Source: Chromatocurvus halotolerans
Lineage (GTDB): Bacteria; Pseudomonadota; Gammaproteobacteria; Pseudomonadales; Halieaceae
NCBI RefSeq assembly: GCF_004340525.1
Contig: NZ_SLWX01000002.1
Coordinates: forward strand, 124,001 to 188,000
Reading direction: 5' to 3'
DNA: 64,000 nucleotides
In this document: one piece after another, positions 1 to 64,000 of the stretch
Numbering within the stretch: the first letter of the stretch is position 1
How the letters are laid out: each line of letters opens with the position of its first letter
The notes under the pieces: generated by a model
What the model was told of the DNA's origin: nothing
Seen by the model: only the letters and a program-made list of their open reading frames with translations
The model's database searches: none
Translations under genes and position numbers: made by a program

Positions 1-391
1 CGGTGCCTTCGTGGCAGGCCAGGCAGGCTTCCTGTGTCTTGCGCCGGTTGCGCGGCTTGATCTGCAGGGGCCGGTGGAAATTGTCGGTGGTGAAGGCCAG
101 CGCATGGAAAAAACCGTTGTCTGCCTTGGTGATCCAGCGCCCCGCGAAGCCCTGACCGAGATGGCAGTCGTTGCAGGTTGCGACATTGTCGTGGCTAGAC
201 TGCAGCCAGCTGTCGTAGTGCTCCTGCATGACGTGGCAGTTCGCGCAGACGGCAGGGTCGTCGCGCAGGTAGGCCAGACCGTCGGCATAGCCCAGCGTGA
301 ACATGCCCACCCCGCCGAGGATACCGAGCGCCGCGGCGGTTGCAACAGCCAGTCTCCAGAGTGTGCGGTCCGTCCGCTGTCTGTCGGTCAT
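1..391 (-). CDS. nrfH: NrfH, cytochrome c nitrite reductase small subunit (partial, C-terminus outside window)
   Basis: NrfH is the membrane-anchored multihaem c-type cytochrome that passes electrons from the quinol pool to the periplasmic nitrite reductase NrfA. The ATG at 391-389 starts a protein with one N-terminal membrane anchor (about residues 12-34). It is followed by haem motifs CANCH, CNDCH and CLACH in the 130 codons that are visible. Between them lie the family-typical stretches VMQEHYDSW, SSHDNVATCNDCH, KADNGFFHALAFTTDNF and IKPRNRRKTQEACLACH, which is why NrfH is preferred over NapC/NirT. The fourth haem site and the end of the gene lie before base 1. NrfA would be expected just downstream on the minus strand. 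The AraC gene lies 20 bases upstream on the same strand. Confidence 0.88.
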   Translation of the reverse strand, partial: MTDRQRTDRTLWRLAVATAAALGILGGVGMFTLGYADGLAYLRDDPAVCANCHVMQEHYDSWLQSSHDNVATCNDCHLGQGFAGRWITKADNGFFHALAFTTDNFHRPLQIKPRNRRKTQEACLACHEGT

Positions 392-411
392 TCAACCGCT
401 CCGGCGCCTCA

Positions 412-1410
412 TCACAGGCCCTTACGGTAACTGTAGGGCGTGACGCCCGTCCAGCCCTTGAAGGCGCGGATGAACGCACTCGACTCCGAGAACCCGGCGC
501 GGTGGGCGATTTCCTCGATACTCAGACCGCGGCGGCCGAGGTAGTGCAGGGCGATATCGCGCCGCAGCTGGTTCTTGATGTCCTTGAAGGTGGTGCCTTC
601 ACTGGCAAGACGGCGACGCAGGGTCTGTGGGTGCAACTCCAGAGCCCCGGCAATCGTGTTCAGCTCTGGCATGTGCATGAGGTCCTGGCGGATCAACTCG
701 CGTACCTGGCTGGTCCAGCTGCTGCGCTCATACTGCAGCGTGAGCATGTTCAGCGCCGGATGGCGCAGAAAGCGTGCCAGGGTCTGCTCGTTCTGCAGCA
801 CAGGCTTGTCCATGAGCGAGCGCGCCAGCACCAGCGAGCAGACCGGCTGCTCGAAGCTCACGGGGTTGGCGAGGAACATCAGACGATACTCCTCGGGCTG
901 TGCCGCCGGCGAATAACTCAGCGTGGCGCGCTGTATCGGCAGGTGCTCCTGTACCAGCCAGCTGCCGAAGCGGTGTATGTTGAACAGGAACAGCTCGGCG
1001 ATGTAGGGATCGATGTCGCCATCAGCCACCCCGACCAGACGAATCAGGACACGTGCGTCCTCGACATGCAGCTCTGGCCGCGGCCCGAAGTCGAACAGGG
1101 AGTAGAAGCGGCAGTGACGATGCAGGGCCTGTCCCAGCGTCGTGGAACCCACGACCGCATGACACATCATTGCCCAGGTGCCCAGCGGCATGACACGCTG
1201 GCAGTAGCCCAGCGACTCATCCTGCATGGCGCGCATGGTGCTGATCTGCAGGTCGGCAAAGCGTTCAATCGAGATGCGCGCATCCCGCTCCTGCAGCAGG
1301 CGTGGTGAAATGCCGTTTTTGCGCAGCAGTGGCAGCGGATCAACGCCGCGGGTCACGGCATGCCTGAGAACGGCGCGCGCGAAATGCACTGAGATGGAAA
1401 GCTTGCGCAC
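412..1410 (-). CDS. AraC-family transcriptional regulator (arabinose-binding-like N-domain)
   Basis: DNA-binding transcription factor of 332 residues. The N-terminal two thirds match the PF12625 type of effector domain found in OruR/ArgR-like AraC proteins. The last ~100 residues are the double helix-turn-helix, seen as LHPQTLRRRLASEGTTF and IEEIAHRAGFSESSAFIRAF, followed by the usual GVTPYSYRK ending. Start is GTG at 1410; no in-frame ATG lies near it. It is divergent from the acyl-CoA cluster beginning at 1552 and directly upstream of nrfH. Proteins of this subfamily often control a divergent catabolic operon, so the acyl-CoA genes are the more likely target, but this is inference. The effector is unknown. 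Confidence 0.85.
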   Translation of the reverse strand: MRKLSISVHFARAVLRHAVTRGVDPLPLLRKNGISPRLLQERDARISIERFADLQISTMRAMQDESLGYCQRVMPLGTWAMMCHAVVGSTTLGQALHRHCRFYSLFDFGPRPELHVEDARVLIRLVGVADGDIDPYIAELFLFNIHRFGSWLVQEHLPIQRATLSYSPAAQPEEYRLMFLANPVSFEQPVCSLVLARSLMDKPVLQNEQTLARFLRHPALNMLTLQYERSSWTSQVRELIRQDLMHMPELNTIAGALELHPQTLRRRLASEGTTFKDIKNQLRRDIALHYLGRRGLSIEEIAHRAGFSESSAFIRAFKGWTGVTPYSYRKGL

Positions 1411-1551
1411 TGCTGTTTCCCTGCCTTGACGGCACCGGAGCGCCGGGTTGCGAGGCTGTCAGTTTGGGTCAAGTTTTTTGTCGGTGGCGGTCATTGTTGG
1501 CGCCGTGGGTGCTCACCATACTGCACACTTGCCCACAAATGGAGTTAACGC
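1411..1551. promoter_or_regulatory. Divergent intergenic region between the AraC regulator and the acyl-CoA cluster
   Basis: This 141-base gap separates the GTG of the AraC gene from the ATG of the acyl-CoA dehydrogenase, so it should hold both promoters and any AraC operator. A GGAG Shine-Dalgarno lies just before 1552. I see no convincing -35/-10 pair or strong inverted repeat. Confidence 0.4.
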
Positions 1552-2727
1552 ATGCTGCCAAGGCGCTTCACCGAAGAACAGACCATGTTCCGCGATGCCT
1601 ACCGAAAATTTCTTGCCGCAGAGATTGTGCCACATATGGAAGACTGGCGTGAGGCGGGTATCGTGGACCGGGACGCCTTCAGGCGCGCCGGCGAGCGGGG
1701 TTTCCTCATGGTCTGGCCCGACGAAAAATACGGCGGGATGGGTGACAACGATTTTCGCTTTGAGCAGGTCATCATCGAGGAAACCTGCTACGCCCGGGTG
1801 GGCGACTGGTACAACAGCCTGCACAGTCGCCTGGTCGGCCCGTATTTCACCCGCTTTGGCAGCGAGGAACAGCGAGCGCGCTTTCTGCCACACTGTGTCT
1901 CCGGCGAGTGCATTCTGGCGATTGCCATGACCGAGCCGGATGCCGGCAGTGATCTCGCAGGCATGCGCACATCGGCGGTTGAGGACGGCGACGACTGGGT
2001 GTTGAATGGCTCCAAGACCTATATTTCCAACGGCATCAATGCCGACGCCGTGATTGTGGCGGCGAAGACGGATCCGCAGAACAACCCGCATGCGATGACG
2101 CTGTTCATTGTCGAGCGGGGCATGCCGGGCTTTGAGCGCGGCCGCAATCTCAAAAAGATGGGCCTGAAGGCACAGGACACGGCGGAGCTGTTTTTCAACG
2201 ATGTCCGTGTGCCCAGGGCCAACGTGCTGGGTGAGCCCGGCAAGGGCTTCATTTACCTCATGGAAGGCCTGGCCGAGGAGCGCCTCATGGGTGCCGCTGG
2301 CTACATTGCATCGGCGCAGCTGTCCTGGGACCTGACGGCAGCCTTCGTGCAGGAGCGCAAGGCCTTCGGCAAGTCGCTCGCCGCCTTCCAGAATACGCAG
2401 TTCCAGCTGGCCGATCTGCGCACGCGGCTGGATATCACCCAGACCTACGTCGACCAGTGCGTCGAGGCTTTCAATGCCGGGGTTCTCACCGCAGTAGATG
2501 CGGCGAAAGCCAAGCTGGCCACCAGTGAGCTGCAGGTGGAGGCCGCGGAGATTGGCGTGCAGCTCCACGGCGGTGCCGGCTACATGGACGAATATCCCAT
2601 CAGCCGTCAATATACCGATGCCCGGATCTCGACCATTTACGCCGGCACCTCGGAAGTCATGAAGATCATCATCAGCCGCGACTGCCTGTCGGCGGATTAC
2701 GTGCCGTTCAACACGCGCAACTTCTGA
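1552..2727 (+). CDS. Acyl-CoA dehydrogenase (long-chain/branched-chain type)
   Basis: FAD-dependent enzyme that introduces the 2,3 double bond into an acyl-CoA, passing electrons to ETF. At 391 residues it has the full family length. FAD/substrate-loop motifs are visible (AMTEPDAGSDLAGMRTSA, KTYISNGINAD, ERKAFGKSLAAFQNTQ, QLHGGAGYMDEYP). The usual catalytic Glu of IYEGT is replaced (IYAGTSEVMK), as in the LCAD/isovaleryl-CoA dehydrogenase subgroup. That subgroup takes its base from a helix Glu, and a candidate is present in GLAEERLMG. It is the first gene of a five-gene cluster with short gaps. The substrate is not predictable from sequence; a branched or 2-methyl acyl-CoA would suit the racemase-like gene two places downstream. 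Confidence 0.9.
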   Translation: MLPRRFTEEQTMFRDAYRKFLAAEIVPHMEDWREAGIVDRDAFRRAGERGFLMVWPDEKYGGMGDNDFRFEQVIIEETCYARVGDWYNSLHSRLVGPYFTRFGSEEQRARFLPHCVSGECILAIAMTEPDAGSDLAGMRTSAVEDGDDWVLNGSKTYISNGINADAVIVAAKTDPQNNPHAMTLFIVERGMPGFERGRNLKKMGLKAQDTAELFFNDVRVPRANVLGEPGKGFIYLMEGLAEERLMGAAGYIASAQLSWDLTAAFVQERKAFGKSLAAFQNTQFQLADLRTRLDITQTYVDQCVEAFNAGVLTAVDAAKAKLATSELQVEAAEIGVQLHGGAGYMDEYPISRQYTDARISTIYAGTSEVMKIIISRDCLSADYVPFNTRNF

Positions 2728-2756
2728 AACAGCAACCCGTACAGGAAACAGATGCC

Positions 2757-3548
2757 ATGGAACTGAAAGACAAGGTAGCGGTAATCACCGGCGGTGCCTC
2801 GGGCCTGGGGCGCGCATCCGTGAAGCGTTTCGTCGGCCACGGTGCCAAGTGCGCCATCTTCGACATGAATGTGGAAAAGGGTGAGGCACTGGCGGCCGAG
2901 CTCGGGGACAACGTCATTTTCGTCAAGGTCAATGTCTCCGACGAGGCCTCGGTGCAGGCTGGCATCGCCGCCACCCTGGCCGCTTTTGGCGCCATTCACA
3001 TCAACTGCAACTTCGCCGGCATCGGCAATGCCATGCGCACCATGGGCAAAAAGGGACCTTTCCCGCTGGACGCCTTCAAGCAGGTTATTGACGTCAACCT
3101 CGTTGGAACCTTCAATGTGCTGCGCCTCTGCGCGGAAAAAATGGGGGAAAACGAGACCTTGACCCGGGACGGTGGTCGCGGTGTGATTATCAACACTGCC
3201 TCGGTAGCCGCCTATGAAGGCCAGATTGGCCAGGCCGCCTACTCCGCGTCGAAGGGTGGCATTGTCGGCCTCACGCTGCCGGTTGCCCGCGATCTTGCGG
3301 TCCTGGGTATCCGCGTGAACACCATCGTTCCGGGGTTGATTGCGACGCCGCTGATGATGGGAGGCGCTGAAGAGCTGACGCCGGAAATCTGGGAGCACCT
3401 GAAGCCCCTGGGCAGCCAGGTGCTGTACCCCCAGCGCCTGGGTGATCCGGATGAAATCGCCCACCTCGCCCAGATGATGGTTGAGAACGACTACCTGAAC
3501 GGCGAGTGTGTGCGGCTGGATGGCGGCATCCGTATGCAGCCCAAGTAG
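2757..3548 (+). CDS. SDR-family 3-hydroxyacyl-CoA dehydrogenase (type 2-like)
   Basis: NAD(P)-dependent short-chain dehydrogenase of 263 residues. The Rossmann glycine motif GGASGLGR starts near residue 12. The acidic residue after beta-2 (FDMN) favours NAD. The catalytic Ser-Tyr-Lys appear in INTASVAAYEG and YSASKGG. The sequence resembles the HSD17B10/3-hydroxyacyl-CoA dehydrogenase type 2 group, which oxidises 3-hydroxyacyl-CoA in branched-chain fatty acid and isoleucine breakdown. It lies 29 bases after the dehydrogenase and 28 bases before the CoA-transferase-family gene, so it is probably cotranscribed with both. Confidence 0.88.
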   Translation: MELKDKVAVITGGASGLGRASVKRFVGHGAKCAIFDMNVEKGEALAAELGDNVIFVKVNVSDEASVQAGIAATLAAFGAIHINCNFAGIGNAMRTMGKKGPFPLDAFKQVIDVNLVGTFNVLRLCAEKMGENETLTRDGGRGVIINTASVAAYEGQIGQAAYSASKGGIVGLTLPVARDLAVLGIRVNTIVPGLIATPLMMGGAEELTPEIWEHLKPLGSQVLYPQRLGDPDEIAHLAQMMVENDYLNGECVRLDGGIRMQPK

Positions 3549-3576
3549 AGTGGGAGACAGCAGCGTAGGAGGCAGC

Positions 3577-4719
3577 ATGGGACCGTTACACGGCTACACA
3601 GTCATCGAGCTTGCGGGCATTGGTCCCGCACCCATGGGCGGGATGATGCTGGCGGACATGGGCGCGGAGGTGATTCGCGTCGACCGTGCCGGCGCCGCCG
3701 ACCCGCGGCTCACCGAGCGGGTCAGCGGTCGCGGCAAGAAGTCGATCGTGATCAACCTCAAGGATTCGTCAGGGGTGGAAACCCTGCTGCGCATGCTGGA
3801 AAACGCCGATGTGCTGATCGATCCCTTTCGCCCGGGAGTCTGCGAGAAACTGGGTATCGGCCCCGACGTGTGCATGGCGAGAAATCCCCGGCTCGTATTC
3901 GCGCGAATGACGGGCTGGGGACAGACGGGTCCTTTGGCTCACACCGCGGGGCACGATATCAACTACATCTCCCTGGCGGGTGCCCTTTATGCGGTGGGGC
4001 CTGCCGGCGGCAAGCCTGTCGTGCCCTTGAATCTGGTGGGCGACATGGGCGGTGGCGGTATGCTGCTGGTCAACGGCGTGCTCGCCGCGCTGCTGGAAGC
4101 GTCCAGCTCAGGGCAGGGGCAGGTGATAGATGTTGCCATGGTGGACGGCACGGCACAGTCGATGTGGATGTTTCACAGCCTGCACTCTCTGGGTGCATGG
4201 AATGCGGACGAGCGCGGCGTGAACATGCTCGACGGCGGCGCGCATTTTTATGACACCTATGAGTGCGCCGATGGGGAATACATGGCCGTGGGTGCTATCG
4301 AACCCCAGTTTTACGCCGAATTGTGCCGTCTGGCCGAACTGCCCGCAGAGACCTTCGGTGACCAGAACAATGCCGCGGCCTGGCCGGCGATGAAGGCGCA
4401 GCTGGCCGAAGTCTTCCGGCGCAAGTCACGTGACGAGTGGTCTGCCCTGTTCGAGGGCAGCGATGCCTGCGTTGCACCGGTGCTGCGGTTTACCGAGGCA
4501 CCCGAGCATCCGGCAAACCGGGCGCGGGAGGTGTATATTGAGATCGATGGCGTGGTCCAGCCCGCTCCCGCACCGCGCTTTGCCCGCACCCCTTCGGCTG
4601 TCGGTCACGGCGCTCACGGTGCCGGCGAGGACACCCATGCCGTCCTTTCTGCCATGGGCTTCGGCGCGGAGGAGATTGATGCGCTGCACCGGCAGGGCGC
4701 CGTGACGATGCAGACTTGA
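3577..4719 (+). CDS. CaiB/BaiF family protein, alpha-methylacyl-CoA racemase-like
   Basis: Class III CoA-transferase fold protein of 380 residues. The N-terminus (ELAGIGPAPMGGMMLADMGA) and the HTAGHDINYISLAGALY segment, with its His and Asp, are typical of alpha-methylacyl-CoA racemases, which invert the C2 methyl centre of branched acyl-CoAs before beta-oxidation. The ATG at 3577 is chosen because TAGGAGG lies just upstream and homology begins here; a longer in-frame reading from 3508 would overlap the SDR gene. A true CoA transferase acting on a carboxylic acid cannot be excluded. The position within an acyl-CoA operon fits either role. Confidence 0.85.
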   Translation: MGPLHGYTVIELAGIGPAPMGGMMLADMGAEVIRVDRAGAADPRLTERVSGRGKKSIVINLKDSSGVETLLRMLENADVLIDPFRPGVCEKLGIGPDVCMARNPRLVFARMTGWGQTGPLAHTAGHDINYISLAGALYAVGPAGGKPVVPLNLVGDMGGGGMLLVNGVLAALLEASSSGQGQVIDVAMVDGTAQSMWMFHSLHSLGAWNADERGVNMLDGGAHFYDTYECADGEYMAVGAIEPQFYAELCRLAELPAETFGDQNNAAAWPAMKAQLAEVFRRKSRDEWSALFEGSDACVAPVLRFTEAPEHPANRAREVYIEIDGVVQPAPAPRFARTPSAVGHGAHGAGEDTHAVLSAMGFGAEEIDALHRQGAVTMQT

Positions 4720-4759
4720 CGGCACACTGACGCACCCTGATATCACAAGGAAACGAGGA

Positions 4760-5554
4760 ATGACGACATACGACACGGTATCGGTGGAGCGCCGCGGGGC
4801 GGTGGCCCTGCTGACCCTGAACCGGCCCGACAGCCTGAACGCGTTTGACGAGGCCCTGCGCCGCGACATGCTTGCGGCGGCGCTGGCGGTGAATGCCGAC
4901 AACGACGTGCGTGTCGTGGTGCTGACCGGTGCCGGACGCGCCTTCTGTGCCGGAGCCGATCTCACCGAGGTATCCTCCCGCGAGGAGGGTGGCGGCCTCA
5001 ATACCGAGGCCATGCTGAACACCGAGTACAAGCCGGCGGTGCTGGCGATTGCCGAAGCGCCCAAGCCCTGGATCTCCGCGGTCAACGGCGCAGCGGCGGG
5101 TATCGGCAGTGCCTTTGCCATGACCTGCGATCTCACGGTCATGGGACGCAGTGCCTACCTCTACCAGGCCTTCGCGGCGATCGGGCTGGTGCCTGATGGC
5201 GGCGCAACCTGGCAGCTGGTGCGCGTCCTGGGTCGCAAGCGGGCCTACGAAATGATGATTTCCGGCGAGAAAGTCCGGGCTGATCGCTGTCTCGAGCTGG
5301 GACTGTGCAACCGTGTTGTTGACGATGACGCACTGGTGGATGCCGCGATGGCCTGGGCGGAAGAACTGGCGGAGAAGGCACCGCTCGCGCTGCACTATGG
5401 CAAGAAAAGTCTGGCGCTTGCCGCAGAGAACGATCTGGCTTCGGTGATTTCCTCCGAGGCATCGCTGCAGCATATCTGCATCGACAGTAAGGACGCCGAG
5501 GAGGGCGTGCGCGCCTTTCTCGAGAAGCGCAAGCCGCAGTGGCGCGGCTGCTGA
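4760..5554 (+). CDS. Enoyl-CoA hydratase/isomerase family protein (PaaG-like active site)
   Basis: Crotonase-fold protein of 264 residues that would hydrate or isomerise a 2-enoyl-CoA. The oxyanion-hole segments are present (GAGRAFCAGADLTE and AVNGAAAGIGSAFA). Neither of the two hydratase glutamates is found: the first is within GIGSAFA and the second within QAFAAIGLVPDGG. The Asp of VPDGG is kept, as in PaaG-type isomerases, so isomerase or another crotonase chemistry is at least as likely as hydration. It lies 40 bases after the CaiB-type gene and is followed by a carboxyltransferase in the same direction. Confidence 0.87.
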   Translation: MTTYDTVSVERRGAVALLTLNRPDSLNAFDEALRRDMLAAALAVNADNDVRVVVLTGAGRAFCAGADLTEVSSREEGGGLNTEAMLNTEYKPAVLAIAEAPKPWISAVNGAAAGIGSAFAMTCDLTVMGRSAYLYQAFAAIGLVPDGGATWQLVRVLGRKRAYEMMISGEKVRADRCLELGLCNRVVDDDALVDAAMAWAEELAEKAPLALHYGKKSLALAAENDLASVISSEASLQHICIDSKDAEEGVRAFLEKRKPQWRGC

Positions 5555-5632
5555 CGTTCAACACCTGCCCGGTGGGCATTGGCGCGCGGGCAGGCCTGTG
5601 GCCGGTGGCTCGACCTGACCTCTGGATTGGCT

Positions 5633-7165
5633 GTGGCTGACGACAGTAAAGACGCGCTGCAGCAACTGCAGGCTCGCCTGGCGTTGACTCTCGATGAGTC
5701 CCGTGCCGAGGCGCGCCAGCGCCGCCACGCCAAAGGCTATCGGACCGCGAGAGAGAATCTGCATGATCTGGTGGATGACGGCTCCTTCCAGGAGTACGGC
5801 CAGCTTGCCGTGGCCGCCCAGCGCAGCCGGCGTGATTATGCGGATCTTCAGGTATCGACCGCCGCAGACGGTATCATTACCGGGACCTGTACCATCAATG
5901 CTGACAGCGTGGGTGCCGACAGGGCGCGCGCCGCCGTCGCGATCAATGACTACAGCGTGCTCGCCGGAACCCAGGGGTATTTTCATCACCGCAAGCTGGA
6001 TCGCCTGTGCGACGTGGCCATGCGTCACCGCCTGCCGGTAGTGATGTATACCGAGGGCGGCGGCGGTCGTCCCGGAGATACCGATGTCGCAACGCAGATA
6101 GCCGGGCTCAATCTGTCGTCGTTTGCGGCGTGGGCACGTCTGGCCGGAAAGGTGCCGCGTATTGCCGTCAGCAATGGCTATTGCTTTGCAGGCAACGCTG
6201 CACTGTTCGGCTGCGCCGACTTCCGCATTGCCACGCAGCAGTCCTGGACCGGTATGGCGGGTCCGGCCATGATCGAGGGGGGAGGCCTTGGCAGCTTCGC
6301 TCCAATGGACATCGGCCCCGTGAAAGCGCAACAGCGCAACGGCGTTGTCGATATTGTCGCGGCCGATGAGGCCCAGGCGACCCGCGTGGCCCGGCAGCTG
6401 CTTTCGTATTTTCAAGGCAATGCGGAGCGATGGGAGTGTGCCGATCAGGCGCAGCTGCGGTCGGTGATTCCCGCGGATCGCCGCTGGGGCTATCCCGTGC
6501 GCAGGCTGATTGAAGTGCTCGCAGACAGCGACACGTTTCTGGAGCTGCAGCGGGTATTCGGACGCGGCATCATTACCGGCTTTCTGCGCATCGAAGGCCG
6601 GCCGCTGGCGCTGATGGCGAGTGACTGCCAGCAGCTTGGCGGTGCGGTGGACGCGGAATCGGCGGACAAGGCGGCACGCTTCCTCAGCAGCTGTGGCGCT
6701 CTTGGACTGCCGGTGCTGTCACTGATCGATACGCCGGGGTTCATGGTGGGTCCGGATAGCGAGGCGGCCGGAGCGGTGCGCCGCATGTCCAGCCTGTTCA
6801 CCGCCGGCGCAGCGCTCGAGGTTCCATTGATTGCCATTTTCCTGCGCAAGGGCTACGGCCTCGGCGCCATGGCCATGGCCGGTGGTGGTTTCATGGAGCC
6901 GGTATACAGCGCGGCCTGGCCCTGTGGGGAATTCGGCGGCATGGGGCTGGAGGGTGCGGTGCGTCTTGGCTACAGCAAGGAGCTGGCGGCCGTCCCCGAG
7001 GGGGAGGCCCGGGAAGCCCTGTTCGCCAGACTTGTGGCGAAACTCTACCAGGTGGGTAAAGCCACGGAAGCGGCTGCCCATCTCGAGATAGATGCCGTCA
7101 TTGACCCTGCCGACACTCGCCAGGTTGTCCTGCGGGCACTGGATGCTGCGCTTCCCCCGGCATGA
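5633..7165 (+). CDS. Acyl-CoA carboxylase carboxyltransferase (beta) subunit
   Basis: Carboxyltransferase of the propionyl-/methylcrotonyl-/geranyl-CoA carboxylase type, with both crotonase-like halves in one chain (about 510 residues). The N-half has the conserved DDGSFQEYG region and a glycine-rich YTEGGGGRPGD loop. The C-half has PVLSLIDTPGFMVGPDSEA, RKGYGLGAMAM and EFGGMGLEGAV. The start is uncertain. GTG at 5633 gives the usual family N-terminus; TTG at 5579, behind GGTGGG, is the alternative. It transfers a carboxyl group from biotin, yet no biotin carboxylase/carrier subunit lies next to it, so its alpha partner must be encoded elsewhere. Confidence 0.87.
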   Translation: MADDSKDALQQLQARLALTLDESRAEARQRRHAKGYRTARENLHDLVDDGSFQEYGQLAVAAQRSRRDYADLQVSTAADGIITGTCTINADSVGADRARAAVAINDYSVLAGTQGYFHHRKLDRLCDVAMRHRLPVVMYTEGGGGRPGDTDVATQIAGLNLSSFAAWARLAGKVPRIAVSNGYCFAGNAALFGCADFRIATQQSWTGMAGPAMIEGGGLGSFAPMDIGPVKAQQRNGVVDIVAADEAQATRVARQLLSYFQGNAERWECADQAQLRSVIPADRRWGYPVRRLIEVLADSDTFLELQRVFGRGIITGFLRIEGRPLALMASDCQQLGGAVDAESADKAARFLSSCGALGLPVLSLIDTPGFMVGPDSEAAGAVRRMSSLFTAGAALEVPLIAIFLRKGYGLGAMAMAGGGFMEPVYSAAWPCGEFGGMGLEGAVRLGYSKELAAVPEGEAREALFARLVAKLYQVGKATEAAAHLEIDAVIDPADTRQVVLRALDAALPPA

Positions 7166-7210
7166 ACGCCGTGTCGCGCCGGCTGTGGATCCCTGTCGTG
7201 GTCACTGCGG

Positions 7211-9970
7211 TCAGCGCGTGACAATCAATCTGACGGCCTGCAGCTGCAGGCTGGCACGGTCGATCAGGCGCAGGCTTTCCTCGCGCTGCCAGCGCAGGTG
7301 ATCAATCTCATCCTGACGCACCTGTGGGTTGATCCGTTGCAGGGCTTCGAGGCGCTCGATTTCCCCGCCGAGGGTGTTATCCGCGGCATCGCGCGCCCCG
7401 CCGATGACAGCGCGCAGCTGTTTCCCGGCAATGCCGGTTGCCGCGTTCAGGTGCTCCTCGACCTGGCCGCGTACCTGCTTGATGATGGCAAGCCCGGTGC
7501 TGCGATTGACCCGGGTCACCAGCTCACTGAGTTTGTCATGCGGCATGAGGCCTGACAGGTCGCGGCCCTTGTTGTCGACCAGAATGCGCAGCGGGGACAG
7601 GGACAGGAATCGCTGCAGCTGAAGCTGGCGCGGGGCGGGACAGCTCACGGTGAACAGGGATTCGAGTAGCAGCGAACCCGGGGCCACACCCTTCAGGGCG
7701 ATGGTACCGATCGCCGTGTTGCCAAGCTCCGTGGCGAGTATCGCCTCCATGCTCTCGGACACCATGGGATGCTCCCAGGTGAGGAAAGCCATGTCTTCGC
7801 GGGCGAGCGCAATGCCGCGATCGAAAGTGACAGTACGCCCCTCCTCAGGCAGATGCGGAAACTCCGGCATCAGCATGTGTTCACCTGGCCGCAGCACCAG
7901 GCAGTGCGCCGAGTGGTGCTCGTGCTCAACGCCGACAATGTCGCACAGACCGGTAAAGTAGGTCTCCAGCGCCGTGGATGCTTCGGACGCCTCGATTTCC
8001 CGAATCAGCCGCTCGGCCTCGTCCCTGTGACAGGAGTTTCGCTCGAGCAGGCGGTCGCGGCCCTCGCGCAGTTCCTGCTTGGTGATGTTGGTGAAACCCC
8101 GGGTTTCTGACAGCAGTGCCTCGAAATCGGCATTGTCGCCGCCAAGCGCATTCAGCAGGGGTTCGCTGAAGCGGCTGTAGATCATCTGTCCCGCCGAGCA
8201 GCTGTTGCGGAAGATATCGAGTCCTTCGTGCAGCCAGCGGAACAGGGTTTCCTGGGCGGTGCCCTCAAAGTAAGGCACGTGGATGGTGATATCGCCGCGT
8301 TGCCCGATACGGTCCAGGCGCCCGATGCGCTGTTCCAGCAGATCCGGGTTCAAGGGCAGGTCGAACAGCACCAGATGCTGCGAGAACTGGAAGTTGCGGC
8401 CCTCGCTGCCGATTTCCGAACAGACCAGCGTCTGCGCGCCGTTCTCGGTATCGGCAAAGTAGGCAGCGGCGCGATCGCGCTCGATGATTGACAGGCCCTC
8501 GTGAAAAGCCGCGGAGCGGATGCCGGCACGCAGGTGCAGGTAGTGCTCCAGCGCGATGGCGGTTTCGGCACCGGAGCAGATGATAAGTGCTTTAGCAGGG
8601 CGCATGGCCTTCAGCGTCGATGTCAGCCAGGCGACCCGCGGATCTGTCTGTACCCAGTCGTCGCCGCTTTCGTAGCGTTCCGGGTACAGCGCCTGCAGCG
8701 GATCCTGCGCAGTTTGCAGGGTGAGTGGTGGTGCGATTGGCGCGGCCGCAAGGCGTCGCTCCGGAAAGCCGGCGACGCTGGCCCGGGTATTGCGGAACAG
8801 CACGCGGCCCGTGCCATGGCGATCGAGAATGCGCGGGATCAGGTCCTCGGCGGGCAGGTCGGGATCCAGGCCCTCCGGCAGCTCGGTCGGCGTTTCTCCG
8901 GCCTCAAGCTGCTCGATGACATGGCTCCAGCGACGGTACTCGGCTTCCTGCTGGCGGAACTGCTGAATATCCCGGAAGCGCGCCGGATCCAGCAGCTGCA
9001 GGCGGGCAAAGTGGCTTTCCTGTCCCACCTGCTCGGGGGTCGCCGTCAGCAGCAGCAGTCCGGCGGCATGGCGCGACAGGTTGTCGACAAACTGATAGTC
9101 CTCGCCGGGTGCATCCTCCGACCACTGCAGGTGGTGTGCCTCATCCACCACCACCAGATCCCAGTCCGCCGCCAGGGCGAGCGCGCGTGCTGCCGGGGAA
9201 CGACGAAAAAGGGCGGTACTGGCGAGCACCAGCTGCTCTGTCTCGAAGGGGTTGTCGCCCTCGTGCTGCTGCAGCCGCTCCTCATCAAACAGGGCAAAAT
9301 GCAGACTGAAGCGACGCAGCATCTCCACCAGCCACTGGTGGAGCAGCGGTGCCGGTACGAGCACAAGCACCCGTTCACTGCGGCCGGTGAGCAGCTGGCG
9401 ATGGATGATCATACCGGCCTCGATGGTCTTGCCGAGGCCTACCTCGTCGGCAAGCAGCACTCGCGGTGCATGGCGCTGGCCAACCTCGCTGGCAATATAC
9501 ACCTGGTGGGGCAGCAGGCTGGTGCGCGATCCGAGTAGGCCGCGGACTTCCCCGCGCTGCAGCCGGTCAAGCTGCATGCAGGTGGCGACGCGCAGGGCGA
9601 ACTCGGCGTGCCCGTCGAAGTGGCCGTTGAGAAGACGCTGCTGGGGGGTTGTGAGCTGCACGAAAGCGTCGAGCTCAACCTCGGATGCCCGATGTTCGTT
9701 GCCCTGCTCGTCGACCCCGGCATAGGCCAGCAGACCGGCTTTCTCGATGACGTCCGTAACTTCGAAGCGCCGGCCATCGGCGGTTTCCACCGTATCTTCC
9801 TTCTTGAAGCGAAGCCGGGTCAGCGGCGCATTGTGTGCCGCATAGGTGCGTTCCTCTCCTACTGCTGGAAAGCTCAGCGTGACGCGCCGATCCTCAAGGC
9901 CCACCACGATGCCAAGGCCCAGCTGCATGTCGGCATGGCTGACCCAGCGCTGTCCAATGATATATTCCAT
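7211..9970 (-). CDS. rapA: RapA (HepA), RNA polymerase-associated SWI2/SNF2 ATPase
   Basis: RapA binds core RNA polymerase and uses ATP to help recycle stalled polymerase. The protein has 919 residues, against 968 in E. coli. The N-terminus has the RapA-specific tandem Tudor-like region (GQRWVSHADMQLGLGIVVGL). The helicase motifs follow: LLADEVGLGKTIEAGMI (Walker A), VVDEAHH (Walker B), LLTATPEQVG (III), and GSEGRNFQFSQHLVLFDLPL with RIGRLDRIGQ (V-VI). The RapA C-terminal domain follows. The upstream tatD gene ends 5 bases before this ATG, so the two are probably one transcript. The 3' end converges on the carboxyltransferase gene. Confidence 0.96.
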   Translation of the reverse strand: MEYIIGQRWVSHADMQLGLGIVVGLEDRRVTLSFPAVGEERTYAAHNAPLTRLRFKKEDTVETADGRRFEVTDVIEKAGLLAYAGVDEQGNEHRASEVELDAFVQLTTPQQRLLNGHFDGHAEFALRVATCMQLDRLQRGEVRGLLGSRTSLLPHQVYIASEVGQRHAPRVLLADEVGLGKTIEAGMIIHRQLLTGRSERVLVLVPAPLLHQWLVEMLRRFSLHFALFDEERLQQHEGDNPFETEQLVLASTALFRRSPAARALALAADWDLVVVDEAHHLQWSEDAPGEDYQFVDNLSRHAAGLLLLTATPEQVGQESHFARLQLLDPARFRDIQQFRQQEAEYRRWSHVIEQLEAGETPTELPEGLDPDLPAEDLIPRILDRHGTGRVLFRNTRASVAGFPERRLAAAPIAPPLTLQTAQDPLQALYPERYESGDDWVQTDPRVAWLTSTLKAMRPAKALIICSGAETAIALEHYLHLRAGIRSAAFHEGLSIIERDRAAAYFADTENGAQTLVCSEIGSEGRNFQFSQHLVLFDLPLNPDLLEQRIGRLDRIGQRGDITIHVPYFEGTAQETLFRWLHEGLDIFRNSCSAGQMIYSRFSEPLLNALGGDNADFEALLSETRGFTNITKQELREGRDRLLERNSCHRDEAERLIREIEASEASTALETYFTGLCDIVGVEHEHHSAHCLVLRPGEHMLMPEFPHLPEEGRTVTFDRGIALAREDMAFLTWEHPMVSESMEAILATELGNTAIGTIALKGVAPGSLLLESLFTVSCPAPRQLQLQRFLSLSPLRILVDNKGRDLSGLMPHDKLSELVTRVNRSTGLAIIKQVRGQVEEHLNAATGIAGKQLRAVIGGARDAADNTLGGEIERLEALQRINPQVRQDEIDHLRWQREESLRLIDRASLQLQAVRLIVTR

Positions 9971-9975
9971 GCCTC

Positions 9976-10800
9976 TCAGGACTCCGCGATGGTAGTTGGG
10001 AAGAACAGCCGCTGGCTGTTGTCATAGGTCTGCCTGAGAAGCGCTTCCGTCGGCAGTGCCTTTATTGCGGCGATTTTTTCTGCGACGAACGGCAGATAAC
10101 AGGGCTCATTGGGGCGACCCCGGTAGGGCACCGGCGTCAGATAGGGTGAATCGGTCTCCAGCAGGAGCTGTTCAAGCGGCGTCATGGCCACGATGTCACG
10201 GACATTCTGCGCCGAGTTGAAGGTGACAATGCCGTTGAAACCCAGCATGAAGCCGGCATCCAGACAGAACTCCGCCAGTGCCTGACCCGAGGTGAAGCTG
10301 TGTATGACGCCGCGGCGGGACAGATCGGGCAGGAATTCGCCCAGGATCGCCCGGGTGTCCTCGTCGGCCTCGCGGCTGTGTATGACCACCGGGTAATCGT
10401 GGCTGGCGGCAATAGCCAGCTGGGCGCGGAACGCTTCTCTCTGGCTCGCCCGATCGGTGTGGTCGTAATAGTAGTCAAGGCCTATCTCTCCCACAGCCAG
10501 TATGCGCGGGTGTGACAGGTTGGCGACGATAAGGTCAGCCACCCGATCGCAGAATCCCGACGCTTCATGCGGGTGAATACCCTGCGTTCCCCAGACGCGA
10601 GGGTCGGCCTCGGTCAGTGAGACGACGGTCGACAGATTGTCGGGGGATACGGCAATGGTGATCAGCTTTTCAATGCCGCTTGCCACCGCACGCTCAATCG
10701 CGGCGGCGAACTGATCGTCATCGAAATAGTCCAAGTGGCAATGGGTTTCGATGATTGCGGTATTGAAGCGGGGAATGTCGCGACGCTTTTGCTTGCCCAT
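9976..10800 (-). CDS. tatD: TatD-family metal-dependent DNase/hydrolase
   Basis: TIM-barrel hydrolase of 274 residues with the TatD metal ligands: ETHCHLDYF at the start, AVGEIGLDYYYD, VIHSREADEDT, GVIHSFTSG and LLLETDSPYLTPVPYRGRPN. Family members cleave DNA or act on D-amino-acid or peptide bonds; this one resembles the general TatD/YcfH group. I chose the ATG at 10800 because CAGGAG sits three bases upstream. A further in-frame ATG at 10851 would leave almost no leader after the TATAAT at 10864-10869. It is followed closely by rapA. Confidence 0.9.
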   Translation of the reverse strand: MGKQKRRDIPRFNTAIIETHCHLDYFDDDQFAAAIERAVASGIEKLITIAVSPDNLSTVVSLTEADPRVWGTQGIHPHEASGFCDRVADLIVANLSHPRILAVGEIGLDYYYDHTDRASQREAFRAQLAIAASHDYPVVIHSREADEDTRAILGEFLPDLSRRGVIHSFTSGQALAEFCLDAGFMLGFNGIVTFNSAQNVRDIVAMTPLEQLLLETDSPYLTPVPYRGRPNEPCYLPFVAEKIAAIKALPTEALLRQTYDNSQRLFFPTTIAES

Positions 10801-10863
10801 AAACTCCTGCAGACTGCCCAGGCGTGACGTGCCTGGCGCGTTGTATAACATGACAATCCGCGC

Positions 10864-10869
10864 ATTATA
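10864..10869 (-). promoter_or_regulatory. -10 element (TATAAT) for tatD-rapA
   Basis: On the minus strand these bases read exactly TATAAT, 63 bases before the chosen tatD start and in the gap that divides tatD from the divergent gene at 10915. No good -35 hexamer is visible at 16-18 bases. Confidence 0.45.
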
Positions 10870-10914
10870 TCGGACTCGGACCGATCGATGTGACCCACCG
10901 GAGTCTCTTTGCTG

Positions 10915-12225
10915 ATGTTGAAAACGATTTCCAGTGGCTTTTGGCTGCTGACAGCCCTGCTTGCCTCGATCGCTGCGCTCGCGCGCGAGCCCGCCAGCTA
11001 CGGAGAGCGCATAGCGTTGAGAGGGGCTGAGTGGGCCGAGGGACGGATGGACCCGGCGCTGACGGTGTTATCCGGGATCGACGATCGCGATAACGTGGGA
11101 GAGGGGGGGTCGCAAGCGCAGGACTCGGTAACGCAATGGCAGGCACAGGTCGAGACCCTCGAGGCCGCAGGTGGCCCCTACGCCAGCGGGCTTGAGGAAC
11201 CGCTCGCAGATCTGGCGCGGCAGCGGGTTGCCGAGGGCCGCTTCGGCGAGGCCCTGGCCCTCTACCGGCGCAGCCTGCATATTCTCCGCGTGAACACCGG
11301 CCTTGCCAGTCCCGCTCAGATGACCATCGTGCGCGCCATGCTGGAGCTGCAGCGTGCCCTTGGCGATCGTGAGGGGCTCGACGATCTCTACGGCTATTAC
11401 TACCGCCTGGGGTGGTTGGCGGCAGATGACGAGGAGGGTGATGAGCGCTGGCGCGTGGCCCTGGAATATCTGCGCTGGCAGCGGGAATTGCTGCGTACGG
11501 CCGATAGCGGCGACCCGGACCGTGAGCTGCTGGAGCTGTTCCGGCTGAATACCGAGCTGCTCGAGCGCGCAAGCGCCGAGGCGGCGCCCCTCGGAACAAG
11601 ACAGGATCTCGTTCAGAGCCAGCTCAAAAACCTGTACCTGGTGCAGGCCAGGGTCCTGCCGCAGGTACGGGAAAGCCTGTCCGTACTGTCGCCGCGGCGC
11701 AGCCGCCGTCAGGAGCTGTTGCCGGAGGATGTCGATCGTGACCGCCTGCTATCCCTGCAGCGATCGGCGGTAGCCACCGGGGCAGAGCTGCTGACCTCAC
11801 TGGCTGAGCAGGCTGAGTCGCCGGTTGCCCGCGCTGCACTGTACCGCGAGCTGGGGGACTGGGAACAGTGGAACGGCAGCTGGCGTCGCGCGGAAGAGGC
11901 CTGGCGCAGGGCCGTTTCTCTCCTGCAAGACGCTGGCGAGAATGATCGGCTCGCCGAGTGGTTCGGCGAGCCGGTGGAACTGCCCGACAACGGTGCGTTC
12001 TGGCAACCGCCTAATGACGCCGACGTCTCCCTGGTGAGGGCGGGTTTCGATGTGAGCGAGCGGGGGCAGGTGCGCCGGGCGACGGCGTCGGTCCTCGCAG
12101 GGCGCGACAGTGCATCGATTCTGGCGGTCAGGGAGCTGCGCGATGTGCGTTTCAGGCCCCGGTTTGACGCCGGCCAGGCCGTCGCGGTGGAGGGACTGGA
12201 GCGCGACTATGAGGTTTACCACTGA
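10915..12225 (+). CDS. Exported protein of unknown function, helical repeat-like
   Basis: I do not recognise a named family. The 436-residue product begins with a clear signal peptide (MLKTISSGFWLLTALLASIAALA, cleaved before REPAS). It continues with helix-rich, TPR-like stretches (LADLARQRVAEGRFGEALAL YRRSLH near residue 100), then a middle region rich in Leu, Arg and Glu. The last ~90 residues are predicted beta-like (VSLVRAGFDVSERGQVRRAT...). ATG at 10915 is preferred over the TTG at 10909, with CGGAG upstream. It is probably periplasmic or surface-exposed and may bind other proteins. It is divergent from tatD and convergent with the methyltransferase gene. Confidence 0.7.
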   Translation: MLKTISSGFWLLTALLASIAALAREPASYGERIALRGAEWAEGRMDPALTVLSGIDDRDNVGEGGSQAQDSVTQWQAQVETLEAAGGPYASGLEEPLADLARQRVAEGRFGEALALYRRSLHILRVNTGLASPAQMTIVRAMLELQRALGDREGLDDLYGYYYRLGWLAADDEEGDERWRVALEYLRWQRELLRTADSGDPDRELLELFRLNTELLERASAEAAPLGTRQDLVQSQLKNLYLVQARVLPQVRESLSVLSPRRSRRQELLPEDVDRDRLLSLQRSAVATGAELLTSLAEQAESPVARAALYRELGDWEQWNGSWRRAEEAWRRAVSLLQDAGENDRLAEWFGEPVELPDNGAFWQPPNDADVSLVRAGFDVSERGQVRRATASVLAGRDSASILAVRELRDVRFRPRFDAGQAVAVEGLERDYEVYH

Positions 12226-12238
12226 CCACTGACCGCTG

Positions 12239-12853
12239 TCAGCGGTTCTCGACCACCAGCAGGACGCCCCGCGCGCTCATGGGACCGCGCGTGCGCCATT
12301 CGAGCAGCTGGCCACCATGCCGGTCGATAACCCGCTCGGCCATCTCGACAAAGGTGGGGCGCTCCGGATCGGCAAGAATGATCTGTCCAACCCCAGCACG
12401 AATGGCCCTGTTGACCATGTTATACACGGGTTTGACCAGTTCATCCCAGAAGCAGATATCGGCCCCAATCAGCATATCGTACTGAGCCAGCTGGCGCGTT
12501 GTGAGCTGTTCAAAGCGGCGTGCCTCGGGCTGCGTCTCCACCCCATTCAATCGCGCGACAACGTCAAGAAACGGAAACACCGCCGGGTCGGCGTCTACCG
12601 AGGCTACCCGCGCGCCGTATTTCTGTGCGCACCACACGCCGCCGATTCCCCAGCCGCAGCCGACATCGATCACGGCGTCGGGCCTCGCGGGAGGGTTGCG
12701 ATGCAGGTAGTCGATGACCAGGCAGCTGGATTTCCAGAGTTTGTTGCCATGTATCCCCGGCTGCGCAGAACGCCGCTTCACGGCGCGAATGTCCGGATGG
12801 GAGGCAGTTGGCATCCGTGCACCGCGGAAACGCCGCAGTGTCTTTACCGCCAT
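12239..12853 (-). CDS. Class I SAM-dependent methyltransferase (Methyltransf_16-like)
   Basis: Protein of 204 residues with a canonical SAM-binding motif I (VIDVGCGWGIGG, near residue 60), an acidic motif II (ASVDADP) and a motif IV variant IGADICFWDE. The IGAD..FWD pattern and small size recall the METTL21/ETFB-lysine methyltransferase group (PF10294), which methylates proteins. That substrate class is inference. The gene ends 13 bases from the end of the unknown secreted-protein gene on the other strand, and its start lies 48 bases from the end of the membrane cold-shock gene. Confidence 0.75.
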   Translation of the reverse strand: MAVKTLRRFRGARMPTASHPDIRAVKRRSAQPGIHGNKLWKSSCLVIDYLHRNPPARPDAVIDVGCGWGIGGVWCAQKYGARVASVDADPAVFPFLDVVARLNGVETQPEARRFEQLTTRQLAQYDMLIGADICFWDELVKPVYNMVNRAIRAGVGQIILADPERPTFVEMAERVIDRHGGQLLEWRTRGPMSARGVLLVVENR

Positions 12854-12901
12854 TGCAGGGCGCTTCCGGTAGCTACGGCATAATTTCCTGCGGGCCAGTG
12901 C

Positions 12902-13399
12902 TCAGTCAAGGGTTTCAACGTCTTCCGCCTGCGGCCCCTTTTCGGTCTTTGCCACCTCCAGTGCGACCCGCTGGCCGTCGCGCAGACTGCGTCTTCCCTC
13001 GCCGCGGATTGAACGGAAGTGAACGAAGACCTCATCGCCACCGTCGAGGGTGATGAAGCCGAAGCCCTTGGAGGCATTGAACCACTTGACCTGGCCCTCT
13101 TCCCGCTTGCCGCTGCTCTTCTGCGGCTTCTGTCGCGAGGACTCACGACTCTGAGCGCGGGGTTCCTTGCGCTGCTGCGGTGCCTTTTTCGGGGTTTCCG
13201 CGCCCGGTGCAACGACGGCCTCTGCTGCTGCCTTCGATACCAGTGGACGGTGAGTGGCGAGTACGGATGCGCAGGTGGCGATGATAAATGCCAGGCCCAG
13301 CAGCAAATCCGGATCCTTGCTGCCCTGCATGAGCGTTGTGGCGATGAATACCAGCATGGCGATGGCGATGGCGATAACCAGTTTGCCTGAAATGGACAT
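12902..13399 (-). CDS. Membrane-anchored cold-shock-domain protein
   Basis: Protein of 165 residues with two predicted membrane helices at the N-terminus (about residues 6-24 and 29-49). A basic, Gln/Lys/Ser-rich linker follows (about 60-97), then a C-terminal cold-shock domain (about 98-163). The domain carries RNP1 (KGFGFIT) and RNP2 (EVFVHF). The domain should bind single-stranded RNA or DNA; the membrane anchor would place it at the inner face of the cytoplasmic membrane. A normal 70-residue cold-shock gene lies 150 bases upstream on the same strand. The two CSDs share the layout [22 protein letters not shown], suggesting duplication plus fusion. No function is established from this sequence. 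Confidence 0.85.
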
Positions 13400-13435
13400 G
13401 ATGCTCCTCGTGTTAAAGCGTTGATAAATCGTTAC

Positions 13436-13465
13436 ACATCGCTGCTCGTTTCCGGGCAGCGATGT
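13436..13465 (-). other. Inverted repeat (10-bp stem) in the leader of the membrane cold-shock gene
   Basis: ACATCGCTGC and its exact complement GCAGCGATGT flank a 10-base loop. It starts 36 bases before the ATG of the membrane cold-shock gene, in its presumed 5' leader. There is no T-run on either side, so it may be a leader structure rather than a terminator. Confidence 0.5.
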
Positions 13466-13512
13466 GGCGGTGGTTCGCAGAAACCCTGCGTGGGTCTGGC
13501 GGCGTCAGCCTT

Positions 13513-13538
13513 CCGGGCGAGGTGAGTTTCTCGCCCGG
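13513..13538 (-). terminator. Hairpin after the cold-shock gene
   Basis: A 9-bp stem CCGGGCGAG/CTCGCCCGG with an 8-base loop lies 12 bases after the csp stop codon. It lacks a clear U-tract, so it could be a weak or partial terminator, or an RNA stabiliser between the two cold-shock genes. Confidence 0.5.
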
Positions 13539-13549
13539 GAAAATATCGG

Positions 13550-13762
13550 CTAAAGCTTGGTGACGTCTTCTGCCTGCAGTCCCTTGGGGCCGTGCGCCAG
13601 CGTGAACTCCACCGCCTGCCCCTCGTCCAGCGTCCGGTAGCCGTCACCCTGAATCGAACGGAAATGGACGAACACGTCCTCGTCGTTTTCCCCCTGCGTG
13701 ATAAATCCGAACCCCTTGGCGTTGTTGAACCATTTCACCGTGCCGTTGACACGCTCTCCCAT
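13550..13762 (-). CDS. CspA-family cold shock protein
   Basis: Seventy-residue single-domain cold-shock protein, the usual size. It begins [20 protein letters not shown], with RNP1 KGFGFIT and RNP2 DVFVHF. Such proteins bind single-stranded nucleic acid and melt RNA secondary structure. The ATG at 13762 is supported by a GAGGGA-like ribosome site upstream. It lies between valS and the membrane-anchored cold-shock gene, all on the minus strand. Confidence 0.94.
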
Positions 13763-13837
13763 GCTGCATCCCTCGATGTTGCGCTGTTATTGTTTTCGCG
13801 GGGCCTGTTGCCCCATTGCCTTGTTATTCTCTGGTGC

Positions 13838-16600
13838 TCATGCCCCGGCGAGAGATGCCCGCTGCCGGGCCAGCTTCTCCAGGGTCTGACGGTGCTGATC
13901 CAGCTTTCCGCGTTCCTTGTCCACCACGGCAGCCGGCGCTTTCTCTGTAAAGCCGGCGTTCGCGAGTTTCTTCTCGAGTCGCGTTATCTCCTCTGACAGC
14001 TTGCCGGTCTCGCGGTCGAGCCTGGCCAGCTCGGCGTCGACATCGATCAATCCGGCGAGCGGCACCAGTAATTCCAGCTCACCGACAACCGATGTCGCGG
14101 CTGCGGGTGGCTCGCCGGAGAGCCATTCGATGCGCTCCAGTCGCGCCATCTGTGTCAGGAACGCCGCGTTGTCATCAAGGCGTTGCCGATCCTGTGCCGT
14201 GCCGTTGCGCAGCAGCAGCGGTACCTTGACGCCCGGTCCGACACCCATTTCGCCGCGTATGGTGCGAACGCCCAGAATGACAGACTTCAGCCATTCTATC
14301 TCTGCGTTCGCGGCCTTGTCCACGCGGTCGTCGTCGGCCTGTGGCAGCGGCTGCAGCATGATACTCGGTCCGCTGACGGCGGCCAGGGGAGCAACGGCCT
14401 GCCAGATTTCCTCGGTGATGAAGGGCATGAAGGGGTGCAGCAGGCGAAGCCAGGTTTCCAGCACCCGGATCAGCGTCTGCCGGGTGCCGCGCAGCGCGGC
14501 TGCGCTCGCCTGGGGGTCGCGCAGTACCGGCTTGGACAGCTCGAGATACCAGTCGCAGTATTCATTCCAGATGAAGTCGTAGAGGGCCTGGGCCGCCAGA
14601 TCAAAGCGATAATTGCCTATCGCTCTGTGGACTTCGGCCGTTGTCTCCTGCAGCCGGCCTTGAATCCAGCGGTCTACCAGATGCAGTTCAACCGGCGCCT
14701 CCCCTGACTGACCGCAATCCTCACCTTCGGTGTTCATCAGCACGTAGCGGGCCGCGTTCCAGATCTTGTTGCAGAAGTTGCGGTAGCCTTCAATGCGACC
14801 GATATCGAACTTGATGTCGCGGCCGGTCGAGGCGAGCGAGTAAAAGGTAAAGCGCAGGGCATCCGTGCCGTAGGCGTCAATGCCATCCGGGTAGTGTTTG
14901 CGGGTTGCGTGCTCGATCGACTTTGCCAGCTGCGGCTGCATCATGCCGGCGGTCCGCTTGCTCACCAGACTCTCCAGGTCGATGCCGTCAATGAGATCGA
15001 TCGGGTCCAGCACGTTGCCCTTGGACTTCGACATTTTCTGGCCTTCGGCGTCGCGCACCAGACCGTGCACATACACCTCGTGAAAAGGCACTTCCTCGCG
15101 CAGATGCAGCGTCATCATGATCATCCGGGCAACCCAGAAGAAGATGATATCGAAGCCGGTTACCAGCACCGACGTCGGGTGGAACTTGGCGAGTTCCGGC
15201 GTTTCCTCCGGCCAGCCCAGGGTGCCGAAGGTCCACAGTGCAGAGGAGAACCAGGTGTCCAGCACGTCTTCGTCGCGGTGCAGAAGGGTCTCCGCGGGAA
15301 GCTTGTGCGCCTCGCGCACGGCGTCCTCGCTCTGCCCGACGTAAATGTTCCCGCCGGCGTCGTACCAGGCGGGAATACGGTGTCCCCACCAGAGCTGCCG
15401 GCTGATGCACCAGTCCTGGATGTCGCGCATCCAGGCGAAATAGGTGTTTTCCCATTGCTTCGGGACAAAGCGGATGTCGCCATTCTCCACCGCGGCGATG
15501 GCGGGTCCCGCGAGTTTGCGTGCGTCGACATACCACTGCCGCGTCAGCCAGGGTTCGATCACCACCCCGCTTCGATCGCCGCGGGGGACTTTCAAGGCGT
15601 GCGCCTCAACTTTTTCCAGCAGGCCGAGCCGATCCATGTCGGCGATGATCTGCTCGCGGGCGGTGAATCGATCCATGCCGCGGTAGGGTTCCGGGGCCGC
15701 TTCACTAATGCTGGCATCGGCGTTGAGGATGTTGATCAGCTCCAGGTCGTGACGCTGTCCCATGGCGTAGTCGTTGAAGTCATGGGCGGGCGTGATCTTC
15801 ACGCAGCCGGTGCCGAACTCGGGGTCAACGTAATCATCGGCGATAACCGGCACGTCGCGGTCACTGAGTGGCAGGCGCACTCGCTGGCCTACGAGGTGGG
15901 CAAAGCGCGGGTCATCCGGGTTTACCGCGATGGCGCTGTCGCCGAGCATTGTCTCCGGGCGCGTGGTTGCGACACTGACATGCCCGCTGCCGTCGCTGAG
16001 GGGATAGCGGAAGTGCCACAGGTGGCCCTGTTCTTCTTCAGCAACGACTTCAAGATCGGAAATGGCGGTGTGCAGCGCCGGATCCCAGTTCACGAGTCGC
16101 TGTCCCCGATAGATCAGGCCCTCCCGGTAAAGACGAATGAAGACGTCCTGCACCGCAGCCGAGAACCCGTCATCCATGGTGAAGCGCTCGCGCGACCAGT
16201 CCAGGGATGACCCAAGGCGCCGCAACTGGCGGGTGATATTGCCGCCGGACTCCGCTTTCCACTGCCAGACGCGCTCGATAAATGCATCGCGCCCGAGCTC
16301 GTGACGATCGGTAGCTTCTGCCTGCAGCTGCCGCTCCACCACCATCTGAGTGGCGATGCCGGCATGATCTGTCCCCACCTGCCACAGGGTGTCGTCGCCC
16401 GCCATACGGTGGTAGCGGATCAATGCATCCATGATGGCTTCCTGGAAACCGTGACCCATGTGCAGGCTGCCCGTGACGTTGGGCGGTGGAATCATTATGG
16501 AATAGGGGGCTTCGCCACCCTGGGGGGCAAAGTAGCCACTGCTCTCCCAGTGCGAGTACCAGCGGCTTTCGATGTCGGCGGGTTGGAAAGTCTTGTCCAT
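13838..16600 (-). CDS. valS: Valyl-tRNA synthetase
   Basis: Class I aminoacyl-tRNA synthetase that charges tRNA-Val and edits mischarged threonine; cytoplasmic. At 920 residues it is complete. Motifs are the HIGH-type [15 protein letters not shown] near residue 45, the CP1 editing domain ([31 protein letters not shown]), [12 protein letters not shown] near residue 550, the anticodon-binding domain and a C-terminal coiled coil ([19 protein letters not shown]). The ATG at 16600 gives the normal [11 protein letters not shown] start; the open frame runs on to 16726 but adds sequence without homology. It follows holC in the pepA-holC-valS order common in gammaproteobacteria. Confidence 0.97.
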
Positions 16601-16645
16601 GCGGCGTGGATTCCGGTGGGCGATCAGCGTTCGGGAAAACGCGGG

Positions 16646-16676
16646 ATTATACGCCGCGGATGTCGTGTTTTTCCAA
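16646..16676 (-). promoter_or_regulatory. Promoter-like element for valS
   Basis: On the minus strand a perfect -10 TATAAT (16651-16646) has TTGGAA (16676-16671) as a possible -35, but the 19-base spacing is longer than ideal. It overlaps the end of holC and would place the valS leader at about 35-40 bases. Confidence 0.45.
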
Positions 16677-17075
16677 TGCGAATCCCCGCTCACGGTAGAA
16701 CGACCAGGAGGCGCGCAGCGCTTCAAGGCTCTGCGGGTCCTGGGTGACGACCTCGGCTACGCGATGGAATCGTGAAAAAAAAGCCGGCACCGACAGATCG
16801 AGATTGATCAGCAGGTCGTCATGTCCCTGCGGGTCCTGTCCCCAGCCGATGGCAATACGATCGGCATCGTCGCTATTGATCAGGCCATGGGGCAGGAAAC
16901 TGTCGGGGCGGAAGCGCCAAAGCAGATCATCCATTTCCTCCGCCTGAGCCTGTGACGCGCAGTTGAAGAAAATGGCATGCCCGCGCTGGAACGCCTTGTC
17001 CGCCAGTCGTGCGGCCACCTGCAGGCGCTTGGCGGGTGCTCCAGCCTGTACGACGTAAAAGCCGACCCGCGTCAC
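16647..17075 (-). CDS. holC: DNA polymerase III chi subunit
   Basis: HolC links the clamp loader (through psi) to single-stranded-DNA-binding protein at the replication fork. The 142-residue product has the family pattern VGFYVVQAG at the start, then [34 protein letters not shown] and the C-terminal [11 protein letters not shown]. Start is GTG at 17075, overlapping the pepA stop codon by four bases (GTGA), which indicates translational coupling. The pepA-holC-valS order is the classic gammaproteobacterial arrangement. Confidence 0.95.
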
Positions 17076-18571
17076 TGTGCGCCAGCGCGCTCTCGCAGAT
17101 AGCGCAGCAGCAGACCCACCGGTCGCCCGGTGGCGCCCTTGGGCGAGCTGTTCCAGGCGGCCCCAGCGATGTCCAGATGCGCCCAGGGGTAGTTCTCGGC
17201 GAACTGCGCCAGGAAACAGGCCGCCGTGATACTGCCTGCCTCGGGGCCGCCAATATTGGCGAGGTCGGCAAAATTGCTGTGTAGCTGCTTGCGGTACTCA
17301 TCCCACAGCGGCATGCGCCAGGCCCGGTCATGGCTGTCGATACCGGCTTTCAGCAGCTGATCGGCCAGTTCGTCGTTGTTGGCGTAGAGGGCAGCGGCGT
17401 GGGAGCCCAGTGCCACAACGCAGGCTCCCGTGAGGGTGGCCATGTCAATGACTGCCGCGGGCTTGAAACGCTCCGCGTAGGTAAGCGCATCACACAGAAC
17501 CAGTCTGCCCTCGGCGTCGGTGTTCAGCACCTCGATGGTTTTTCCGGCCATGGACGTTACCACATCCCCCGGCTTGGTGGCGCGACCGCTGGGCATGTTC
17601 TCGGCGGCGGCGATAATGCCCACTACGTTGATCTCCAGACCCAGCTCGCAGAGTGCCTCGAAGGTGCCGAGAACGCTGGCGGCGCCGCACATGTCGTACT
17701 TCATCTCGTCCATCTTGGCGCCGGGTTTCAGCGATATACCGCCGGTATCAAAGGTAATCCCCTTGCCGACCAGCACCTGCGGCGCGTCGCCGCGCTTGCC
17801 GCCCTTGTATTCCATGACGATGAGCCGCGCCGGCTGATCGCTGCCGGCGGACACTGACAGCAGAGAACCCATGCCGAGCTCGGCCATCTGCTTTTCATTG
17901 AGAACCTTCGTCGTGACACGCGCATTCTGGCGGCCCAGCTTGCGCGCCGCTTTTGCCAGGTAGTCCGGCGTGCAGATGTTCCCGGGCAGGTTGCCAAGCT
18001 CTCTTGCCGCATTGATGCCCTTGCCGAGCGCAATGCCGACGTCCATTGCGCTGCGGGCGCGCGCCGCCGGCAGCATTTCCCCGGGCGACACCGAAAGTTT
18101 GGTCAGCTTGCTGCCGCGGGGCTTCTTGCTCAGGGTTTCACTGTAGTGGTACTGGTGCGCCACGACGCTGCGAGCCAGATCTTCACAGCACGCTGCGGCA
18201 TCGTCCTCACTGTCGAAGGGCAGGTCATTCAGCAATGCCAGGGCGTCGCGCGCCTCGGTATGTTTCAGTGCCTTGCCGGCAGTGTCGCAAAAACTGCGCT
18301 GTGCTGCGCGATCAAACGTCTTGCCGTTGCCCAGTCCGACCAGCAGTACCCGCTTGACGTCCTTGCTCCCAGGCAGAAGCAGGGTCTTGCCCTGCGCCCC
18401 GCTGAAATCGCCCATTGCCAGGGCCGCCTGAATAATCCCACCCAGTGCACTGTCCAGCTGCGCCCCGATGTCGCTGAGCTTGCCGCCGGTAAAAACAGGC
18501 AGGATGGCACACTGGGTCTTGGTACTGCCGCCATCGCGGAGCGTGCGGGCGGTGATACTGATGCTCGGCAT
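17072..18571 (-). CDS. pepA: Leucyl aminopeptidase PepA
   Basis: Cytosolic M17 aminopeptidase of 499 residues; in E. coli PepA is also a DNA-binding factor in Xer recombination and carAB control. The dinuclear metal centre and active site are visible in VGKGITFDTGGISLKPG, MKYDMCGAASV and VLNTDAEGRLVLCDAL. The C-terminus has GSITAACFLAQFAENYPWAHLD. Genes for the LPS exporter LptFG, which often sit divergently upstream, are absent; the next gene upstream is an RDD membrane protein. Confidence 0.96.
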   Translation of the reverse strand: MPSISITARTLRDGGSTKTQCAILPVFTGGKLSDIGAQLDSALGGIIQAALAMGDFSGAQGKTLLLPGSKDVKRVLLVGLGNGKTFDRAAQRSFCDTAGKALKHTEARDALALLNDLPFDSEDDAAACCEDLARSVVAHQYHYSETLSKKPRGSKLTKLSVSPGEMLPAARARSAMDVGIALGKGINAARELGNLPGNICTPDYLAKAARKLGRQNARVTTKVLNEKQMAELGMGSLLSVSAGSDQPARLIVMEYKGGKRGDAPQVLVGKGITFDTGGISLKPGAKMDEMKYDMCGAASVLGTFEALCELGLEINVVGIIAAAENMPSGRATKPGDVVTSMAGKTIEVLNTDAEGRLVLCDALTYAERFKPAAVIDMATLTGACVVALGSHAAALYANNDELADQLLKAGIDSHDRAWRMPLWDEYRKQLHSNFADLANIGGPEAGSITAACFLAQFAENYPWAHLDIAGAAWNSSPKGATGRPVGLLLRYLRERAGAQ

Positions 18572-18653
18572 ACAGGATTCCTTGTGAGATTTCTTTCGCT
18601 TGGCGTTGTGCGTAGTTTACGGGGAACGCGGTGACAACTGAACCATTGGCCGT

Positions 18654-19157
18654 TTACGCTGTGGAATCGGCCTTCGGTTTTTTAGGCATCAGCACGAGCG
18701 CCGTTCCCGACAGATAGTCGTGCCAGTAGCGCCCCCTGCGGTCCACCAGGCACCAGAGATAACCGATGCCCAGACACGCCAGCGACAGCAGCGCCGCCGC
18801 ACAGCGCAGCAGACAGCGCGCGGCGGTAAGGCGTTTGCCCGGCAGGGCTACCAGCTTGATGCGCCAGGCCTGCATGCCCAGGGTCTGGCCACTCTTGCGC
18901 CAGAAGGCGGTGAAGAACCCGGCGATCACCAGCACGGCAATGCCGCGGACCGCCCACGCCTGCAGGGGCTCGTCGCCCACGGCACCGCCAAGAAGTCGCG
19001 TCAGTGCGGAGTAGAGTCCCATGCCTATCGCCACGCCGAGCATGATGATGGGCAGTACCAGGAAGGTGTCGTAAAGTGCCGCCATCAGACGTCTTGGCAG
19101 GCCGGGCGCCATTACCGCGTCAGCGCCAGTCTCTTGTTGGGTATCGGTATCAGTCAT
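18654..19157 (-). CDS. RDD-family membrane protein
   Basis: Small integral membrane protein of 167 residues with three or four hydrophobic segments (about residues 36-56, 71-92, 115-135). The RDD signature residues are PRRLMAALYDTFLVLP near the N-terminus and DRRGRYWHDYLSGTALVLMP at the end. RDD proteins have no single known role; some have been linked to ion transport. Its start overlaps the end of the upstream small gene by eight bases, so the two are likely translated together. Confidence 0.85.
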   Translation of the reverse strand: MTDTDTQQETGADAVMAPGLPRRLMAALYDTFLVLPIIMLGVAIGMGLYSALTRLLGGAVGDEPLQAWAVRGIAVLVIAGFFTAFWRKSGQTLGMQAWRIKLVALPGKRLTAARCLLRCAAALLSLACLGIGYLWCLVDRRGRYWHDYLSGTALVLMPKKPKADSTA

Positions 19158-19812
19158 GCGCTGTGGGCTCTATCGACAGGTGGTCAGTGCGCGGGGCGGG
19201 CGGTGTATCCTGCTGTCGGTAGCGTGTATCCAGCAAATCACTATCGGGATCTGCAAGCGTCAGCGCAGAGGTGTCGGGTGTGGCTCGCGGCACCGTCGCT
19301 GCGAGCCCGGGAATTGTCTCGCCAGCCTCCGCGACGGTAATGTGGGAGGTGTCCGGTGGCGCAGGCGCCTGCGGTTCCGGAGCACCGAGACGCTCCCCCG
19401 CGGCAGCGACGGAGAAGGCCGACAGGTCCATGTCGCGACGGGATGCCGGGTGACGTTCATCGGGCTGCAGCACGTCGGTACCTGCCGGTGCCAGAGACAG
19501 CGCTGCCCGCGTTTCCTGTCGGGGCTGATGCGCAGGCCCCGGTTGCGCGGCGGCGGTGCCAGGAGTGGACTGTGCGCTGTCACTGGCGACGGCGATTGTG
19601 GCCAGGGCCCCTGCGCGCCGCATGGCTGTCTGGTATTTCAGTGCTTCATCCTTCGTGCAGTTGCGTTTGATGAGCTGCTTCCTGCCGGAGAAGAGTTTGT
19701 CCAGCGTGGCTTCTCTCGCGTTGAACAGGGCGCCGACCCTGCGGCGCACGTCGCCAAGGGATTCACCATCCGCGATATCACCGGCGAAATAGATGTTAAA
19801 GGTTTCCTGCAT
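19150..19812 (-). CDS. Protein of unknown function with an N-terminal ~70-residue conserved module
   Basis: The 220-residue product starts at the ATG at 19812 (MQETFNIYFAGDIADGESL). The first ~70 residues form a compact module ending LFSGRKQLIKRNCTKDEALKYQTAMRRAGALATI. I recognise this pattern from the N-termini of various gammaproteobacterial inner-membrane proteins, some of them RDD or DUF805 proteins. The remainder (about 75-220) is low-complexity, rich in Pro, Ala, Thr and Asp, and looks disordered. The stop codon overlaps the RDD gene, suggesting that module and membrane part are here encoded separately but coupled. Function unknown. Confidence 0.65.
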   Translation of the reverse strand: MQETFNIYFAGDIADGESLGDVRRRVGALFNAREATLDKLFSGRKQLIKRNCTKDEALKYQTAMRRAGALATIAVASDSAQSTPGTAAAQPGPAHQPRQETRAALSLAPAGTDVLQPDERHPASRRDMDLSAFSVAAAGERLGAPEPQAPAPPDTSHITVAEAGETIPGLAATVPRATPDTSALTLADPDSDLLDTRYRQQDTPPAPRTDHLSIEPTAHD

Positions 19813-19912
19813 GATCAATCCCGGCCGCCCAGCGCCAACACAGTATAGGGAATGCCGTGGAGACACTCCAAGCCGACGTGATACCGGTTTCGCGCGCACC
19901 GCCTCACGCCGG

Positions 19913-19918
19913 TATAAT
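19913..19918 (+). promoter_or_regulatory. -10 element (TATAAT) for bolA-trhO
   Basis: A perfect TATAAT lies 22 bases before the bolA ATG, followed by the ribosome site AGGAGG at 19931-19936. No good -35 is seen, so the element could depend on an activator or a stationary-phase sigma factor, as known for bolA in E. coli. Confidence 0.45.
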
Positions 19919-19940
19919 ACACGCTGAAACAGGAGGACAC

Positions 19941-20279
19941 ATGACAGTTGCCGAAACCCTCAAGCAGAAACTCGAGACCGCGCTGGCGCCCGTCTCGCTG
20001 GACATCGCCAACGAGAGCCACATGCACAGTGTGCCGCCGAACTCGGAAACGCACTTCCGGGTGGTGGTGGTCAGTGATGCCTTTGACGGCAAGCGGCAGG
20101 TTGCCCGCCACCAGTCCGTGTATGCCGCCGTAGCAGATGAGCTGGCCGGACCGGTGCACGCACTGGCACTGCATACCTATACGCCACAGGAATGGTCCGA
20201 GCGGGAGCAGCTGGCACCGGCCTCGCCCGAATGCCTCGGAGGCAGCAAGGCAGACGCCGGCGGGGGATCCGTATCATGA
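19941..20279 (+). CDS. bolA: BolA-family protein
   Basis: Small protein of 112 residues. The BolA signature is visible: [20 protein letters not shown] (the conserved His and the [h]xxh DNA-binding-like loop) and [14 protein letters not shown]. BolA proteins partner with monothiol glutaredoxins in Fe-S handling and act as regulators in stress and morphology. AGGAGG precedes the ATG. The stop codon overlaps the trhO start (ATGA), so the genes are translationally coupled. An 18-20 residue Gly/Ser-rich tail beyond the fold is not typical. Confidence 0.92.
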
Positions 20280-21229
20280 GTGTGGTGGTTGCCGCGCTGT
20301 ACAAATTCACCCGGCTGGCCGATTACCGCGAGCTTCGCGAGCCGCTCCTCGACGAGTGCCTGCGTCTGGGTGTCCGTGGCACCCTTCTCCTCGCTGAGGA
20401 AGGCATCAATGGTACGATTGCCGGTGATCGGTCCGCTATTGATGCTGTCCTGGCCTGGCTGCGGCGCGACCCGAGGCTCGCCGACATCGAGCACAAGGAG
20501 AGTGAGGACGAGGCTCTGCCTTTCTACCGCATGAAGGTGAAGCTCAAGCGCGAGATCGTGACGCTGGGAGTCCCCGGGGTTGATCCGAATGCCCGGGTCG
20601 GCACCTACGTTGCGCCGACAGAGTGGAACCGCGTGGTGAATGATCCCGACGTGGTGCTTGTCGATACGCGAAATCACTATGAATACGGCATTGGCAGCTT
20701 CCGTGGCGCGCTGGATCCCGGGACGTCATCCTTTCGCGAGTTTCCCGAGTGGGTGAAGAACAACCTGGATCCAACGCGCAATCCCAGGGTGGCAATGTTC
20801 TGCACGGGTGGCATCCGCTGTGAAAAAGCCTCCTCTTATCTGCTGCAGCAGGGGTTTGAGACTGTGTACCACCTTCGGGGCGGCGTGCTCAAGTATCTGG
20901 AGGAAGTCCCGGAAGCGGAAAGTACCTGGGAAGGAGAGTGCTTTGTCTTCGATAACCGTGTGTCCGTGAATCACCGACTGGAAAAGGGCGAGTATGACCA
21001 GTGCCACGGGTGTCGCCGTCCCATCACCCAGGACGACAAGCTGTCAGAGCGTTACCAGAAGGGGGTGTGCTGTCCGGCCTGCTTCGACGAGCTGACGACT
21101 GACCAGAAAACCCGGTTCGCCGAGCGGCAGAAACAGGTGGAGCTGGCGCGGGTGCGCGGTGAGCAGCATCTCGGCGCGGACTGCGCCGCCAGTCAGCGGG
21201 AGCGCAGCGCTATCTCAATGGAAGAGTAG
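20276..21229 (+). CDS. trhO: tRNA uridine(34) hydroxylase TrhO (YceA), rhodanese family
   Basis: TrhO makes 5-hydroxyuridine at position 34 of tRNA using oxygen. At 317 residues the product has the UPF0176 N-terminal domain ([13 protein letters not shown]), a central rhodanese domain ([17 protein letters not shown]) with active-site cysteine in [13 protein letters not shown], and a C-terminal Cys-rich segment (CHGCRRP, CCPAC) that may bind a metal. The ATG at 20276 overlaps the bolA stop. The gene's last 15 bases overlap the end of the convergent protease gene. Confidence 0.94.
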
Positions 21230-22006
21230 GCGTCCCGCCCGGCCGCCGATGCGCGAAACCGGTACAAAAATGCTCTGTGCGAGACTGTCCCCACGTGAGA
21301 TAACGCCGAGCAGCCGGCCGCTGGCGATGCTGAATACGGCGCCTCCGGAGGCGCCGCGATAGGCAAGGCAATCGGTGGCGATATCCTCATCGCTGCGCGC
21401 CACAACGCGGCAATTCCGGTGGAAGGTCAGCACCTGGCCGGCTTCGCCCAGACCCTCGTCCCTGGAATATCCGGCCATGATGATGCGGCTGCCAATCCCG
21501 GGCACGACGTCCTGCGCCACGTTGGCGGCGGTGACCGTGGCAGTGGGCAGCGGCTCCTCGAGACGCATGATCAGCCAGTCGGCGTGCATGCCACCGCCAC
21601 TGGAGACCGTCTTCACGCGGCTCTCCAGGCGCTCTCCCGCGGTCGACTCGATGACGAAGGTGATATCGTCCGTGAGGTCGGTGTGGTATTCGATGCAGTG
21701 CCAGGCTGTCAGAATGAGCGATGCTGGCTCGCCGTCGACCGGTGCGAGCAGCGTCGCGCTGCAGGATTCGCGGTAGTGTCGCGGGTAGCCGTTTTCGATG
21801 CGTCGCCCGGGCACCAGCAGCCTCCCGACACTCATCAGCATGGGTGGCGATGTCGCACTCACCTGCTGTCGCGGTTCCGCAGTGACGAGGATTGCCGGCA
21901 ACAGCCATGGCAGGATGCACAGCCACACGCGGGCTAAGCAAGGTATTGGCAGGCGTCTGCCCCGCTGACTGGCGCCGCGGTTTTTCGGCCGGTGCGTCGA
22001 TATCAC
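21215..22006 (-). CDS. Secreted trypsin-like serine protease
   Basis: Chymotrypsin-fold protein of about 263 residues with an N-terminal export signal ([21 protein letters not shown]). The catalytic triad can be placed: His in [10 protein letters not shown], Asp in [12 protein letters not shown] and Ser in [11 protein letters not shown]. The Ser motif is GASGG instead of GDSGG, a change seen in V8/Glu-endopeptidase-like and some bacterial secreted proteases. The start is uncertain: GTG at 22006 is chosen. The open frame extends to TTG at 22045, but that codon lies inside the FNR-type palindrome at 22032-22045. It converges on trhO and diverges from ompW. Confidence 0.8.
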
Positions 22007-22031
22007 CGCGGGCTCAACCTGACGACATGAC

Positions 22032-22045
22032 TTGACTGACGTCAA
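22032..22045 (+). promoter_or_regulatory. FNR/Anr box upstream of ompW
   Basis: TTGACTGACGTCAA is a perfect palindrome of the FNR/Anr form TTGAY-N4-RTCAA. Its centre lies 106 bases before the ompW ATG. A -10-like hexamer TACTCT (22068-22073) is centred 32 bases downstream, the spacing of a class II FNR-activated promoter (site at about -41.5). OmpW/OprG genes are known FNR/Anr targets in other gammaproteobacteria. Confidence 0.82.
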
Positions 22046-22144
22046 TGTCTGGAAACTGATCTATCGTTACTCTTGCGTCCAGCATTGCATTCCACATTGC
22101 ATTCAAGCGGTACCGCGTCGGTGCCAAAAAAAACGGAGAATAGC

Positions 22145-22834
22145 ATGAAGACCCTGACAGCGATCACCCTGCCCCTGACACTCAGCTGTGCGTTGGCGAC
22201 CAGCGCGCTGGCACATGAAGCCGGCGATATTATTCTGCGGACAGGATTCGTGACTGTGGCGCCGAACGACGACAGCGATGCCATCGTCCTGCCCAGCGAT
22301 CCAGTCACGACGTTGCCATCGGGTGTCGGCGTTGGCAACGACACCCAGCTCAGCATTATCGGCGCATTCATGGTCACGGACCAGTGGGCGGTGGAACTGC
22401 TGGCGGCAACGCCCTTTGAGCATGATATTGACGTACCGGATCTGGGTATCGACGCCGGCAGCATCAGGCATCTGCCGCCGACACTCAGTCTGCAGTGGTA
22501 TCCCCGCGGTGGTCAGGAAGGCTGGCAGCCCTATGTCGGGCTGGGTGTTAACTACACGTATATCTACGATGAGGACATTGATCCGGCGCTTGCCGATGCG
22601 CTCGGCAGCGTCATCGGGGCGGGATCGTCACGGCTGGATCTGGACGATTCCTTCGGCTTTGCGGCCCAGGCCGGGGTCGACATTCCGCTGAGCAGGAACT
22701 GGATGCTGAATGCGGGCGTCTGGTACATGAACATTGAAACCACCGCCGATGTCGTGACCGACGTGGGCACTGTCAGCTTTGATGTCGATATCAACCCCTG
22801 GGTGTACAACATCGGTATCGCCTACAAGTTCTGA
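22145..22834 (+). CDS. ompW: OmpW-family outer membrane protein
   Basis: Eight-stranded beta-barrel porin of 229 residues proposed to admit small hydrophobic molecules. The signal peptide (MKTLTAITLPLTLSCALATSALA) is cleaved before HEAGD. The mature part has the OmpW hallmarks: IILRTGFVTVAPNDDSD near the start, VELLAATPFEHDI, PPTLSLQWY, GLGVNYTYIY and the terminal NIGIAYKF with C-terminal Phe for Bam recognition. The ribosome site is CGGAGA. The FNR box upstream suggests induction at low oxygen. Confidence 0.94.
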   Translation: MKTLTAITLPLTLSCALATSALAHEAGDIILRTGFVTVAPNDDSDAIVLPSDPVTTLPSGVGVGNDTQLSIIGAFMVTDQWAVELLAATPFEHDIDVPDLGIDAGSIRHLPPTLSLQWYPRGGQEGWQPYVGLGVNYTYIYDEDIDPALADALGSVIGAGSSRLDLDDSFGFAAQAGVDIPLSRNWMLNAGVWYMNIETTADVVTDVGTVSFDVDINPWVYNIGIAYKF

Positions 22835-22861
22835 TCCCTGCTGGCGCGTTATTGGCCCATT

Positions 22862-22889
22862 AGCGGCGGCGACCGCGGTCGTCGCCGCT
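22862..22889. terminator. Bidirectional hairpin between ompW and the TauE/SafE-like gene
   Basis: AGCGGCGGCGACC and GGTCGTCGCCGCT form a near-perfect GC-rich inverted repeat (one G-T pair) between two convergent genes, ending one base before the stop codon of the minus-strand gene. It has no T-run. Confidence 0.5.
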
Positions 22890-22890
22890 G

Positions 22891-23613
22891 TCATCCGTGC
22901 CCGGAATGATCCATCGGCGCCGATGAACCGCCACCCGGCACGATCTCCCGCTGCAACAGGTGGCCGCCGTGTGCATAGGTGAGGTGCAGCGTCCATGCCC
23001 CTGCTGCGATCATCAGCACGGCCACGAGGGTCTTGAAGCCTCGACTCTTCAGTATTGCGCTGACATGACCGGCGGCGAAGCTCGCGCCCAGCATGGTCGG
23101 CAGGGTGCCCACGCCGAAAGCCAGCATCAATCCCGCAGACTGCAGCGCATCCTGTGCGGTCAGCGCATAGGCCAGCGCGCTGTAAATCAGCCCGCAGGGC
23201 ATGAGTCCCCAGCCCAACCCGAGTGCGTAGGCCTCGCGGGCGCGCTGCACCGGCAGCCAGCGCGCGGAAAAGCGCTGTATGGGACGCCACAACACCGCGC
23301 CGGCGCGCTCAAGGTACGTGAGTCCGCGCCACCAGTCGGCAATATACAGCCCCATCGCAATGAGCAGAAAACCTGCGAGGTAGCGCAGCCCCAGCGTCCA
23401 TTCTGCAAGCTGGATGCTGCCCGCGAGCAAACCGAGCAGGGCGCCGAGCAGAGTGTAGCTGCTGATTCGGCCCGCGTGATAGGCCACAGTGGTCCCCGGC
23501 GCGGCCTTGCCACCCAGGCCGACGGCCGCGGCGATGCCGCCACACATTCCCAGGCAATGCCCGGCGCCGGCGAGGCCTATCGCCAGCGCCGCCAGCAGAC
23601 TGACGCTGTTCAT
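22891..23613 (-). CDS. TauE/SafE-family membrane protein linked to cbb3 oxidase assembly genes
   Basis: Polytopic membrane protein of 240 residues (about six helices). The N-terminal motif GAGHCLGMCGGIAAAVGLGG is typical of the DsbD/CcdA-like transporter family found downstream of ccoS in pseudomonads and relatives. A second pattern, GLGWGLMPCGLIYSAL, sits near residue 135. The C-terminus is His-rich (HLTYAHGGH and MDHSGHG), suggesting metal, possibly copper, binding. A role in copper or thiol supply to cytochrome oxidase is inference from this location. Its start overlaps the ccoS stop by four bases (ATGA). Confidence 0.85.
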   Translation of the reverse strand: MNSVSLLAALAIGLAGAGHCLGMCGGIAAAVGLGGKAAPGTTVAYHAGRISSYTLLGALLGLLAGSIQLAEWTLGLRYLAGFLLIAMGLYIADWWRGLTYLERAGAVLWRPIQRFSARWLPVQRAREAYALGLGWGLMPCGLIYSALAYALTAQDALQSAGLMLAFGVGTLPTMLGASFAAGHVSAILKSRGFKTLVAVLMIAAGAWTLHLTYAHGGHLLQREIVPGGGSSAPMDHSGHG

Positions 23614-23810
23614 GTCGACGGTCCGTCCTCCTCTCCGCTGTGCGCCTTGTGGTCTTTTTTCTCATCGCTGCTGTCATCGTCGGCAAGAATGCGCCAGCTT
23701 TCCTTGTCCAGGTCATCGTACTGGCCGTTGTCGATGGCCCAGAGCAGAAGACGTATGGCGATTACACAGAATACCAGGGCAATCGGAATCAGCAGATAAA
23801 GGCTTTCCAT
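23610..23810 (-). CDS. ccoS: CcoS, cbb3-type cytochrome oxidase assembly protein
   Basis: Small single-pass membrane protein of 66 residues needed for cofactor insertion into cbb3 oxidase. It has the family pattern MESLYLLIPIALVFC, then AIRLLLWAIDNGQYDDLDK, and a short acidic tail. It lies 13 bases after ccoI and is coupled to the TauE/SafE-like gene. Confidence 0.93.
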   Translation of the reverse strand: MESLYLLIPIALVFCVIAIRLLLWAIDNGQYDDLDKESWRILADDDSSDEKKDHKAHSGEEDGPST

Positions 23811-23823
23811 AACATCTGACCTG

Positions 23824-26253
23824 TTACGTTCGGCGCGGTGGACGTACCAGTCGCAGGGAATTGGCGACCACCAGAAGTGAGCTCAGCGACATGCCGATGG
23901 CCGCGGCCCAGGGCGGTATGTAGCCCAGAGCAGCGAGGGGTATGCCAAGCAGATTATACCCTAGTGCCCAGGCGAGATTCTGGTAGAGCGTGCGCCGGCA
24001 CTGCTGTGCCTTGTCGATGATCGCTGTCACCCGGTGCAGGTCTCCGTCCATGATCACGAAGTCTGCCTGGGTGCGCGCGAGGTCCGTGGCGCCGGCAACC
24101 GCAATAGAGGCATTGGCGCGTCTCAGCACGGGAGCATCGTTGAGGCCATCGCCAACCATCAGCACGATGGCCCCCTGCCGCTGAAGCGCGGCGACGTGGG
24201 CACTTTTGTCCTGCGGCGTCATCCCCACATGGATCGCGTCAAATCCCAGGGATCTGCCCATGACCGTGGCCTGTCGAGAGTGATCGCCGGTGACGAGCTC
24301 GAGCCGTGCGCCACGGGATTTCAGCTCCGACGTCACTGCTGTGGCCTCGTTGCGCAGCACATCCTCGAGCGCTATCCAGGCCAGGGGCTGATCGCGCAGC
24401 ACCAGTGCGACCCAGTAGCCTGCCGCGTCGGGTTGCGCGGGCAGTGAGGGGGCAATCTCTCGGCAGTACTCTGCGCTGCCGACTCGGCAGGCGCGACCTG
24501 AAAACGTCCCTGAAACTCCTCGCCCAACGTGGAAAAGCACCTCGCTGACGCTGTCTGCTGGCGCAATCTCTGTGAAACCGCGTGCGATGGGGTGATTGGC
24601 GTAGCGCTGCAGGGCGGCGGCCAGGGCCAGCACGTCCGCGCGCGAGGTATCGCCGAGGCAGAGAACCTGTCCAATGGCCAGCTCACCGCGGGTCAGGGTA
24701 CCGGTCTTGTCAAACAGGATATGCGTGACGCGGGCGACAGACTCCAGGGCTCCCTCGCCGCGCACCAGTACGCCACCGCGGCGCAGGGCATTGGCCGCGT
24801 TGCTCAGGGCTGCAGGTGTCGCCAGTGCCAGTGCACAGGGACAGCTGATGACCAGCACCGAGAGTGCCGTCCACAGTGCCCGCTCCGGCGCAATACCGTA
24901 CCAGACCCAGGCGGTTGCGCCCGTCGCCAGTAGAATGCCACCGATGAACCAGCCCGCAATACGGTCCGCGATCTGCGCGATCGGTGGCTTTTCCGCCGAC
25001 GCGGTTTCGATAGAGCGCTGCAGCGCGGCAAGTCGTGTATCCACATAGCTGCCGCTGGCCGTGATATCTAGCGCGGCATCGGTATTCACCGTGCCCGCGA
25101 ACACCGTGTCGCCCGCCGTTACCCGTCGCGGCAGCGATTCGCCGCTGAAGGCGTCCTCGCGCACAGCGCTTTCGCCGCTTCCCACCACGCCGTCGATGGG
25201 CACGGTATCGCCGGCGCGAACGAGGACGCGGTCGCCCCGCTCCAGTTGCTGGCGCGCCTGCTGCCGCCAGTCATCGCCCCGACGCACCAGCACCGCATCG
25301 GGCAGCGCCGACTCCGCGTCAAACCAGTCCAGGCTGCCGGCGAGGCGCGCCCGCTTTTCGGCGAAGCGTGCCAGCAGCAGCAGAAAGGTGAACATGACGA
25401 CGGAGTCGAAATACACCTGGCCGGTGCCGGTAACCGTGGCATAGACACTGGCCGTGAACGCGAGGCCAATAGCCAGCGCGACCGGCAGATCCATGACCAG
25501 AGCGCCCTGGCGCAGGTGTCGCCAGGCGCTGCTGAAAAAGGGACGCGCCGAGAAACGCACGATAAACGCAGTAACACCGAGGCTGACCACGCGCAGCAGC
25601 TGCTCGTATTCCCGGGCAATGCCCTGCAGTTCACCGGCATGCAGGGCAATGGCGAACATGCCCACCTGCATCATGCCGAGCCCGGCAACCGCGAGGCGGC
25701 GCAGATCCGAGCGATACTCGCGCCGCATCTGTTCCCGCTGGGCGTTGGCATGGAACGGTTTTACGCTGTACCCAAGCGCTGCGACACGGGCAAACAGGCG
25801 ACTCAGCGGGAGACGCTCGCAGTCCAGAACGACGTCCAGTCGCGATTGCGACAGGTTCACAATGGCGCTGTGGACCCCAAAAACCCGGGCCAGGCTCTGC
25901 TCGATCAGCCAGGTGCAGGCGGCGCAGGTCATGCCACCGAGCAGCAGGCGCACGCGAGTCAGGCCGTCGCCATCATCATGACTGAAGGTGGCGGCGAGTG
26001 CCGGATCGTCGTACAGCCGGAACTGCTCCTCGGCACTGGCGTCGCCCGAGCTGCCGTCAGGTCTCAGATTGTACTCGGTGCGCTGGGCATAAAAACGCGC
26101 CATGCCGCTGTCAGCAATCAGCTGGGCGACCGCGCGACACCCGGGGCAGCACATGTCCCGCAGTTCATTGTCGATAACAACACGGAAATTGCTGCCGGCG
26201 GGTACCGGATCACCGCAGTGAAAGCACACTGTGTTTGCGGAGGAGTCGGTCAT
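23824..26253 (-). CDS. ccoI: CcoI, copper-translocating P1B-type ATPase
   Basis: Cation-pumping ATPase of 809 residues that supplies copper for cbb3 oxidase assembly. The N-terminus carries a Cys cluster (CFHCGDPVPAG, CCPGC) followed by a heavy-metal-associated domain with GGMTCAACT (Cys110/Cys113). The core has the CPC metal site (ISCPCALALATPAAL), the phosphorylation motif FDKTGTLT and the hinge MVGDGLNDAPVL. Start is the ATG at 26253, which gives the usual CcoI N-terminus; the open frame runs a further 92 codons upstream into fixH and is ignored. It lies 31 bases after fixH. Confidence 0.95.
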   Translation of the reverse strand: MTDSSANTVCFHCGDPVPAGSNFRVVIDNELRDMCCPGCRAVAQLIADSGMARFYAQRTEYNLRPDGSSGDASAEEQFRLYDDPALAATFSHDDGDGLTRVRLLLGGMTCAACTWLIEQSLARVFGVHSAIVNLSQSRLDVVLDCERLPLSRLFARVAALGYSVKPFHANAQREQMRREYRSDLRRLAVAGLGMMQVGMFAIALHAGELQGIAREYEQLLRVVSLGVTAFIVRFSARPFFSSAWRHLRQGALVMDLPVALAIGLAFTASVYATVTGTGQVYFDSVVMFTFLLLLARFAEKRARLAGSLDWFDAESALPDAVLVRRGDDWRQQARQQLERGDRVLVRAGDTVPIDGVVGSGESAVREDAFSGESLPRRVTAGDTVFAGTVNTDAALDITASGSYVDTRLAALQRSIETASAEKPPIAQIADRIAGWFIGGILLATGATAWVWYGIAPERALWTALSVLVISCPCALALATPAALSNAANALRRGGVLVRGEGALESVARVTHILFDKTGTLTRGELAIGQVLCLGDTSRADVLALAAALQRYANHPIARGFTEIAPADSVSEVLFHVGRGVSGTFSGRACRVGSAEYCREIAPSLPAQPDAAGYWVALVLRDQPLAWIALEDVLRNEATAVTSELKSRGARLELVTGDHSRQATVMGRSLGFDAIHVGMTPQDKSAHVAALQRQGAIVLMVGDGLNDAPVLRRANASIAVAGATDLARTQADFVIMDGDLHRVTAIIDKAQQCRRTLYQNLAWALGYNLLGIPLAALGYIPPWAAAIGMSLSSLLVVANSLRLVRPPRRT

Positions 26254-26284
26254 TGATTGCCGTGCCTGCGCCGGCAGGTTTGAC

Positions 26285-26791
26285 TCAGCGCGGGACTGCA
26301 CGCTGGGCGTCTGTGGTCGCATTTCCGGTGGTGCCGGTGATGCGCCAGTCGCTGCTCTCGCCCGCGTCCAGCAACCAGTGCCAGTTGTCTCCCACAGGAA
26401 CCGGAAGGCGGGCGGCGTAGCGTTCCGGACCGCTGCGACGCAGATCGATACGGATATCCCGGTCGGCCTCCATGGGATGCGAAAGCCGCAGTCGGAGCTC
26501 GGCAACCGCGGGCAGATCCTCGGTAACAACTGTGACAGTGTCTTCTGCTATCGCCAGACGGGCTGCATAGCCCCTTTCCCGGGCACGCTCGTCGCGTTCA
26601 AGTTGCCGGTTGATGGCGAGGCCGTCCTTGTAATAATCATCCGCCACCAGATCGTCAGAGCCGCGCACGGCGATGATCATGGTGGTGATGGCCGCAATAA
26701 CGACCGAGCCCGGCAGTACGATCAGGAACCAGGGCCAGAACTGTCGGTACCAGGGTTCCGGCGTACTGTCGTCAATCCGCGATTTCAGCAT
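26285..26791 (-). CDS. ccoH: FixH/CcoH-family protein
   Basis: Membrane protein of 168 residues with one N-terminal helix (PWFLIVLPGSVVIAAITTMI) and a periplasmic domain beginning DDLVADDYYKDGLAINRQLERDERA, the hallmark of FixH/CcoH. CcoH is required for stable assembly of cbb3 oxidase. The ATG overlaps the ccoG stop by one base (TAATG). Confidence 0.9.
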   Translation of the reverse strand: MLKSRIDDSTPEPWYRQFWPWFLIVLPGSVVIAAITTMIIAVRGSDDLVADDYYKDGLAINRQLERDERARERGYAARLAIAEDTVTVVTEDLPAVAELRLRLSHPMEADRDIRIDLRRSGPERYAARLPVPVGDNWHWLLDAGESSDWRITGTTGNATTDAQRAVPR

Positions 26792-28206
26792 TACCGCGGT
26801 CTCAGAAAGCGGCTGTCGGCTGAGATACGCAGCGAGGGCATGTCGCTGGAAATGGCCTCGAAAGTGATTTCTGTGCCGGGGGCATCCAGGTGCCGAGGCT
26901 GCGCACGTACTCGCAGGGTGATGGAGCGCACCTCGCCGGCGTCCAGTGCGTAACTGGCGTCGCCGATGATCTCGGCCTCGTCAATACCGTTGACGCTGAG
27001 GTCAAAGTCGTGCGGCTGGGTATCCATGTTCACCAGCTGGATGCGATACATGTTTTCGATATCGCCCGCCTGTGTCTCGACAAACAGGTTGTTGCGATCG
27101 CGGATGATGGTCATTTCCAGGGGCACCCGCGACACCACGTTGTAGCCGAATACGCCGATCATGAGGGTCAATACCGTGAGATAGCCGATGACCCGCGGCC
27201 TGGCCCAGTGCGTGGGTTTGCCTTCCAGCGCGTTTTCACTGGTGTAGCGGATCAGACCCGGCTCGTAGCCCATCTTGTCCATCACGGAGTCGCAGGCATC
27301 GATACACAGCGCGCAGCCGATGCACTCGTACTGCAGACCCTGACGGATATCGATGCCGGTCGGACAGACCTGTACGCACAGGTCGCAATCGATGCAGTCG
27401 CCGAGGCCCAGGGCTGCCGGGTCCGCGGAGCGCTTGCGCGAACCGCGCGGCTCACCGCGGGCCGGATCGTAGGAGACGATCAGGGTATCGCGATCGAACA
27501 TGACAGACTGGAAGCGCGCATAGGGACACATGTAGGTGCATACCTGCTCGCGCATCCAGCCGGCATTGATATAGGTGGCGAGAGTGAAGAACAGCGTCCA
27601 GAGGGCCTGCCACTTGCCCGTGGACAGGGTAGCCAGCTCAACCGTCAGTTCACGCACCGGGTAGAAGTAGCCGACGAAAGTCAGACCGGTCATAAAGGCG
27701 ACGAACAGCCAGCCACCGTGCTTGGTGGCCTTGCGCATGGCCTTGCCGACAGTCCAGGGCGCCTTGTCCAGCTTGATGCGCTGATTGCGGCTGCCCTCGG
27801 TCTTCTGCTCGATCCACATGAAGATACTGGTCCACACGGTCTGCGGGCAGCTATAGCCGCACCAGACCCGGCCTGCCACCACGGTAACCGCGAACAGGCC
27901 GAAGGCCGCAATAATGAGCAAAAAGGCCAGCAGCGGAAAATCCTGTGGCCAGAAGGTCAACGTGAAGATGTGGAACTTGCGCTCAGGCAGATCGAACCAT
28001 ACCGCCTGGCGGCCATTCACCGAGATCCACGGCAGCAGGAAATAGGCAATCAGCAGTGGCCAGCCGGTATACAGGCGCAGGCGCTGGTAGAAGCCTTCTA
28101 TTTTGCGCGTGTAGATTTTCTCGCGCTTCTGGTAAAGATCGAGCTCGGCAACTTCGGCAGGCGCGAGCTCTTCAACGTCGATCAGTTCGGGGTCTTTGTC
28201 AGCCAT
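26791..28206 (-). CDS. ccoG: CcoG (FixG), cbb3 oxidase accessory iron-sulfur protein
   Basis: Membrane iron-sulfur protein of 471 residues, implicated in copper reduction for cbb3 oxidase assembly. The first half has about five membrane helices, with VWCGYSCPQTVWT and EQVCTYMCPYARFQSVMFD. Two 4Fe-4S motifs follow: CIDCDLCVQVCPTGIDIR and CIGCALCIDACDSVMDKMG. The C-terminal ~120 residues form the periplasmic FixG_C domain. It lies 67 bases after ccoP. Confidence 0.96.
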   Translation of the reverse strand: MADKDPELIDVEELAPAEVAELDLYQKREKIYTRKIEGFYQRLRLYTGWPLLIAYFLLPWISVNGRQAVWFDLPERKFHIFTLTFWPQDFPLLAFLLIIAAFGLFAVTVVAGRVWCGYSCPQTVWTSIFMWIEQKTEGSRNQRIKLDKAPWTVGKAMRKATKHGGWLFVAFMTGLTFVGYFYPVRELTVELATLSTGKWQALWTLFFTLATYINAGWMREQVCTYMCPYARFQSVMFDRDTLIVSYDPARGEPRGSRKRSADPAALGLGDCIDCDLCVQVCPTGIDIRQGLQYECIGCALCIDACDSVMDKMGYEPGLIRYTSENALEGKPTHWARPRVIGYLTVLTLMIGVFGYNVVSRVPLEMTIIRDRNNLFVETQAGDIENMYRIQLVNMDTQPHDFDLSVNGIDEAEIIGDASYALDAGEVRSITLRVRAQPRHLDAPGTEITFEAISSDMPSLRISADSRFLRPR

Positions 28207-28246
28207 AATTCCTTCTCGCCCGGGGGACGATTACTGCAGGATGTGC

Positions 28247-28272
28247 GGGGCGCCGCCGGGCCGGCGTGCCCC
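28247..28272 (-). other. Imperfect GC hairpin right after ccoP
   Basis: GGGGC and GCCCC flank an inner CGCC/GGCG stem, one base after the ccoP stop codon and before ccoG. There is no T-run, so it could be an mRNA-stabilising or partially attenuating structure that separates oxidase from assembly-gene expression. Confidence 0.35.
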
Positions 28273-28273
28273 G

Positions 28274-29149
28274 TCAGTTGCCCAGGCCGTAAATGTAAGC
28301 GGTGAGAATGTGGATCTTGTCTTCCGTGAGATTCTCGCCATAAGCCGGCATCTTGCCATTGCGGCCAACGCGCAGGGTATGTGCAATCTGCTCCTCTGTG
28401 CCACCGTACAGCCATATGCCGTTGGTCAGGTTGGGTGCACCCATGGCCACGTTGCCCTTGCCTTCAGCGCCGTGGCAGGCCACGCAGTAGGTCTGGAAAT
28501 GCTTCTCACCAAGTTTGGCCTTTTCCGGATCGGCGCTGCGCCGGTTTAGCGACAGCACGTATTCGGTGGTTTCAGCGATACCGTCGTCGCCCAGTATGTC
28601 TCTCCAGGCAGGCATGGCGGCGTTGCGCCCGTTTACCAGCGTGTGCTTGATGGCGTCGGGTGTGCCGCCCCACAGCCAGTCCTCGTCTGCCAGATTGGGG
28701 AAGCCATAGGCACCGCGTGCGTCGAGTCCGTGGCACTGGGAGCAATTGTTGCTGTAAAGCCGCTGGCCCATGCGCATGACCTTGGAGTCCTGGGCGATTT
28801 CCTCAACAGGCAGCGCCAGATAGCGATCGCGCATGGCGCGAAACTGCGCCTCCGCGGCCGCGACTTCCTCATCGTGCTGCTCGATCTGGGTCCAGCCCAG
28901 AACGCCCTTGAAGTTGCCCATGCCAGGGTAGAAGATCAGGTAACCGATTCCCCAGACAATCGTGATGACGAACATGGCAAACCACCAGGCAGGGAGCGGG
29001 TTGTCGTATTCCTCGATGCCATCGTGGCTGTGTCCCGTGGTCTGGTCTATTTCCTTGGGCTGTTTGCGGTTGGCAAACAGGATCCAGACGAGACCGGCGA
29101 TGGTCACGATCGTCAGGACAATGATCCAGCTGCTCCAGAAGGTCGTCAT
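28274..29149 (-). CDS. ccoP: CcoP, dihaem c-type cytochrome subunit of cbb3 oxidase
   Basis: Subunit III of the cbb3 terminal oxidase, 291 residues. It has an N-terminal helix, then FixP_N motif HSHDGIEEYDNPLPAWW and a second helix, followed by two cytochrome c domains. The haem sites are NNCSQCHGLDARG and TYCVACHGAEGKG, with Met ligands in MPAW and KMPAYG. It accepts electrons and passes them to CcoO. Its start overlaps the ccoQ stop by four bases (ATGA). Confidence 0.96.
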   Translation of the reverse strand: MTTFWSSWIIVLTIVTIAGLVWILFANRKQPKEIDQTTGHSHDGIEEYDNPLPAWWFAMFVITIVWGIGYLIFYPGMGNFKGVLGWTQIEQHDEEVAAAEAQFRAMRDRYLALPVEEIAQDSKVMRMGQRLYSNNCSQCHGLDARGAYGFPNLADEDWLWGGTPDAIKHTLVNGRNAAMPAWRDILGDDGIAETTEYVLSLNRRSADPEKAKLGEKHFQTYCVACHGAEGKGNVAMGAPNLTNGIWLYGGTEEQIAHTLRVGRNGKMPAYGENLTEDKIHILTAYIYGLGN

Positions 29150-29331
29150 TGCTGCTTTTCCTCTTGCTCGCGCTGCGGCTCGTCCGGCGCGGATTCTTCG
29201 TCGGCGAACGGCAGGTTGGCTGCCTCATCGAAAGTCTTCTTGCGCTTGCTGCTGTAGGCCCAGATGCACAGTCCGATAAAGGCCATGAACAGGAATAGCG
29301 TGCTCAGTCCACGCAGATCATTAATATCCAT
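29146..29331 (-). CDS. ccoQ: CcoQ (FixQ), small subunit of cbb3 oxidase
   Basis: Single-helix membrane protein of 61 residues (MDINDLRGLSTLFLFMAF IGLCIWAYSSKRKKTF) with an acidic C-terminal tail; it stabilises the cbb3 complex. The ATG at 29331 is chosen over an upstream reading that would overlap ccoO. It sits between ccoO and ccoP, seven bases after the former. Confidence 0.93.
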   Translation of the reverse strand: MDINDLRGLSTLFLFMAFIGLCIWAYSSKRKKTFDEAANLPFADEESAPDEPQREQEEKQQ

Positions 29332-29338
29332 ACCACTC

Positions 29339-29947
29339 CTAGCGGCGCGACTGTATGAGTGTGCCCATACCCTGCAGGTAGGCGACCAGCGCATCGATTT
29401 CCTTCCTGCCGTTTACAACCGAGCTTGCGTTGGCAATGTCATCATCGGTGTAGGGCACACCGAGCCTGCGCAGTGCGCGCATTTTTTTCGGCGTCCGTTC
29501 AGCGTTGATTTCGTCCCGGAACAGCCACGGGTAGGCCGGCATGTTCGACTCGGGGACGACATCCCGCGGGTTGTACAGGTGTGCCCGATGCCAGTCGTCG
29601 CTGTAGCGCTCACCGACACGGGCCAGATCAGGCCCGGTGCGCTTGGAGCCCCACAGGTGAGGATGATCGTAGACAAACTCGCCGGCGACGGAATAGTGGC
29701 CGTAGCGTTCGGTTTCGGCGCGCAGCGGGCGAATCATCTGCGAGTGACAGGTATTGCATCCCTCGCGAATGTAGATGTCACGGCCCTCAAGCTGAAGCGC
29801 CGGGTAGGGCTTCAGCCCTGCGACCGGCTCGTTGGTTTCCTTGGAGAACATCAGCGGGACCAGCTCGACCAGGGTGCCGAAGCTGATCGCCACAATGATC
29901 AGAATGATCATGATGCCGACGTTCTTCTCGACCTTTTCATGTTTCAT
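29339..29947 (-). CDS. ccoO: CcoO, monohaem cytochrome c subunit of cbb3 oxidase
   Basis: Subunit II of the oxidase, 202 residues. It has one N-terminal membrane anchor ([19 protein letters not shown]) and a haem c site [13 protein letters not shown]. The conserved [16 protein letters not shown] and the Met ligand region [12 protein letters not shown] are also present. It relays electrons to CcoN. It begins 11 bases after ccoN. Confidence 0.96.
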
Positions 29948-29958
29948 TACTGGCGCTC

Positions 29959-31398
29959 CTAAGCCGCGCTGGCGCTGGTTGCCGGTACCTGTACAGGCAC
30001 ATCGCGGCGAGTGGTCATATAGACGTTATAGGCCATGATCAGCATGCCGCCGAGGAAGATGGCGCCGCCGAGCACCCGCACCACGTAACCGGGGTAGCTG
30101 GCGGCAACACCCTCCACGAAGGCGTAGGTGAGCGTGCCATCCTGGTTGTAGGCGCGCCACATCAGGCCCTGCATGATGCCGTTCACCCACATGGATGCGA
30201 TGTAAAGTACCGTGCCGATGGTCGACATCCAGAAGTGCACGTTGATCAGACTGATGCTGTACATGCGTTCACGATTATAGAGCACGGGGATCAGGTGATA
30301 GAGCGAGCCAATGGTGATCATGGCCACCCAGCCCAGCGCGCCCGAGTGCACGTGGCCGATTGTCCAGTCCGTGTAGTGCGACAGGGCGTTCACCGTCTTG
30401 ATAGCCATCATCGGGCCCTCAAAGGTCGACATGCCGTAGAAAGACAGGCTGACCACGAGGAAGCGCAGGATGGGGTCGTCACGGAGTTTGTGCCAGGCGC
30501 CGGAGAGGGTCATGATGCCGTTGATCATGCCGCCCCAGGACGGCGCCAGCAGGATGATGCTCATCACCATACCCAGGCTCTGTGCCCAGTCGGGCAGTGC
30601 CGTATAGTGCAGATGGTGTGGACCGGCCCAGATGTACACGGCGACCAGCGCCCAGAAATGCACGATACTCAGGCGATAGGAGTATATGGGGCGATCGGCC
30701 TGCTTGGGCACGAAATAATACATGATGCCGAGAAAGCCGGCGGTCAGGAAAAAGCCCACCGCGTTATGTCCGTACCACCATTGCACCATCGCGTCGACGG
30801 TGCCGGCATACGCCGAGTAGGACTTGGTCATGTCCACAGGCATGGACGCGCTATTGATGATGTGCAGCACGGCGACCGTGACGATGAAGGCACCAAAAAA
30901 CCAGTTCGCCACGTAGATGTGGCTGGTCTTGCGCTTCGTGATTGTGCCGAAGAAAACCACCGCGTAGGAAACCCAAACGATGGCGATCAGGACATCGATC
31001 GGCCACTCCAGCTCGGCGTATTCCTTGGAGCTGGTGAGGCCGAGAGGCAGTGTGACAGCAGCTGCGACAATGACGGCCTGCCAGCCCCAGAAGGTGAAGG
31101 CGGCGAGCCGATCAGAGATCAGCCTCACCTGGCAGGTGCGCTGGACAACGTAATAGGACGTTGCAAAAAGCGCCGAGCCGCCGAAAGCAAAGATAACGGC
31201 GTTGGTATGCAGTGGTCGAAGACGGCCAAAGCTGGTCCAGGGCAGGTCGAAATTCAGCGCCGGCCAGGCCAGCTGCGCCGCGATGAGGACGCCGACAAGC
31301 ATGCCGACGATGCCCCAGACGACGGTCATGATCGCGAACTGTCGCACCACCTTGTAGTTGTAGACGGGGTGCTCCAGGTCAGAATTGAGCTCAGTCAT
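29959..31398 (-). CDS. ccoN: CcoN, catalytic subunit I of cbb3-type cytochrome c oxidase
   Basis: The 479-residue haem-copper oxidase subunit that reduces oxygen with high affinity. About twelve membrane helices are expected. Haem and copper ligands are visible: [12 protein letters not shown] (low-spin haem His), [15 protein letters not shown] and [25 protein letters not shown] (copper His residues and the His/Tyr region), and [12 protein letters not shown] (haem b3/b His pair). No FNR box is seen in its own 83-base upstream gap; the one ahead of the Yip1 gene is the likely control site for the whole unit. Confidence 0.97.
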
Positions 31399-31481
31399 GG
31401 TGTTGTTCCGTTCCGATGGATTCGAGCGGGTTGAATGCGTGGTTGCGTAATTCTAGTGGTTTCCGCGCCGGAATGGTGGTC

Positions 31482-32087
31482 TCAGCCATCAGTGAAAGCC
31501 GGAGCCGCCCCGTAATCCCAGGCAAGGATCGAAATCACCATGATGCTGACCAGCACCACCATGGCAATGGCCAGCACGGCGCTGGAGAACAGGAAGCCGC
31601 GCTCCTCCGGGATTTTCATCATGATGGGGATGCCAAGATACATGAGGTAGACGGACCAGCTGATGGCGACAACACCGATCAGCAGGTCGAGCCAGAGCGT
31701 GGGATAAAATCCCACGAGGCCAGTCACGAACAGCGGCGTCGCGGTCAGGCCCGCGATCACGATTCCCTTGGGCACGGTCGACTCCGCGCCGTAGGTTTGC
31801 GACATCCAGTGAATGAAGTAGCCGATGATGGCGACGCTGCCCACCATCACCAGGTAAAAAAGCAGGCTTATCTGGAAGGCACTCTCCGTTGTCAGGCGCA
31901 CAACGTTACCTTGAAGCCCCGTGGTCCAGCCGACCTTGCTGGTGCCGAAATACCAGGCGATGGCGGGGAACAGCGCCAGAATGCATGGGTATAGCACGAG
32001 GACGTTGCGCGACTTTTCCGGAAGCTTTGCGACAATGCGCCATTGTGTGCTGGGTCTGAGCAGGAGACCGATGGTGTGCTGGATCAT
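31482..32087 (-). CDS. Yip1-family membrane protein preceding ccoNOQP
   Basis: Integral membrane protein of 201 residues with about five helices (for example VLYPCILALFPAIAWYFG and FQISLLFYLVMVGSVAIIGYF). It matches the bacterial Yip1/DUF1282 family, whose function is not known. The ATG at 32087 gives a normal N-terminus (MIQHTIGLLLRPSTQWR). It is 83 bases upstream of ccoN on the same strand with no promoter-like element between, and an FNR box lies 61 bases before its start. It is thus probably the first gene of the cbb3 operon, suggesting a role in oxidase assembly or membrane environment (inference). Confidence 0.82.
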   Translation of the reverse strand: MIQHTIGLLLRPSTQWRIVAKLPEKSRNVLVLYPCILALFPAIAWYFGTSKVGWTTGLQGNVVRLTTESAFQISLLFYLVMVGSVAIIGYFIHWMSQTYGAESTVPKGIVIAGLTATPLFVTGLVGFYPTLWLDLLIGVVAISWSVYLMYLGIPIMMKIPEERGFLFSSAVLAIAMVVLVSIMVISILAWDYGAAPAFTDG

Positions 32088-32120
32088 GTGTCGGGAATCC
32101 CCGTGGGTTTCAGGTTGCAT

Positions 32121-32161
32121 AGTGTAGCGGCAACGTGCCGCCGTTTGTTGATGCAGGTCAA
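32121..32161 (-). promoter_or_regulatory. FNR/Anr-dependent promoter of the Yip1-ccoNOQP unit
   Basis: TTGATGCAGGTCAA reads on the + strand at 32148-32161 (reverse complement TTGACCTGCATCAA), a full TTGAY-N4-RTCAA site. On the minus strand TACACT (32126-32121) is a -10 candidate, centred 31 bases from the box. That is the spacing of class II FNR promoters. The site is 61 bases before the Yip1 start. Confidence 0.84.
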
Positions 32162-32249
32162 GTCTGCCGGGCAAGCCATTCGGTGTAGACCGGCCGCACC
32201 GTCTGGACGAATGTATACCACGAGCGGGACGCGCATGGGGTGATGCCGT

Positions 32250-33005
32250 CTATTCGCCGCTGGTAAGCTGTCTCAGGGCCGCTTCGTCGAGAATACGGAT
32301 TTCACGGTTGCTCACGTCAACGATTTCTGACTTCTGCAGCCTCGTGAACACCCGGCTGACGGTTTCCACGGTGAGGCCGAGATAGTTGCCGATATCCACG
32401 CGGGACATGCTCAGGCGAAATTGCGTCGCACTGAGACGACGGCGGGCGTTGCGCATTGAGATGCTCAGAAGCAGCGCGGCGATGCGCGCATCCGCAGAGC
32501 TTTTGCTCAGCAGCGTAATCAACTGCTGGTCCTCGGTGATCTCCCGGCTCATGAGCTGGAAGAAATGCCGCTGTAACTGCGGCATGCTGGCGCTCAGCTT
32601 CTCCAGCGACGAGAACGGGATTTCGCAGACCGCCGAGGTTTCGAGCGCGCGTGCCGATGAAGCATGACGACTCTGGCTGATGCCATCCATGCCGACAATC
32701 TCTCCCGGAAAATAGAACCCGGTGACCTGCTCCCGACCGTCGTCAGTCATGCGGTAGGCCTTGAGCGTGCCCGACCGTACCGCGTAGACCGAGCCGAAGT
32801 CATCGCCCTGGCGATAAAGATGCCCACCTTTCTGCAGGGGACGCCCGCGCTGGATGATTCTGTCAAGCTCCTCGATATCGCGGGATTCCAGAGAAAAAGG
32901 TAGACAAATGCTGTTCAGACGACAGTCGCTGCAGTTGGCGGAAAACTCATGGCTGCAGGCCAGCGGCTCCTGGCGACTGACCTTGATCGGCGCTTGCGAT
33001 GTCAT
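32250..33005 (-). CDS. anr: FNR/Anr-family oxygen-sensing transcription factor
   Basis: Crp/Fnr-type regulator of 251 residues that holds a 4Fe-4S cluster under low oxygen and then binds TTGAT-N4-ATCAA sites. Cluster ligands are present: the N-terminal NCSDCRLNSIC (C-x2-C-x5-C) and a fourth Cys in SAVCEIPF. The recognition helix LGLTVETVSRVFTRL has the E..SR triad of FNR. ATG at 33005 is preferred; a GTG at 33014 is in frame. It lies between hemN and the Yip1-cbb3 unit, as in Pseudomonas where anr, hemN and cco genes are neighbours. The three boxes in this window are its likely targets. Confidence 0.95.
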   Translation of the reverse strand: MTSQAPIKVSRQEPLACSHEFSANCSDCRLNSICLPFSLESRDIEELDRIIQRGRPLQKGGHLYRQGDDFGSVYAVRSGTLKAYRMTDDGREQVTGFYFPGEIVGMDGISQSRHASSARALETSAVCEIPFSSLEKLSASMPQLQRHFFQLMSREITEDQQLITLLSKSSADARIAALLLSISMRNARRRLSATQFRLSMSRVDIGNYLGLTVETVSRVFTRLQKSEIVDVSNREIRILDEAALRQLTSGE

Positions 33006-33106
33006 GGAATGCACCCCGAAACTGAGGTGTAAACGCTATAGCGCTACTGCCCCGGAGTCAAGGTCTCTGCCGCTCCCCCCTCCCGGGGCGGCGATCCGGC
33101 CGTGCC

Positions 33107-34534
33107 TCACACGGTGGCGGAAAAACGGCCGCCCGACGCCACATCAGCGGCGAGATAACCATCAAAAGGCATGCAGATATTGCGCAGGAAGGGCCGGCCG
33201 GCGGGCTCTACCCGGAGTTCGGTGTCGCCCAGTGTCACCAGGCCGTCGCCTGCCAGCGGGGTGAGTGCGTCCAGCGCGTCGGCAAAATGGCGGTCAAAGT
33301 CGACGCCGAAGCGCGTGCCGGTGTCTGCCTTGTTCAGGTGCAGGTCACAGATAAGTGACATGATCACGTGGCGCCGCAGCCGGTCTTCGGCGTTCATTTC
33401 GTAACCGCGCCGCAGCGGTAGCTCGCCCTGGTCCACCAGACCGTAGTAACTGTCCAGCTGAGGTGCATTCTGCAGGTAGAAGTTGCCGATCTGGCTGATA
33501 GCGGACACGCCGAGGCCCAGGGTGTCTTCCGCCAGACGCAGCGAGTAGCCCTGGAAGTTGCGCTGCAGTCTGCCGCGGGACTGGGCCTGCGCCAGTTCGT
33601 CGTGGGGCAGCACAAAGTGATCCATGCCAATGTGCAGGTAGCCCGCGCTCTCCAGCGTTGATGCGATGAGCTCCGCCAGGCGCAGCTTGTCTTCCGGTGA
33701 GGGAAGGGCCAGCCGGTCAATCGCTCGCTGTGAGGAGAATCGCTCGGGCAGGTGGGCATAGTTGTAGCTGGCAATTCGGTCCGGGCGCAGCCGCAGCACA
33801 TCCTCCAGCGACTCTTCCATGCTGTCGACGGTCTGGAAGGGCAGGCCGTAGATGAGATCGAAGCTGAGAGAGCGGAAGCCGTGCTCGCGCGCCGCATCCA
33901 CCAGGGTGGCGACGCTCTCGGGTGTCTGTATCCGGTTGATCGCGCGCTGCACGCGTGGGTCGAAATCCTGGATACCGAGACTCAGTCGATTGAAGCCGAG
34001 CCCCTTGAGCAGGGCAATGGTCGACACATCGACCGTTCGCGGATCAATCTCGATGGCGTATTCCCGCTCAGCTGTGCTCTGGAGGGCGAAGTGCCGGGAC
34101 AGTGCGTGCATCAGGCGGGTCATTTCACCGCTGTCGAGATAGGTTGGCGTGCCACCGCCCCAGTGCATCTGGGTGATGGGCCGCCGGTCGCCGACAATTT
34201 TTGACTGCATGGCGATCTCGAGCTCCAGGCGGTCGAGGTAATCACTGGCCACGCCGCGTCGGCGCGTTACCACTTTGTTGCAGGCGCAGTAATAGCAGAT
34301 GTCGTTGCAGAACGGCACGTGAATATACAGCGACAGTGGGCGCGTGCCGGCATCCGTTTCCGCCTGCCAGTCGAGGTAGCGTTCCCTCGGGAAACTCTCG
34401 CTGAAGTGTGGCGCTGTCGGGTAGGACGTGTAGCGCGGCCCGCGGCAGGCGTACTTGCGCGCCAGTGCAATGTTCGCGTCGCCATGCGCTGGTTTTTCCT
34501 TCTGCGGGATCACAAGGGGCTGTGTGTGTTGCAT
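33107..34534 (-). CDS. hemN: Oxygen-independent coproporphyrinogen III oxidase HemN
   Basis: Radical-SAM enzyme of 475 residues that decarboxylates coproporphyrinogen III to protoporphyrinogen IX without oxygen, supplying haem for cbb3 oxidase at low oxygen. The cluster motif FCNDICYYCACNK (CxxxCxxC plus the extra Cys of HemN) lies near residue 70. GGGTPTYL, RLSLGIQDFD and the HemN C-terminal domain follow. It is preceded by its own FNR box and followed by the anr gene on the same strand. Confidence 0.96.
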   Translation of the reverse strand: MQHTQPLVIPQKEKPAHGDANIALARKYACRGPRYTSYPTAPHFSESFPRERYLDWQAETDAGTRPLSLYIHVPFCNDICYYCACNKVVTRRRGVASDYLDRLELEIAMQSKIVGDRRPITQMHWGGGTPTYLDSGEMTRLMHALSRHFALQSTAEREYAIEIDPRTVDVSTIALLKGLGFNRLSLGIQDFDPRVQRAINRIQTPESVATLVDAAREHGFRSLSFDLIYGLPFQTVDSMEESLEDVLRLRPDRIASYNYAHLPERFSSQRAIDRLALPSPEDKLRLAELIASTLESAGYLHIGMDHFVLPHDELAQAQSRGRLQRNFQGYSLRLAEDTLGLGVSAISQIGNFYLQNAPQLDSYYGLVDQGELPLRRGYEMNAEDRLRRHVIMSLICDLHLNKADTGTRFGVDFDRHFADALDALTPLAGDGLVTLGDTELRVEPAGRPFLRNICMPFDGYLAADVASGGRFSATV

Positions 34535-34570
34535 GAGATATCACCGGCTGCTTATGTCTATGTTGTGTTC

Positions 34571-34612
34571 AGGCTAGCAGTGGTATTGGTTGTCCGCGTT
34601 GATTTACGTCAA
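34571..34612 (-). promoter_or_regulatory. FNR/Anr-dependent promoter of hemN
   Basis: TTGATTTACGTCAA at 34599-34612 matches TTGAY-N4-RTCAA exactly. On the minus strand TAGCCT (34576-34571) is the -10 candidate, centred 32 bases away. The box centre is 71 bases before the hemN ATG. hemN is an FNR/Anr target in many proteobacteria. Confidence 0.85.
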
Positions 34613-34631
34613 GGAGGCGCGTCGTGGTCCT

Positions 34632-37600
34632 CTAGGTTTCGAGTGCCTCGAGTTCACGCGTGACTTCCGGCAGTTCCCGCGGCATCCCGACGCCCCATCC
34701 CTGAAGGTAGTCGATGCCCAGCTCGCGCAGGGGCTCGATGATATCCAGCGTCTCCACGCACTCGGCGATGGTTTCCTGACCCAGAAAATGCGCCAGGTCA
34801 TTGATGGACCGGACCATGGCATGGTCGGTCCTGTTGGCGAGAATATCCCTGATGAAGGTGCCGTCTATCTTGACGTAGTCCACCGGCAGTTCGCGCAGGT
34901 AGCTGTAGCTGGCCAGGCCGGTGCCGAAGTCGTCGAGCGAGAATTTGCAGCCGATATTGCGCAGGGTGCGGACGAAGTCGACCGCCTTGGTCAGATTCTC
35001 GATGGCACCGGTCTCGGTGATTTCGAAGCAGATCTTGCTGGTGCCGACACCGAATTCCGAGATCTGCTCCAGCACGTAATCGGTAAACGTGTCGTTGGTC
35101 AGGCTGCTCCCGGAGAGATTGATGGACAGCTGTGGCACGACCTTCTGCATGTCCATCAGGCTGGAAATCCACTCGCAGACCTTGCGCACCACCCAGCGGT
35201 CAACCAGGTTGATATAGCCGAAACGCTCGGCGGAGCGGATGAACTCCGTGGGCGACAGCAGGCTGCCGTTGTCCTGACGGATCGACAGCAGAATTTCATA
35301 GTGATGGGACGCCGGTCTGCTGCCGTCCATGGCGCTCTGCACGATCGGCTGGGCGCGCAGCACCAGGGTGTCGGTGGCGATGGCGTCTTCCAGCTGCCGC
35401 TGCGACTGCGTTTTTTCCCGCTGGTATGCAATCAGCTGCTGCTCGTCGACATCAAACTGAACGCAGCGGTCGCCGCCATGCTCCTTGGCAACGCGCCCGG
35501 CGTCCCGCGCCTGGCGCAGCACCTCGTCGGCGTCCACGGTTGACTGCAGGATTGGCGCGACGCCGATGGACGTGGTGAAAGAGACTTCCTCGCCAGCGAC
35601 AGTGATGCTGCTGTCGCTGATATCGCTGCGCACCCGGTCGGCGAACACCATGGCTTCGTCAATGGCGCGATAGGCGAGAAGAATGCCGAAGGTATCGCCT
35701 TCAAGGCGGGCCGCGAGGGACCGTTTTTCATTCAGCTGGCTGAGCAGGCGGGCAAACTCCGCCAGCACCTGGTCGCCGTCCACTTCGTCGTAAACATCGT
35801 TCACCAGGTGAAAACTGTCGATATCCAGGTGCAGGAAGGCATGCGCGGCATCGTGTCGCTGGGCGTGGTGTACCGAGCGCTCAATCTGGCGCTTGAGCGA
35901 TTCACCATTGATCAGGCGCGTGACGCGGTCACGGTTGCGCTTGAAGCTAAGGCGCTCCTGAGCGCCCGCCAAAGTTCCGTAGACGCTCTGGTTGAGCACC
36001 GACATTCGGTCGACGGAGCTGGGCGGCTTGAGTCCCTGACTCAGCTTGCGGGCCAGCCGGATGCGCGATATCTCCGCTACCTTCTGCCCCAGCTCGTTGA
36101 CGAATGCGTAGCGCTCCCTGTCATCGCTGATCCATACCAGGCGCATGCGACGGCGGAATCCCTGCTTGTCGCGGTAGCTCATGATGGTGCCGATCTGCAG
36201 CTGCTCTACGCGCTTGACCCAGCGGTTGAGTCTTGGCAGCTGCTCCAGCCGCGCGCGGGAGATGCCGGTTTCTCCGGCTGATTCATGAACGGCGTAGGTT
36301 TCCAGCGGCACTTCACCGCGCAATATTTGCGACAGCTCTTCCAGCGTTTGCTCGTGACCGAGGTTGTCCGGTTGCGCCGATCGGATGTCTTCTTTCAGCC
36401 CTCGAACCGCGGGTGCCAGCTCGCGAAACGCGTCCGCGGGCTGGTCACCGCGCTCAACGCTGTTCAAGGCAGACAGGATTTTCTGCAGAGCTCCCACCTG
36501 ATCCTGCCAGGCCTCGGACTCAACGCCCTCGCGCACGGCGATCTGGACCAGAAGATCGCGCCAGCCGGCATCCATGAGGTCGAGAAGAACCCGCGGCGCC
36601 GAGGGCGGCTTGATGAAGGTCCCCAGCAGCTGCTCGACGGACTGCTGGGCCTGCTGCAGTCGTTCCTGGCCTTCCATGGTGCTGACAACGCGCTCGATGT
36701 TCTTGCGAAGTGCGGTTTCCTGCTGCGTGACCAGTCTGTCAAGATTCTTCAGTGCGGTCTCGAAAACGCCTGCGTCACCGTCATAGCTCCCGGCAATGTC
36801 ATCGACGATGGCCCGGACTTTTTTCTCCAGCACGCGATTCGGGAAATTCTCTGCGGTTGCCAGCTGCGACAGCTTGTCGAGCATCTGGTGCGCCGGATGT
36901 TCGGGGTCGGCAAAAAACCTTGGCTCCTGCAGCGATAGCCGCGCCAGCGGTATGCGCAGCTGGTCGAGAGTGGGCTTGACGTCGTCCGCCACGTCCACGC
37001 TGCCGCGAATGGTGCTGAAGACGTTGTCGATGAAGTCGAGGCGGTTGGAACTCTCTACCTGCAGTTTGCTGCCGGCAAGTGCAGGGAGCTGGCCGGAATG
37101 TTGCTCAAGCAGTTCGCGCAGGGACTGCGAGCTGCCAGCACTGCTTATCCAGTCGGGGTGCTGCTGTAACTGCAGCAGGGCCTGAATCACCGTTGCCGGT
37201 TCTGCCCGCGGCGCGTCAGTGGACTCCGCCGAGCTTTCAGCCTCGGCATCCGCAGATGAGCTGTCTTCGGCATGACGCGCCGACAGCGCATGCACGACGG
37301 CGTCATACATGGCATCGTGTTTCATGCGCGGCTGCACGGGACCCTGGGCCGCGGCGAAGTCTACCCCGCGGTCTGGGGTGATGGGATCGGTAGCTCGCCG
37401 CCCCTGGCGGCCGCGTCGCTCCACAGCGGGCCTTGCCGGCGCGTCTCCGCTGCCGCTTGCAGCATCCTTGCCGTCGGCTGCGCTGACCTGTGCGTCGCCG
37501 GAGTTTTCGTTGTCGTCATCTCTCTCCGGGCTCCTGCGCTTCTGCACCGGTCGCCGACTGCTGCTGTCCATGATGGAGCCGGTGTTGTAGAGCTCATCCT

Positions 37601-38552
37601 CCAATCCTGGCCGCAGCCCGTCGCTGGCCAGGCCGTTGTTGAGGCGGGCGTAGAATCCGCGGAGTTTATTTATCCATTCGCGGTGGAAGAACTTCAGGCT
37701 GTCCTGGATGACGGTAGGACTGAAGTCCAGCCGGTGCAGCGCGTCGCGAAAGCTGCGACACAGGTATGCCGGATGGAAGGGGGTTTTGACGCGCGCCGCT
37801 CCCAGGGCTAGCAGGTCACCAGTGCGCAGCGTCAGGCTTTCCAGGTCAACCCGGTACAGGTTTACCGCGTCGGTCGTAATGCGGTCGAGGGCCAGTTTTT
37901 CCTCCATCTCGCTGAGCCCGACCAGGTCGAGCTCACTGGCGTCCGTTTCTTCCAGAGCATCCTCGCCTCGTCTACTGCGGGGTTTTTCCGGCTGCGCAAG
38001 TTCGTCTGCCAGCTGCTCCAGCATTCCGGAAATAAAGGCCTTGTTGTTACGCTTCAGACTGTTCAGCGCGTCGTAGTGCTCATGGCGCCCGGAAATGCCA
38101 TGCTGTGGCGAGGTAGACAGATCGAACAGGTGATCGCCGAGGCTCAGCGTGAATGCGCGCAGACTGTCACCGAGCAGAGCGATACCCTCGGCGTTGAATT
38201 TCTCGCGGTATCTCGCAGCGTCACCGGCTGTCAGGCGATGTTTTCCCAGCATCATTCCCAGCGCCCGGGCGCTGTCATCGTCCAGCCCCTCGGTCACCGT
38301 GACGTCCAGGCCATGGCCGAGACTGCCGTTGAAGACCACGGAAAGTCGCGCATCCGGTGTGCCGGCACCGCCGGGATGGAACACGGTGAGTGCCGCGACC
38401 TCGATATCGCGCCAGTTCTCCTGTACCGGGTGCTCGGCAAAGAACAGGAGCGCATGAATTCCCCTGACCGCCAGTTTTCCGCGGTAGACACCGCCGCCCG
38501 GCAGGTGCAGTTCGGCGCTGTGAGGCGCGTCGGGTAGGGCTTTTTTATCCAT
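34632..38552 (-). CDS. DUF1631-GGDEF-EAL protein, probable c-di-GMP phosphodiesterase
   Basis: Very large signalling protein of 1306 residues, with no signal peptide or clear membrane segment. About residues 1-850 are a DUF1631-type region, with a low-complexity, Ser/Ala/Glu-rich stretch in the middle and a PilZ-like fragment (RMRLVWISDDRERYAFVNELGQ) near its end. A GGDEF domain follows (about 870-1040) in which the signature is EGDTF at 951-955, so cyclase activity is unlikely; no RxxD inhibition site is seen. The EAL domain (about 1060-1300) keeps its key residues: YEILL, LSINLS, EITETG, DDFGTG, VKIDGTFI and AECVE. Phosphodiesterase activity or c-di-GMP binding is therefore likely. Start ATG is at 38552; the longer open frame runs into the divergent symporter gene. 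Confidence 0.85.
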   Translation of the reverse strand: MDKKALPDAPHSAELHLPGGGVYRGKLAVRGIHALLFFAEHPVQENWRDIEVAALTVFHPGGAGTPDARLSVVFNGSLGHGLDVTVTEGLDDDSARALGMMLGKHRLTAGDAARYREKFNAEGIALLGDSLRAFTLSLGDHLFDLSTSPQHGISGRHEHYDALNSLKRNNKAFISGMLEQLADELAQPEKPRSRRGEDALEETDASELDLVGLSEMEEKLALDRITTDAVNLYRVDLESLTLRTGDLLALGAARVKTPFHPAYLCRSFRDALHRLDFSPTVIQDSLKFFHREWINKLRGFYARLNNGLASDGLRPGLEDELYNTGSIMDSSSRRPVQKRRSPERDDDNENSGDAQVSAADGKDAASGSGDAPARPAVERRGRQGRRATDPITPDRGVDFAAAQGPVQPRMKHDAMYDAVVHALSARHAEDSSSADAEAESSAESTDAPRAEPATVIQALLQLQQHPDWISSAGSSQSLRELLEQHSGQLPALAGSKLQVESSNRLDFIDNVFSTIRGSVDVADDVKPTLDQLRIPLARLSLQEPRFFADPEHPAHQMLDKLSQLATAENFPNRVLEKKVRAIVDDIAGSYDGDAGVFETALKNLDRLVTQQETALRKNIERVVSTMEGQERLQQAQQSVEQLLGTFIKPPSAPRVLLDLMDAGWRDLLVQIAVREGVESEAWQDQVGALQKILSALNSVERGDQPADAFRELAPAVRGLKEDIRSAQPDNLGHEQTLEELSQILRGEVPLETYAVHESAGETGISRARLEQLPRLNRWVKRVEQLQIGTIMSYRDKQGFRRRMRLVWISDDRERYAFVNELGQKVAEISRIRLARKLSQGLKPPSSVDRMSVLNQSVYGTLAGAQERLSFKRNRDRVTRLINGESLKRQIERSVHHAQRHDAAHAFLHLDIDSFHLVNDVYDEVDGDQVLAEFARLLSQLNEKRSLAARLEGDTFGILLAYRAIDEAMVFADRVRSDISDSSITVAGEEVSFTTSIGVAPILQSTVDADEVLRQARDAGRVAKEHGGDRCVQFDVDEQQLIAYQREKTQSQRQLEDAIATDTLVLRAQPIVQSAMDGSRPASHHYEILLSIRQDNGSLLSPTEFIRSAERFGYINLVDRWVVRKVCEWISSLMDMQKVVPQLSINLSGSSLTNDTFTDYVLEQISEFGVGTSKICFEITETGAIENLTKAVDFVRTLRNIGCKFSLDDFGTGLASYSYLRELPVDYVKIDGTFIRDILANRTDHAMVRSINDLAHFLGQETIAECVETLDIIEPLRELGIDYLQGWGVGMPRELPEVTRELEALET

Positions 38553-38693
38553 GCTCTCTGGGCATTGGCCGAGGGTATGCGTCGCGTCCGGTATAGCCGG
38601 GCACGATAGCGTGCGAGGCGCCTGCACACAAGTGATCAAGATGCCCCGTCCTTGAGCTATGCTTAGACAGAACAGCAGGAGCACGGGCCATCC

Positions 38694-40160
38694 ATGTTTT
38701 CCGGGACTACTGACATTCTCGCCGTGCTCGGCCTGTACTTCTGTTTCATGCTCGGCATTGGTTTCTGGGCCCGGCGCAGCCACGATTCCGCCTCCGGCTA
38801 TTTTCTGGCAGGGCGTCGCCTGCCCTTCTGGGTTGCAGCCTTCAGCATGAACGCCACGGGCGAAAGCGCCTGGCTGATCCTGGGGCTGTCTGGCGTTGCC
38901 TATCTCACGGGGGTGCAGGCGCTCTGGGTGGTAGCGGGCGAGGTGCTGGGAGTGGCGGGTGCGTGGCTGCTGGTAGCAAGGCGGCTCAACGCCGCATCCC
39001 GCGAGTCTGCCACGATTACCGTCCCCGACTTTCTCGGTCAGCGATTCCCGGCTCAGGGAAAGCCTGTTCGACTGCTCGCGGTGGCGATTATTCTGAGCAT
39101 GGCCTGCGCCTATATCGCCGCGCAGATGCTTGCCACGGGCAAGGCCTTCAGCGTTTTTCTGGGTTGGGATTACGCCACCGGGGTCTGGGTCGGTGGACTC
39201 GTGACTGTCGCCTACACGGCGTTCGGCGGCTTCAAGGCCGTGGCCTACACCGACGCTGCCCAGGCCATGCTGATGCTATTTGCCCTTGTGGCGGTGCCTG
39301 CTGTCGGCATTCACGCCATCGGAGGTCTTGCCGCACTGGGGCAGGGGCTTGCTGACGCCGACGCCGCCCTGTTGCTGCCCTGGTCGCTCGAGGACGGCAG
39401 TCTGGTGGCGATGATTGTGATCGCCAGCGGGCTGGCCGTCGGGCTGCCTTTCCTCGGTGTGCCGCAGCTGCTCGTGCGTTTCATGGCGATTCGTGAAACG
39501 CGGGACGTGCCGAAAGCCGCAGGCATGTCCATCGTCGTTATTCTGCTGTTCGACCTCGGCGCGGTGGCGACAGGGCTGGTTGGGCGTGTTTTGTTCCCCG
39601 GGCTCGAGGATGCGGAAACCGTCATGCCGGAGCTGGCCCGATCCCTCTTTCCGCCGCTTGTTACCGGCATTCTGGTAGTCGCCGTACTGTCGGCAGTGAT
39701 GTCCACGGTAAGTTCGCTGCTGAATCTCGCGTCCTCTGCCATTGTTCACGACCTCTATGGACAGTTTGCACGTCGCTCCGACGCCGCGAGGCGCGAGGCG
39801 GGTATCGGTGCCTGGGTCACCCTCGCTATCGGTATTGCGGGCTGCCTGATTGCCCTGCGCGGGGGTGGCGTGATCTTTTCACTGGTTCTCTTCGCCTGGA
39901 GCGGCCTCGGCGCTGCCTTCGGTCCGGTTGTTCTGTGCGTACTGCACTGGCGCGGTACCACGGGCCCGGGTGTCATCGCCGGCATGGTCACCGGGTTCGG
40001 CACCACGGTGCTGTGGGTCCTGCTGTTCAAGGAGGCCAGTCATGGGCTATATGAAATGGTTCCCGCGTTCATCGCCAGTCTGGCCATGACGATCGTGGTG
40101 AGTCGGCTGACGACTCGCGTGGACTCAAGCCCCGAGGCCTTACCCTCTGAGAGGGCGTAA
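38694..40160 (+). CDS. Sodium:solute symporter family transporter (SSS)
   Basis: Inner-membrane Na+-coupled transporter of 488 residues with about thirteen helices. It has the family pattern YFLAGRRLPFWVAAFSMNAT followed by GESAWLILGLSGVAY, the VAYTAFGGFKAVAYTDAAQA segment (Na+-binding region) and VAVLSAVMSTVSSLLNLASSA, which correspond to the PutP/SglT core. The substrate is not predictable. CAGGAG lies before the ATG. It is 28 bases upstream of a Tat-exported amidohydrolase, so the pair probably hydrolyses a substrate outside the cytoplasm and imports the product. The gene is divergent from the DUF1631 gene. Confidence 0.88.
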   Translation: MFSGTTDILAVLGLYFCFMLGIGFWARRSHDSASGYFLAGRRLPFWVAAFSMNATGESAWLILGLSGVAYLTGVQALWVVAGEVLGVAGAWLLVARRLNAASRESATITVPDFLGQRFPAQGKPVRLLAVAIILSMACAYIAAQMLATGKAFSVFLGWDYATGVWVGGLVTVAYTAFGGFKAVAYTDAAQAMLMLFALVAVPAVGIHAIGGLAALGQGLADADAALLLPWSLEDGSLVAMIVIASGLAVGLPFLGVPQLLVRFMAIRETRDVPKAAGMSIVVILLFDLGAVATGLVGRVLFPGLEDAETVMPELARSLFPPLVTGILVVAVLSAVMSTVSSLLNLASSAIVHDLYGQFARRSDAARREAGIGAWVTLAIGIAGCLIALRGGGVIFSLVLFAWSGLGAAFGPVVLCVLHWRGTTGPGVIAGMVTGFGTTVLWVLLFKEASHGLYEMVPAFIASLAMTIVVSRLTTRVDSSPEALPSERA

Positions 40161-40188
40161 CCCGAAAATAAAACAAGGAGATAGACCC

Positions 40189-41865
40189 ATGCACACCCTC
40201 AACAGACGTCGCTTTGCCCAGGGAATCGCCGCTGGCAGCCTGGGCGTTTTCGCCAGTCCACTGCTGGCCGCCGGCTTCTGGGGCAAGGCCGATATCGTGG
40301 TGCTCTGCGATACGCTTTACACTATGGACCCTGGCTACCCCAATGCCAGCGCCTTCGCGGTGCGCGGCAACCGGATTCTTGCGGTTGGCGCTGCGGAAGA
40401 TATCCGGACCCTGGCAGGCCCAGCGACCGAGGTGATCGACGCGCGGGGACTCACCGTGACGCCGGGGTTCATTGATGCCCATAGCCACCCCCTCGGTGCA
40501 AACGAAGTCATCAGTGCCAATGTCGATGTTCGCAGCATCGCCGATATACAGGCCGCGCTGCGCAAACGCGCGGCGGATACGCCTGCGGGGCAGTGGATTC
40601 TGGGACACATGTACGACGACACCAAGCTCGCCGAAGGCCGGGCGCTGAATCGCGAGGATCTTGACGGCGTTTCCACGGCGCATCCGATATTCGTGAAACA
40701 TCGGGGCGGTCACACCGGCGTCGTCAACAGCCGGGCGTTCGATCTCGCCGGCGTGACCGTCGAGACGCCCGATCCGGAAAGCGGCAAGTTTTACCGCGAG
40801 GGAGGAAGGCTGACCGGCAAGGTTGCCGAGCATGCCGTGGACGTGTTCGAGGCGGCGGGCGAATGGCCCGATGTTGACCGCGCCGGCCACGCCGAGAATG
40901 CCGCGCTGATGACCCGGCGCATGGCGGCATCCGGGCTCACCTCCACCACCGACGCCTGGGGCAGCGAGACCGGCTGGCGAGCCTATGATGATGCCTATCG
41001 CGCGGGCAGGCTGTCGCTGCGTGTCAGCTTCATGCCGGGCGGCAGGAACAGTATCTACACGGCGATGAAGGCGGCGGGGCTGCACTCGGGATTCGGCGAC
41101 GCCATGCTGCGCGTGGGCGCGGTCAAATACGGTGCCGACGGCTCGGCCTCAGAGCGCACCATGGCGATGAGCACGCCCTATGAGGGTCGGCCCGACGACT
41201 TCGGCATCTTCACCATGAGCGTGGAGGAGATCAACGCGGCGGTGGATGACGCGGTGGCCCACGATTTCCGTATCGGCATTCATGCGAATGGCGATGTTGC
41301 CATCGACCGCGTGCTCAGCGCCTATGAGCGCGTGCTGGCCGACATGCCGGGGCGCACCCCGCGCTTTCGCATCGAACACTGCTCTCTGGTCACGCCGTCA
41401 CTGCTCGACAGGATTCGCGACGCCGGCGTGGTACCAACGCCCTTCTATACCTACGCGCACTACCACGGCAACAAGTGGGGCGAGTACGGTGAAGAGAAGA
41501 TGCGGAACATGTTCGCGCACCGCTCCTTCCTCGACCACGGCATCCCGGTTGCCCCCGCGTCGGATTTCACTCCCGGGCCCTACGAGCCGATGATGGCGCT
41601 GCAGAGCATGGTCACGCGCAAGGATTTTCAGGGCAGGGTCTGGGGGCCAAATCAGCGTATCAGCGTTGATGAGGCGATGCGCGTGTGCACCATGAACGGT
41701 GCCTATGCGTCCTTCGAGGAAGACCTGAAAGGCTCGATTACTCCGGGCAAGCTGGCGGATTTTGTGGTTCTGGGGGATGATCCCAACAGGGTGGATCCGG
41801 ACCGGATCAAGGAAATTCCCATTCTGCGGACCGTGATGGACGGGCGGACGACCTTCGAGGCGTGA
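40189..41865 (+). CDS. Tat-exported amidohydrolase (amidohydrolase_3/YtcJ-like)
   Basis: Metal-dependent hydrolase of 558 residues. The N-terminus (LNRRRFAQGIAAGSLGVFAS) is a twin-arginine signal, implying export in a folded state. The barrel metal ligands are in GFIDAHSHPLG (HxH), a KYGADGSASERTM segment, IGIHANGDVAIDRVL, RIEHCSLV and PVAPASDFTPGPYEPMM. Members act on amides, cyclic ureas, formamides and related compounds; the substrate is unknown. It is cotranscribed with the upstream symporter (28-base gap, AAGGAG ribosome site). Confidence 0.88.
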   Translation: MHTLNRRRFAQGIAAGSLGVFASPLLAAGFWGKADIVVLCDTLYTMDPGYPNASAFAVRGNRILAVGAAEDIRTLAGPATEVIDARGLTVTPGFIDAHSHPLGANEVISANVDVRSIADIQAALRKRAADTPAGQWILGHMYDDTKLAEGRALNREDLDGVSTAHPIFVKHRGGHTGVVNSRAFDLAGVTVETPDPESGKFYREGGRLTGKVAEHAVDVFEAAGEWPDVDRAGHAENAALMTRRMAASGLTSTTDAWGSETGWRAYDDAYRAGRLSLRVSFMPGGRNSIYTAMKAAGLHSGFGDAMLRVGAVKYGADGSASERTMAMSTPYEGRPDDFGIFTMSVEEINAAVDDAVAHDFRIGIHANGDVAIDRVLSAYERVLADMPGRTPRFRIEHCSLVTPSLLDRIRDAGVVPTPFYTYAHYHGNKWGEYGEEKMRNMFAHRSFLDHGIPVAPASDFTPGPYEPMMALQSMVTRKDFQGRVWGPNQRISVDEAMRVCTMNGAYASFEEDLKGSITPGKLADFVVLGDDPNRVDPDRIKEIPILRTVMDGRTTFEA

Positions 41866-41899
41866 ACAGGCGTGCCGCAGCCTTTGTTGGCGATTCTGC

Positions 41900-41939
41900 C
41901 GGTCGGCCCTTCCGGCCCGTCGGGCGGCCGTCCCGACCG
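41900..41939. terminator. Possible bidirectional terminator
   Basis: CGGTCGG and CCGACCG form the outer stem of a complex GC-rich hairpin between two convergent genes (amidohydrolase and small lipoprotein). An inner GGCC-rich repeat may add a second stem. No T-run is present on the + strand. Confidence 0.35.
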
Positions 41940-41940
41940 C

Positions 41941-42255
41941 TTATTCGAGGGACACAACCTTGATCGAGCGGCCCCGGTCCGGTTGATAGCGGAACCGCCC
42001 GCGCACCGTCAGAGGCTCGCCCTCGCGACCCGTAAGGTCGCCCGGGAAATCCAGCTCCACGCGGTGGTAGGCGTCGTCCTCGATCCAGTAATGCAGCGGA
42101 TCGGGATGCGATCGCAGCGTGCCGCTGACCACCACCTGGCGCCCAGCATAGTCGTCCTGTTGCGCGGCAAGCTGAGCCAGGGTGACATCGGCGGCGTTAT
42201 CGCCGGTGCAGGCGATCAGGCTGAGCAGAGCGACAATGATGGCGGCGTGGCGCAT
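41941..42255 (-). CDS. Small lipoprotein, OB-fold-like
   Basis: A 104-residue lipoprotein. The signal peptide ends in the lipobox LIAC (Cys about residue 16), so the mature protein starts CTGDNAADV and is anchored in a membrane. The rest (LAAQQDDYAGRQVVVSGTL and GEPLTVRGRFRY) resembles an OB-fold/tRNA_anti-like domain such as those in NirD/DUF4920-type small periplasmic proteins. I cannot assign a function. The ATG at 42255 is chosen for the signal peptide; a longer reading to 42414 lacks one. Confidence 0.7.
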   Translation of the reverse strand: MRHAAIIVALLSLIACTGDNAADVTLAQLAAQQDDYAGRQVVVSGTLRSHPDPLHYWIEDDAYHRVELDFPGDLTGREGEPLTVRGRFRYQPDRGRSIKVVSLE

Positions 42256-42459
42256 GGTGAGAACTTCCCTGATGGTGTTTGTCTGCTGGGCTATCGGTGA
42301 GAGCGTCAACGGCAGGTGAGGGCTGCCCGTGACCGGGTGACCCACCGTGACCGCTGCAGTATGATTACACACAAGCCTGGTTGGCGGTAACCTCAGCCGG
42401 GAACAGGCAGGCATCGTCGATGCCGTCTACCGCCATGCTGGTATCAGGACAGTGAGCGT

Positions 42460-42870
42460 ATGCCTTCCAGTCATTGCCATGTCTATCACCTTGTTCAGGC
42501 CAGACTGTGGGAGCAGGTTGCGGCGACCGAAGGTATTTATTTCCCACCGACTTACGAAACGGACGGCTTTGTTCACGGGACCGCTAACACGCAGAAGCTA
42601 TTGAGCGTTGCCAATCATTTTTATCGCGATATTCCCGGCCGGTGGTGCTGTCTGCGCATGACCGTGGAGAGCCTGGGCCGCACCGGGGTAGAGACCGTTT
42701 TCGAAGGCACGGCGCCGGTGGGCGACATTCAGCCCGGGTTCGAGGGCGCCGGGGACGAGTTGTTTCCCCATATTTATGGCGGTATCCGGCCTGCGGCCGT
42801 GCTGCAGGTGCATGCCGTAACCCGAGCGGCCGATGGCACGTTTCTGGCGGTTGCCGGTGTCACTGACTGA
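42460..42870 (+). CDS. DUF952-family protein
   Basis: Cytosolic protein of 136 residues. It matches the DUF952 pattern: YHLVQARLWEQV, then GFVHGT with a conserved His, ANHFYRDIPG and a C-terminal FPHIYGGIRPAAVLQV. The fold is related to ADP-ribosyltransferase-like or glyoxalase-like small domains; no activity is established. Neighbours give no clear functional link. Confidence 0.85.
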   Translation: MPSSHCHVYHLVQARLWEQVAATEGIYFPPTYETDGFVHGTANTQKLLSVANHFYRDIPGRWCCLRMTVESLGRTGVETVFEGTAPVGDIQPGFEGAGDELFPHIYGGIRPAAVLQVHAVTRAADGTFLAVAGVTD

Positions 42871-42899
42871 GCCGAGCCGCGGCATGAGAGTGTTTGACA

Positions 42900-45302
42900 A
42901 TGGTCCTATGCATGAATAGCTGCACCGCCGCCAGACGCTGGCTGCGTCTTCTTGTCCTCGCGCTCGTGGGCGCGCCGCTACTTGCGCTTGCGGCTCCTGG
43001 TGAACTGGTCGTCAGGGCACTGGACGCCGCATCCGGGCGCTCGCTTTCCGGTGTTCGAATCGAGGTCACCGATCGCGATGGACAGTCGGTCAGGGCCTTT
43101 TCCGACGATCGTGGCGAAGCGCGTTTCGGGAATCTTGAAGAGGGTTTCTATCGCGTTGAGGCGAGTGCGGAAGGGCGCGCCCTGACCCTCGAGCCGACCT
43201 TCCGGATTCTCGCCGGGCGCAGCGCGTCTCTGGAGATTCAGCTGCCCCGTCTGGAGCGGCTGGCGGACACGCCGCTCGAGGAAGTGCTGGTGGTCGCCCG
43301 TGCCCGGCAGGCAGATCGGCTCAGTGGCGTCAGTGCAAGCTTTCGCAATCGCGACGAGCTGCGCAATGCGGTCGGCGCCGGTCCTGACGTCATGCGCGCC
43401 CTGGATGGCCTGCCGGGGCTCGTGTCGGACGGCGCCTTTGCCGGCTTTACCGTGCGCGGACGAGGCCCGCGCAACAACCTGATATTCGTCGATGACTTTC
43501 CTCTCGACAAGGTGGTGCACTTCGACCAGACCATCGGCGAGGATGACGATATCGGCGGCGGTGGCCGCTTTTCCATCTTTGCGCCGAACTCGGTTGCCGG
43601 CGCTGAATTCTCGCCCGGCGGCTGGGGAGCGGCCTACGGTGGTCGCGCCGGCTCGCTGCTGCGCCTTGAGCTTGCCGAGGGCGGTCTGACGCCGGTCACC
43701 AGTCTGCGCCTGGATGTGGCCGGCGCCGAGTTCACCTACGACGGCCCCTCGGGTTTTGATGACGATACCTCGGTGTTCTTCACCGCGCGGCGCTTCGATT
43801 TCGGCAATCTGTTCGAACTCATCGGCCAGGACGCCATCGGCACGCCGAAGGTCACGGATATCATTCTCAAGACGTCGACCCAGCTTAGCGAACGGGACGA
43901 GCTGCAGTTCCTAGTGATTCATGCGCCGGAGGATTTCACCCGGGATCTTGACAACGTTGCCAATTCCGACGATTTCGACAACGTCAACCTGATTCGCTCA
44001 ACGCAGGACCTGTCCCTGTTTGGCGTGACCTGGCGGCGCATGGTGGGCAACAGCGGTGAGTGGAGCAACCGCCTCTACCTGCGCAGTAGTGACAAGGATT
44101 CCACCCAGGGCGAGGCCTTTCCCGACCTCGCCAAGGATGGTGTCATTCCCGCCCGGGAAACTGTCTTCTCAATCCTTGAAAAGGAAGATGAGCTCGGCTG
44201 GCGCAGCGATTTCACCACCTTCAATCGCTTCGGCGAGTTTTCCGCGGGACTTCGTGTGGTTCGCATCGACGCTGATTTCGCGACGCAGCTCGACGGGCCC
44301 TGGATCCGCTATGTCTATGAGAGCGACGATCCGCGGCCGCCGGGGCAGCAGTACATTGTCTGGCAGCCCGAAAACATCGAAGCCCGCTTTGGCCGGGCGG
44401 GGACAAACCTCGCGGCCTATGTCGAGCAGAGTATCGAGCTGGACCGCTTCGAATTGCGCCCGGGCCTGCGCGTGGATCGGGATGCATTTTCCGAGGAAAG
44501 CTATCTTTCCCCACGCTTTTCCCTGGACTATTTGGCAACGCCGACCCTGCGTTTTTCCCTGACCAGCGGCCTGTTCCACGAGTCGCCCCGGTTTCTGACC
44601 CGCGCTGCGAACCCGGCCAATTTCGATCTGGCCAACGAGAAGATCGCCCACGTCAGTCTTGGGCTGGACTACACAATCAACGATGCCTGGAACGTCATCG
44701 CCGAGGTCTACCACCAGGATCTGGATGATCTTGTCGTCGACCAGAGCCGCGCCAACCGGCGTGCGCTGAATGCGGGAGACGGTACCAGCAGCGGCTTTGA
44801 CCTCGTGCTGCAGCGGGCCTTCGACAATGGCTGGTCTGCCGATCTTACCTACTCCTACAACCGTGGGCGCCAGGACGACAACGATGGACGTGGCAGCTAC
44901 ACGCCGGATTTCAGCCGTGAACATTTTTTCTCCGTCGGCAGCCGCTGGGAGGTTACCGATCGGCTTCAGCTGGCGGCACGCTGGAAGTGGGGCAGCGGCC
45001 GTCCGGGAGATGCCTTCATCATCCACCAGAACGTCATGCCGGGGAGTGGACTTCTGCGCGCCTCGAAAGAGATCACTGAGCAGAATGCGACCACCCTGGG
45101 TGACTACCAGTCGCTGAACGTGCGCGTCGATTACCGGCGCCGATTCGGGCCCATGGACGTCGTGCTGTTCCTCGATGTCATCAATCTCTATGGCGCCGAG
45201 CGCGGTGCACCGCAGGATTTCAATCCCATCACCGGCCGTCAGATTGACGATGAGGCCAGTCCGTTTCCCCAGTTCGGGCTGATACTGGAGCGTGCCTGGT
45301 AA
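42900..45302 (+). CDS. TonB-dependent receptor with N-terminal carboxypeptidase-like regulatory domain
   Basis: Outer-membrane receptor of about 800 residues for energised uptake. A signal peptide (RWLRLLVLALVGAPLLALAA) is followed by a regulatory-like domain (about 30-115; GRSLSGVRIEVTDRDGQSV), then a TonB-box-like EEVLVVARAR, a plug domain with VRGRGPRNNLIFVDDFPL, and a 22-strand-type barrel. The last residue is Trp (LERAW), as expected for a barrel protein. ATG at 42900 is preferred (GAGAG nine bases upstream); ATG at 42912 is also possible. A transporter of the MFS family follows in the same direction. The substrate is not identified. Confidence 0.87.
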   Translation: MVLCMNSCTAARRWLRLLVLALVGAPLLALAAPGELVVRALDAASGRSLSGVRIEVTDRDGQSVRAFSDDRGEARFGNLEEGFYRVEASAEGRALTLEPTFRILAGRSASLEIQLPRLERLADTPLEEVLVVARARQADRLSGVSASFRNRDELRNAVGAGPDVMRALDGLPGLVSDGAFAGFTVRGRGPRNNLIFVDDFPLDKVVHFDQTIGEDDDIGGGGRFSIFAPNSVAGAEFSPGGWGAAYGGRAGSLLRLELAEGGLTPVTSLRLDVAGAEFTYDGPSGFDDDTSVFFTARRFDFGNLFELIGQDAIGTPKVTDIILKTSTQLSERDELQFLVIHAPEDFTRDLDNVANSDDFDNVNLIRSTQDLSLFGVTWRRMVGNSGEWSNRLYLRSSDKDSTQGEAFPDLAKDGVIPARETVFSILEKEDELGWRSDFTTFNRFGEFSAGLRVVRIDADFATQLDGPWIRYVYESDDPRPPGQQYIVWQPENIEARFGRAGTNLAAYVEQSIELDRFELRPGLRVDRDAFSEESYLSPRFSLDYLATPTLRFSLTSGLFHESPRFLTRAANPANFDLANEKIAHVSLGLDYTINDAWNVIAEVYHQDLDDLVVDQSRANRRALNAGDGTSSGFDLVLQRAFDNGWSADLTYSYNRGRQDDNDGRGSYTPDFSREHFFSVGSRWEVTDRLQLAARWKWGSGRPGDAFIIHQNVMPGSGLLRASKEITEQNATTLGDYQSLNVRVDYRRRFGPMDVVLFLDVINLYGAERGAPQDFNPITGRQIDDEASPFPQFGLILERAW

Positions 45303-45415
45303 AGCCGAGGTAACGTGAATGGCTTCCCCTCGCCCGGTATTACCCGTACTGTAGAACTCGCAGCAGCCGCAACGCCACCCACAGATAACGCATAACATTG
45401 CTGGGAGACGCCGCT

Positions 45416-46723
45416 TTGACACAGATCCACCCGGGCGCCGCAGCGCCATCGGAAAGCGTTGGCGCCGGCACGCGCCGCTACGTGTTGACCATTCTGGTCA
45501 TTGCCTACACCTTCAATTTCATTGACCGGCAGATTCTTGGCATTCTGGTGGAGCCAATCCGGCTGGAACTCGGGGTAGGGGATACCGCGATGGGTCTGCT
45601 CACGGGGCTGGCCTTTGCCGTTTTCTATACGCTGATGGGAATTCCCATTGCCCGCTATGCCGACCGCGCTAATCGCCGCAACCTGATTGCCGCCGCGGTT
45701 GGCATCTGGAGCCTGTTTACCGCAGCCCAGGGACTCGCGCAGAACTACTGGCAGCTGCTGGCCTACCGCGTTGGCGTAGGCGTCGGGGAGGCTGGCTGCT
45801 CGCCACCGGCGCACTCCATGCTGTCGGACTATTACCCGGCCAACCAGCGCGCGACGGCGCTGGGCATCTATTCCCTCGGTATTCCCGTTGGGATCCTTTT
45901 CGGCTTCTTTGTCGGCGGCTGGATGAACGAGTGGTTTGGCTGGCGTGTGGCCTTTCTCGTTGTGGGTATCCCCGGCATCGTGCTCGCTCTGGTCATTCGT
46001 TTCACCGTGCGCGAGCCGGAGCGAGGCATGTCGGAGCAGCGGGCCAACGCGGACCCGGATGCGGATCAGCCAGCCATCGGCGCAGTTTTTCGCTACCTGC
46101 TGGGCCGTCGCTCATTTATCCACATGGCACTGGGGGGCGGCATTTCCGCCTTTGTCGGCTATGGGCTGATTTCCTGGTCGGCGGCGTTCCTGGCGCGCAG
46201 CCACGGACTGTCTTCAGGGGAGATCGGTACATGGCTCGGTCTGATTTTCGGGATACCGGGTGGTATCGGCATTGTGCTGGGCGGGCGCCTGGCCGACCAC
46301 CTTGGTGAGCGCGATACGCGATGGTATCTGTGGGTGGTGGCAGTGGCGCTGTTGATTGCCGTACCCGCGGGTGTGGGTGTGTTTCTTTCCGACTCCGTGA
46401 GTGCCGCGCTGCTGTTTCTGATCATTCCGGTGATTCTCGGCAACTTCTACCAGGCGACCACGTTTGCGCAGACGCAGACCCTTGTGGGTCTGCGCATGCG
46501 CAGTGTTGCTGCGGCTATCCTTCTCTTTGTGATCAATATTGTTGGCTTGGCTTTCGGGCCCTCGGTGGTGGGTGTGCTCAGTGACATGCTGGCACCGCAC
46601 TACGGTTTGGAGTCCCTGCGCTGGGCGCTGTTGATCTGCTCTATGGCGAATCTGTGGGCAGCGTTTCACTACTGGCGGGCTGGGGTGCACTTTCCGGGCG
46701 ATTTGCAGCGGGTTGAGGATTGA
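45416..46723 (+). CDS. MFS transporter (spinster/SPNS-like)
   Basis: Twelve-helix inner-membrane transporter of 435 residues with the MFS motif region IPIARYADRANRRNLI and the family-typical start YTFNFIDRQILGILVEPIR and GVGEAGCSPPAHSM. This is the type often found next to TonB-dependent receptors in marine and sphingomonad-like bacteria. Start TTG at 45416 is preferred because GGGAGA lies upstream; the TTG at 45398 is an alternative. The last 83 bases overlap the end of the convergent NTF2-like gene. The substrate is unknown. Confidence 0.88.
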   Translation: MTQIHPGAAAPSESVGAGTRRYVLTILVIAYTFNFIDRQILGILVEPIRLELGVGDTAMGLLTGLAFAVFYTLMGIPIARYADRANRRNLIAAAVGIWSLFTAAQGLAQNYWQLLAYRVGVGVGEAGCSPPAHSMLSDYYPANQRATALGIYSLGIPVGILFGFFVGGWMNEWFGWRVAFLVVGIPGIVLALVIRFTVREPERGMSEQRANADPDADQPAIGAVFRYLLGRRSFIHMALGGGISAFVGYGLISWSAAFLARSHGLSSGEIGTWLGLIFGIPGGIGIVLGGRLADHLGERDTRWYLWVVAVALLIAVPAGVGVFLSDSVSAALLFLIIPVILGNFYQATTFAQTQTLVGLRMRSVAAAILLFVINIVGLAFGPSVVGVLSDMLAPHYGLESLRWALLICSMANLWAAFHYWRAGVHFPGDLQRVED

Positions 46724-47228
46724 CAGCCGCATTCCACTCTGCCTCGGTCGCAGGATGCTTCTGGTATTCCATGACCATGGTCCAATCGCCCGACTTCAGC
46801 AATAGCGCCTCGAAGTGGATGTAGGCGCCGTCGATCTCGCTCTCATCGACGTCGTCGCCCACCGGTCCGGACTGGTAGTGAAATATGCCTTTCTCATGCG
46901 ATGTTGATTCACTGTAGAGGCGCCGCGTGATGCGGAATTCGACCCTGGAAAAGGTCCTGCCGGCCTGGGTATCCAGGATGCCGGGCTTCCAGCGCTCCAG
47001 GGCGCGGGTGATAGGGTAGCTGGTATCCAGGGATTCGCTCACCAGTACCGCATCCGGGTGGTAGGTCGATACAACCCCGTCGAAGTCGCCAGCTGCCAGG
47101 TATTGCTCGACACTGCGCCAGTAGGCGTCTAGCTCGCTTTCAATCGCCGTGTCGTCTGCACTTGCTGGCAGTGAGCCCAGCAGGGCGAGCGCGATCAGAC
47201 CTGATGCGCGTAATATCCTTTTCATCAT
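46641..47228 (-). CDS. Secreted NTF2-like (DUF4440/SnoaL-like) protein
   Basis: The 195-residue product has a signal peptide (RILRASGLIALALLGSLPASA) and an NTF2-like cone fold: helix ESELDAYWRSVEQYLAAGDF, then VVSTYHPDAVLVS, TFSRVEFRITRRL and YIHFEALLLKSGDWTMVMEY. The C-terminal ~30 residues are Pro/Ala/Ser-rich. That tail is encoded in the 83 bases shared with the convergent MFS gene, so it may be of little importance. Enzyme or ligand-binding role unknown. The ATG at 47228 has a tandem ATG three bases on. Confidence 0.78.
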   Translation of the reverse strand: MMKRILRASGLIALALLGSLPASADDTAIESELDAYWRSVEQYLAAGDFDGVVSTYHPDAVLVSESLDTSYPITRALERWKPGILDTQAGRTFSRVEFRITRRLYSESTSHEKGIFHYQSGPVGDDVDESEIDGAYIHFEALLLKSGDWTMVMEYQKHPATEAEWNAAVNPQPAANRPESAPQPASSETLPTDSP

Positions 47229-47415
47229 GTGAGTCCTTTATTGTTGAGTGATGTCTGGCGTGGCTCGCCTGATCACGTCTCACTATAGTTCTGCGCAGGG
47301 TCTGTCTCAATTTTTTCCTTCTGGACTCGCGACGGTAAGCCGGTGAATGGGCACTTGCGGCAGGCGTGAGGCCGAATACTATTGAAACAGTGATGGTTTA
47401 CGGGGGGCATTCGTG

Positions 47416-48258
47416 ATGGCGATGCTCATGTTTGCTGTTCTTCTCATGCTGATATTGATCATCCTGACATTGGCGCTGCTCTGGCAGTTTGACGCACGCG
47501 CCGACCGTGCCGAGTGGCGCAGGCTCCTCGCGCTGCAACCGGACGATCCGCCGCGGTTTGACCAATCCATGATTGCCGATCTTCCGGAGCCTGCGCGACG
47601 CTATTTCACGTTCACGATACAGCCGGGAACTGCGCTGTTCCCGGTAGCCGAGATCGACATGACCGGAGATTTCAGTCTGGGTAGCAAGGACAGGCCTGCC
47701 TATCAGCCGATGGAAGCACAGCAGATACTGGCCGTGCCCGAGGGCTTTGTCTGGTCCATGCGCACGCGAGGAGGGCTACCGATATCGGGATCGGATACCG
47801 CATCGTGGACGCGGTTTCGCATGCTGTGGGTCATTCCCGTCGCTCGGCTGGGTGGCGACCCGGATCACACACGCTCTGCTTTTGGTCGCTATGCAGGGGA
47901 GGCGGTGATCTGGGCGCCCGCGGCCCTGCTGCCCGCCCCCGGGGTCTCATGGGAAGCCGTGGCTGAAAATATAGCACGGGTCACCGTGCGCCACGGCAAT
48001 CTGAGCCAGGCCATTGATGTGACCATCGACAGCGAAGGTCGGCCTGTCGTCGTGGCGTTTCAGCGCTGGAGTGATGCCAACCCCGACAAGGTTCATCGCC
48101 TGCAGCCGTTCGGCGCCACCCTCTCTGATTTTCGCGACGTCGGGGGTTATCGTCTGCCGTTCCATGTGGAGGCGGGCAACATGTTCGGCACGAAGGAGTA
48201 CTTCCCGTTCTTTATTGCTGATGTCACGGAGATCCGCTTTCCGCAGGCCATGAAATGA
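47416..48258 (+). CDS. DUF6544-family membrane-anchored protein
   Basis: A 280-residue protein with a single N-terminal membrane helix (MLMFAVLLMLILIILTLALLW). The soluble domain starts near residue 35 and contains LPEPARRYFTFTIQPGTAL, VAEIDMTGDFSL, RFRMLWVIPVARLGGD and YRLPFHVEAGNMFGT. This matches the DUF6544 (formerly DUF6920-like) family, whose function is unknown. The stop overlaps the start of the M23 peptidase gene (ATGA), so the two are translationally coupled and probably work together at the membrane. Confidence 0.75.
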   Translation: MAMLMFAVLLMLILIILTLALLWQFDARADRAEWRRLLALQPDDPPRFDQSMIADLPEPARRYFTFTIQPGTALFPVAEIDMTGDFSLGSKDRPAYQPMEAQQILAVPEGFVWSMRTRGGLPISGSDTASWTRFRMLWVIPVARLGGDPDHTRSAFGRYAGEAVIWAPAALLPAPGVSWEAVAENIARVTVRHGNLSQAIDVTIDSEGRPVVVAFQRWSDANPDKVHRLQPFGATLSDFRDVGGYRLPFHVEAGNMFGTKEYFPFFIADVTEIRFPQAMK

Positions 48259-49226
48259 TCGCGCTCGTTCTTCTTGTGCAGGTCGCCTTGCCGTTGCTGC
48301 TTCTCGCCTGGCTTGCCCTGTTTCCGGCAGGTACTCTTGTCGGGTGGCTGACGCAGGCGCTGGGTATCGCGGCATTCCTGTTTGCACTGGCGCGCATCGC
48401 ACAATGGGCATTGCCGGTATGGTGGTTGCCGTGGGTCTACGGCGGTCTCTGGCTGGCCGCAGTGTCCCTGCAGTTGCTTGGCGAGCGAATGCGCGGACTG
48501 CCGCCGCTTCCCGAAACGTCACTGGGATGGTCGGGCCTCGTTCTTTCGGTCGTTCTCCTGGGTGTCGGCGTCTGGTATGGCGCGCGCGCACTCGCGGGGC
48601 GGAGCCTGCCCCCGGTTGATGTCGTCGATATCGCCAACCCGCTGGGGCCGGGCCGTTATCTCGTCGGCCATGGGGGTTCTACCGCGCTCGTCAACGGCCA
48701 CATGCGGACGCTGGATACCCGCATCGAACGGTTCCGGCCCTGGCTCGGTCAATCCTATGCGGTGGACTTTTATGGCCTCGGACCCTGGGGTCTGCGCGCG
48801 CGCGGCTGGTTACCTGCTGACCCCGCCGCCTATGCAATTTTCGGGGCAGAGTTGCGTGCCCCCTGTGCCGGGAACGTCGTGAGCGCCGAGGGTGGCTTGC
48901 CGGATTTCGAGCCACCGAAGGAGGATCCGGTAAACCGGCTTGGCAACCATGTGATTCTGCGCTGTGGCACGGCCGAAATCGTGGTGGCCCACATGCGTCA
49001 GGGCAGCGTGAGCCTCGCGCAGGGGGACGCGCTGGCGATCGGCGATCGGCTGGGCGAGGTCGGCAATTCCGGCGCCTCGACTGAGCCGCACCTGCATATC
49101 CACGCGCAACGCCCTGCGAACGAGGGCGCGTCGCCGATCTCGGGCAAGCCGCTGGCGCTTCGCATCGAGGGGCGCTTTCTGGTGCGTGGTGACCGCCTCC
49201 AGGGGGGCGCTCCGGCGCTGCCCTGA
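48255..49226 (+). CDS. Membrane-bound M23-family peptidase (LytM-like)
   Basis: The 323-residue product has four to five membrane helices in its first ~115 residues, followed by an M23 metallopeptidase domain. Zinc ligands are likely the His of LVNGHMRTLD and Asp of SYAVDF, and the HxH of STEPHLHIHAQRP. The catalytic His is in VVAHMRQGSVSLAQGD, and GNSGAS follows it. Such enzymes cut peptidoglycan crosslinks or glycine-rich peptides. It overlaps the DUF6544 gene by four bases. A 20-base perfect palindrome covers the stop codon. Confidence 0.82.
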   Translation: MIALVLLVQVALPLLLLAWLALFPAGTLVGWLTQALGIAAFLFALARIAQWALPVWWLPWVYGGLWLAAVSLQLLGERMRGLPPLPETSLGWSGLVLSVVLLGVGVWYGARALAGRSLPPVDVVDIANPLGPGRYLVGHGGSTALVNGHMRTLDTRIERFRPWLGQSYAVDFYGLGPWGLRARGWLPADPAAYAIFGAELRAPCAGNVVSAEGGLPDFEPPKEDPVNRLGNHVILRCGTAEIVVAHMRQGSVSLAQGDALAIGDRLGEVGNSGASTEPHLHIHAQRPANEGASPISGKPLALRIEGRFLVRGDRLQGGAPALP

Positions 49227-49236
49227 TCAGGGCAGC
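49217..49236. terminator. 20-bp perfect palindrome over the M23-gene stop codon
   Basis: GCTGCCCTGATCAGGGCAGC is a perfect inverted repeat that contains the TGA stop. As RNA it forms an 8-bp stem with a GATC loop. It lies in the 43-base gap between convergent genes, so it may be a bidirectional terminator; no T-run follows. Confidence 0.5.
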
Positions 49237-49269
49237 CAAGCGGGGCGCTCGCGCTACAGACGTACACCG

Positions 49270-50280
49270 TTACGGTTCCGACACCCTCAATACCAGTTTG
49301 CCGGCAACGTTGCCGGCCTCCACCTCTTCGTGAGCACGTCGCGCCTGCGCAAGTGGCAGGACCTCGGCCACGATCGGTGCGATCCGACCCTCGGCCAGCA
49401 TTGTGAACAGCGATGCAAGATCCTCGAGGAACCACTCGGGATGTGCTCTTCGCATCGCCCCGATGGAGTAGAAGGCCGTGGCGCGCCCGTTTGGCAGCCA
49501 GTTCCAGAGCTTCAGTTTAACGAAGTCCATCGGGATTGAGCCGCCGCGTCCCAGCACAGCGCTCTGAAAGCCGAAGGCGACCAGCATGCCTCCGGGTTTC
49601 AGTGCGTGCAGCGAGCGTGACAGGCTTTTACCGCCAAGCGGGTCGAACACGACATCGACGCCCTGTCCAAGGGCCTCCTGCAACGCAGCCTCCCCGGCGT
49701 TTGCGTCGATGGGTGTGGCGCCGAGTCGTCGGATCAACTCGTGCTTGACGACGATGTCAGTGCCATAGGCCGTGATGCCGGCATCCTGCGCCAGCTGCAG
49801 CATTGCCGTGCCGACCGCGCCGCCCGCGCCATGTATCAGCAGGCTCTGGCCCGCCTGTGCCTTGGCGACACGGTGGAGCATCTGGTGGGGCGTGACAGCC
49901 GACAGAATCATGCCGAGCGCGTCTACGTCCGACACTTCCCCGGGAACGGACGTCAGCCTGTCCTCGGGCAGGCACAGGTACTCGGCATAGGCGCCTATGG
50001 TTGTCAGATCTGCCACGCGTTCTCCCGGCTTGAAACGCGTCGCGGCGGAGCCTGTCTTGTCCACCACGCCCACCAAGTCGTAACCCGGTGTGAAGGGCGG
50101 TCTTTGCTTTACGTCCGGGTACATTCCCTTGCGGATCATTACGTCGGTAAAAGCAGCGCTGGTGACCAGAACGCGGATGCGCACCTCAGTGGCCCCGGGT
50201 TCTGGCAGCGTATCCTCTGTTTGCAGGTCGAGGCACTCCGGGCCGCCGAATCCGGTAAGGACGATCTTTTTCCATGCCAT
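49270..50280 (-). CDS. Zinc-independent medium-chain dehydrogenase/quinone oxidoreductase
   Basis: NADPH-dependent oxidoreductase of 336 residues of the QOR/synaptic-vesicle VAT-1-like group. The GroES-like N-domain (YDLVGVVDKTG) is followed by a Rossmann domain with LLIHGAGGAVGTAMLQLAQ and VDVVFDPLGG, then LVAFGFQ. There are no structural-zinc cysteines. The start ATG at 50280 gives MAWKKIVLTGFGGPECL. It lies 38 bases after the serine-hydrolase gene on the same strand. Substrate unknown. Confidence 0.88.
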   Translation of the reverse strand: MAWKKIVLTGFGGPECLDLQTEDTLPEPGATEVRIRVLVTSAAFTDVMIRKGMYPDVKQRPPFTPGYDLVGVVDKTGSAATRFKPGERVADLTTIGAYAEYLCLPEDRLTSVPGEVSDVDALGMILSAVTPHQMLHRVAKAQAGQSLLIHGAGGAVGTAMLQLAQDAGITAYGTDIVVKHELIRRLGATPIDANAGEAALQEALGQGVDVVFDPLGGKSLSRSLHALKPGGMLVAFGFQSAVLGRGGSIPMDFVKLKLWNWLPNGRATAFYSIGAMRRAHPEWFLEDLASLFTMLAEGRIAPIVAEVLPLAQARRAHEEVEAGNVAGKLVLRVSEP

Positions 50281-50318
50281 TGCGGTATCTCCGTTGGTGG
50301 TTGGTATCGCAACCGGAA

Positions 50319-51506
50319 CTACATTCTGTGTTCTGCACCTATCGCGAGATCGGCCAACGCAGACTCAAGCGCCGGAATGAGATCAGAGCTGTCATCTGCC
50401 ACTTCCGCGTCGCTGTTGATCTGTAGCGCCACGGTCACACGGTAATCGGCGTAGTGACGAAGGCTGGAAACAAAGGCCGGAATCCAGCCACCATGACCAT
50501 AGACCGGCCCGCGCGGGGTGTCGGCGTGGATCGCGACGCCTGCGCCGTATTGAACGTCGGGCGTATCGGGTGCCATGGGCACTGCGTCTAGCAGCCGGTC
50601 GAGATAGCGTCCGCGCATCGCCTCACCGCCAAACAGGGCATGCCCCCATCGCGCAAGATCGCGGGACGTGGAGACTAGCCCGCCGCCGCTCCACTCCACG
50701 GCAGGATCCCAGAGAAGCCGACCCTCAGCATCCGCTGTTCGCGGCGGCAGGCCGAACGGATTGCCGGAAATCGTGTAGCCGACGGCGAGACCGGGGAGCT
50801 CGGGCCGGTCCGAAGGGGTGGTTTCGAGCAGGCCGAGCGGGGCGAGAAATCGCTCCGTCACACTGATGTAGTAAGGCCGACCGGTGACCTTCTCGATCAC
50901 CAGCCCGAGCAGGATGTACCCGGTATCGCTGTATCCCCAACCAGAGCCAGCCTGGAAAAGCGCTTCCTTCGTCGCGATGAAGCTCAACAGTTCTTCCGGG
51001 GCAAAGGCGGGGCCACCCGCCGCAATCCGCGCCTTTACCGCCGTCTCGAACTCGGGCAGATGTGCGTGATCCGGCAGCCCGGACTGATGGCGCAGGAGAT
51101 GCCCCAGGGTCATGGTGTCGGCATTGGGCAGGTCAGTGAACCAGGGGCGGTCGTGGAGATGCTCTGCGAGGAGATCCGCTCGCGACAGCAGGCCCTCGCT
51201 TTCCAGCGCGAGGACGGTTGCGCCGACAAATGTCTTGCCGATGCTCGCCGCCAGCATCCGGGCCCCGGGCGTCATAGGCCGCCCCGCCTCGACATCCGCC
51301 AGCCCCGTCGCCGCGGTCACGAGAGAGCCGTCTGGCAGTGCAATGGCTGCGGTCGCACCGGGGAAGCCATAGCGACTACGAAACGTGTGCAGTGTCTCCA
51401 CCAGACGGGTCGCCAGGGCAGTGGTGTCTGTTGCGACGGCGATCCCCGGCATTGCCGGGGACAGAACCATCGCAGCCAGCACGAAGACGGCGCGCACGCT
51501 GCTCAC
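50319..51506 (-). CDS. Serine hydrolase, beta-lactamase/penicillin-binding-like (class C fold)
   Basis: A 395-residue exported hydrolase. Signal peptide: VSSVRAVFVLAAMVLSPAM. The active-site SxxK is SIGKTF, and the YxN-type motif reads YSDTGY. A third element, YGHGGWIPAFVS, replaces KTG, as in esterase-like members. Its GTG start at 51506 overlaps the stop of the upstream CPBP gene (GTGA); a longer in-frame reading to 51629 lies inside that gene and is rejected. It may be an esterase, D-peptidase or beta-lactamase-like enzyme; resistance cannot be inferred from this. Confidence 0.83.
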   Translation of the reverse strand: MSSVRAVFVLAAMVLSPAMPGIAVATDTTALATRLVETLHTFRSRYGFPGATAAIALPDGSLVTAATGLADVEAGRPMTPGARMLAASIGKTFVGATVLALESEGLLSRADLLAEHLHDRPWFTDLPNADTMTLGHLLRHQSGLPDHAHLPEFETAVKARIAAGGPAFAPEELLSFIATKEALFQAGSGWGYSDTGYILLGLVIEKVTGRPYYISVTERFLAPLGLLETTPSDRPELPGLAVGYTISGNPFGLPPRTADAEGRLLWDPAVEWSGGGLVSTSRDLARWGHALFGGEAMRGRYLDRLLDAVPMAPDTPDVQYGAGVAIHADTPRGPVYGHGGWIPAFVSSLRHYADYRVTVALQINSDAEVADDSSDLIPALESALADLAIGAEHRM

Positions 51507-52357
51507 TGCGCCGTGCCAGGCGTGGCGCGATCTGGCCTTGGAATGACTTCTTTCACGGCACCATCGCGACTGAACATGTCTTCGTGTTTCCACCAGACGA
51601 TGGCCATGGCAACTCCGACGAGGATCCACGTATCCCAGGGCTCTGCATCCGGCCAGAACGGGTTAATGAGTTGCCAGTGAAAGAGCACGGGCAGCAGCAG
51701 GCCCCCTCGTGCGCTGTTGAAGATGGGTGTGATGAGAATCGCCAGCGTCACGTTGCCGATAAAAAAGGGCAGAAAGCTCCAGTTTTCAAACACGACCCCG
51801 GCGAGGAAAAAGGCCGGCAGATGCCAGATTCCCCAGACGGCTCCAATCAGCGCGCCCGCCCAGAAAGGCGCCATGTGGCGCTGCAGGACGGGTTGCGCCA
51901 CGCCGCGCCAGCCGAGTTCCTCCACCGGGCCGAGAAACAGCACGATCCCCAGCAGAGCAAGCATCGCGCCGGTGCCCTCCGGCGGCAGGGGCGCGAGAAG
52001 GGAACCGCCCTTCACCAGGGATCCCGTCATGAAGACAAGGGGAATGCCCAGGAGAATGAAAACCCACCAGACCGACGCGCAGCGCCAGATCAGCAGGCGT
52101 GAGAGAAACGCGCGAAGCCCTCGCGGGCCACTATAGGCCAGGACAAGCGTGACCCCGGTGAGCGCAGGCGCCCACGTGGCCAGGAAGTACAGAGGATGCA
52201 CGCCGCTGATTTCCCCGAAATGTGCGACGGTGACGTCGGGTAGCAGAATGTAGCTGCCGATAATGCTCCAGGTGATGGCGAAGGTGCCGATGGCAAAAAA
52301 CTTCAGCGCCGCAGAAGGAACGTCGCACTGAAACCTCACTGATGCGATGGCCATCAT
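51503..52357 (-). CDS. CPBP-family intramembrane protease
   Basis: Integral membrane protein of 284 residues with about seven or eight helices. The Abi/CPBP (CAAX-like) motifs are PVEELGWRGVAQPVL (EExxxR) and VWGIWHLPAFF, with a further His-type region in FNSARGGLLLPVLFHWQLI. This makes it a glutamic intramembrane protease of the Rce1-like type. Its stop codon overlaps the start of the serine hydrolase, so the pair is translationally coupled. Possible roles include peptide maturation or export of the partner enzyme (inference). Confidence 0.84.
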   Translation of the reverse strand: MMAIASVRFQCDVPSAALKFFAIGTFAITWSIIGSYILLPDVTVAHFGEISGVHPLYFLATWAPALTGVTLVLAYSGPRGLRAFLSRLLIWRCASVWWVFILLGIPLVFMTGSLVKGGSLLAPLPPEGTGAMLALLGIVLFLGPVEELGWRGVAQPVLQRHMAPFWAGALIGAVWGIWHLPAFFLAGVVFENWSFLPFFIGNVTLAILITPIFNSARGGLLLPVLFHWQLINPFWPDAEPWDTWILVGVAMAIVWWKHEDMFSRDGAVKEVIPRPDRATPGTAQ

Positions 52358-52609
52358 TTATCCCCCGACAAACCCATTCGGTGAATCAAGCATGGCACGC
52401 CAGTTCGGCAAGTCCAGTTAACCGAGTCATATTGTTTGCGGTCAGTTGGGCGGTTTCGGTTTCTCAGAGGCGCCCATGCCGCACGCTCGAAAACTCGACC
52501 TGTGTATGTGTACAGTCTTTATCTGAGTAACGCGTCGCTTATGCTGGTCTATTGACAAGCCGCCACAGGGAGAGGGCACGAGCACTGACACCGTCAGATC
52601 GGCATCAAG
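52358..52609. other. Gap of about 250 bases without a recognisable gene
   Basis: This divergent gap separates the CPBP gene from the pseudogene at 52610. Base composition is mixed and more AT-rich than the neighbours. I see no promoter or repeat that I would defend. Confidence 0.4.
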
Positions 52610-53259
52610 CGACATCCACACGGCCGCGCGCCGGGATCGAGGCCGCGGTGCCCTACTGGGCCTGGCCGTTGGCGATGCCCTCGGACCCCCTTGGAATTCC
52701 GCTCTCCCGGCACATTTACCCCCATTGACGACATGATTGGCGGCGGCCCGTTCCAGCTGGCGCCGGGACAGTGGACGGATGACATGTCCATGGCACTGTG
52801 CCTGGCCGACAGCCTCCTGGAATGTGGCGAGTGTGATCCCGTTGACCAGATTCGGCGCTATGTGCGCTGGCCGGGGAAAGCCGGGAGGCGTTGTGCCGCC
52901 CGCTTTATCATCCTGCGCGTCACACCTGGCACAGCGATGACTTCGCTTCGAAGATCAGCGCCATCGCCAGTGGCTCCTTCAAGGACCGCTCGCCGCCGGA
53001 TATGCGCGGTAGCGGCTATGTGGTGGATGCTCTTGAAGCCGCCCTGTGGGCCTTCTGGCACGCGCGGGATTTTCGCGAGGGGGCGTTGGCGGCGGTGGAC
53101 CTGGGCGACGATGCCGATACCACCGGCGCCATTTACTGGCAGATTGCCGGGGCGGTCTTTGGCGAGAGCGGGATTCCGGCCGCCTGGCTGGAGGTGCTAC
53201 ACGACGGGGACGGGATTCGCAGTGTGGCAGACGAATTACTCGACTGCGTGGCCCACTAG
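52610..53259 (+). pseudogene. ADP-ribosylglycohydrolase (DraG-like) pseudogene, frameshifted and internally deleted
   Basis: Remains of an ADP-ribosyl-hydrolase are spread over three frames. [14 protein letters not shown] comes first; a single missing base near 52683-52686 (CTCGGACCCCC where CTCGGAACCCCC is expected) breaks the frame. [30 protein letters not shown] and [15 protein letters not shown] follow in the next frame. At about 52865-52890 the middle (roughly 100 residues including the usual STGRCFDIG and GNGSLMR segments) is missing, and [36 protein letters not shown] and [20 protein letters not shown] continue in the third frame to a stop at 53257-53259. The gene cannot make a working enzyme unless these are sequencing errors; the deletion argues against that. 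Confidence 0.85.
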
Positions 53260-53536
53260 GTGCGGGCGACCCTTGAAGCAACAGCTGGTGAAGCATGGCC
53301 GTTCCTGTCAGCCACTGTTGTTCGCGCGCGAAAAGCGCAGGCTTGAAAATCGCCTGACATCACCCTTTCGCTGTCTTGGCCCGATTCTCCAACAGAATCA
53401 TCAAGGCAGTCGGCCTGTCAGTATCGTCTGGCGTCTGCAGCATGAGTTGCCAGCGAGGTATCTGCGAAATTATCGCCTGGAGGCGGTGTAGCCGCCTTGA
53501 ATGAATTTTACTGTGCAGATTTCGCTGACCTTCACG
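53260..53536. other. Gap of about 280 bases with no recognisable gene
   Basis: Located between the pseudogene and the metalloprotease gene. No open frame with homology, no inverted repeat and no promoter were recognised. Confidence 0.4.
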
Positions 53537-54658
53537 TCAGGTTTGATGTATTCCAAAAGCGCCAGTCCGGATTCCAACTCTCCAGTCTGACTCTAGGCGC
53601 GGCAGACCTCCAGGATAAGACGAGGCCAGAACCGCGGACGCGGAGAAGGACTGACAGAACTTGTCGCTAGCTTCCCGCAATAACGCTTGCAGGGCCGTTC
53701 GGCCGACGTCCGAGCCCATGAGATGATGGGCAAGGGACCAGGCAACAGCATAATGGAGATGTCTCTGCGGGCCATGCCATTGAGTCCTGTCCATGGCCAG
53801 AAAGTCAGCGAGAGGCGGTAATTTCGCCGAATTCAGGAGCTCCAGGTGCGCCAGATTCGGGCTTACTGCCGCAGTCTGGTCAGTGACGACCATCGTTTCA
53901 GCATATTCTGCCAGCCCTTCGGTCAACCATGGTGGCGTGACTCCCAGATGACTTGCGGTAATCAAGTGGGAAATTTCATGAAAAGCCGTCGCCACGGCTC
54001 TTCTGGGCATGCCAGAGTCATATCTTACGTACGCGGTATTACTGCTCATCTCGTAGAAGCCGTTCACGGGCTTCGCCCCCGGCGCTCTCCCGGCCCACAA
54101 TGCATCGAACTGTTCAGCTTCGAGAGCGCGAATCGTAATCTCTACCTGCCTCAGGCGCTCCTCTCCAAGAAGGAAGTGCCATATGTCGAATATCCGCTTG
54201 GAGCCCGCCGCGATCTCGCCAGAAAACTGCATGGGCAAGGCCACCCCGTGCCCATGAATCTGGTAAGTGAAGTCCCGCCTCGACCCAGAAATATCGAAGA
54301 CCGAAGCGACGGCATCTACCGGTGCCTTGTCGGCCATGTGGGTAACGCCATCACTGTCCTGCCACCTGTAAATGACTGCTATACCCGTGTCAGCTCTGGA
54401 TTTTGTGGCCGGGCGTGCGCAAGCCTGTGCGTCATTCGCGGTGTGATCGAGTGCAATGTTGCTGGTGCCGCTTCCAGTAGCGGATTGTGTCAACGATCTG
54501 GCAGTATCAGGAGAGTATTGTCGGGTTGAATCCGTCTTGAAAACGTTGGTAAGAAATCCGCTGCCGAAGGGTAGGTGGAAGCTCTGCCTGGCAACGAGCG
54601 CGGACAACAAACCGATGACGAACAGCAAGCTGAACGATGTCCAGAATCGGTTATTCAT
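53537..54658 (-). CDS. Exported zinc metalloprotease-like protein with DUF4124-like segment
   Basis: The 373-residue protein has an N-terminal signal/anchor (FWTSFSLLFVIGLLSALVA). A DUF4124-like stretch IYRWQDSDGVTHMADKAP (about residues 94-111) precedes a gluzincin-type protease domain: AVATAFHEISHLITASHLG with HExxH as HEISH, then PPWLTEGLAEYAE holding the third ligand Glu. This is the MA-clan/DUF1570-like layout. It is probably periplasmic. The coding region looks less GC-rich than its neighbours, and it is flanked by a pseudogene and gaps, which fits an acquired or decaying locus. Confidence 0.78.
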   Translation of the reverse strand: MNNRFWTSFSLLFVIGLLSALVARQSFHLPFGSGFLTNVFKTDSTRQYSPDTARSLTQSATGSGTSNIALDHTANDAQACARPATKSRADTGIAVIYRWQDSDGVTHMADKAPVDAVASVFDISGSRRDFTYQIHGHGVALPMQFSGEIAAGSKRIFDIWHFLLGEERLRQVEITIRALEAEQFDALWAGRAPGAKPVNGFYEMSSNTAYVRYDSGMPRRAVATAFHEISHLITASHLGVTPPWLTEGLAEYAETMVVTDQTAAVSPNLAHLELLNSAKLPPLADFLAMDRTQWHGPQRHLHYAVAWSLAHHLMGSDVGRTALQALLREASDKFCQSFSASAVLASSYPGGLPRLESDWRVGIRTGAFGIHQT

Positions 54659-55049
54659 GTGCAGCCTGAGTTCTCACCATAAAAGTGAGATTATTCGCTA
54701 GGTCGGGTTCTGTCATTGAGTATTGATGAATCGAGATTCTCGCGATTCCGCTTTTGAGGTGTAGTCGTCAAAAAACGTGCTCTACAGCTTCGGTCTTGCC
54801 TGATCCGGATAGTGTGCCAAGTTAAAAAGCGTTGACGACCCTCGTTTCCATCGAGGACTCCGGCAAGGTGCTCTTGCGTCTGCAAGCAGACCACTGAGGT
54901 GCCCCGTGCATGCGAGTGAAAACACCTGAGATAGCGTCCAGGCCGGCGGTTGCAAGGTGCCCGCAATGGCCAGTAGCAAGGGTTTTTCCTTATCGGCGTT
55001 GCGCACCTTATTATCCGGCGTAACACTGGCTATCAACGGAGCCCTCTCA
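54659..55049. other. Non-coding stretch of 391 bases
   Basis: No recognisable gene. Short frames here (for example minus 54691-55026) have no homology-like features, are Arg/Cys-rich and lack ribosome sites. The region is divergent between the metalloprotease and SDR genes and may hold their promoters; no hexamer pair is convincing. Confidence 0.4.
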
Positions 55050-55805
55050 ATGAACCTCAGCGGAAAAACTGTCTATGTCACCGGTGCCGCCTCCGGCATT
55101 GGCGAGGCCGTCGCGCGACGCTGTCATGCCGAAGGTGCACGCCTCGCCCTGGTGGATCGGGATGCCGAGCGGCTTGCGGCGCTGGCACAGTCGCTCTCGG
55201 GCGATGCAAAACACGTCATGACCCGGGTGGTGGATATCAGCGACGAGACCGCCGTGGCGGCTTCTGTGGATGCCTTCGCCGAGCAGCATGGCCGGTTGGA
55301 TATTGCCATTAACTGTGCTGGGATCCTGGGCCCGACGGGTCCACTGCATGCAACCGATACGGCAGCCTATCGGGCGTTGATGGCGGTGAATCTCGATGGC
55401 ATGTTCCACTGCCTCAAGCACCAGCTGCGTCACATGCATGCCCGTGAGCAGGGCAGTATCGTCAATATTGCCTCGGCGGCGGGTCTGGTCGGCTTTCCCA
55501 GCGCCGCGGCCTATACCGCGGCCAAGCATGCAGTGGTCGGCCTCACGCGCACCTGCGCCATCGACTATGCGGAGCAGGGCATCCGTGTCAACGCCATCGC
55601 CCCTGGCGGTATCGACACGCCGCTGATCAGGGCCACCACCTGCGCGACGCCGGAAGGCCAGCAGATGATCGAGTCCATGCATCCGATGAAGCGCCTGGGT
55701 ACGCCGCAGGAAATCGCCAATGCGGCGGTGTTTCTGGCCTCTGACGAGGCATCGTTCGTTACCGGCAGCGTCATGGCCGTCGACGGCGGCTGGACCAGCT
55801 GGTAG
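55050..55805 (+). CDS. SDR-family oxidoreductase
   Basis: Classical short-chain dehydrogenase of 251 residues: VTGAASGIGEAVARRC (cofactor glycines), an Asp after beta-2 (VDRDAERL) favouring NAD, INCAGILG (NAG), IVNIASAAGLVG (Ser), AYTAAKHAVVG (Tyr/Lys) and APGGIDTPL. The ATG at 55050 is preferred; the open frame runs to 54957 but without homology. Substrate unknown. The downstream MAPEG gene is 102 bases away. Confidence 0.88.
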   Translation: MNLSGKTVYVTGAASGIGEAVARRCHAEGARLALVDRDAERLAALAQSLSGDAKHVMTRVVDISDETAVAASVDAFAEQHGRLDIAINCAGILGPTGPLHATDTAAYRALMAVNLDGMFHCLKHQLRHMHAREQGSIVNIASAAGLVGFPSAAAYTAAKHAVVGLTRTCAIDYAEQGIRVNAIAPGGIDTPLIRATTCATPEGQQMIESMHPMKRLGTPQEIANAAVFLASDEASFVTGSVMAVDGGWTSW

Positions 55806-55907
55806 CCGCGTGCAGCCCGGCGCTTGATTGCATGAGGGCAATTTGAAAAACTGTCAAGGCGGTCGCGTTCCCGGCTGCAATCCCCAGCGTGCCAGGAGGC
55901 AGCCATC

Positions 55908-56297
55908 ATGCCAGTCGAAATACAGGTGCTCGCTTACGCGGGCCTGCTGCAGTTTGTCCAGATTGTCCTTATGGCCGTTCCGGTCAATATACAGCTGGGT
56001 CCCGCCTATACGGCCGGTCCCCGTGACGAGGAGCGCAAGCCAAGCGGGGTACCCGGACGGCTCAAGCGCGCGGTAGACAATCACTTCGAGGGCCTGGCGC
56101 TTTTCACCATCGCGGTCGTGGTGGTGGTGCTGGGTGACGTCACCAGCGCGCTCACGGCCCAGTGTGCCTGGGCCTACCTCATTTCGCGCATTCTCTACGT
56201 GCCGGCCTACGCGGCAGGCATCTACCTGCTGCGTTCGTTGATCTGGGCGGTCGGTTTCTTTGCCACGCTCATCATGCTGCTGGTCGCGGTACTGTGA
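55908..56297 (+). CDS. MAPEG-family membrane protein
   Basis: Four-helix membrane protein of 129 residues matching the MAPEG family (membrane-associated eicosanoid and glutathione metabolism). Conserved segments are GPRDEER in the first loop, RAVDNHFEGLALFTIAVVVV (with the N..E pattern) and AYLISRILYVPAYAAGI. Bacterial members are often of unknown role, with some glutathione-transferase activity. The stop codon overlaps the start of the alpha/beta hydrolase gene (GTGA). Confidence 0.87.
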   Translation: MPVEIQVLAYAGLLQFVQIVLMAVPVNIQLGPAYTAGPRDEERKPSGVPGRLKRAVDNHFEGLALFTIAVVVVVLGDVTSALTAQCAWAYLISRILYVPAYAAGIYLLRSLIWAVGFFATLIMLLVAVL

Positions 56298-57244
56298 TAG
56301 CGCTGGCTCGCCGCCTCGGCGTGCTGTGGATGCTTGTGCTGGCGGCGTCCGTCTCCGCGGAGATGCCGCTGCAGTCGGGCTTCGTGCAGGTGCCGGGTGG
56401 GCCGGTCTGGTACGAGATCGCCGGTGATGGGCTGGGAGTGCCGCTGCTGACCCTGCACGGTGGGCCCGGTGGCACGTCCTGCGGATCCCAGCTGTTGTAC
56501 CCCCTCTCCGGGGAACGGCCGATTATCCGCTACGACCAGCTCGGCAGCGGGCGCTCCGGTCGCCCCAGCGACACCAGCCTCTGGCAGCGCGATCGCTTCG
56601 TCGAGGCGCTGCACACGCTGCGCCGGGAGCTCGGCCTCGAGCGGTTGCATCTGCATGGCCATAGCTGGGGGGGTGCCTTGGCAGCCTATTATGTATTGCA
56701 GAAGGGCCCGGAGGGCATTGTGTCGCTGACCCTTTCCTCGCCACTGATCAGCACACCCCTGTGGATTCGTGATGCGGACGCCTTGCGCGCGACCTTGCCA
56801 CAGGACGTACAGGATACGCTCGACAGGCATGAAGCCGAAGGCAGCACGGATCATGAAGACTACGTCGCGGCCACGGAAGCGTTCTACAGCCGCTTCGTGT
56901 CGCGCGGTGATCCGGTAGAAGAAACCCGTTGCGAGGATGCGCCGAGAAACCCGCTGATCTACCGGCAGATGTGGGGGCCAACGGAGTTCCACGCCACCGG
57001 CAGTCTGCAGGACTTCGACGTTACCCCGCGGCTTGGCGAGATTGATGTGCCAACGCTTTTCATTACCGGTGAGCACGATGAGGCCAGGCCCGAGACCATC
57101 CGTGGCTTCGCCCGGGCCGTGCCCGGGTCTCAGGTCGAGGTGCTCCCCGGTGTGGGTCACGCCTCGCTGAGCAGGGCGCCGCAGCGCTACCGGGACCTGC
57201 TGGGCAAATTTCTGCGAGAGTCGGAGGCGCGCAGTGCTGAATGA
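56294..57244 (+). CDS. Proline iminopeptidase-like alpha/beta hydrolase
   Basis: A 316-residue S33-family hydrolase with an N-terminal export signal (LARRLGVLWMLVLAASVSAEM). Motifs are LLTLHGGPGGTSCGS (oxyanion hole), the nucleophile elbow LHGHSWGGALAAY, and the Asp/His parts FITGEHDEARP and PGVGHASLS. Proline iminopeptidases release N-terminal proline; related members act on amides or epoxides. GTG at 56294 is coupled to the MAPEG stop; a longer reading to 56162 lies inside MAPEG and is not used. A secreted amidohydrolase follows. Confidence 0.86.
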   Translation: MIALARRLGVLWMLVLAASVSAEMPLQSGFVQVPGGPVWYEIAGDGLGVPLLTLHGGPGGTSCGSQLLYPLSGERPIIRYDQLGSGRSGRPSDTSLWQRDRFVEALHTLRRELGLERLHLHGHSWGGALAAYYVLQKGPEGIVSLTLSSPLISTPLWIRDADALRATLPQDVQDTLDRHEAEGSTDHEDYVAATEAFYSRFVSRGDPVEETRCEDAPRNPLIYRQMWGPTEFHATGSLQDFDVTPRLGEIDVPTLFITGEHDEARPETIRGFARAVPGSQVEVLPGVGHASLSRAPQRYRDLLGKFLRESEARSAE

Positions 57245-57331
57245 GTCGCCAAATCAGCGACAGTCTCAAGGCATTTGACGGGCCGGATCAACCCTGCCAA
57301 TCTTTTCGATACCACATAAAGGGATAATACA

Positions 57332-58948
57332 ATGCAAAGAGTCGGCGGGTTTCTGGCAGGTTGCTGTGCACTCCTTTCCGTGACACTGGTCCATGTACAG
57401 GCGCAGGATCAGGTTCAGCCGGCCCCCGACCGGGGCGAAAACGAGGGTGCGGGACCCTTTGACCGTCTGGTCATCCGCGGCGCGACCTTGATCAATGGCG
57501 ATGGCGGCATGCCGGTCGGCCCGGTCGATATCGTGATCGAGCAGAACCGCATTGAGTCCATCAAGGGCGTCGGAACGCCGGGCATCCCGATCAGTGACGA
57601 GGGTCGGCCCGAGCCGGGGACACATGAAATCGATGCCCACGGTATGTATGTCATGCCGGGCTTTATCGACAACCACGTGCATACGGGCGGTGTTCCGAAA
57701 GCGCCCAACGCCGATTACGTCTACAGGCTGTGGCTGGCCCACGGCATTACCACGGTGCGTGGCGTTCCCTTTGGTCCGCTCGAGTGGTCCATCAGCGAGA
57801 AGGAACGCAGCGCCAGCAACGCAATTGTGGCCCCGCGCATGGTGTCCTTCCACCGCATGGGCAGCGGCGAGGCCTGGAAGAATCGCTCGATACGCACCCC
57901 GGACGAGGCCCGTGAGTGGGTGCGCTATGCGAAGACCCAGGGCGTTGACGGGCTCAAGCTGGGTGCGCATCGGCCAGATATCATGGCGGCGCTCATCGAT
58001 GAGGCGAACAAGCTGGGTATGGGCCAGACCGCACACCTGGACCAGCGCGGTGTCGCGCGGATGAATGCGCTCGATGCGGCCCGTCTCGGCATGAGGGGCA
58101 TGACGCATTTTTACGGGCTTTTTGAAGCGCTTTACGACGATCACGATGTGCAGCCCTGGCCGGCAGGCATCAACTACGCCAACGAATATGACCGCTTCAG
58201 CCAGGTGGCCAGGCAGTGGAACCTGATCACTGAACCGGGCAGTGAGTCCTGGAATGCGGTGCTTGATGAGTTTATTGAGCGGGACTTCATCATCAATCCG
58301 ACAATGACGATCTACGCCGCGGGTCGCAACGTGGAGTTTGCGCGACAGTCGGTGTGGCATGACGCCTACACACTGCCCTCCATGATGGAGTATTACCGCG
58401 CCAGTCGCACGGATCACGGCGCCTACTGGTTCTACTGGACCACGGCGGATGAGGTAGCCTGGCGCAATTTCTATCAGCGCTGGATGGCCTTCCTTGACGA
58501 CTACAAGGACCGAGGCGGGCGCGTCACTATCGGCACCGATGCCGGCTTTATCTATAAACTCTTCGGCTTCAGCTATGTGGAGGAAATGGAGCTGCTTCAG
58601 GAGGCGGGCTTCCATCCGCTGGAGGTTATCCGCGCTGCCACGCTGCATGGTGCTGAGGAAATCTTCGAGCCCCAGGGCAAGCCCATTGAGTATGGGCTCA
58701 TTCAGGAAGGGTTGCTGGCAGACCTGGTGATCGTTGAGGAAAATCCGCTTGAGAACTTCAAGGTCCTGTACGGTACGGGGGCCGTGAAGCTCAACGATGA
58801 AACCCGAAGACCCGAGCGCATTGGTGGCGTGAAATACACCATCAAGGATGGCATTGTTTACGATGCCAGGCAATTGCTCGCTGATGTCGCGCGTATGGTT
58901 GAAACGGCGAAGCAGGCTGATGCCGAAGGCAGCGCTGAGGCGAAGTGA
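57332..58948 (+). CDS. Secreted amidohydrolase (imidazolonepropionase-like)
   Basis: Metal-dependent hydrolase of 538 residues with a signal peptide (RVGGFLAGCCALLSVTLVHVQA). Metal ligands are visible: VMPGFIDNHVHTGG (HxH), a Lys-type segment GVDGLKLGAHRPD, GQTAHLDQRG and GGRVTIGTDAGFIYKL (Asp). The LADLVIVEENPL ending is typical of exported amidohydrolases acting on peptides or cyclic amides. Substrate unknown; it could share a pathway with the upstream prolyl-peptidase-like enzyme (88-base gap). Confidence 0.86.
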   Translation: MQRVGGFLAGCCALLSVTLVHVQAQDQVQPAPDRGENEGAGPFDRLVIRGATLINGDGGMPVGPVDIVIEQNRIESIKGVGTPGIPISDEGRPEPGTHEIDAHGMYVMPGFIDNHVHTGGVPKAPNADYVYRLWLAHGITTVRGVPFGPLEWSISEKERSASNAIVAPRMVSFHRMGSGEAWKNRSIRTPDEAREWVRYAKTQGVDGLKLGAHRPDIMAALIDEANKLGMGQTAHLDQRGVARMNALDAARLGMRGMTHFYGLFEALYDDHDVQPWPAGINYANEYDRFSQVARQWNLITEPGSESWNAVLDEFIERDFIINPTMTIYAAGRNVEFARQSVWHDAYTLPSMMEYYRASRTDHGAYWFYWTTADEVAWRNFYQRWMAFLDDYKDRGGRVTIGTDAGFIYKLFGFSYVEEMELLQEAGFHPLEVIRAATLHGAEEIFEPQGKPIEYGLIQEGLLADLVIVEENPLENFKVLYGTGAVKLNDETRRPERIGGVKYTIKDGIVYDARQLLADVARMVETAKQADAEGSAEAK

Positions 58949-59163
58949 TTTTTTGACGCCCGGAGTGACAGCGCCGGAGTGACGTATGGGTGTGGCGCAC
59001 CCTTCTATGTCTGGCATGTGTTGCAGTCCATGCATCAGAGCCTCGGCAGTCAATGGCGGCTCCGCTACGGCGACGATAGAGCGCGAGTTTCTAAACATGC
59101 GGATCGCCCCCGCTGAGCGGGTTACGAAGTTCGCCTCTTTTTTTGACAGGGAAATTTCAGAAT
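58949..59163 (+). other. Intergenic stretch with a 10-bp direct repeat
   Basis: The 10-mer CCGGAGTGAC occurs at 58960-58969 and again at 58974-58983, 14 bases apart. No gene is seen here. The repeat could bind a regulator of the DUF481 gene, but it may be chance. Confidence 0.3.
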
Positions 59164-60192
59164 ATGCCTTTTCCACGCGTTCTATTACCCGCGGTTGTGA
59201 GCGGTTGTCTGGCAGTGGCCGGCGGCGACAGCGCCAGCGCGGCTACCGTCGTCATGGTTAACGGTGAGCGCTTTTCCGGCGAGGTTGTCAGCATGGTTGA
59301 TGGCAGGCTGCTGTTGGAGAACGCGTACGCCGGTGAAATCACGCTACCCTGGTCAGCGGTGACGGCGTTGATCAGCGACGAGCCGCTGCAACTTCAGCTT
59401 CCGGATGAGACTGTCGTCAGCAGCGCGACGGAGAGTGCGGCACCGGGCATTGTCGAGCTGGCGGAGGCTTCCAGTGCGGAGGCAAAGATGCTGGCGTTGG
59501 GCGACATCCTGGCCATCAACACAACACTGGTGGACCCCTATGAGTATCAGTGGCGCGGCAAGTCCAATGTGGGCCTCAACGCCACCACGGGTAACTCCGA
59601 TACCACGCGCTTTCATGTGGATGCCGAGGGAACGCTGGAAAATGACGTGGACCGTTACATCGCCGGCGTGGATTTCAACCGCGGCAGCGACAACGATATC
59701 ACCAGCGTGGACAACTGGACGGCCTACGGCAGCTATGACCACTTCTTCAGTGACCGAATGTTCTGGAACAACTCTCTCAGCTTCAAGCGGAACACCCTGC
59801 AGGAACTGGATCTTCGCAGTGCAATCGGTACGGGTGTCAGTTATCAGTTTTTTGATGACAGCATGCTGCGCCTGTCTACCACCGCGGGCCTGAGTTATGT
59901 ACGCGAGGAGTTTGATGTTCAGTCCAGCGAGGAATTCGTGGCTCTGCAGCTGGGCGTGGATTATGAACACCGATGGTTCGACTGGCTGCGTTTTTTCCAC
60001 AGTCTGCAGACGCTGACCAGTTTCGAGAGCGTTGACGATTTCGTGCTGCGCACTCGCACCGGGCTTCGTTATCCCATCAGCGATAACTTTGTCGCAAGTC
60101 TTCAGGTCAACGTGGATTTCGACAATACGCCATCGGATGGGGCTGAGAAGGAAGACGTTCTTTATGTCTTCACGCTGGGATACAGCTGGTAA
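59164..60192 (+). CDS. DUF481-family outer-membrane protein
   Basis: The 342-residue protein begins with a signal peptide (FPRVLLPAVVSGCLAVAGG to ASA). It then has a small SH3-like domain (VVMVNGERFSGEVVSMVDGRLL) followed by the DUF481 barrel from about residue 125: EYQWRGKSNVGLNATTGNSD, RYIAGVDFNRGSDND, DHFFSDRMFWNNSLSF, and the C-terminal LYVFTLGYSW ending in Trp. DUF481/YdiY proteins are predicted outer-membrane barrels with unclear function, sometimes induced by acid or salt. ATG at 59164 fits the signal peptide. Confidence 0.87.
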   Translation: MPFPRVLLPAVVSGCLAVAGGDSASAATVVMVNGERFSGEVVSMVDGRLLLENAYAGEITLPWSAVTALISDEPLQLQLPDETVVSSATESAAPGIVELAEASSAEAKMLALGDILAINTTLVDPYEYQWRGKSNVGLNATTGNSDTTRFHVDAEGTLENDVDRYIAGVDFNRGSDNDITSVDNWTAYGSYDHFFSDRMFWNNSLSFKRNTLQELDLRSAIGTGVSYQFFDDSMLRLSTTAGLSYVREEFDVQSSEEFVALQLGVDYEHRWFDWLRFFHSLQTLTSFESVDDFVLRTRTGLRYPISDNFVASLQVNVDFDNTPSDGAEKEDVLYVFTLGYSW

Positions 60193-60244
60193 GGTCGTGA
60201 CGTTTCTGAAAGAGGGCGTTTGACTCAGGTTATTGCCTCATACC

Positions 60245-60859
60245 TCAGCCATTCAGGTAGGCATGCCAGTACAGCTGTGTCGCAACGCTTCGAAACGGCC
60301 GGTAGCGTTCCCCCAGTTCATCCAGCTCCATGGCGTCGGGCCGCTCCGGCAGATTCTTGATGGTCTGTATGGCCTTTACCAGGGCGAGGTCGCCGATGGG
60401 CCACAGGTCCGGGCGTCGCAGCGCCAGCATCAGGTAGCAGTCAGCTGTCCAATGGCCGATGCCCGGCAAGGCCGTGAGCAGGGCCCGTGCCCGCGCATCA
60501 CTGCGGCGCGCAAGGCCGGCTATCGGCAAGGTGCCGTCTTCTATCGCGGCAGCCACCGCGCGCGTGTAGCGCGCTTTCTGTCGGCTCACGCCCGCGCTGC
60601 GCAGCGCCTCATCCTCGAGCCGAAGGTACGCCGCCGGGGTGAACTCCGGCAGGCGCACGCTGAGCTTGTCGAGAGTGGCCTTTGCCGAGGCGAGGGAGAC
60701 CTGCTGTTCCAGGATAATGTGAACAAGGGTCTCGAAGCCGGCGGGCCTTGCGCGAAAGGGCGGCGGCCCGTGACGCGCCACGATAATGCCCAGGTCCCTG
60801 TCTCTGGCGGCGAGTGCGTTTACCGCCGCCAGATGGTGTTTGCGCGTGAGTGCGGGCAC
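60245..60859 (-). CDS. DNA-3-methyladenine glycosylase II-like HhH-GPD protein
   Basis: Base-excision repair glycosylase of about 204 residues. The helix-hairpin-helix and catalytic region reads ALLTALPGIGHWTADCYLMLAL followed by RPDLWPIGDLALVKA, where the Asp of GD is the expected catalytic aspartate of the AlkA group. FETLVHIILEQQVSLASAKA is the usual N-terminal motif. GTG at 60859 is used; the longer open frame overlaps the lipoprotein gene, whose stop codon is four bases upstream. It likely removes alkylated purines. Confidence 0.85.
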   Translation of the reverse strand: MPALTRKHHLAAVNALAARDRDLGIIVARHGPPPFRARPAGFETLVHIILEQQVSLASAKATLDKLSVRLPEFTPAAYLRLEDEALRSAGVSRQKARYTRAVAAAIEDGTLPIAGLARRSDARARALLTALPGIGHWTADCYLMLALRRPDLWPIGDLALVKAIQTIKNLPERPDAMELDELGERYRPFRSVATQLYWHAYLNG

Positions 60860-60863
60860 GCGG

Positions 60864-63083
60864 TCAGCGCGCCAGGGGATCGGGCCGCATCTGGAAGTGA
60901 TATACCTTGCTGGTTGTGCCCGCCCCGGTCTCCATGTGGAAGGGCGTCCGGCTGCTGAAGGTGGCCCACAGGCCGCGACCCTTCCAGCCGCCATCGGGAT
61001 CATCAATGCGGCCATCCATCCACTTGGTGTAGAACCCGAGAGGATAGGGCACCGTCAGTCGCACCCATTCCCCGTGATGCAGCACCAGCAGCGCTTCTGA
61101 CAGGTTGCCGGTATTGATCGGGGTGTTGGCACCGAGGCCCAGGCTGTTGAACTGATCCACCCAGGTGTAGTAGCTGCCTTCTGCACTGCCCTCGTGCTGC
61201 TGGTTACGGAACTTCGGCAGGGGCTCGGTATAGAACGTCCAGCCTTCGGGACAGTGCTGCCCGGTCGCTGTCGGGCCGTTCAGGGGACCTTCGCAAAGTC
61301 GTCGGTCAAAGCTCGCCATGTGGCCACTTGCCATCGCCGCCCACGCCACGCCATTGCGGTCGATATCCATGCCGCGGGGGGAAAAGCCCTCAATGGCGTT
61401 ACCATTCTCGTCCAGGGGCGGCTCGAAATACTCTGCCAGCGCAGTGTTGACGGGATCATCGCCCGGCTCCAGCCTGACCAGGCCTCCGGGATAGCCGAGG
61501 GTTGAGCCCCAGACAGAGCCATCCGGCGCCGGAGCAACACCGTAGTAGCCCGCCTGGATGCGCGTATCCCGGCTGGCGTCGGCAGATTCGCCCGGCTCCA
61601 CATAGCCTTCATCCCGGCGACCATTGCCGTTGGTATCGAGTATGGTCGGTGTCCAGCCCTGTGAGGCGGCGGCATCTCCCGTCTCGAGGTACTGTTCGAC
61701 GTCAAGCCAGCCCACCACGTCGCGACCGCCGCTGGTCCACAGGGTGTTCTGCGCGTCCTCGGCAAACATCAGATGGTGGGTGCTGAAGCAGGTGTCGATC
61801 GGAGTATAGGTGTCTGTCGCGGGTTCATAAACACCGAGATGCCGGTAAGCGCGCTCTGTCGGGAATGCCTGTGCCGCAGGATGATCGGAGCCGTTGCGGC
61901 AGAAGTCAGGATTCTCTTCGGGGTCGCGCACCCGTGCGGTCACCCAGACACGTCCGTCGGCATCCAGCATGGGGTTGTGTGCGGTGGTCGCGCTGTCCCA
62001 GATCTGTTCCTCCCCCCAGAACACTGAAGGGCCCGACACCGGTGCCGGGTCGGGATCGTAGCCGGAGTCTGGCAGCGGGAAGATGGGCACTTCTGACACA
62101 TCATGCGTTGCAGGATCGAGCACCGGCATATAGTCCGCACTGTTCTCCAGCACGCCATACAGCCTGCCCCCCGCGTTGACCGTAGGGTCACGGCGATCGG
62201 TGGAAACCACGTCGTGCAGGTAGGCCCTGGGGTCTGCCCAGTCCCACTGGGTAATCACCACATTGCGTTCCAGCCCCTCAGGACGCGGCGGCGTCGGCGG
62301 CAGCTCGCCGCCGGCAATGCGGTCGGTCCAGTCGGCATACAGACTGACCGCGCGCTCCATTCCCATACCGGCAAGAATGTTCACCATGCCAGTGCCTGCC
62401 TGACCGGCCTGCACGCGCTGGTGCCAGGCTTCCACGCTGCTGCGGCCGTCGCTGAACAGGTCGGGTATCTCGCGGGTAGCCTTGCTGCCGAGCTGGTGGC
62501 AGGCCAGGCAGCTGTTATTGCCGATGCGTCGCACCCAGTCCTCGTAGTGAGTGATCGACTCGGAGATGCCATTACCCTGCGGACCGGTACCCGGGAAGTC
62601 GCTTCTTGCTGGCAGCTCCAGCAGCGAGTACCAGTAGCCCGCGGGGTAGTACTCGGCGGCCGCGGCCGGACTGGGAGCGGCGCGTGCCTCAAGCGCCAGC
62701 TGACTGCCGGGCGCTGCTGTGATCTTTTCGGAATCCACCAGCCCGTAGCCCCGCACCCAGACCTGGTAGCTGGCGTCGGGCAGATCTGGCACCAGGAAGC
62801 GTCCTGCATCATCGGTGACAACGATGCGGGCGAAGCGCGTTGGCAGATCGGTGGTCTCGGCAATGACCCAGACACCGGCTTCCGGACCTGCGGGCCCGGA
62901 TACCACCCCGCCGATATCCGTATCGCCGATGGTCACGCCACCCTCCGACAGGCTATCGCCCTGTGCGGGTGTCGAGGTATCGGTACGCTCGGCACCTGTC
63001 TGTGAGTCGGTGTTCCCACGGTCGCAGGCGCTGAGTGCGCCCAGACCAATGATCAAACACATCACCCATGCTGTTCGGCACAT
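60864..63083 (-). CDS. Lipoprotein with regulatory-like domain, CxxCH motif and predicted beta-propeller
   Basis: The 739-residue lipoprotein has a signal peptide ending in lipobox LSAC (MCLIIGLGALSAC). After a disordered linker comes a carboxypeptidase-regulatory-like beta-sandwich (about 53-120; VVSGPAGPEAGVWVIAETTD). A single haem-c-type motif SCLACHQLGSKATR lies near residue 195. A long C-terminal part (about 270-735) has repeated short beta-propeller-like blades, with GSVWGSTLGYPGGLVRLEPG and GVAWAAMASGHMASFDRRLC resembling streptogramin-lyase/NHL repeats. I do not know its function; a periplasmic or surface oxidoreductase, or a dehydrogenase partner, is possible. The AlkA-like gene follows in the same direction. 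Confidence 0.72.
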   Translation of the reverse strand: MCRTAWVMCLIIGLGALSACDRGNTDSQTGAERTDTSTPAQGDSLSEGGVTIGDTDIGGVVSGPAGPEAGVWVIAETTDLPTRFARIVVTDDAGRFLVPDLPDASYQVWVRGYGLVDSEKITAAPGSQLALEARAAPSPAAAAEYYPAGYWYSLLELPARSDFPGTGPQGNGISESITHYEDWVRRIGNNSCLACHQLGSKATREIPDLFSDGRSSVEAWHQRVQAGQAGTGMVNILAGMGMERAVSLYADWTDRIAGGELPPTPPRPEGLERNVVITQWDWADPRAYLHDVVSTDRRDPTVNAGGRLYGVLENSADYMPVLDPATHDVSEVPIFPLPDSGYDPDPAPVSGPSVFWGEEQIWDSATTAHNPMLDADGRVWVTARVRDPEENPDFCRNGSDHPAAQAFPTERAYRHLGVYEPATDTYTPIDTCFSTHHLMFAEDAQNTLWTSGGRDVVGWLDVEQYLETGDAAASQGWTPTILDTNGNGRRDEGYVEPGESADASRDTRIQAGYYGVAPAPDGSVWGSTLGYPGGLVRLEPGDDPVNTALAEYFEPPLDENGNAIEGFSPRGMDIDRNGVAWAAMASGHMASFDRRLCEGPLNGPTATGQHCPEGWTFYTEPLPKFRNQQHEGSAEGSYYTWVDQFNSLGLGANTPINTGNLSEALLVLHHGEWVRLTVPYPLGFYTKWMDGRIDDPDGGWKGRGLWATFSSRTPFHMETGAGTTSKVYHFQMRPDPLAR

Positions 63084-63173
63084 TGTCGTACCCTCCCGAT
63101 GTCAATCTGTATCGCGACAGCGGTGACTCTTCGAGCCCTGGTCTAGCGCCGGTCAGGTCAGAAACTGCGCCGG

Positions 63174-64000
63174 TCAGGGCCTGAAATCCCCCATCGTGTC
63201 GTCGTCCATGTGTTCGTCGTTCGCTTCTTCCGCATCGAGCACTTCCAGATGCTCTTCGGCAAACCAGCGGTTCATGAGGAAGCGCAGCGGCACCAGCATC
63301 GCAATGAACAGCGGGAACAGGATACCCGCGGGGCTGCTCTTGAGTATCCAGAGTGCTACGAGCGCCACGAGCTGTATCAGCGTGAACAGATGGATGACCT
63401 TGCGCGGGACCCTGCGCACATAATGGGTCTGTGGATACAGCTTTCTGTCAGTCGCCCAGAGACGCACGCGCTCGAAGAACTCGGTGCCGCTCAGGGTGCT
63501 GAAACCCATGTAGAGAAAGAGTCCGAAGAGGACCTCCATGGGAATCATCTTTATCACCGGCAGCATGAAGATCGAAGCGGCCAGCAGGAGGTGTATCAGC
63601 AGCGGCGATACGCGGTTTTCCTCCACCGAGATGATCTTCTCGGTGGTGCTGGAACCCAGGCTGACGGTTTCGGTGGTTGCCAGGCTTTTGACGTGATTCA
63701 GGGAGTGCACGGTGGCCGCGACGATCCACGGCAGGGCGAAGAGCGAACACACGGCGGTGATCACGCCCACCACGACGAGGTCGAGATTATAGCCACAGCC
63801 CTTGCGCAGTGAGTGCAGCGGACTGTTGACCAGTCGCGCCGAGATGTTCTGGTCCAGGAAAAGCAGAACGGTCACCAGCAGTGCCGGGCCTGCCGCCGCG
63901 AAGATCGCCCAGGTGGGCAGCGCAAACAGATCAACCAGCCAGGGTCTGCCCGTGGTGGTGGCAAAGGTTTCAGGGACTGCAGCGCGTTCGACGTCGATTT
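63174..64000 (-). CDS. SLC4-like bicarbonate/anion transporter (partial, N-terminus outside window)
   Basis: The C-terminal part (about 275 residues visible) of a polytopic membrane protein of the HCO3_cotransp (SLC4/band 3) family. The signature LLFLDQNISARLVN matches the SLC4 core. Also seen are RKGCGYNLDLVVVGVITAVCSLFALPW, PMEVLFGLFLYMGFSTLSGTEFFERV and the acidic C-terminal tail. SLC4 proteins move bicarbonate or borate, often with sodium. The 5' end lies beyond base 64000 on the minus strand. Confidence 0.85.
   Translation of the reverse strand, partial: IDVERAAVPETFATTTGRPWLVDLFALPTWAIFAAAGPALLVTVLLFLDQNISARLVNSPLHSLRKGCGYNLDLVVVGVITAVCSLFALPWIVAATVHSLNHVKSLATTETVSLGSSTTEKIISVEENRVSPLLIHLLLAASIFMLPVIKMIPMEVLFGLFLYMGFSTLSGTEFFERVRLWATDRKLYPQTHYVRRVPRKVIHLFTLIQLVALVALWILKSSPAGILFPLFIAMLVPLRFLMNRWFAEEHLEVLDAEEANDEHMDDDTMGDFRP

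Follow-up and report, generated by a model that had tools for sequence, protein, structure and literature searches.

A Yip1-family membrane protein encoded at the head of a cbb3 oxidase operon under predicted FNR control: a candidate accessory factor for heme-copper oxidases

In Chromatocurvus halotolerans, a gene for a Yip1-family membrane protein (yip1) is, we suggest with moderate confidence, the promoter-proximal gene of an FNR-controlled cbb3 oxidase operon, and its product an accessory factor for the biogenesis or stability of heme-copper oxidases. The operon position of yip1 and its predicted control by FNR are well supported by comparison with related genomes. From the same comparison we infer co-transcription of yip1 with ccoN, activation by FNR in vivo, and the biogenesis role; a contact between Yip1 and oxidase subunit I is our guess. 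Control of a cbb3 operon by FNR or Anr is already known, and the link to Yip1, its breadth, and the second oxidase are new.

The window (the whole stretch of DNA that was analysed, 64,000 nucleotides) carries the cluster on its minus strand in the order hemN, fnr, FNR box, yip1, ccoN, ccoO, ccoQ, ccoP, ccoG, ccoH, ccoI, ccoS, and a DsbD_2-type gene. The features, in the direction of transcription, are:

34599-34612, minus strand: perfect FNR-type box upstream of hemN, the second box of the cluster (G000:C2:158599; one mismatch to the strict pattern, perfect to TTGAYNNNNRTCAA)
33107-34534, minus strand: hemN, oxygen-independent coproporphyrinogen III oxidase (TIGR00538, 2.4e-156)
32250-33014, minus strand: fnr, anaerobic regulator (NF008365 (Fnr), 291 bits, cut-off 228)
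32148-32161, minus strand: FNR box before yip1, TTGACCTGCATCAA on the gene strand and TTGATGCAGGTCAA as read in the window (pattern match; position conserved in relatives)
32121-32126, minus strand: putative -10 hexamer TACACT, spaced 21 nt from the box as in class II promoters (spacing profile in relatives)
31482-32087, minus strand: yip1, encoding a membrane protein of 201 residues, at the head of the cco operon (PF04893, 3.8e-32; alignment; structure model)
31399-31481, minus strand: gap of 83 bases between yip1 and ccoN, with a TAGAAT hexamer at 31450-31455 and no FNR box
29959-31398, minus strand: ccoN (TIGR00780, 1.3e-231)
29339-29947, minus strand: ccoO (PF02433, TIGR00781)
29146-29394, minus strand: ccoQ, as the listed open reading frame, with the FixQ match from residue 22 on (PF05545, 1e-12)
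28274-29149, minus strand: ccoP (TIGR00782, 4.5e-90)
26791-28206, minus strand: ccoG (TIGR02745, 3.2e-166)
26285-26791, minus strand: ccoH (PF05751, 8e-33)
23824-26256, minus strand: ccoI, copper-type P-ATPase (TIGR01511, 427 bits, cut-off 397)
23610-23810, minus strand: ccoS/FixS (PF03597, 1.4e-18)
22891-23613, minus strand: DsbD_2-type membrane protein, cluster end (PF13386, 3.7e-48)

This is the layout of a cbb3 cluster, ccoNOQP followed by ccoGHIS, and the Yip1 gene lies directly before it, as an earlier reading of this DNA made without database searches (the sequence-only reading) had stated. The product of the last gene we take to be SafE-like. The same oxidase genes, with an FNR-family box in class II layout, are found in FNR/Anr-controlled ccoNOQP-GHIS clusters such as cco2 of Pseudomonas aeruginosa, a cbb3 operon under Anr (PMC5697931). 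Here, hemN and fnr adjoin the cluster and, unlike in cco2, an extra gene, yip1, stands between promoter and ccoN.

The yip1 reading frame extends from an ATG at 32087 to a stop at 31482. Its product matches the entire PF04893 profile (positions 1-173 of 173) with 112 bits against a curated cut-off of 28.6, which places it in the Yip1 family. An alternative upstream TTG at 32174 would give a protein of 230 residues, but the 201-residue start is preferred because Met is present there in all 25 aligned family proteins. The PF04893 (DUF1282) family presumably includes E. coli YohC. A full-length Pfam match joins the protein here to this family, which also includes the eukaryotic YIPF proteins; the tie to an oxidase operon sets this protein apart from other family members, whose genes in many genomes lack it. 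The same genome contains a second Yip1 (C10, 46 bits), which has no match to the A2 profile at 1e-3; its locus (3.5 kb) includes neither cco nor cta genes.

A structure model of Yip1 (pLDDT 92, pTM 0.87) is all-helical, with two short N-terminal helices followed by long ones, and suggests that the chain crosses the membrane five times, starting from an N terminus on the inner side. Foldseek found no match to this model in the PDB with E <= 0.001, a second structure comparison gave a best Z of 5.2, in the range common for unrelated helical models, and the sequence profile matched two PDB chains, with E of 0.56 and 0.94. We base no mechanism on these results.

Gly, Pro, Trp, and Tyr make up most of the residues conserved across cco-linked (86 rows), cta-linked (4), and unlinked (32) Yip1 proteins. 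(The rows omit L044, L055, L057, L059, L061, L062, L156, L163, the edge loci, the Microbulbifer loci, and the second copy in genome G121.) No Cys or His exceeds 85% in all three groups. Nearest to that mark among the His residues is H4, at 81, 100, and 100%, and given this fair conservation it may serve as a ligand. H93 is present in 93% of the cco-linked and 78% of the unlinked proteins, and half of the four cta-linked proteins have Phe instead, which rules it out as a universal metal or heme ligand. Since no Cys or His passes 85% in all groups, a scaffold fits better than a carrier of metal or heme.

The box in front of yip1 has one mismatch to TTGATNNNNATCAA and none to TTGAYNNNNRTCAA. Taken alone, it is weak evidence, because such matches are not rare in the window: the strict pattern with up to two mismatches occurs 18 times where 11.9 are expected, and 6 of 100 shuffles reach 18. 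The 3.9-Mb genome contains 14 perfect TTGAYNNNNRTCAA sites, compared with 3 for a reversed control pattern, and three of the 14, those before ompW, yip1, and hemN, lie within 12.6 kb. Thus, contrary to the sequence-only reading, the yip1 box is not the only FNR box. No other perfect one lies between hemN and the last cco gene, but perfect boxes also precede hemN and ompW, and a one-mismatch match lies within ccoN (30398).

Conservation in the relatives settles the predicted yip1 box as a real site. In the 250 bp that precede yip1, perfect boxes are present in 32 of 79 loci (0.14 expected) and boxes with at most one mismatch in 45 (2.4 expected), where the expectations come from first-order Markov resampling and L093, with too little upstream sequence, is left out. 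The box in relatives is mostly found 74-97 bases before the Yip1 start. It is followed by a -10-like hexamer (up to two mismatches to TATAAT) at 21 nt in 30 of the 45 loci, at 22 nt in 12, and at one or the other in 41; the remaining distances between 10 and 39 nt are each seen in 0 to 6 loci. The proposal that TACACT is a -10 element at class II spacing is supported by this profile. Together, the palindromic TTGAYNNNNRTCAA box, the -10 candidate 21 nt away, and the presence of fnr give the arrangement of a class II FNR promoter.

Beyond the family, the box accompanies the oxidase operon. In the wider Gammaproteobacteria, it is present at 11 of 14 ccoN-adjacent Yip1 loci, lying upstream in 10 of them and in the gap in 1, and at 0 of the 44 loci in the wider surveys where Yip1 is not adjacent to ccoN (two places counted twice; 42 distinct), which indicates that FNR control is a property of the cco operon and not of Yip1. 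When it is inside that operon, Yip1 is predicted to share the control. The suggestion of co-control by FNR is supported for the many relatives with a box before yip1, but the predicted control follows the cco operon, and several clades have no box. Parahaliea, Luminiphilus, and most Halioglobus loci retain the yip1-ccoN pair without a well-placed one. At the Parahaliea loci L070, L077, L079, and L097, tblastn also finds no hemN or fnr upstream (L079 has a one-mismatch match at -183), and therefore another regulator is likely there. Among loci where yip1 lies away from the cco start, one-mismatch matches occur in L128 (-101) and L141 (-240), and ten others (L125, L130, L131, L133, L135, L136, L138, L139, L140, L142) have no box with at most one mismatch. 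Boxes at -213 to -280 in L039, L041, L042, and L043 could serve a divergent gene.

The sequence-only reading saw no promoter in the 83 bases between yip1 and ccoN. A promoter scan of this gap is indeed empty, and its only match (9-of-12, 0.4 expected) falls in the terminal part of yip1 itself. However, the gap contains the TAGAAT hexamer, with no recognisable -35 or FNR box, and this hexamer is also present in relatives L004 and L006. In addition, a box is found in the gap of three named loci, all Spongiibacteraceae, as a second box: a perfect one in L127 and one-mismatch versions in L120 and L121. A weak internal promoter may exist between the two genes. By eye, the gap in the window, L004, and L006 also holds a small hairpin-like repeat followed by CTAGAATT, which may represent a weak internal promoter, a processing site, or chance.

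Within Halieaceae, yip1 and ccoN are present or absent together. Among 120 family genomes, 67 have both, 52 have neither, and a single one has ccoN alone; all 67 Yip1-positive genomes thus carry ccoN. The one exception, G060, has a cut ccoN that begins at base 1 of its contig. (For ccoN in the 68 genomes, 63 matches are over the cut-off and 5 are split or truncated.) Joint absence is seen even in genera that otherwise carry both genes (g5, g11, g12, g14, g24). The Fisher value for co-occurrence, 1.6e-33, ignores the shared descent of the genomes. In 64 of the 67 genomes, yip1 and ccoN lie side by side on the same strand, and in the other three they are on separate contigs: ccoN starts at base 31 of its contig in G041 and at base 2 in G024, whereas in G007 it is yip1 that lies close to a contig end, stopping 166 bases short of it. 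Conservation of the pair, on which the sequence-only reading had staked its proposal, is therefore clear in the family and extends to half of the other Yip1-bearing genomes of the class sample, as detailed below. Gene order can nevertheless be kept by inertia, and the genomes compared share descent and are thus no independent cases.

The comparison of loci covered 80 named ones, from Halieaceae, Spongiibacteraceae, Microbulbifer, and others. Yip1 is labelled adjacent to ccoN in 66, near cco genes in 4, at a contig edge in 2, and elsewhere in 8; L069 is additionally adjacent by a short match. In L125, L128, and L133, yip1 is downstream of ccoP-G-H-I rather than before ccoN, and Pfam places a DsbD_2 gene between ccoI and yip1 in L128. 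The same ccoI-DsbD_2-yip1 look is seen by eye in L125 and in the short contig L130. Seven Microbulbifer loci (L131, L135, L138-L142) have Yip1 away from cco genes and no perfect FNR box; in L131 and L139, the two inspected, yip1 has an aminotransferase-type gene as a neighbour (for L131 confirmed by PF01063). A linkage of yip1 to fnr rather than to ccoN has one case in its favour, L136, where hemN-fnr-yip1 is not followed by ccoN and ccoI is farther upstream. This linkage is not favoured, as tblastn finds no fnr by yip1 in the Parahaliea loci and in a number of further ones, and the place of fnr is taken by a CcoI-type ATPase gene in several loci of the class sample.

A class sample of 232 genomes includes 31, counting C. 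halotolerans itself, with an A1-like Yip1. In 15 of the 30 others (14 loci plus the second copy in G121), representing 12 different family labels, yip1 is directly before ccoN. Of the 31, 29 have ccoN (30 counting G255, with a truncated adjacent ccoN), compared with 99 of the 201 genomes without Yip1. Conversely, 99 of the 128 ccoN-bearing genomes lack an A1-like Yip1, which shows that cbb3 oxidases do not generally require it and that it is at most accessory. Yip1 would thus be an additional factor that has become tied to an oxidase in certain lineages. On a tree that used 26 of the 80 named loci (L061, the duplicate places L156 and L163, and the second G121 copy were left out), the loci labelled adjacent group together, and the label must change 7 times, 3 of these changes being forced by starred branches. 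A phylum survey found a Yip1 match in 59 of 299 genomes. None of its 72 matches in 58 other genomes is within 5 kb of a listed ccoN, ccoN is elsewhere in 40 of 56 genomes checked, and one match alone, in G587, follows ctaB. The class survey, with 15 of 30 adjacent, was drawn evenly from a larger group, and the phylum survey, with 0 in 58, from fewer families. Among 144 alphaproteobacterial genomes, 8 have a PF04893 match at E <= 1e-6, and these 8 loci have no cco or cta neighbour within flanks of ~1.5 kb.

Yip1 is also encoded with a second heme-copper oxidase. In G247, G587, G262, and G121, ctaA, ctaB, and yip1 (aa3 oxidase genes and the Yip1 gene) follow one another on one strand, with distances from the ctaB match to the yip1 match of 201, 131, 127, and 163 nt, respectively. 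In G247 and G587, the same-strand cluster also includes ctaD, whose product passes the CtaD cut-off. Genome G121 carries a Yip1 gene after ctaB and also a second, more diverged copy directly before ccoN:

L178, 7228-9328, and L058, 1501-3075: the Yip1 genes of G121, each beside a different heme-copper oxidase cluster

These four copies are among 42 distinct Yip1 loci that are not adjacent to ccoN. By a rough estimate, about one gene position in 100 borders an oxidase cluster, and the chance expectation is well under one genome in 30. Convergent cta neighbours (ctaB ~0.8 kb off in G239, ctaE in G225, ctaA in G625) were excluded from the count of operon partners, and 7 of 87 handles (G151, G349, G467, G521, G527, G551, G557) were left out of the cta-neighbour analysis. 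The theme of oxidase assembly or stability, raised by the sequence-only reading, is strengthened by these four genomes. As might be expected of a biogenesis factor, Yip1 is encoded with oxidase genes in several lineages; it is not present wherever the oxidase is, given the many ccoN-bearing class genomes that lack it.

A pathway consistent with these data can be proposed. At low oxygen, FNR, encoded just upstream, would bind the box at 32148-32161 and activate the class II promoter before yip1, and the transcript would run through yip1 into ccoNOQP. Yip1, predicted to be a multi-spanning inner-membrane protein with five transmembrane passes, would then most likely hold or protect the core subunit in the membrane during insertion of heme and copper. 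The subunit served would be CcoN, or CtaD where yip1 travels with ctaA-ctaB. The residue pattern and the two oxidase contexts lead us to favour such a membrane scaffold for core-subunit assembly over a metal carrier. More tentatively, this branch of Yip1 could be a dedicated membrane chaperone for C-type (cbb3) and A-type (aa3) core subunits, and some genomes would have a distinct paralogue for each of the two oxidases. If so, this would be the first function for a prokaryotic Yip1, and the family perhaps began as assembly factors for membrane complexes.

Evidence against a role in oxidase biogenesis is that many class genomes with ccoN lack an A1-like Yip1 and that many close Yip1 homologues have no oxidase neighbour. 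An unlikely alternative builds on these observations, namely that yip1 is a passenger, a general membrane gene left in an ancestral operon with ccoN whose product is unrelated to the oxidase. Close homologues do lie elsewhere in many other gammaproteobacterial genomes, some without ccoN (our guess is that Pseudomonas-like and enteric-like genomes are among them), and the 99 class genomes with ccoN and without Yip1 point the same way. A mere passenger, however, is harder to reconcile with the 52 family genomes, from several genera, that lack both yip1 and ccoN, with the other position of yip1 in the same cluster in L125, L128, and L133, and with the copies after ctaA-ctaB, including the two in G121.

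A quite improbable reading is that Yip1 moves a solute or ion needed for oxidase maturation, such as copper or a heme precursor, across the inner membrane. It draws on a review that considers YIPF proteins as possible channels or transporters (PMC6682643), on the need for MFS transporters by an E. coli oxidase (PMC10588857), on the CcoI-type ATPase gene that is divergent beside yip1 in several distant loci, and on the well conserved H4. Yet Yip1 has no conserved Cys, and H93, so common in the cco-linked proteins, gives way to Phe in half of the cta-linked ones. Finally, Yip1 might adapt the membrane to respiration at low oxygen, through its lipid packing or its domains, with no specificity for the oxidase. 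Its eukaryotic relatives are mainly found in Golgi membranes (PMC6682643), but we regard this as very improbable, since specific linkage to ccoN and to ctaA-ctaB would then be unexpected. An accessory role in biogenesis remains the reading we prefer.

CcoH, CcoS, CtaG, and Surf1 are membrane or membrane-bound oxidase maturation proteins, several of which are encoded with the oxidase. We know of no relation of Yip1 to these or to CcoI/SenC; compared with them, Yip1 would be accessory and lineage-restricted, and its action is proposed from gene context. CcoI/SenC likewise serve oxidase maturation (PMC8475189). Precedent for uncharacterised membrane proteins needed by a heme-copper oxidase comes from YhjE, YdiM, and YfcJ, which are required for the E. 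coli bo3 oxidase (PMC10588857), although these MFS proteins belong to a different superfamily from Yip1. According to a 2019 review, no function had been reported for prokaryotic Yip1 (PMC6682643), and in another paper a DUF1282 protein is simply listed among changed genes (PMC8360965). Among open-access papers, we found none that joins Yip1 with ccoN or cbb3. Gene order, promoter, and co-absence tie this branch of Yip1 to one enzyme, and elsewhere it is tied to a second, related one. If the proposed role is true, respiratory assembly has an accessory component hitherto undescribed in this place, and the finding may hint at the ancestral role from which the eukaryotic Yip1 proteins arose.

Several observations concern the surroundings of these genes. 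In distant gammaproteobacteria, the yip1-ccoN pair is divergent from a CcoI-like P-ATPase gene in L172-L174, L179, and L181 (domains checked for L173), and such a gene is within a few kb of the pair in L175, L176, and L180; the pair and the ATPase gene may share a common control region there. At the end of the cco cluster in the window is an ompW gene (22142-22834, plus strand; PF03922) with a perfect FNR-type box (22032-22045) in front, and ompW also adjoins yip1 in relative L128. Upstream of hemN, a gene for 1383 residues (34632-38783, minus strand) appears GGDEF/EAL-like by reading of its sequence. A GGDEF/EAL gene is also found near the cbb3 operon of Congregibacter litoralis, where c-di-GMP signalling has been speculated upon (PMC2654016).
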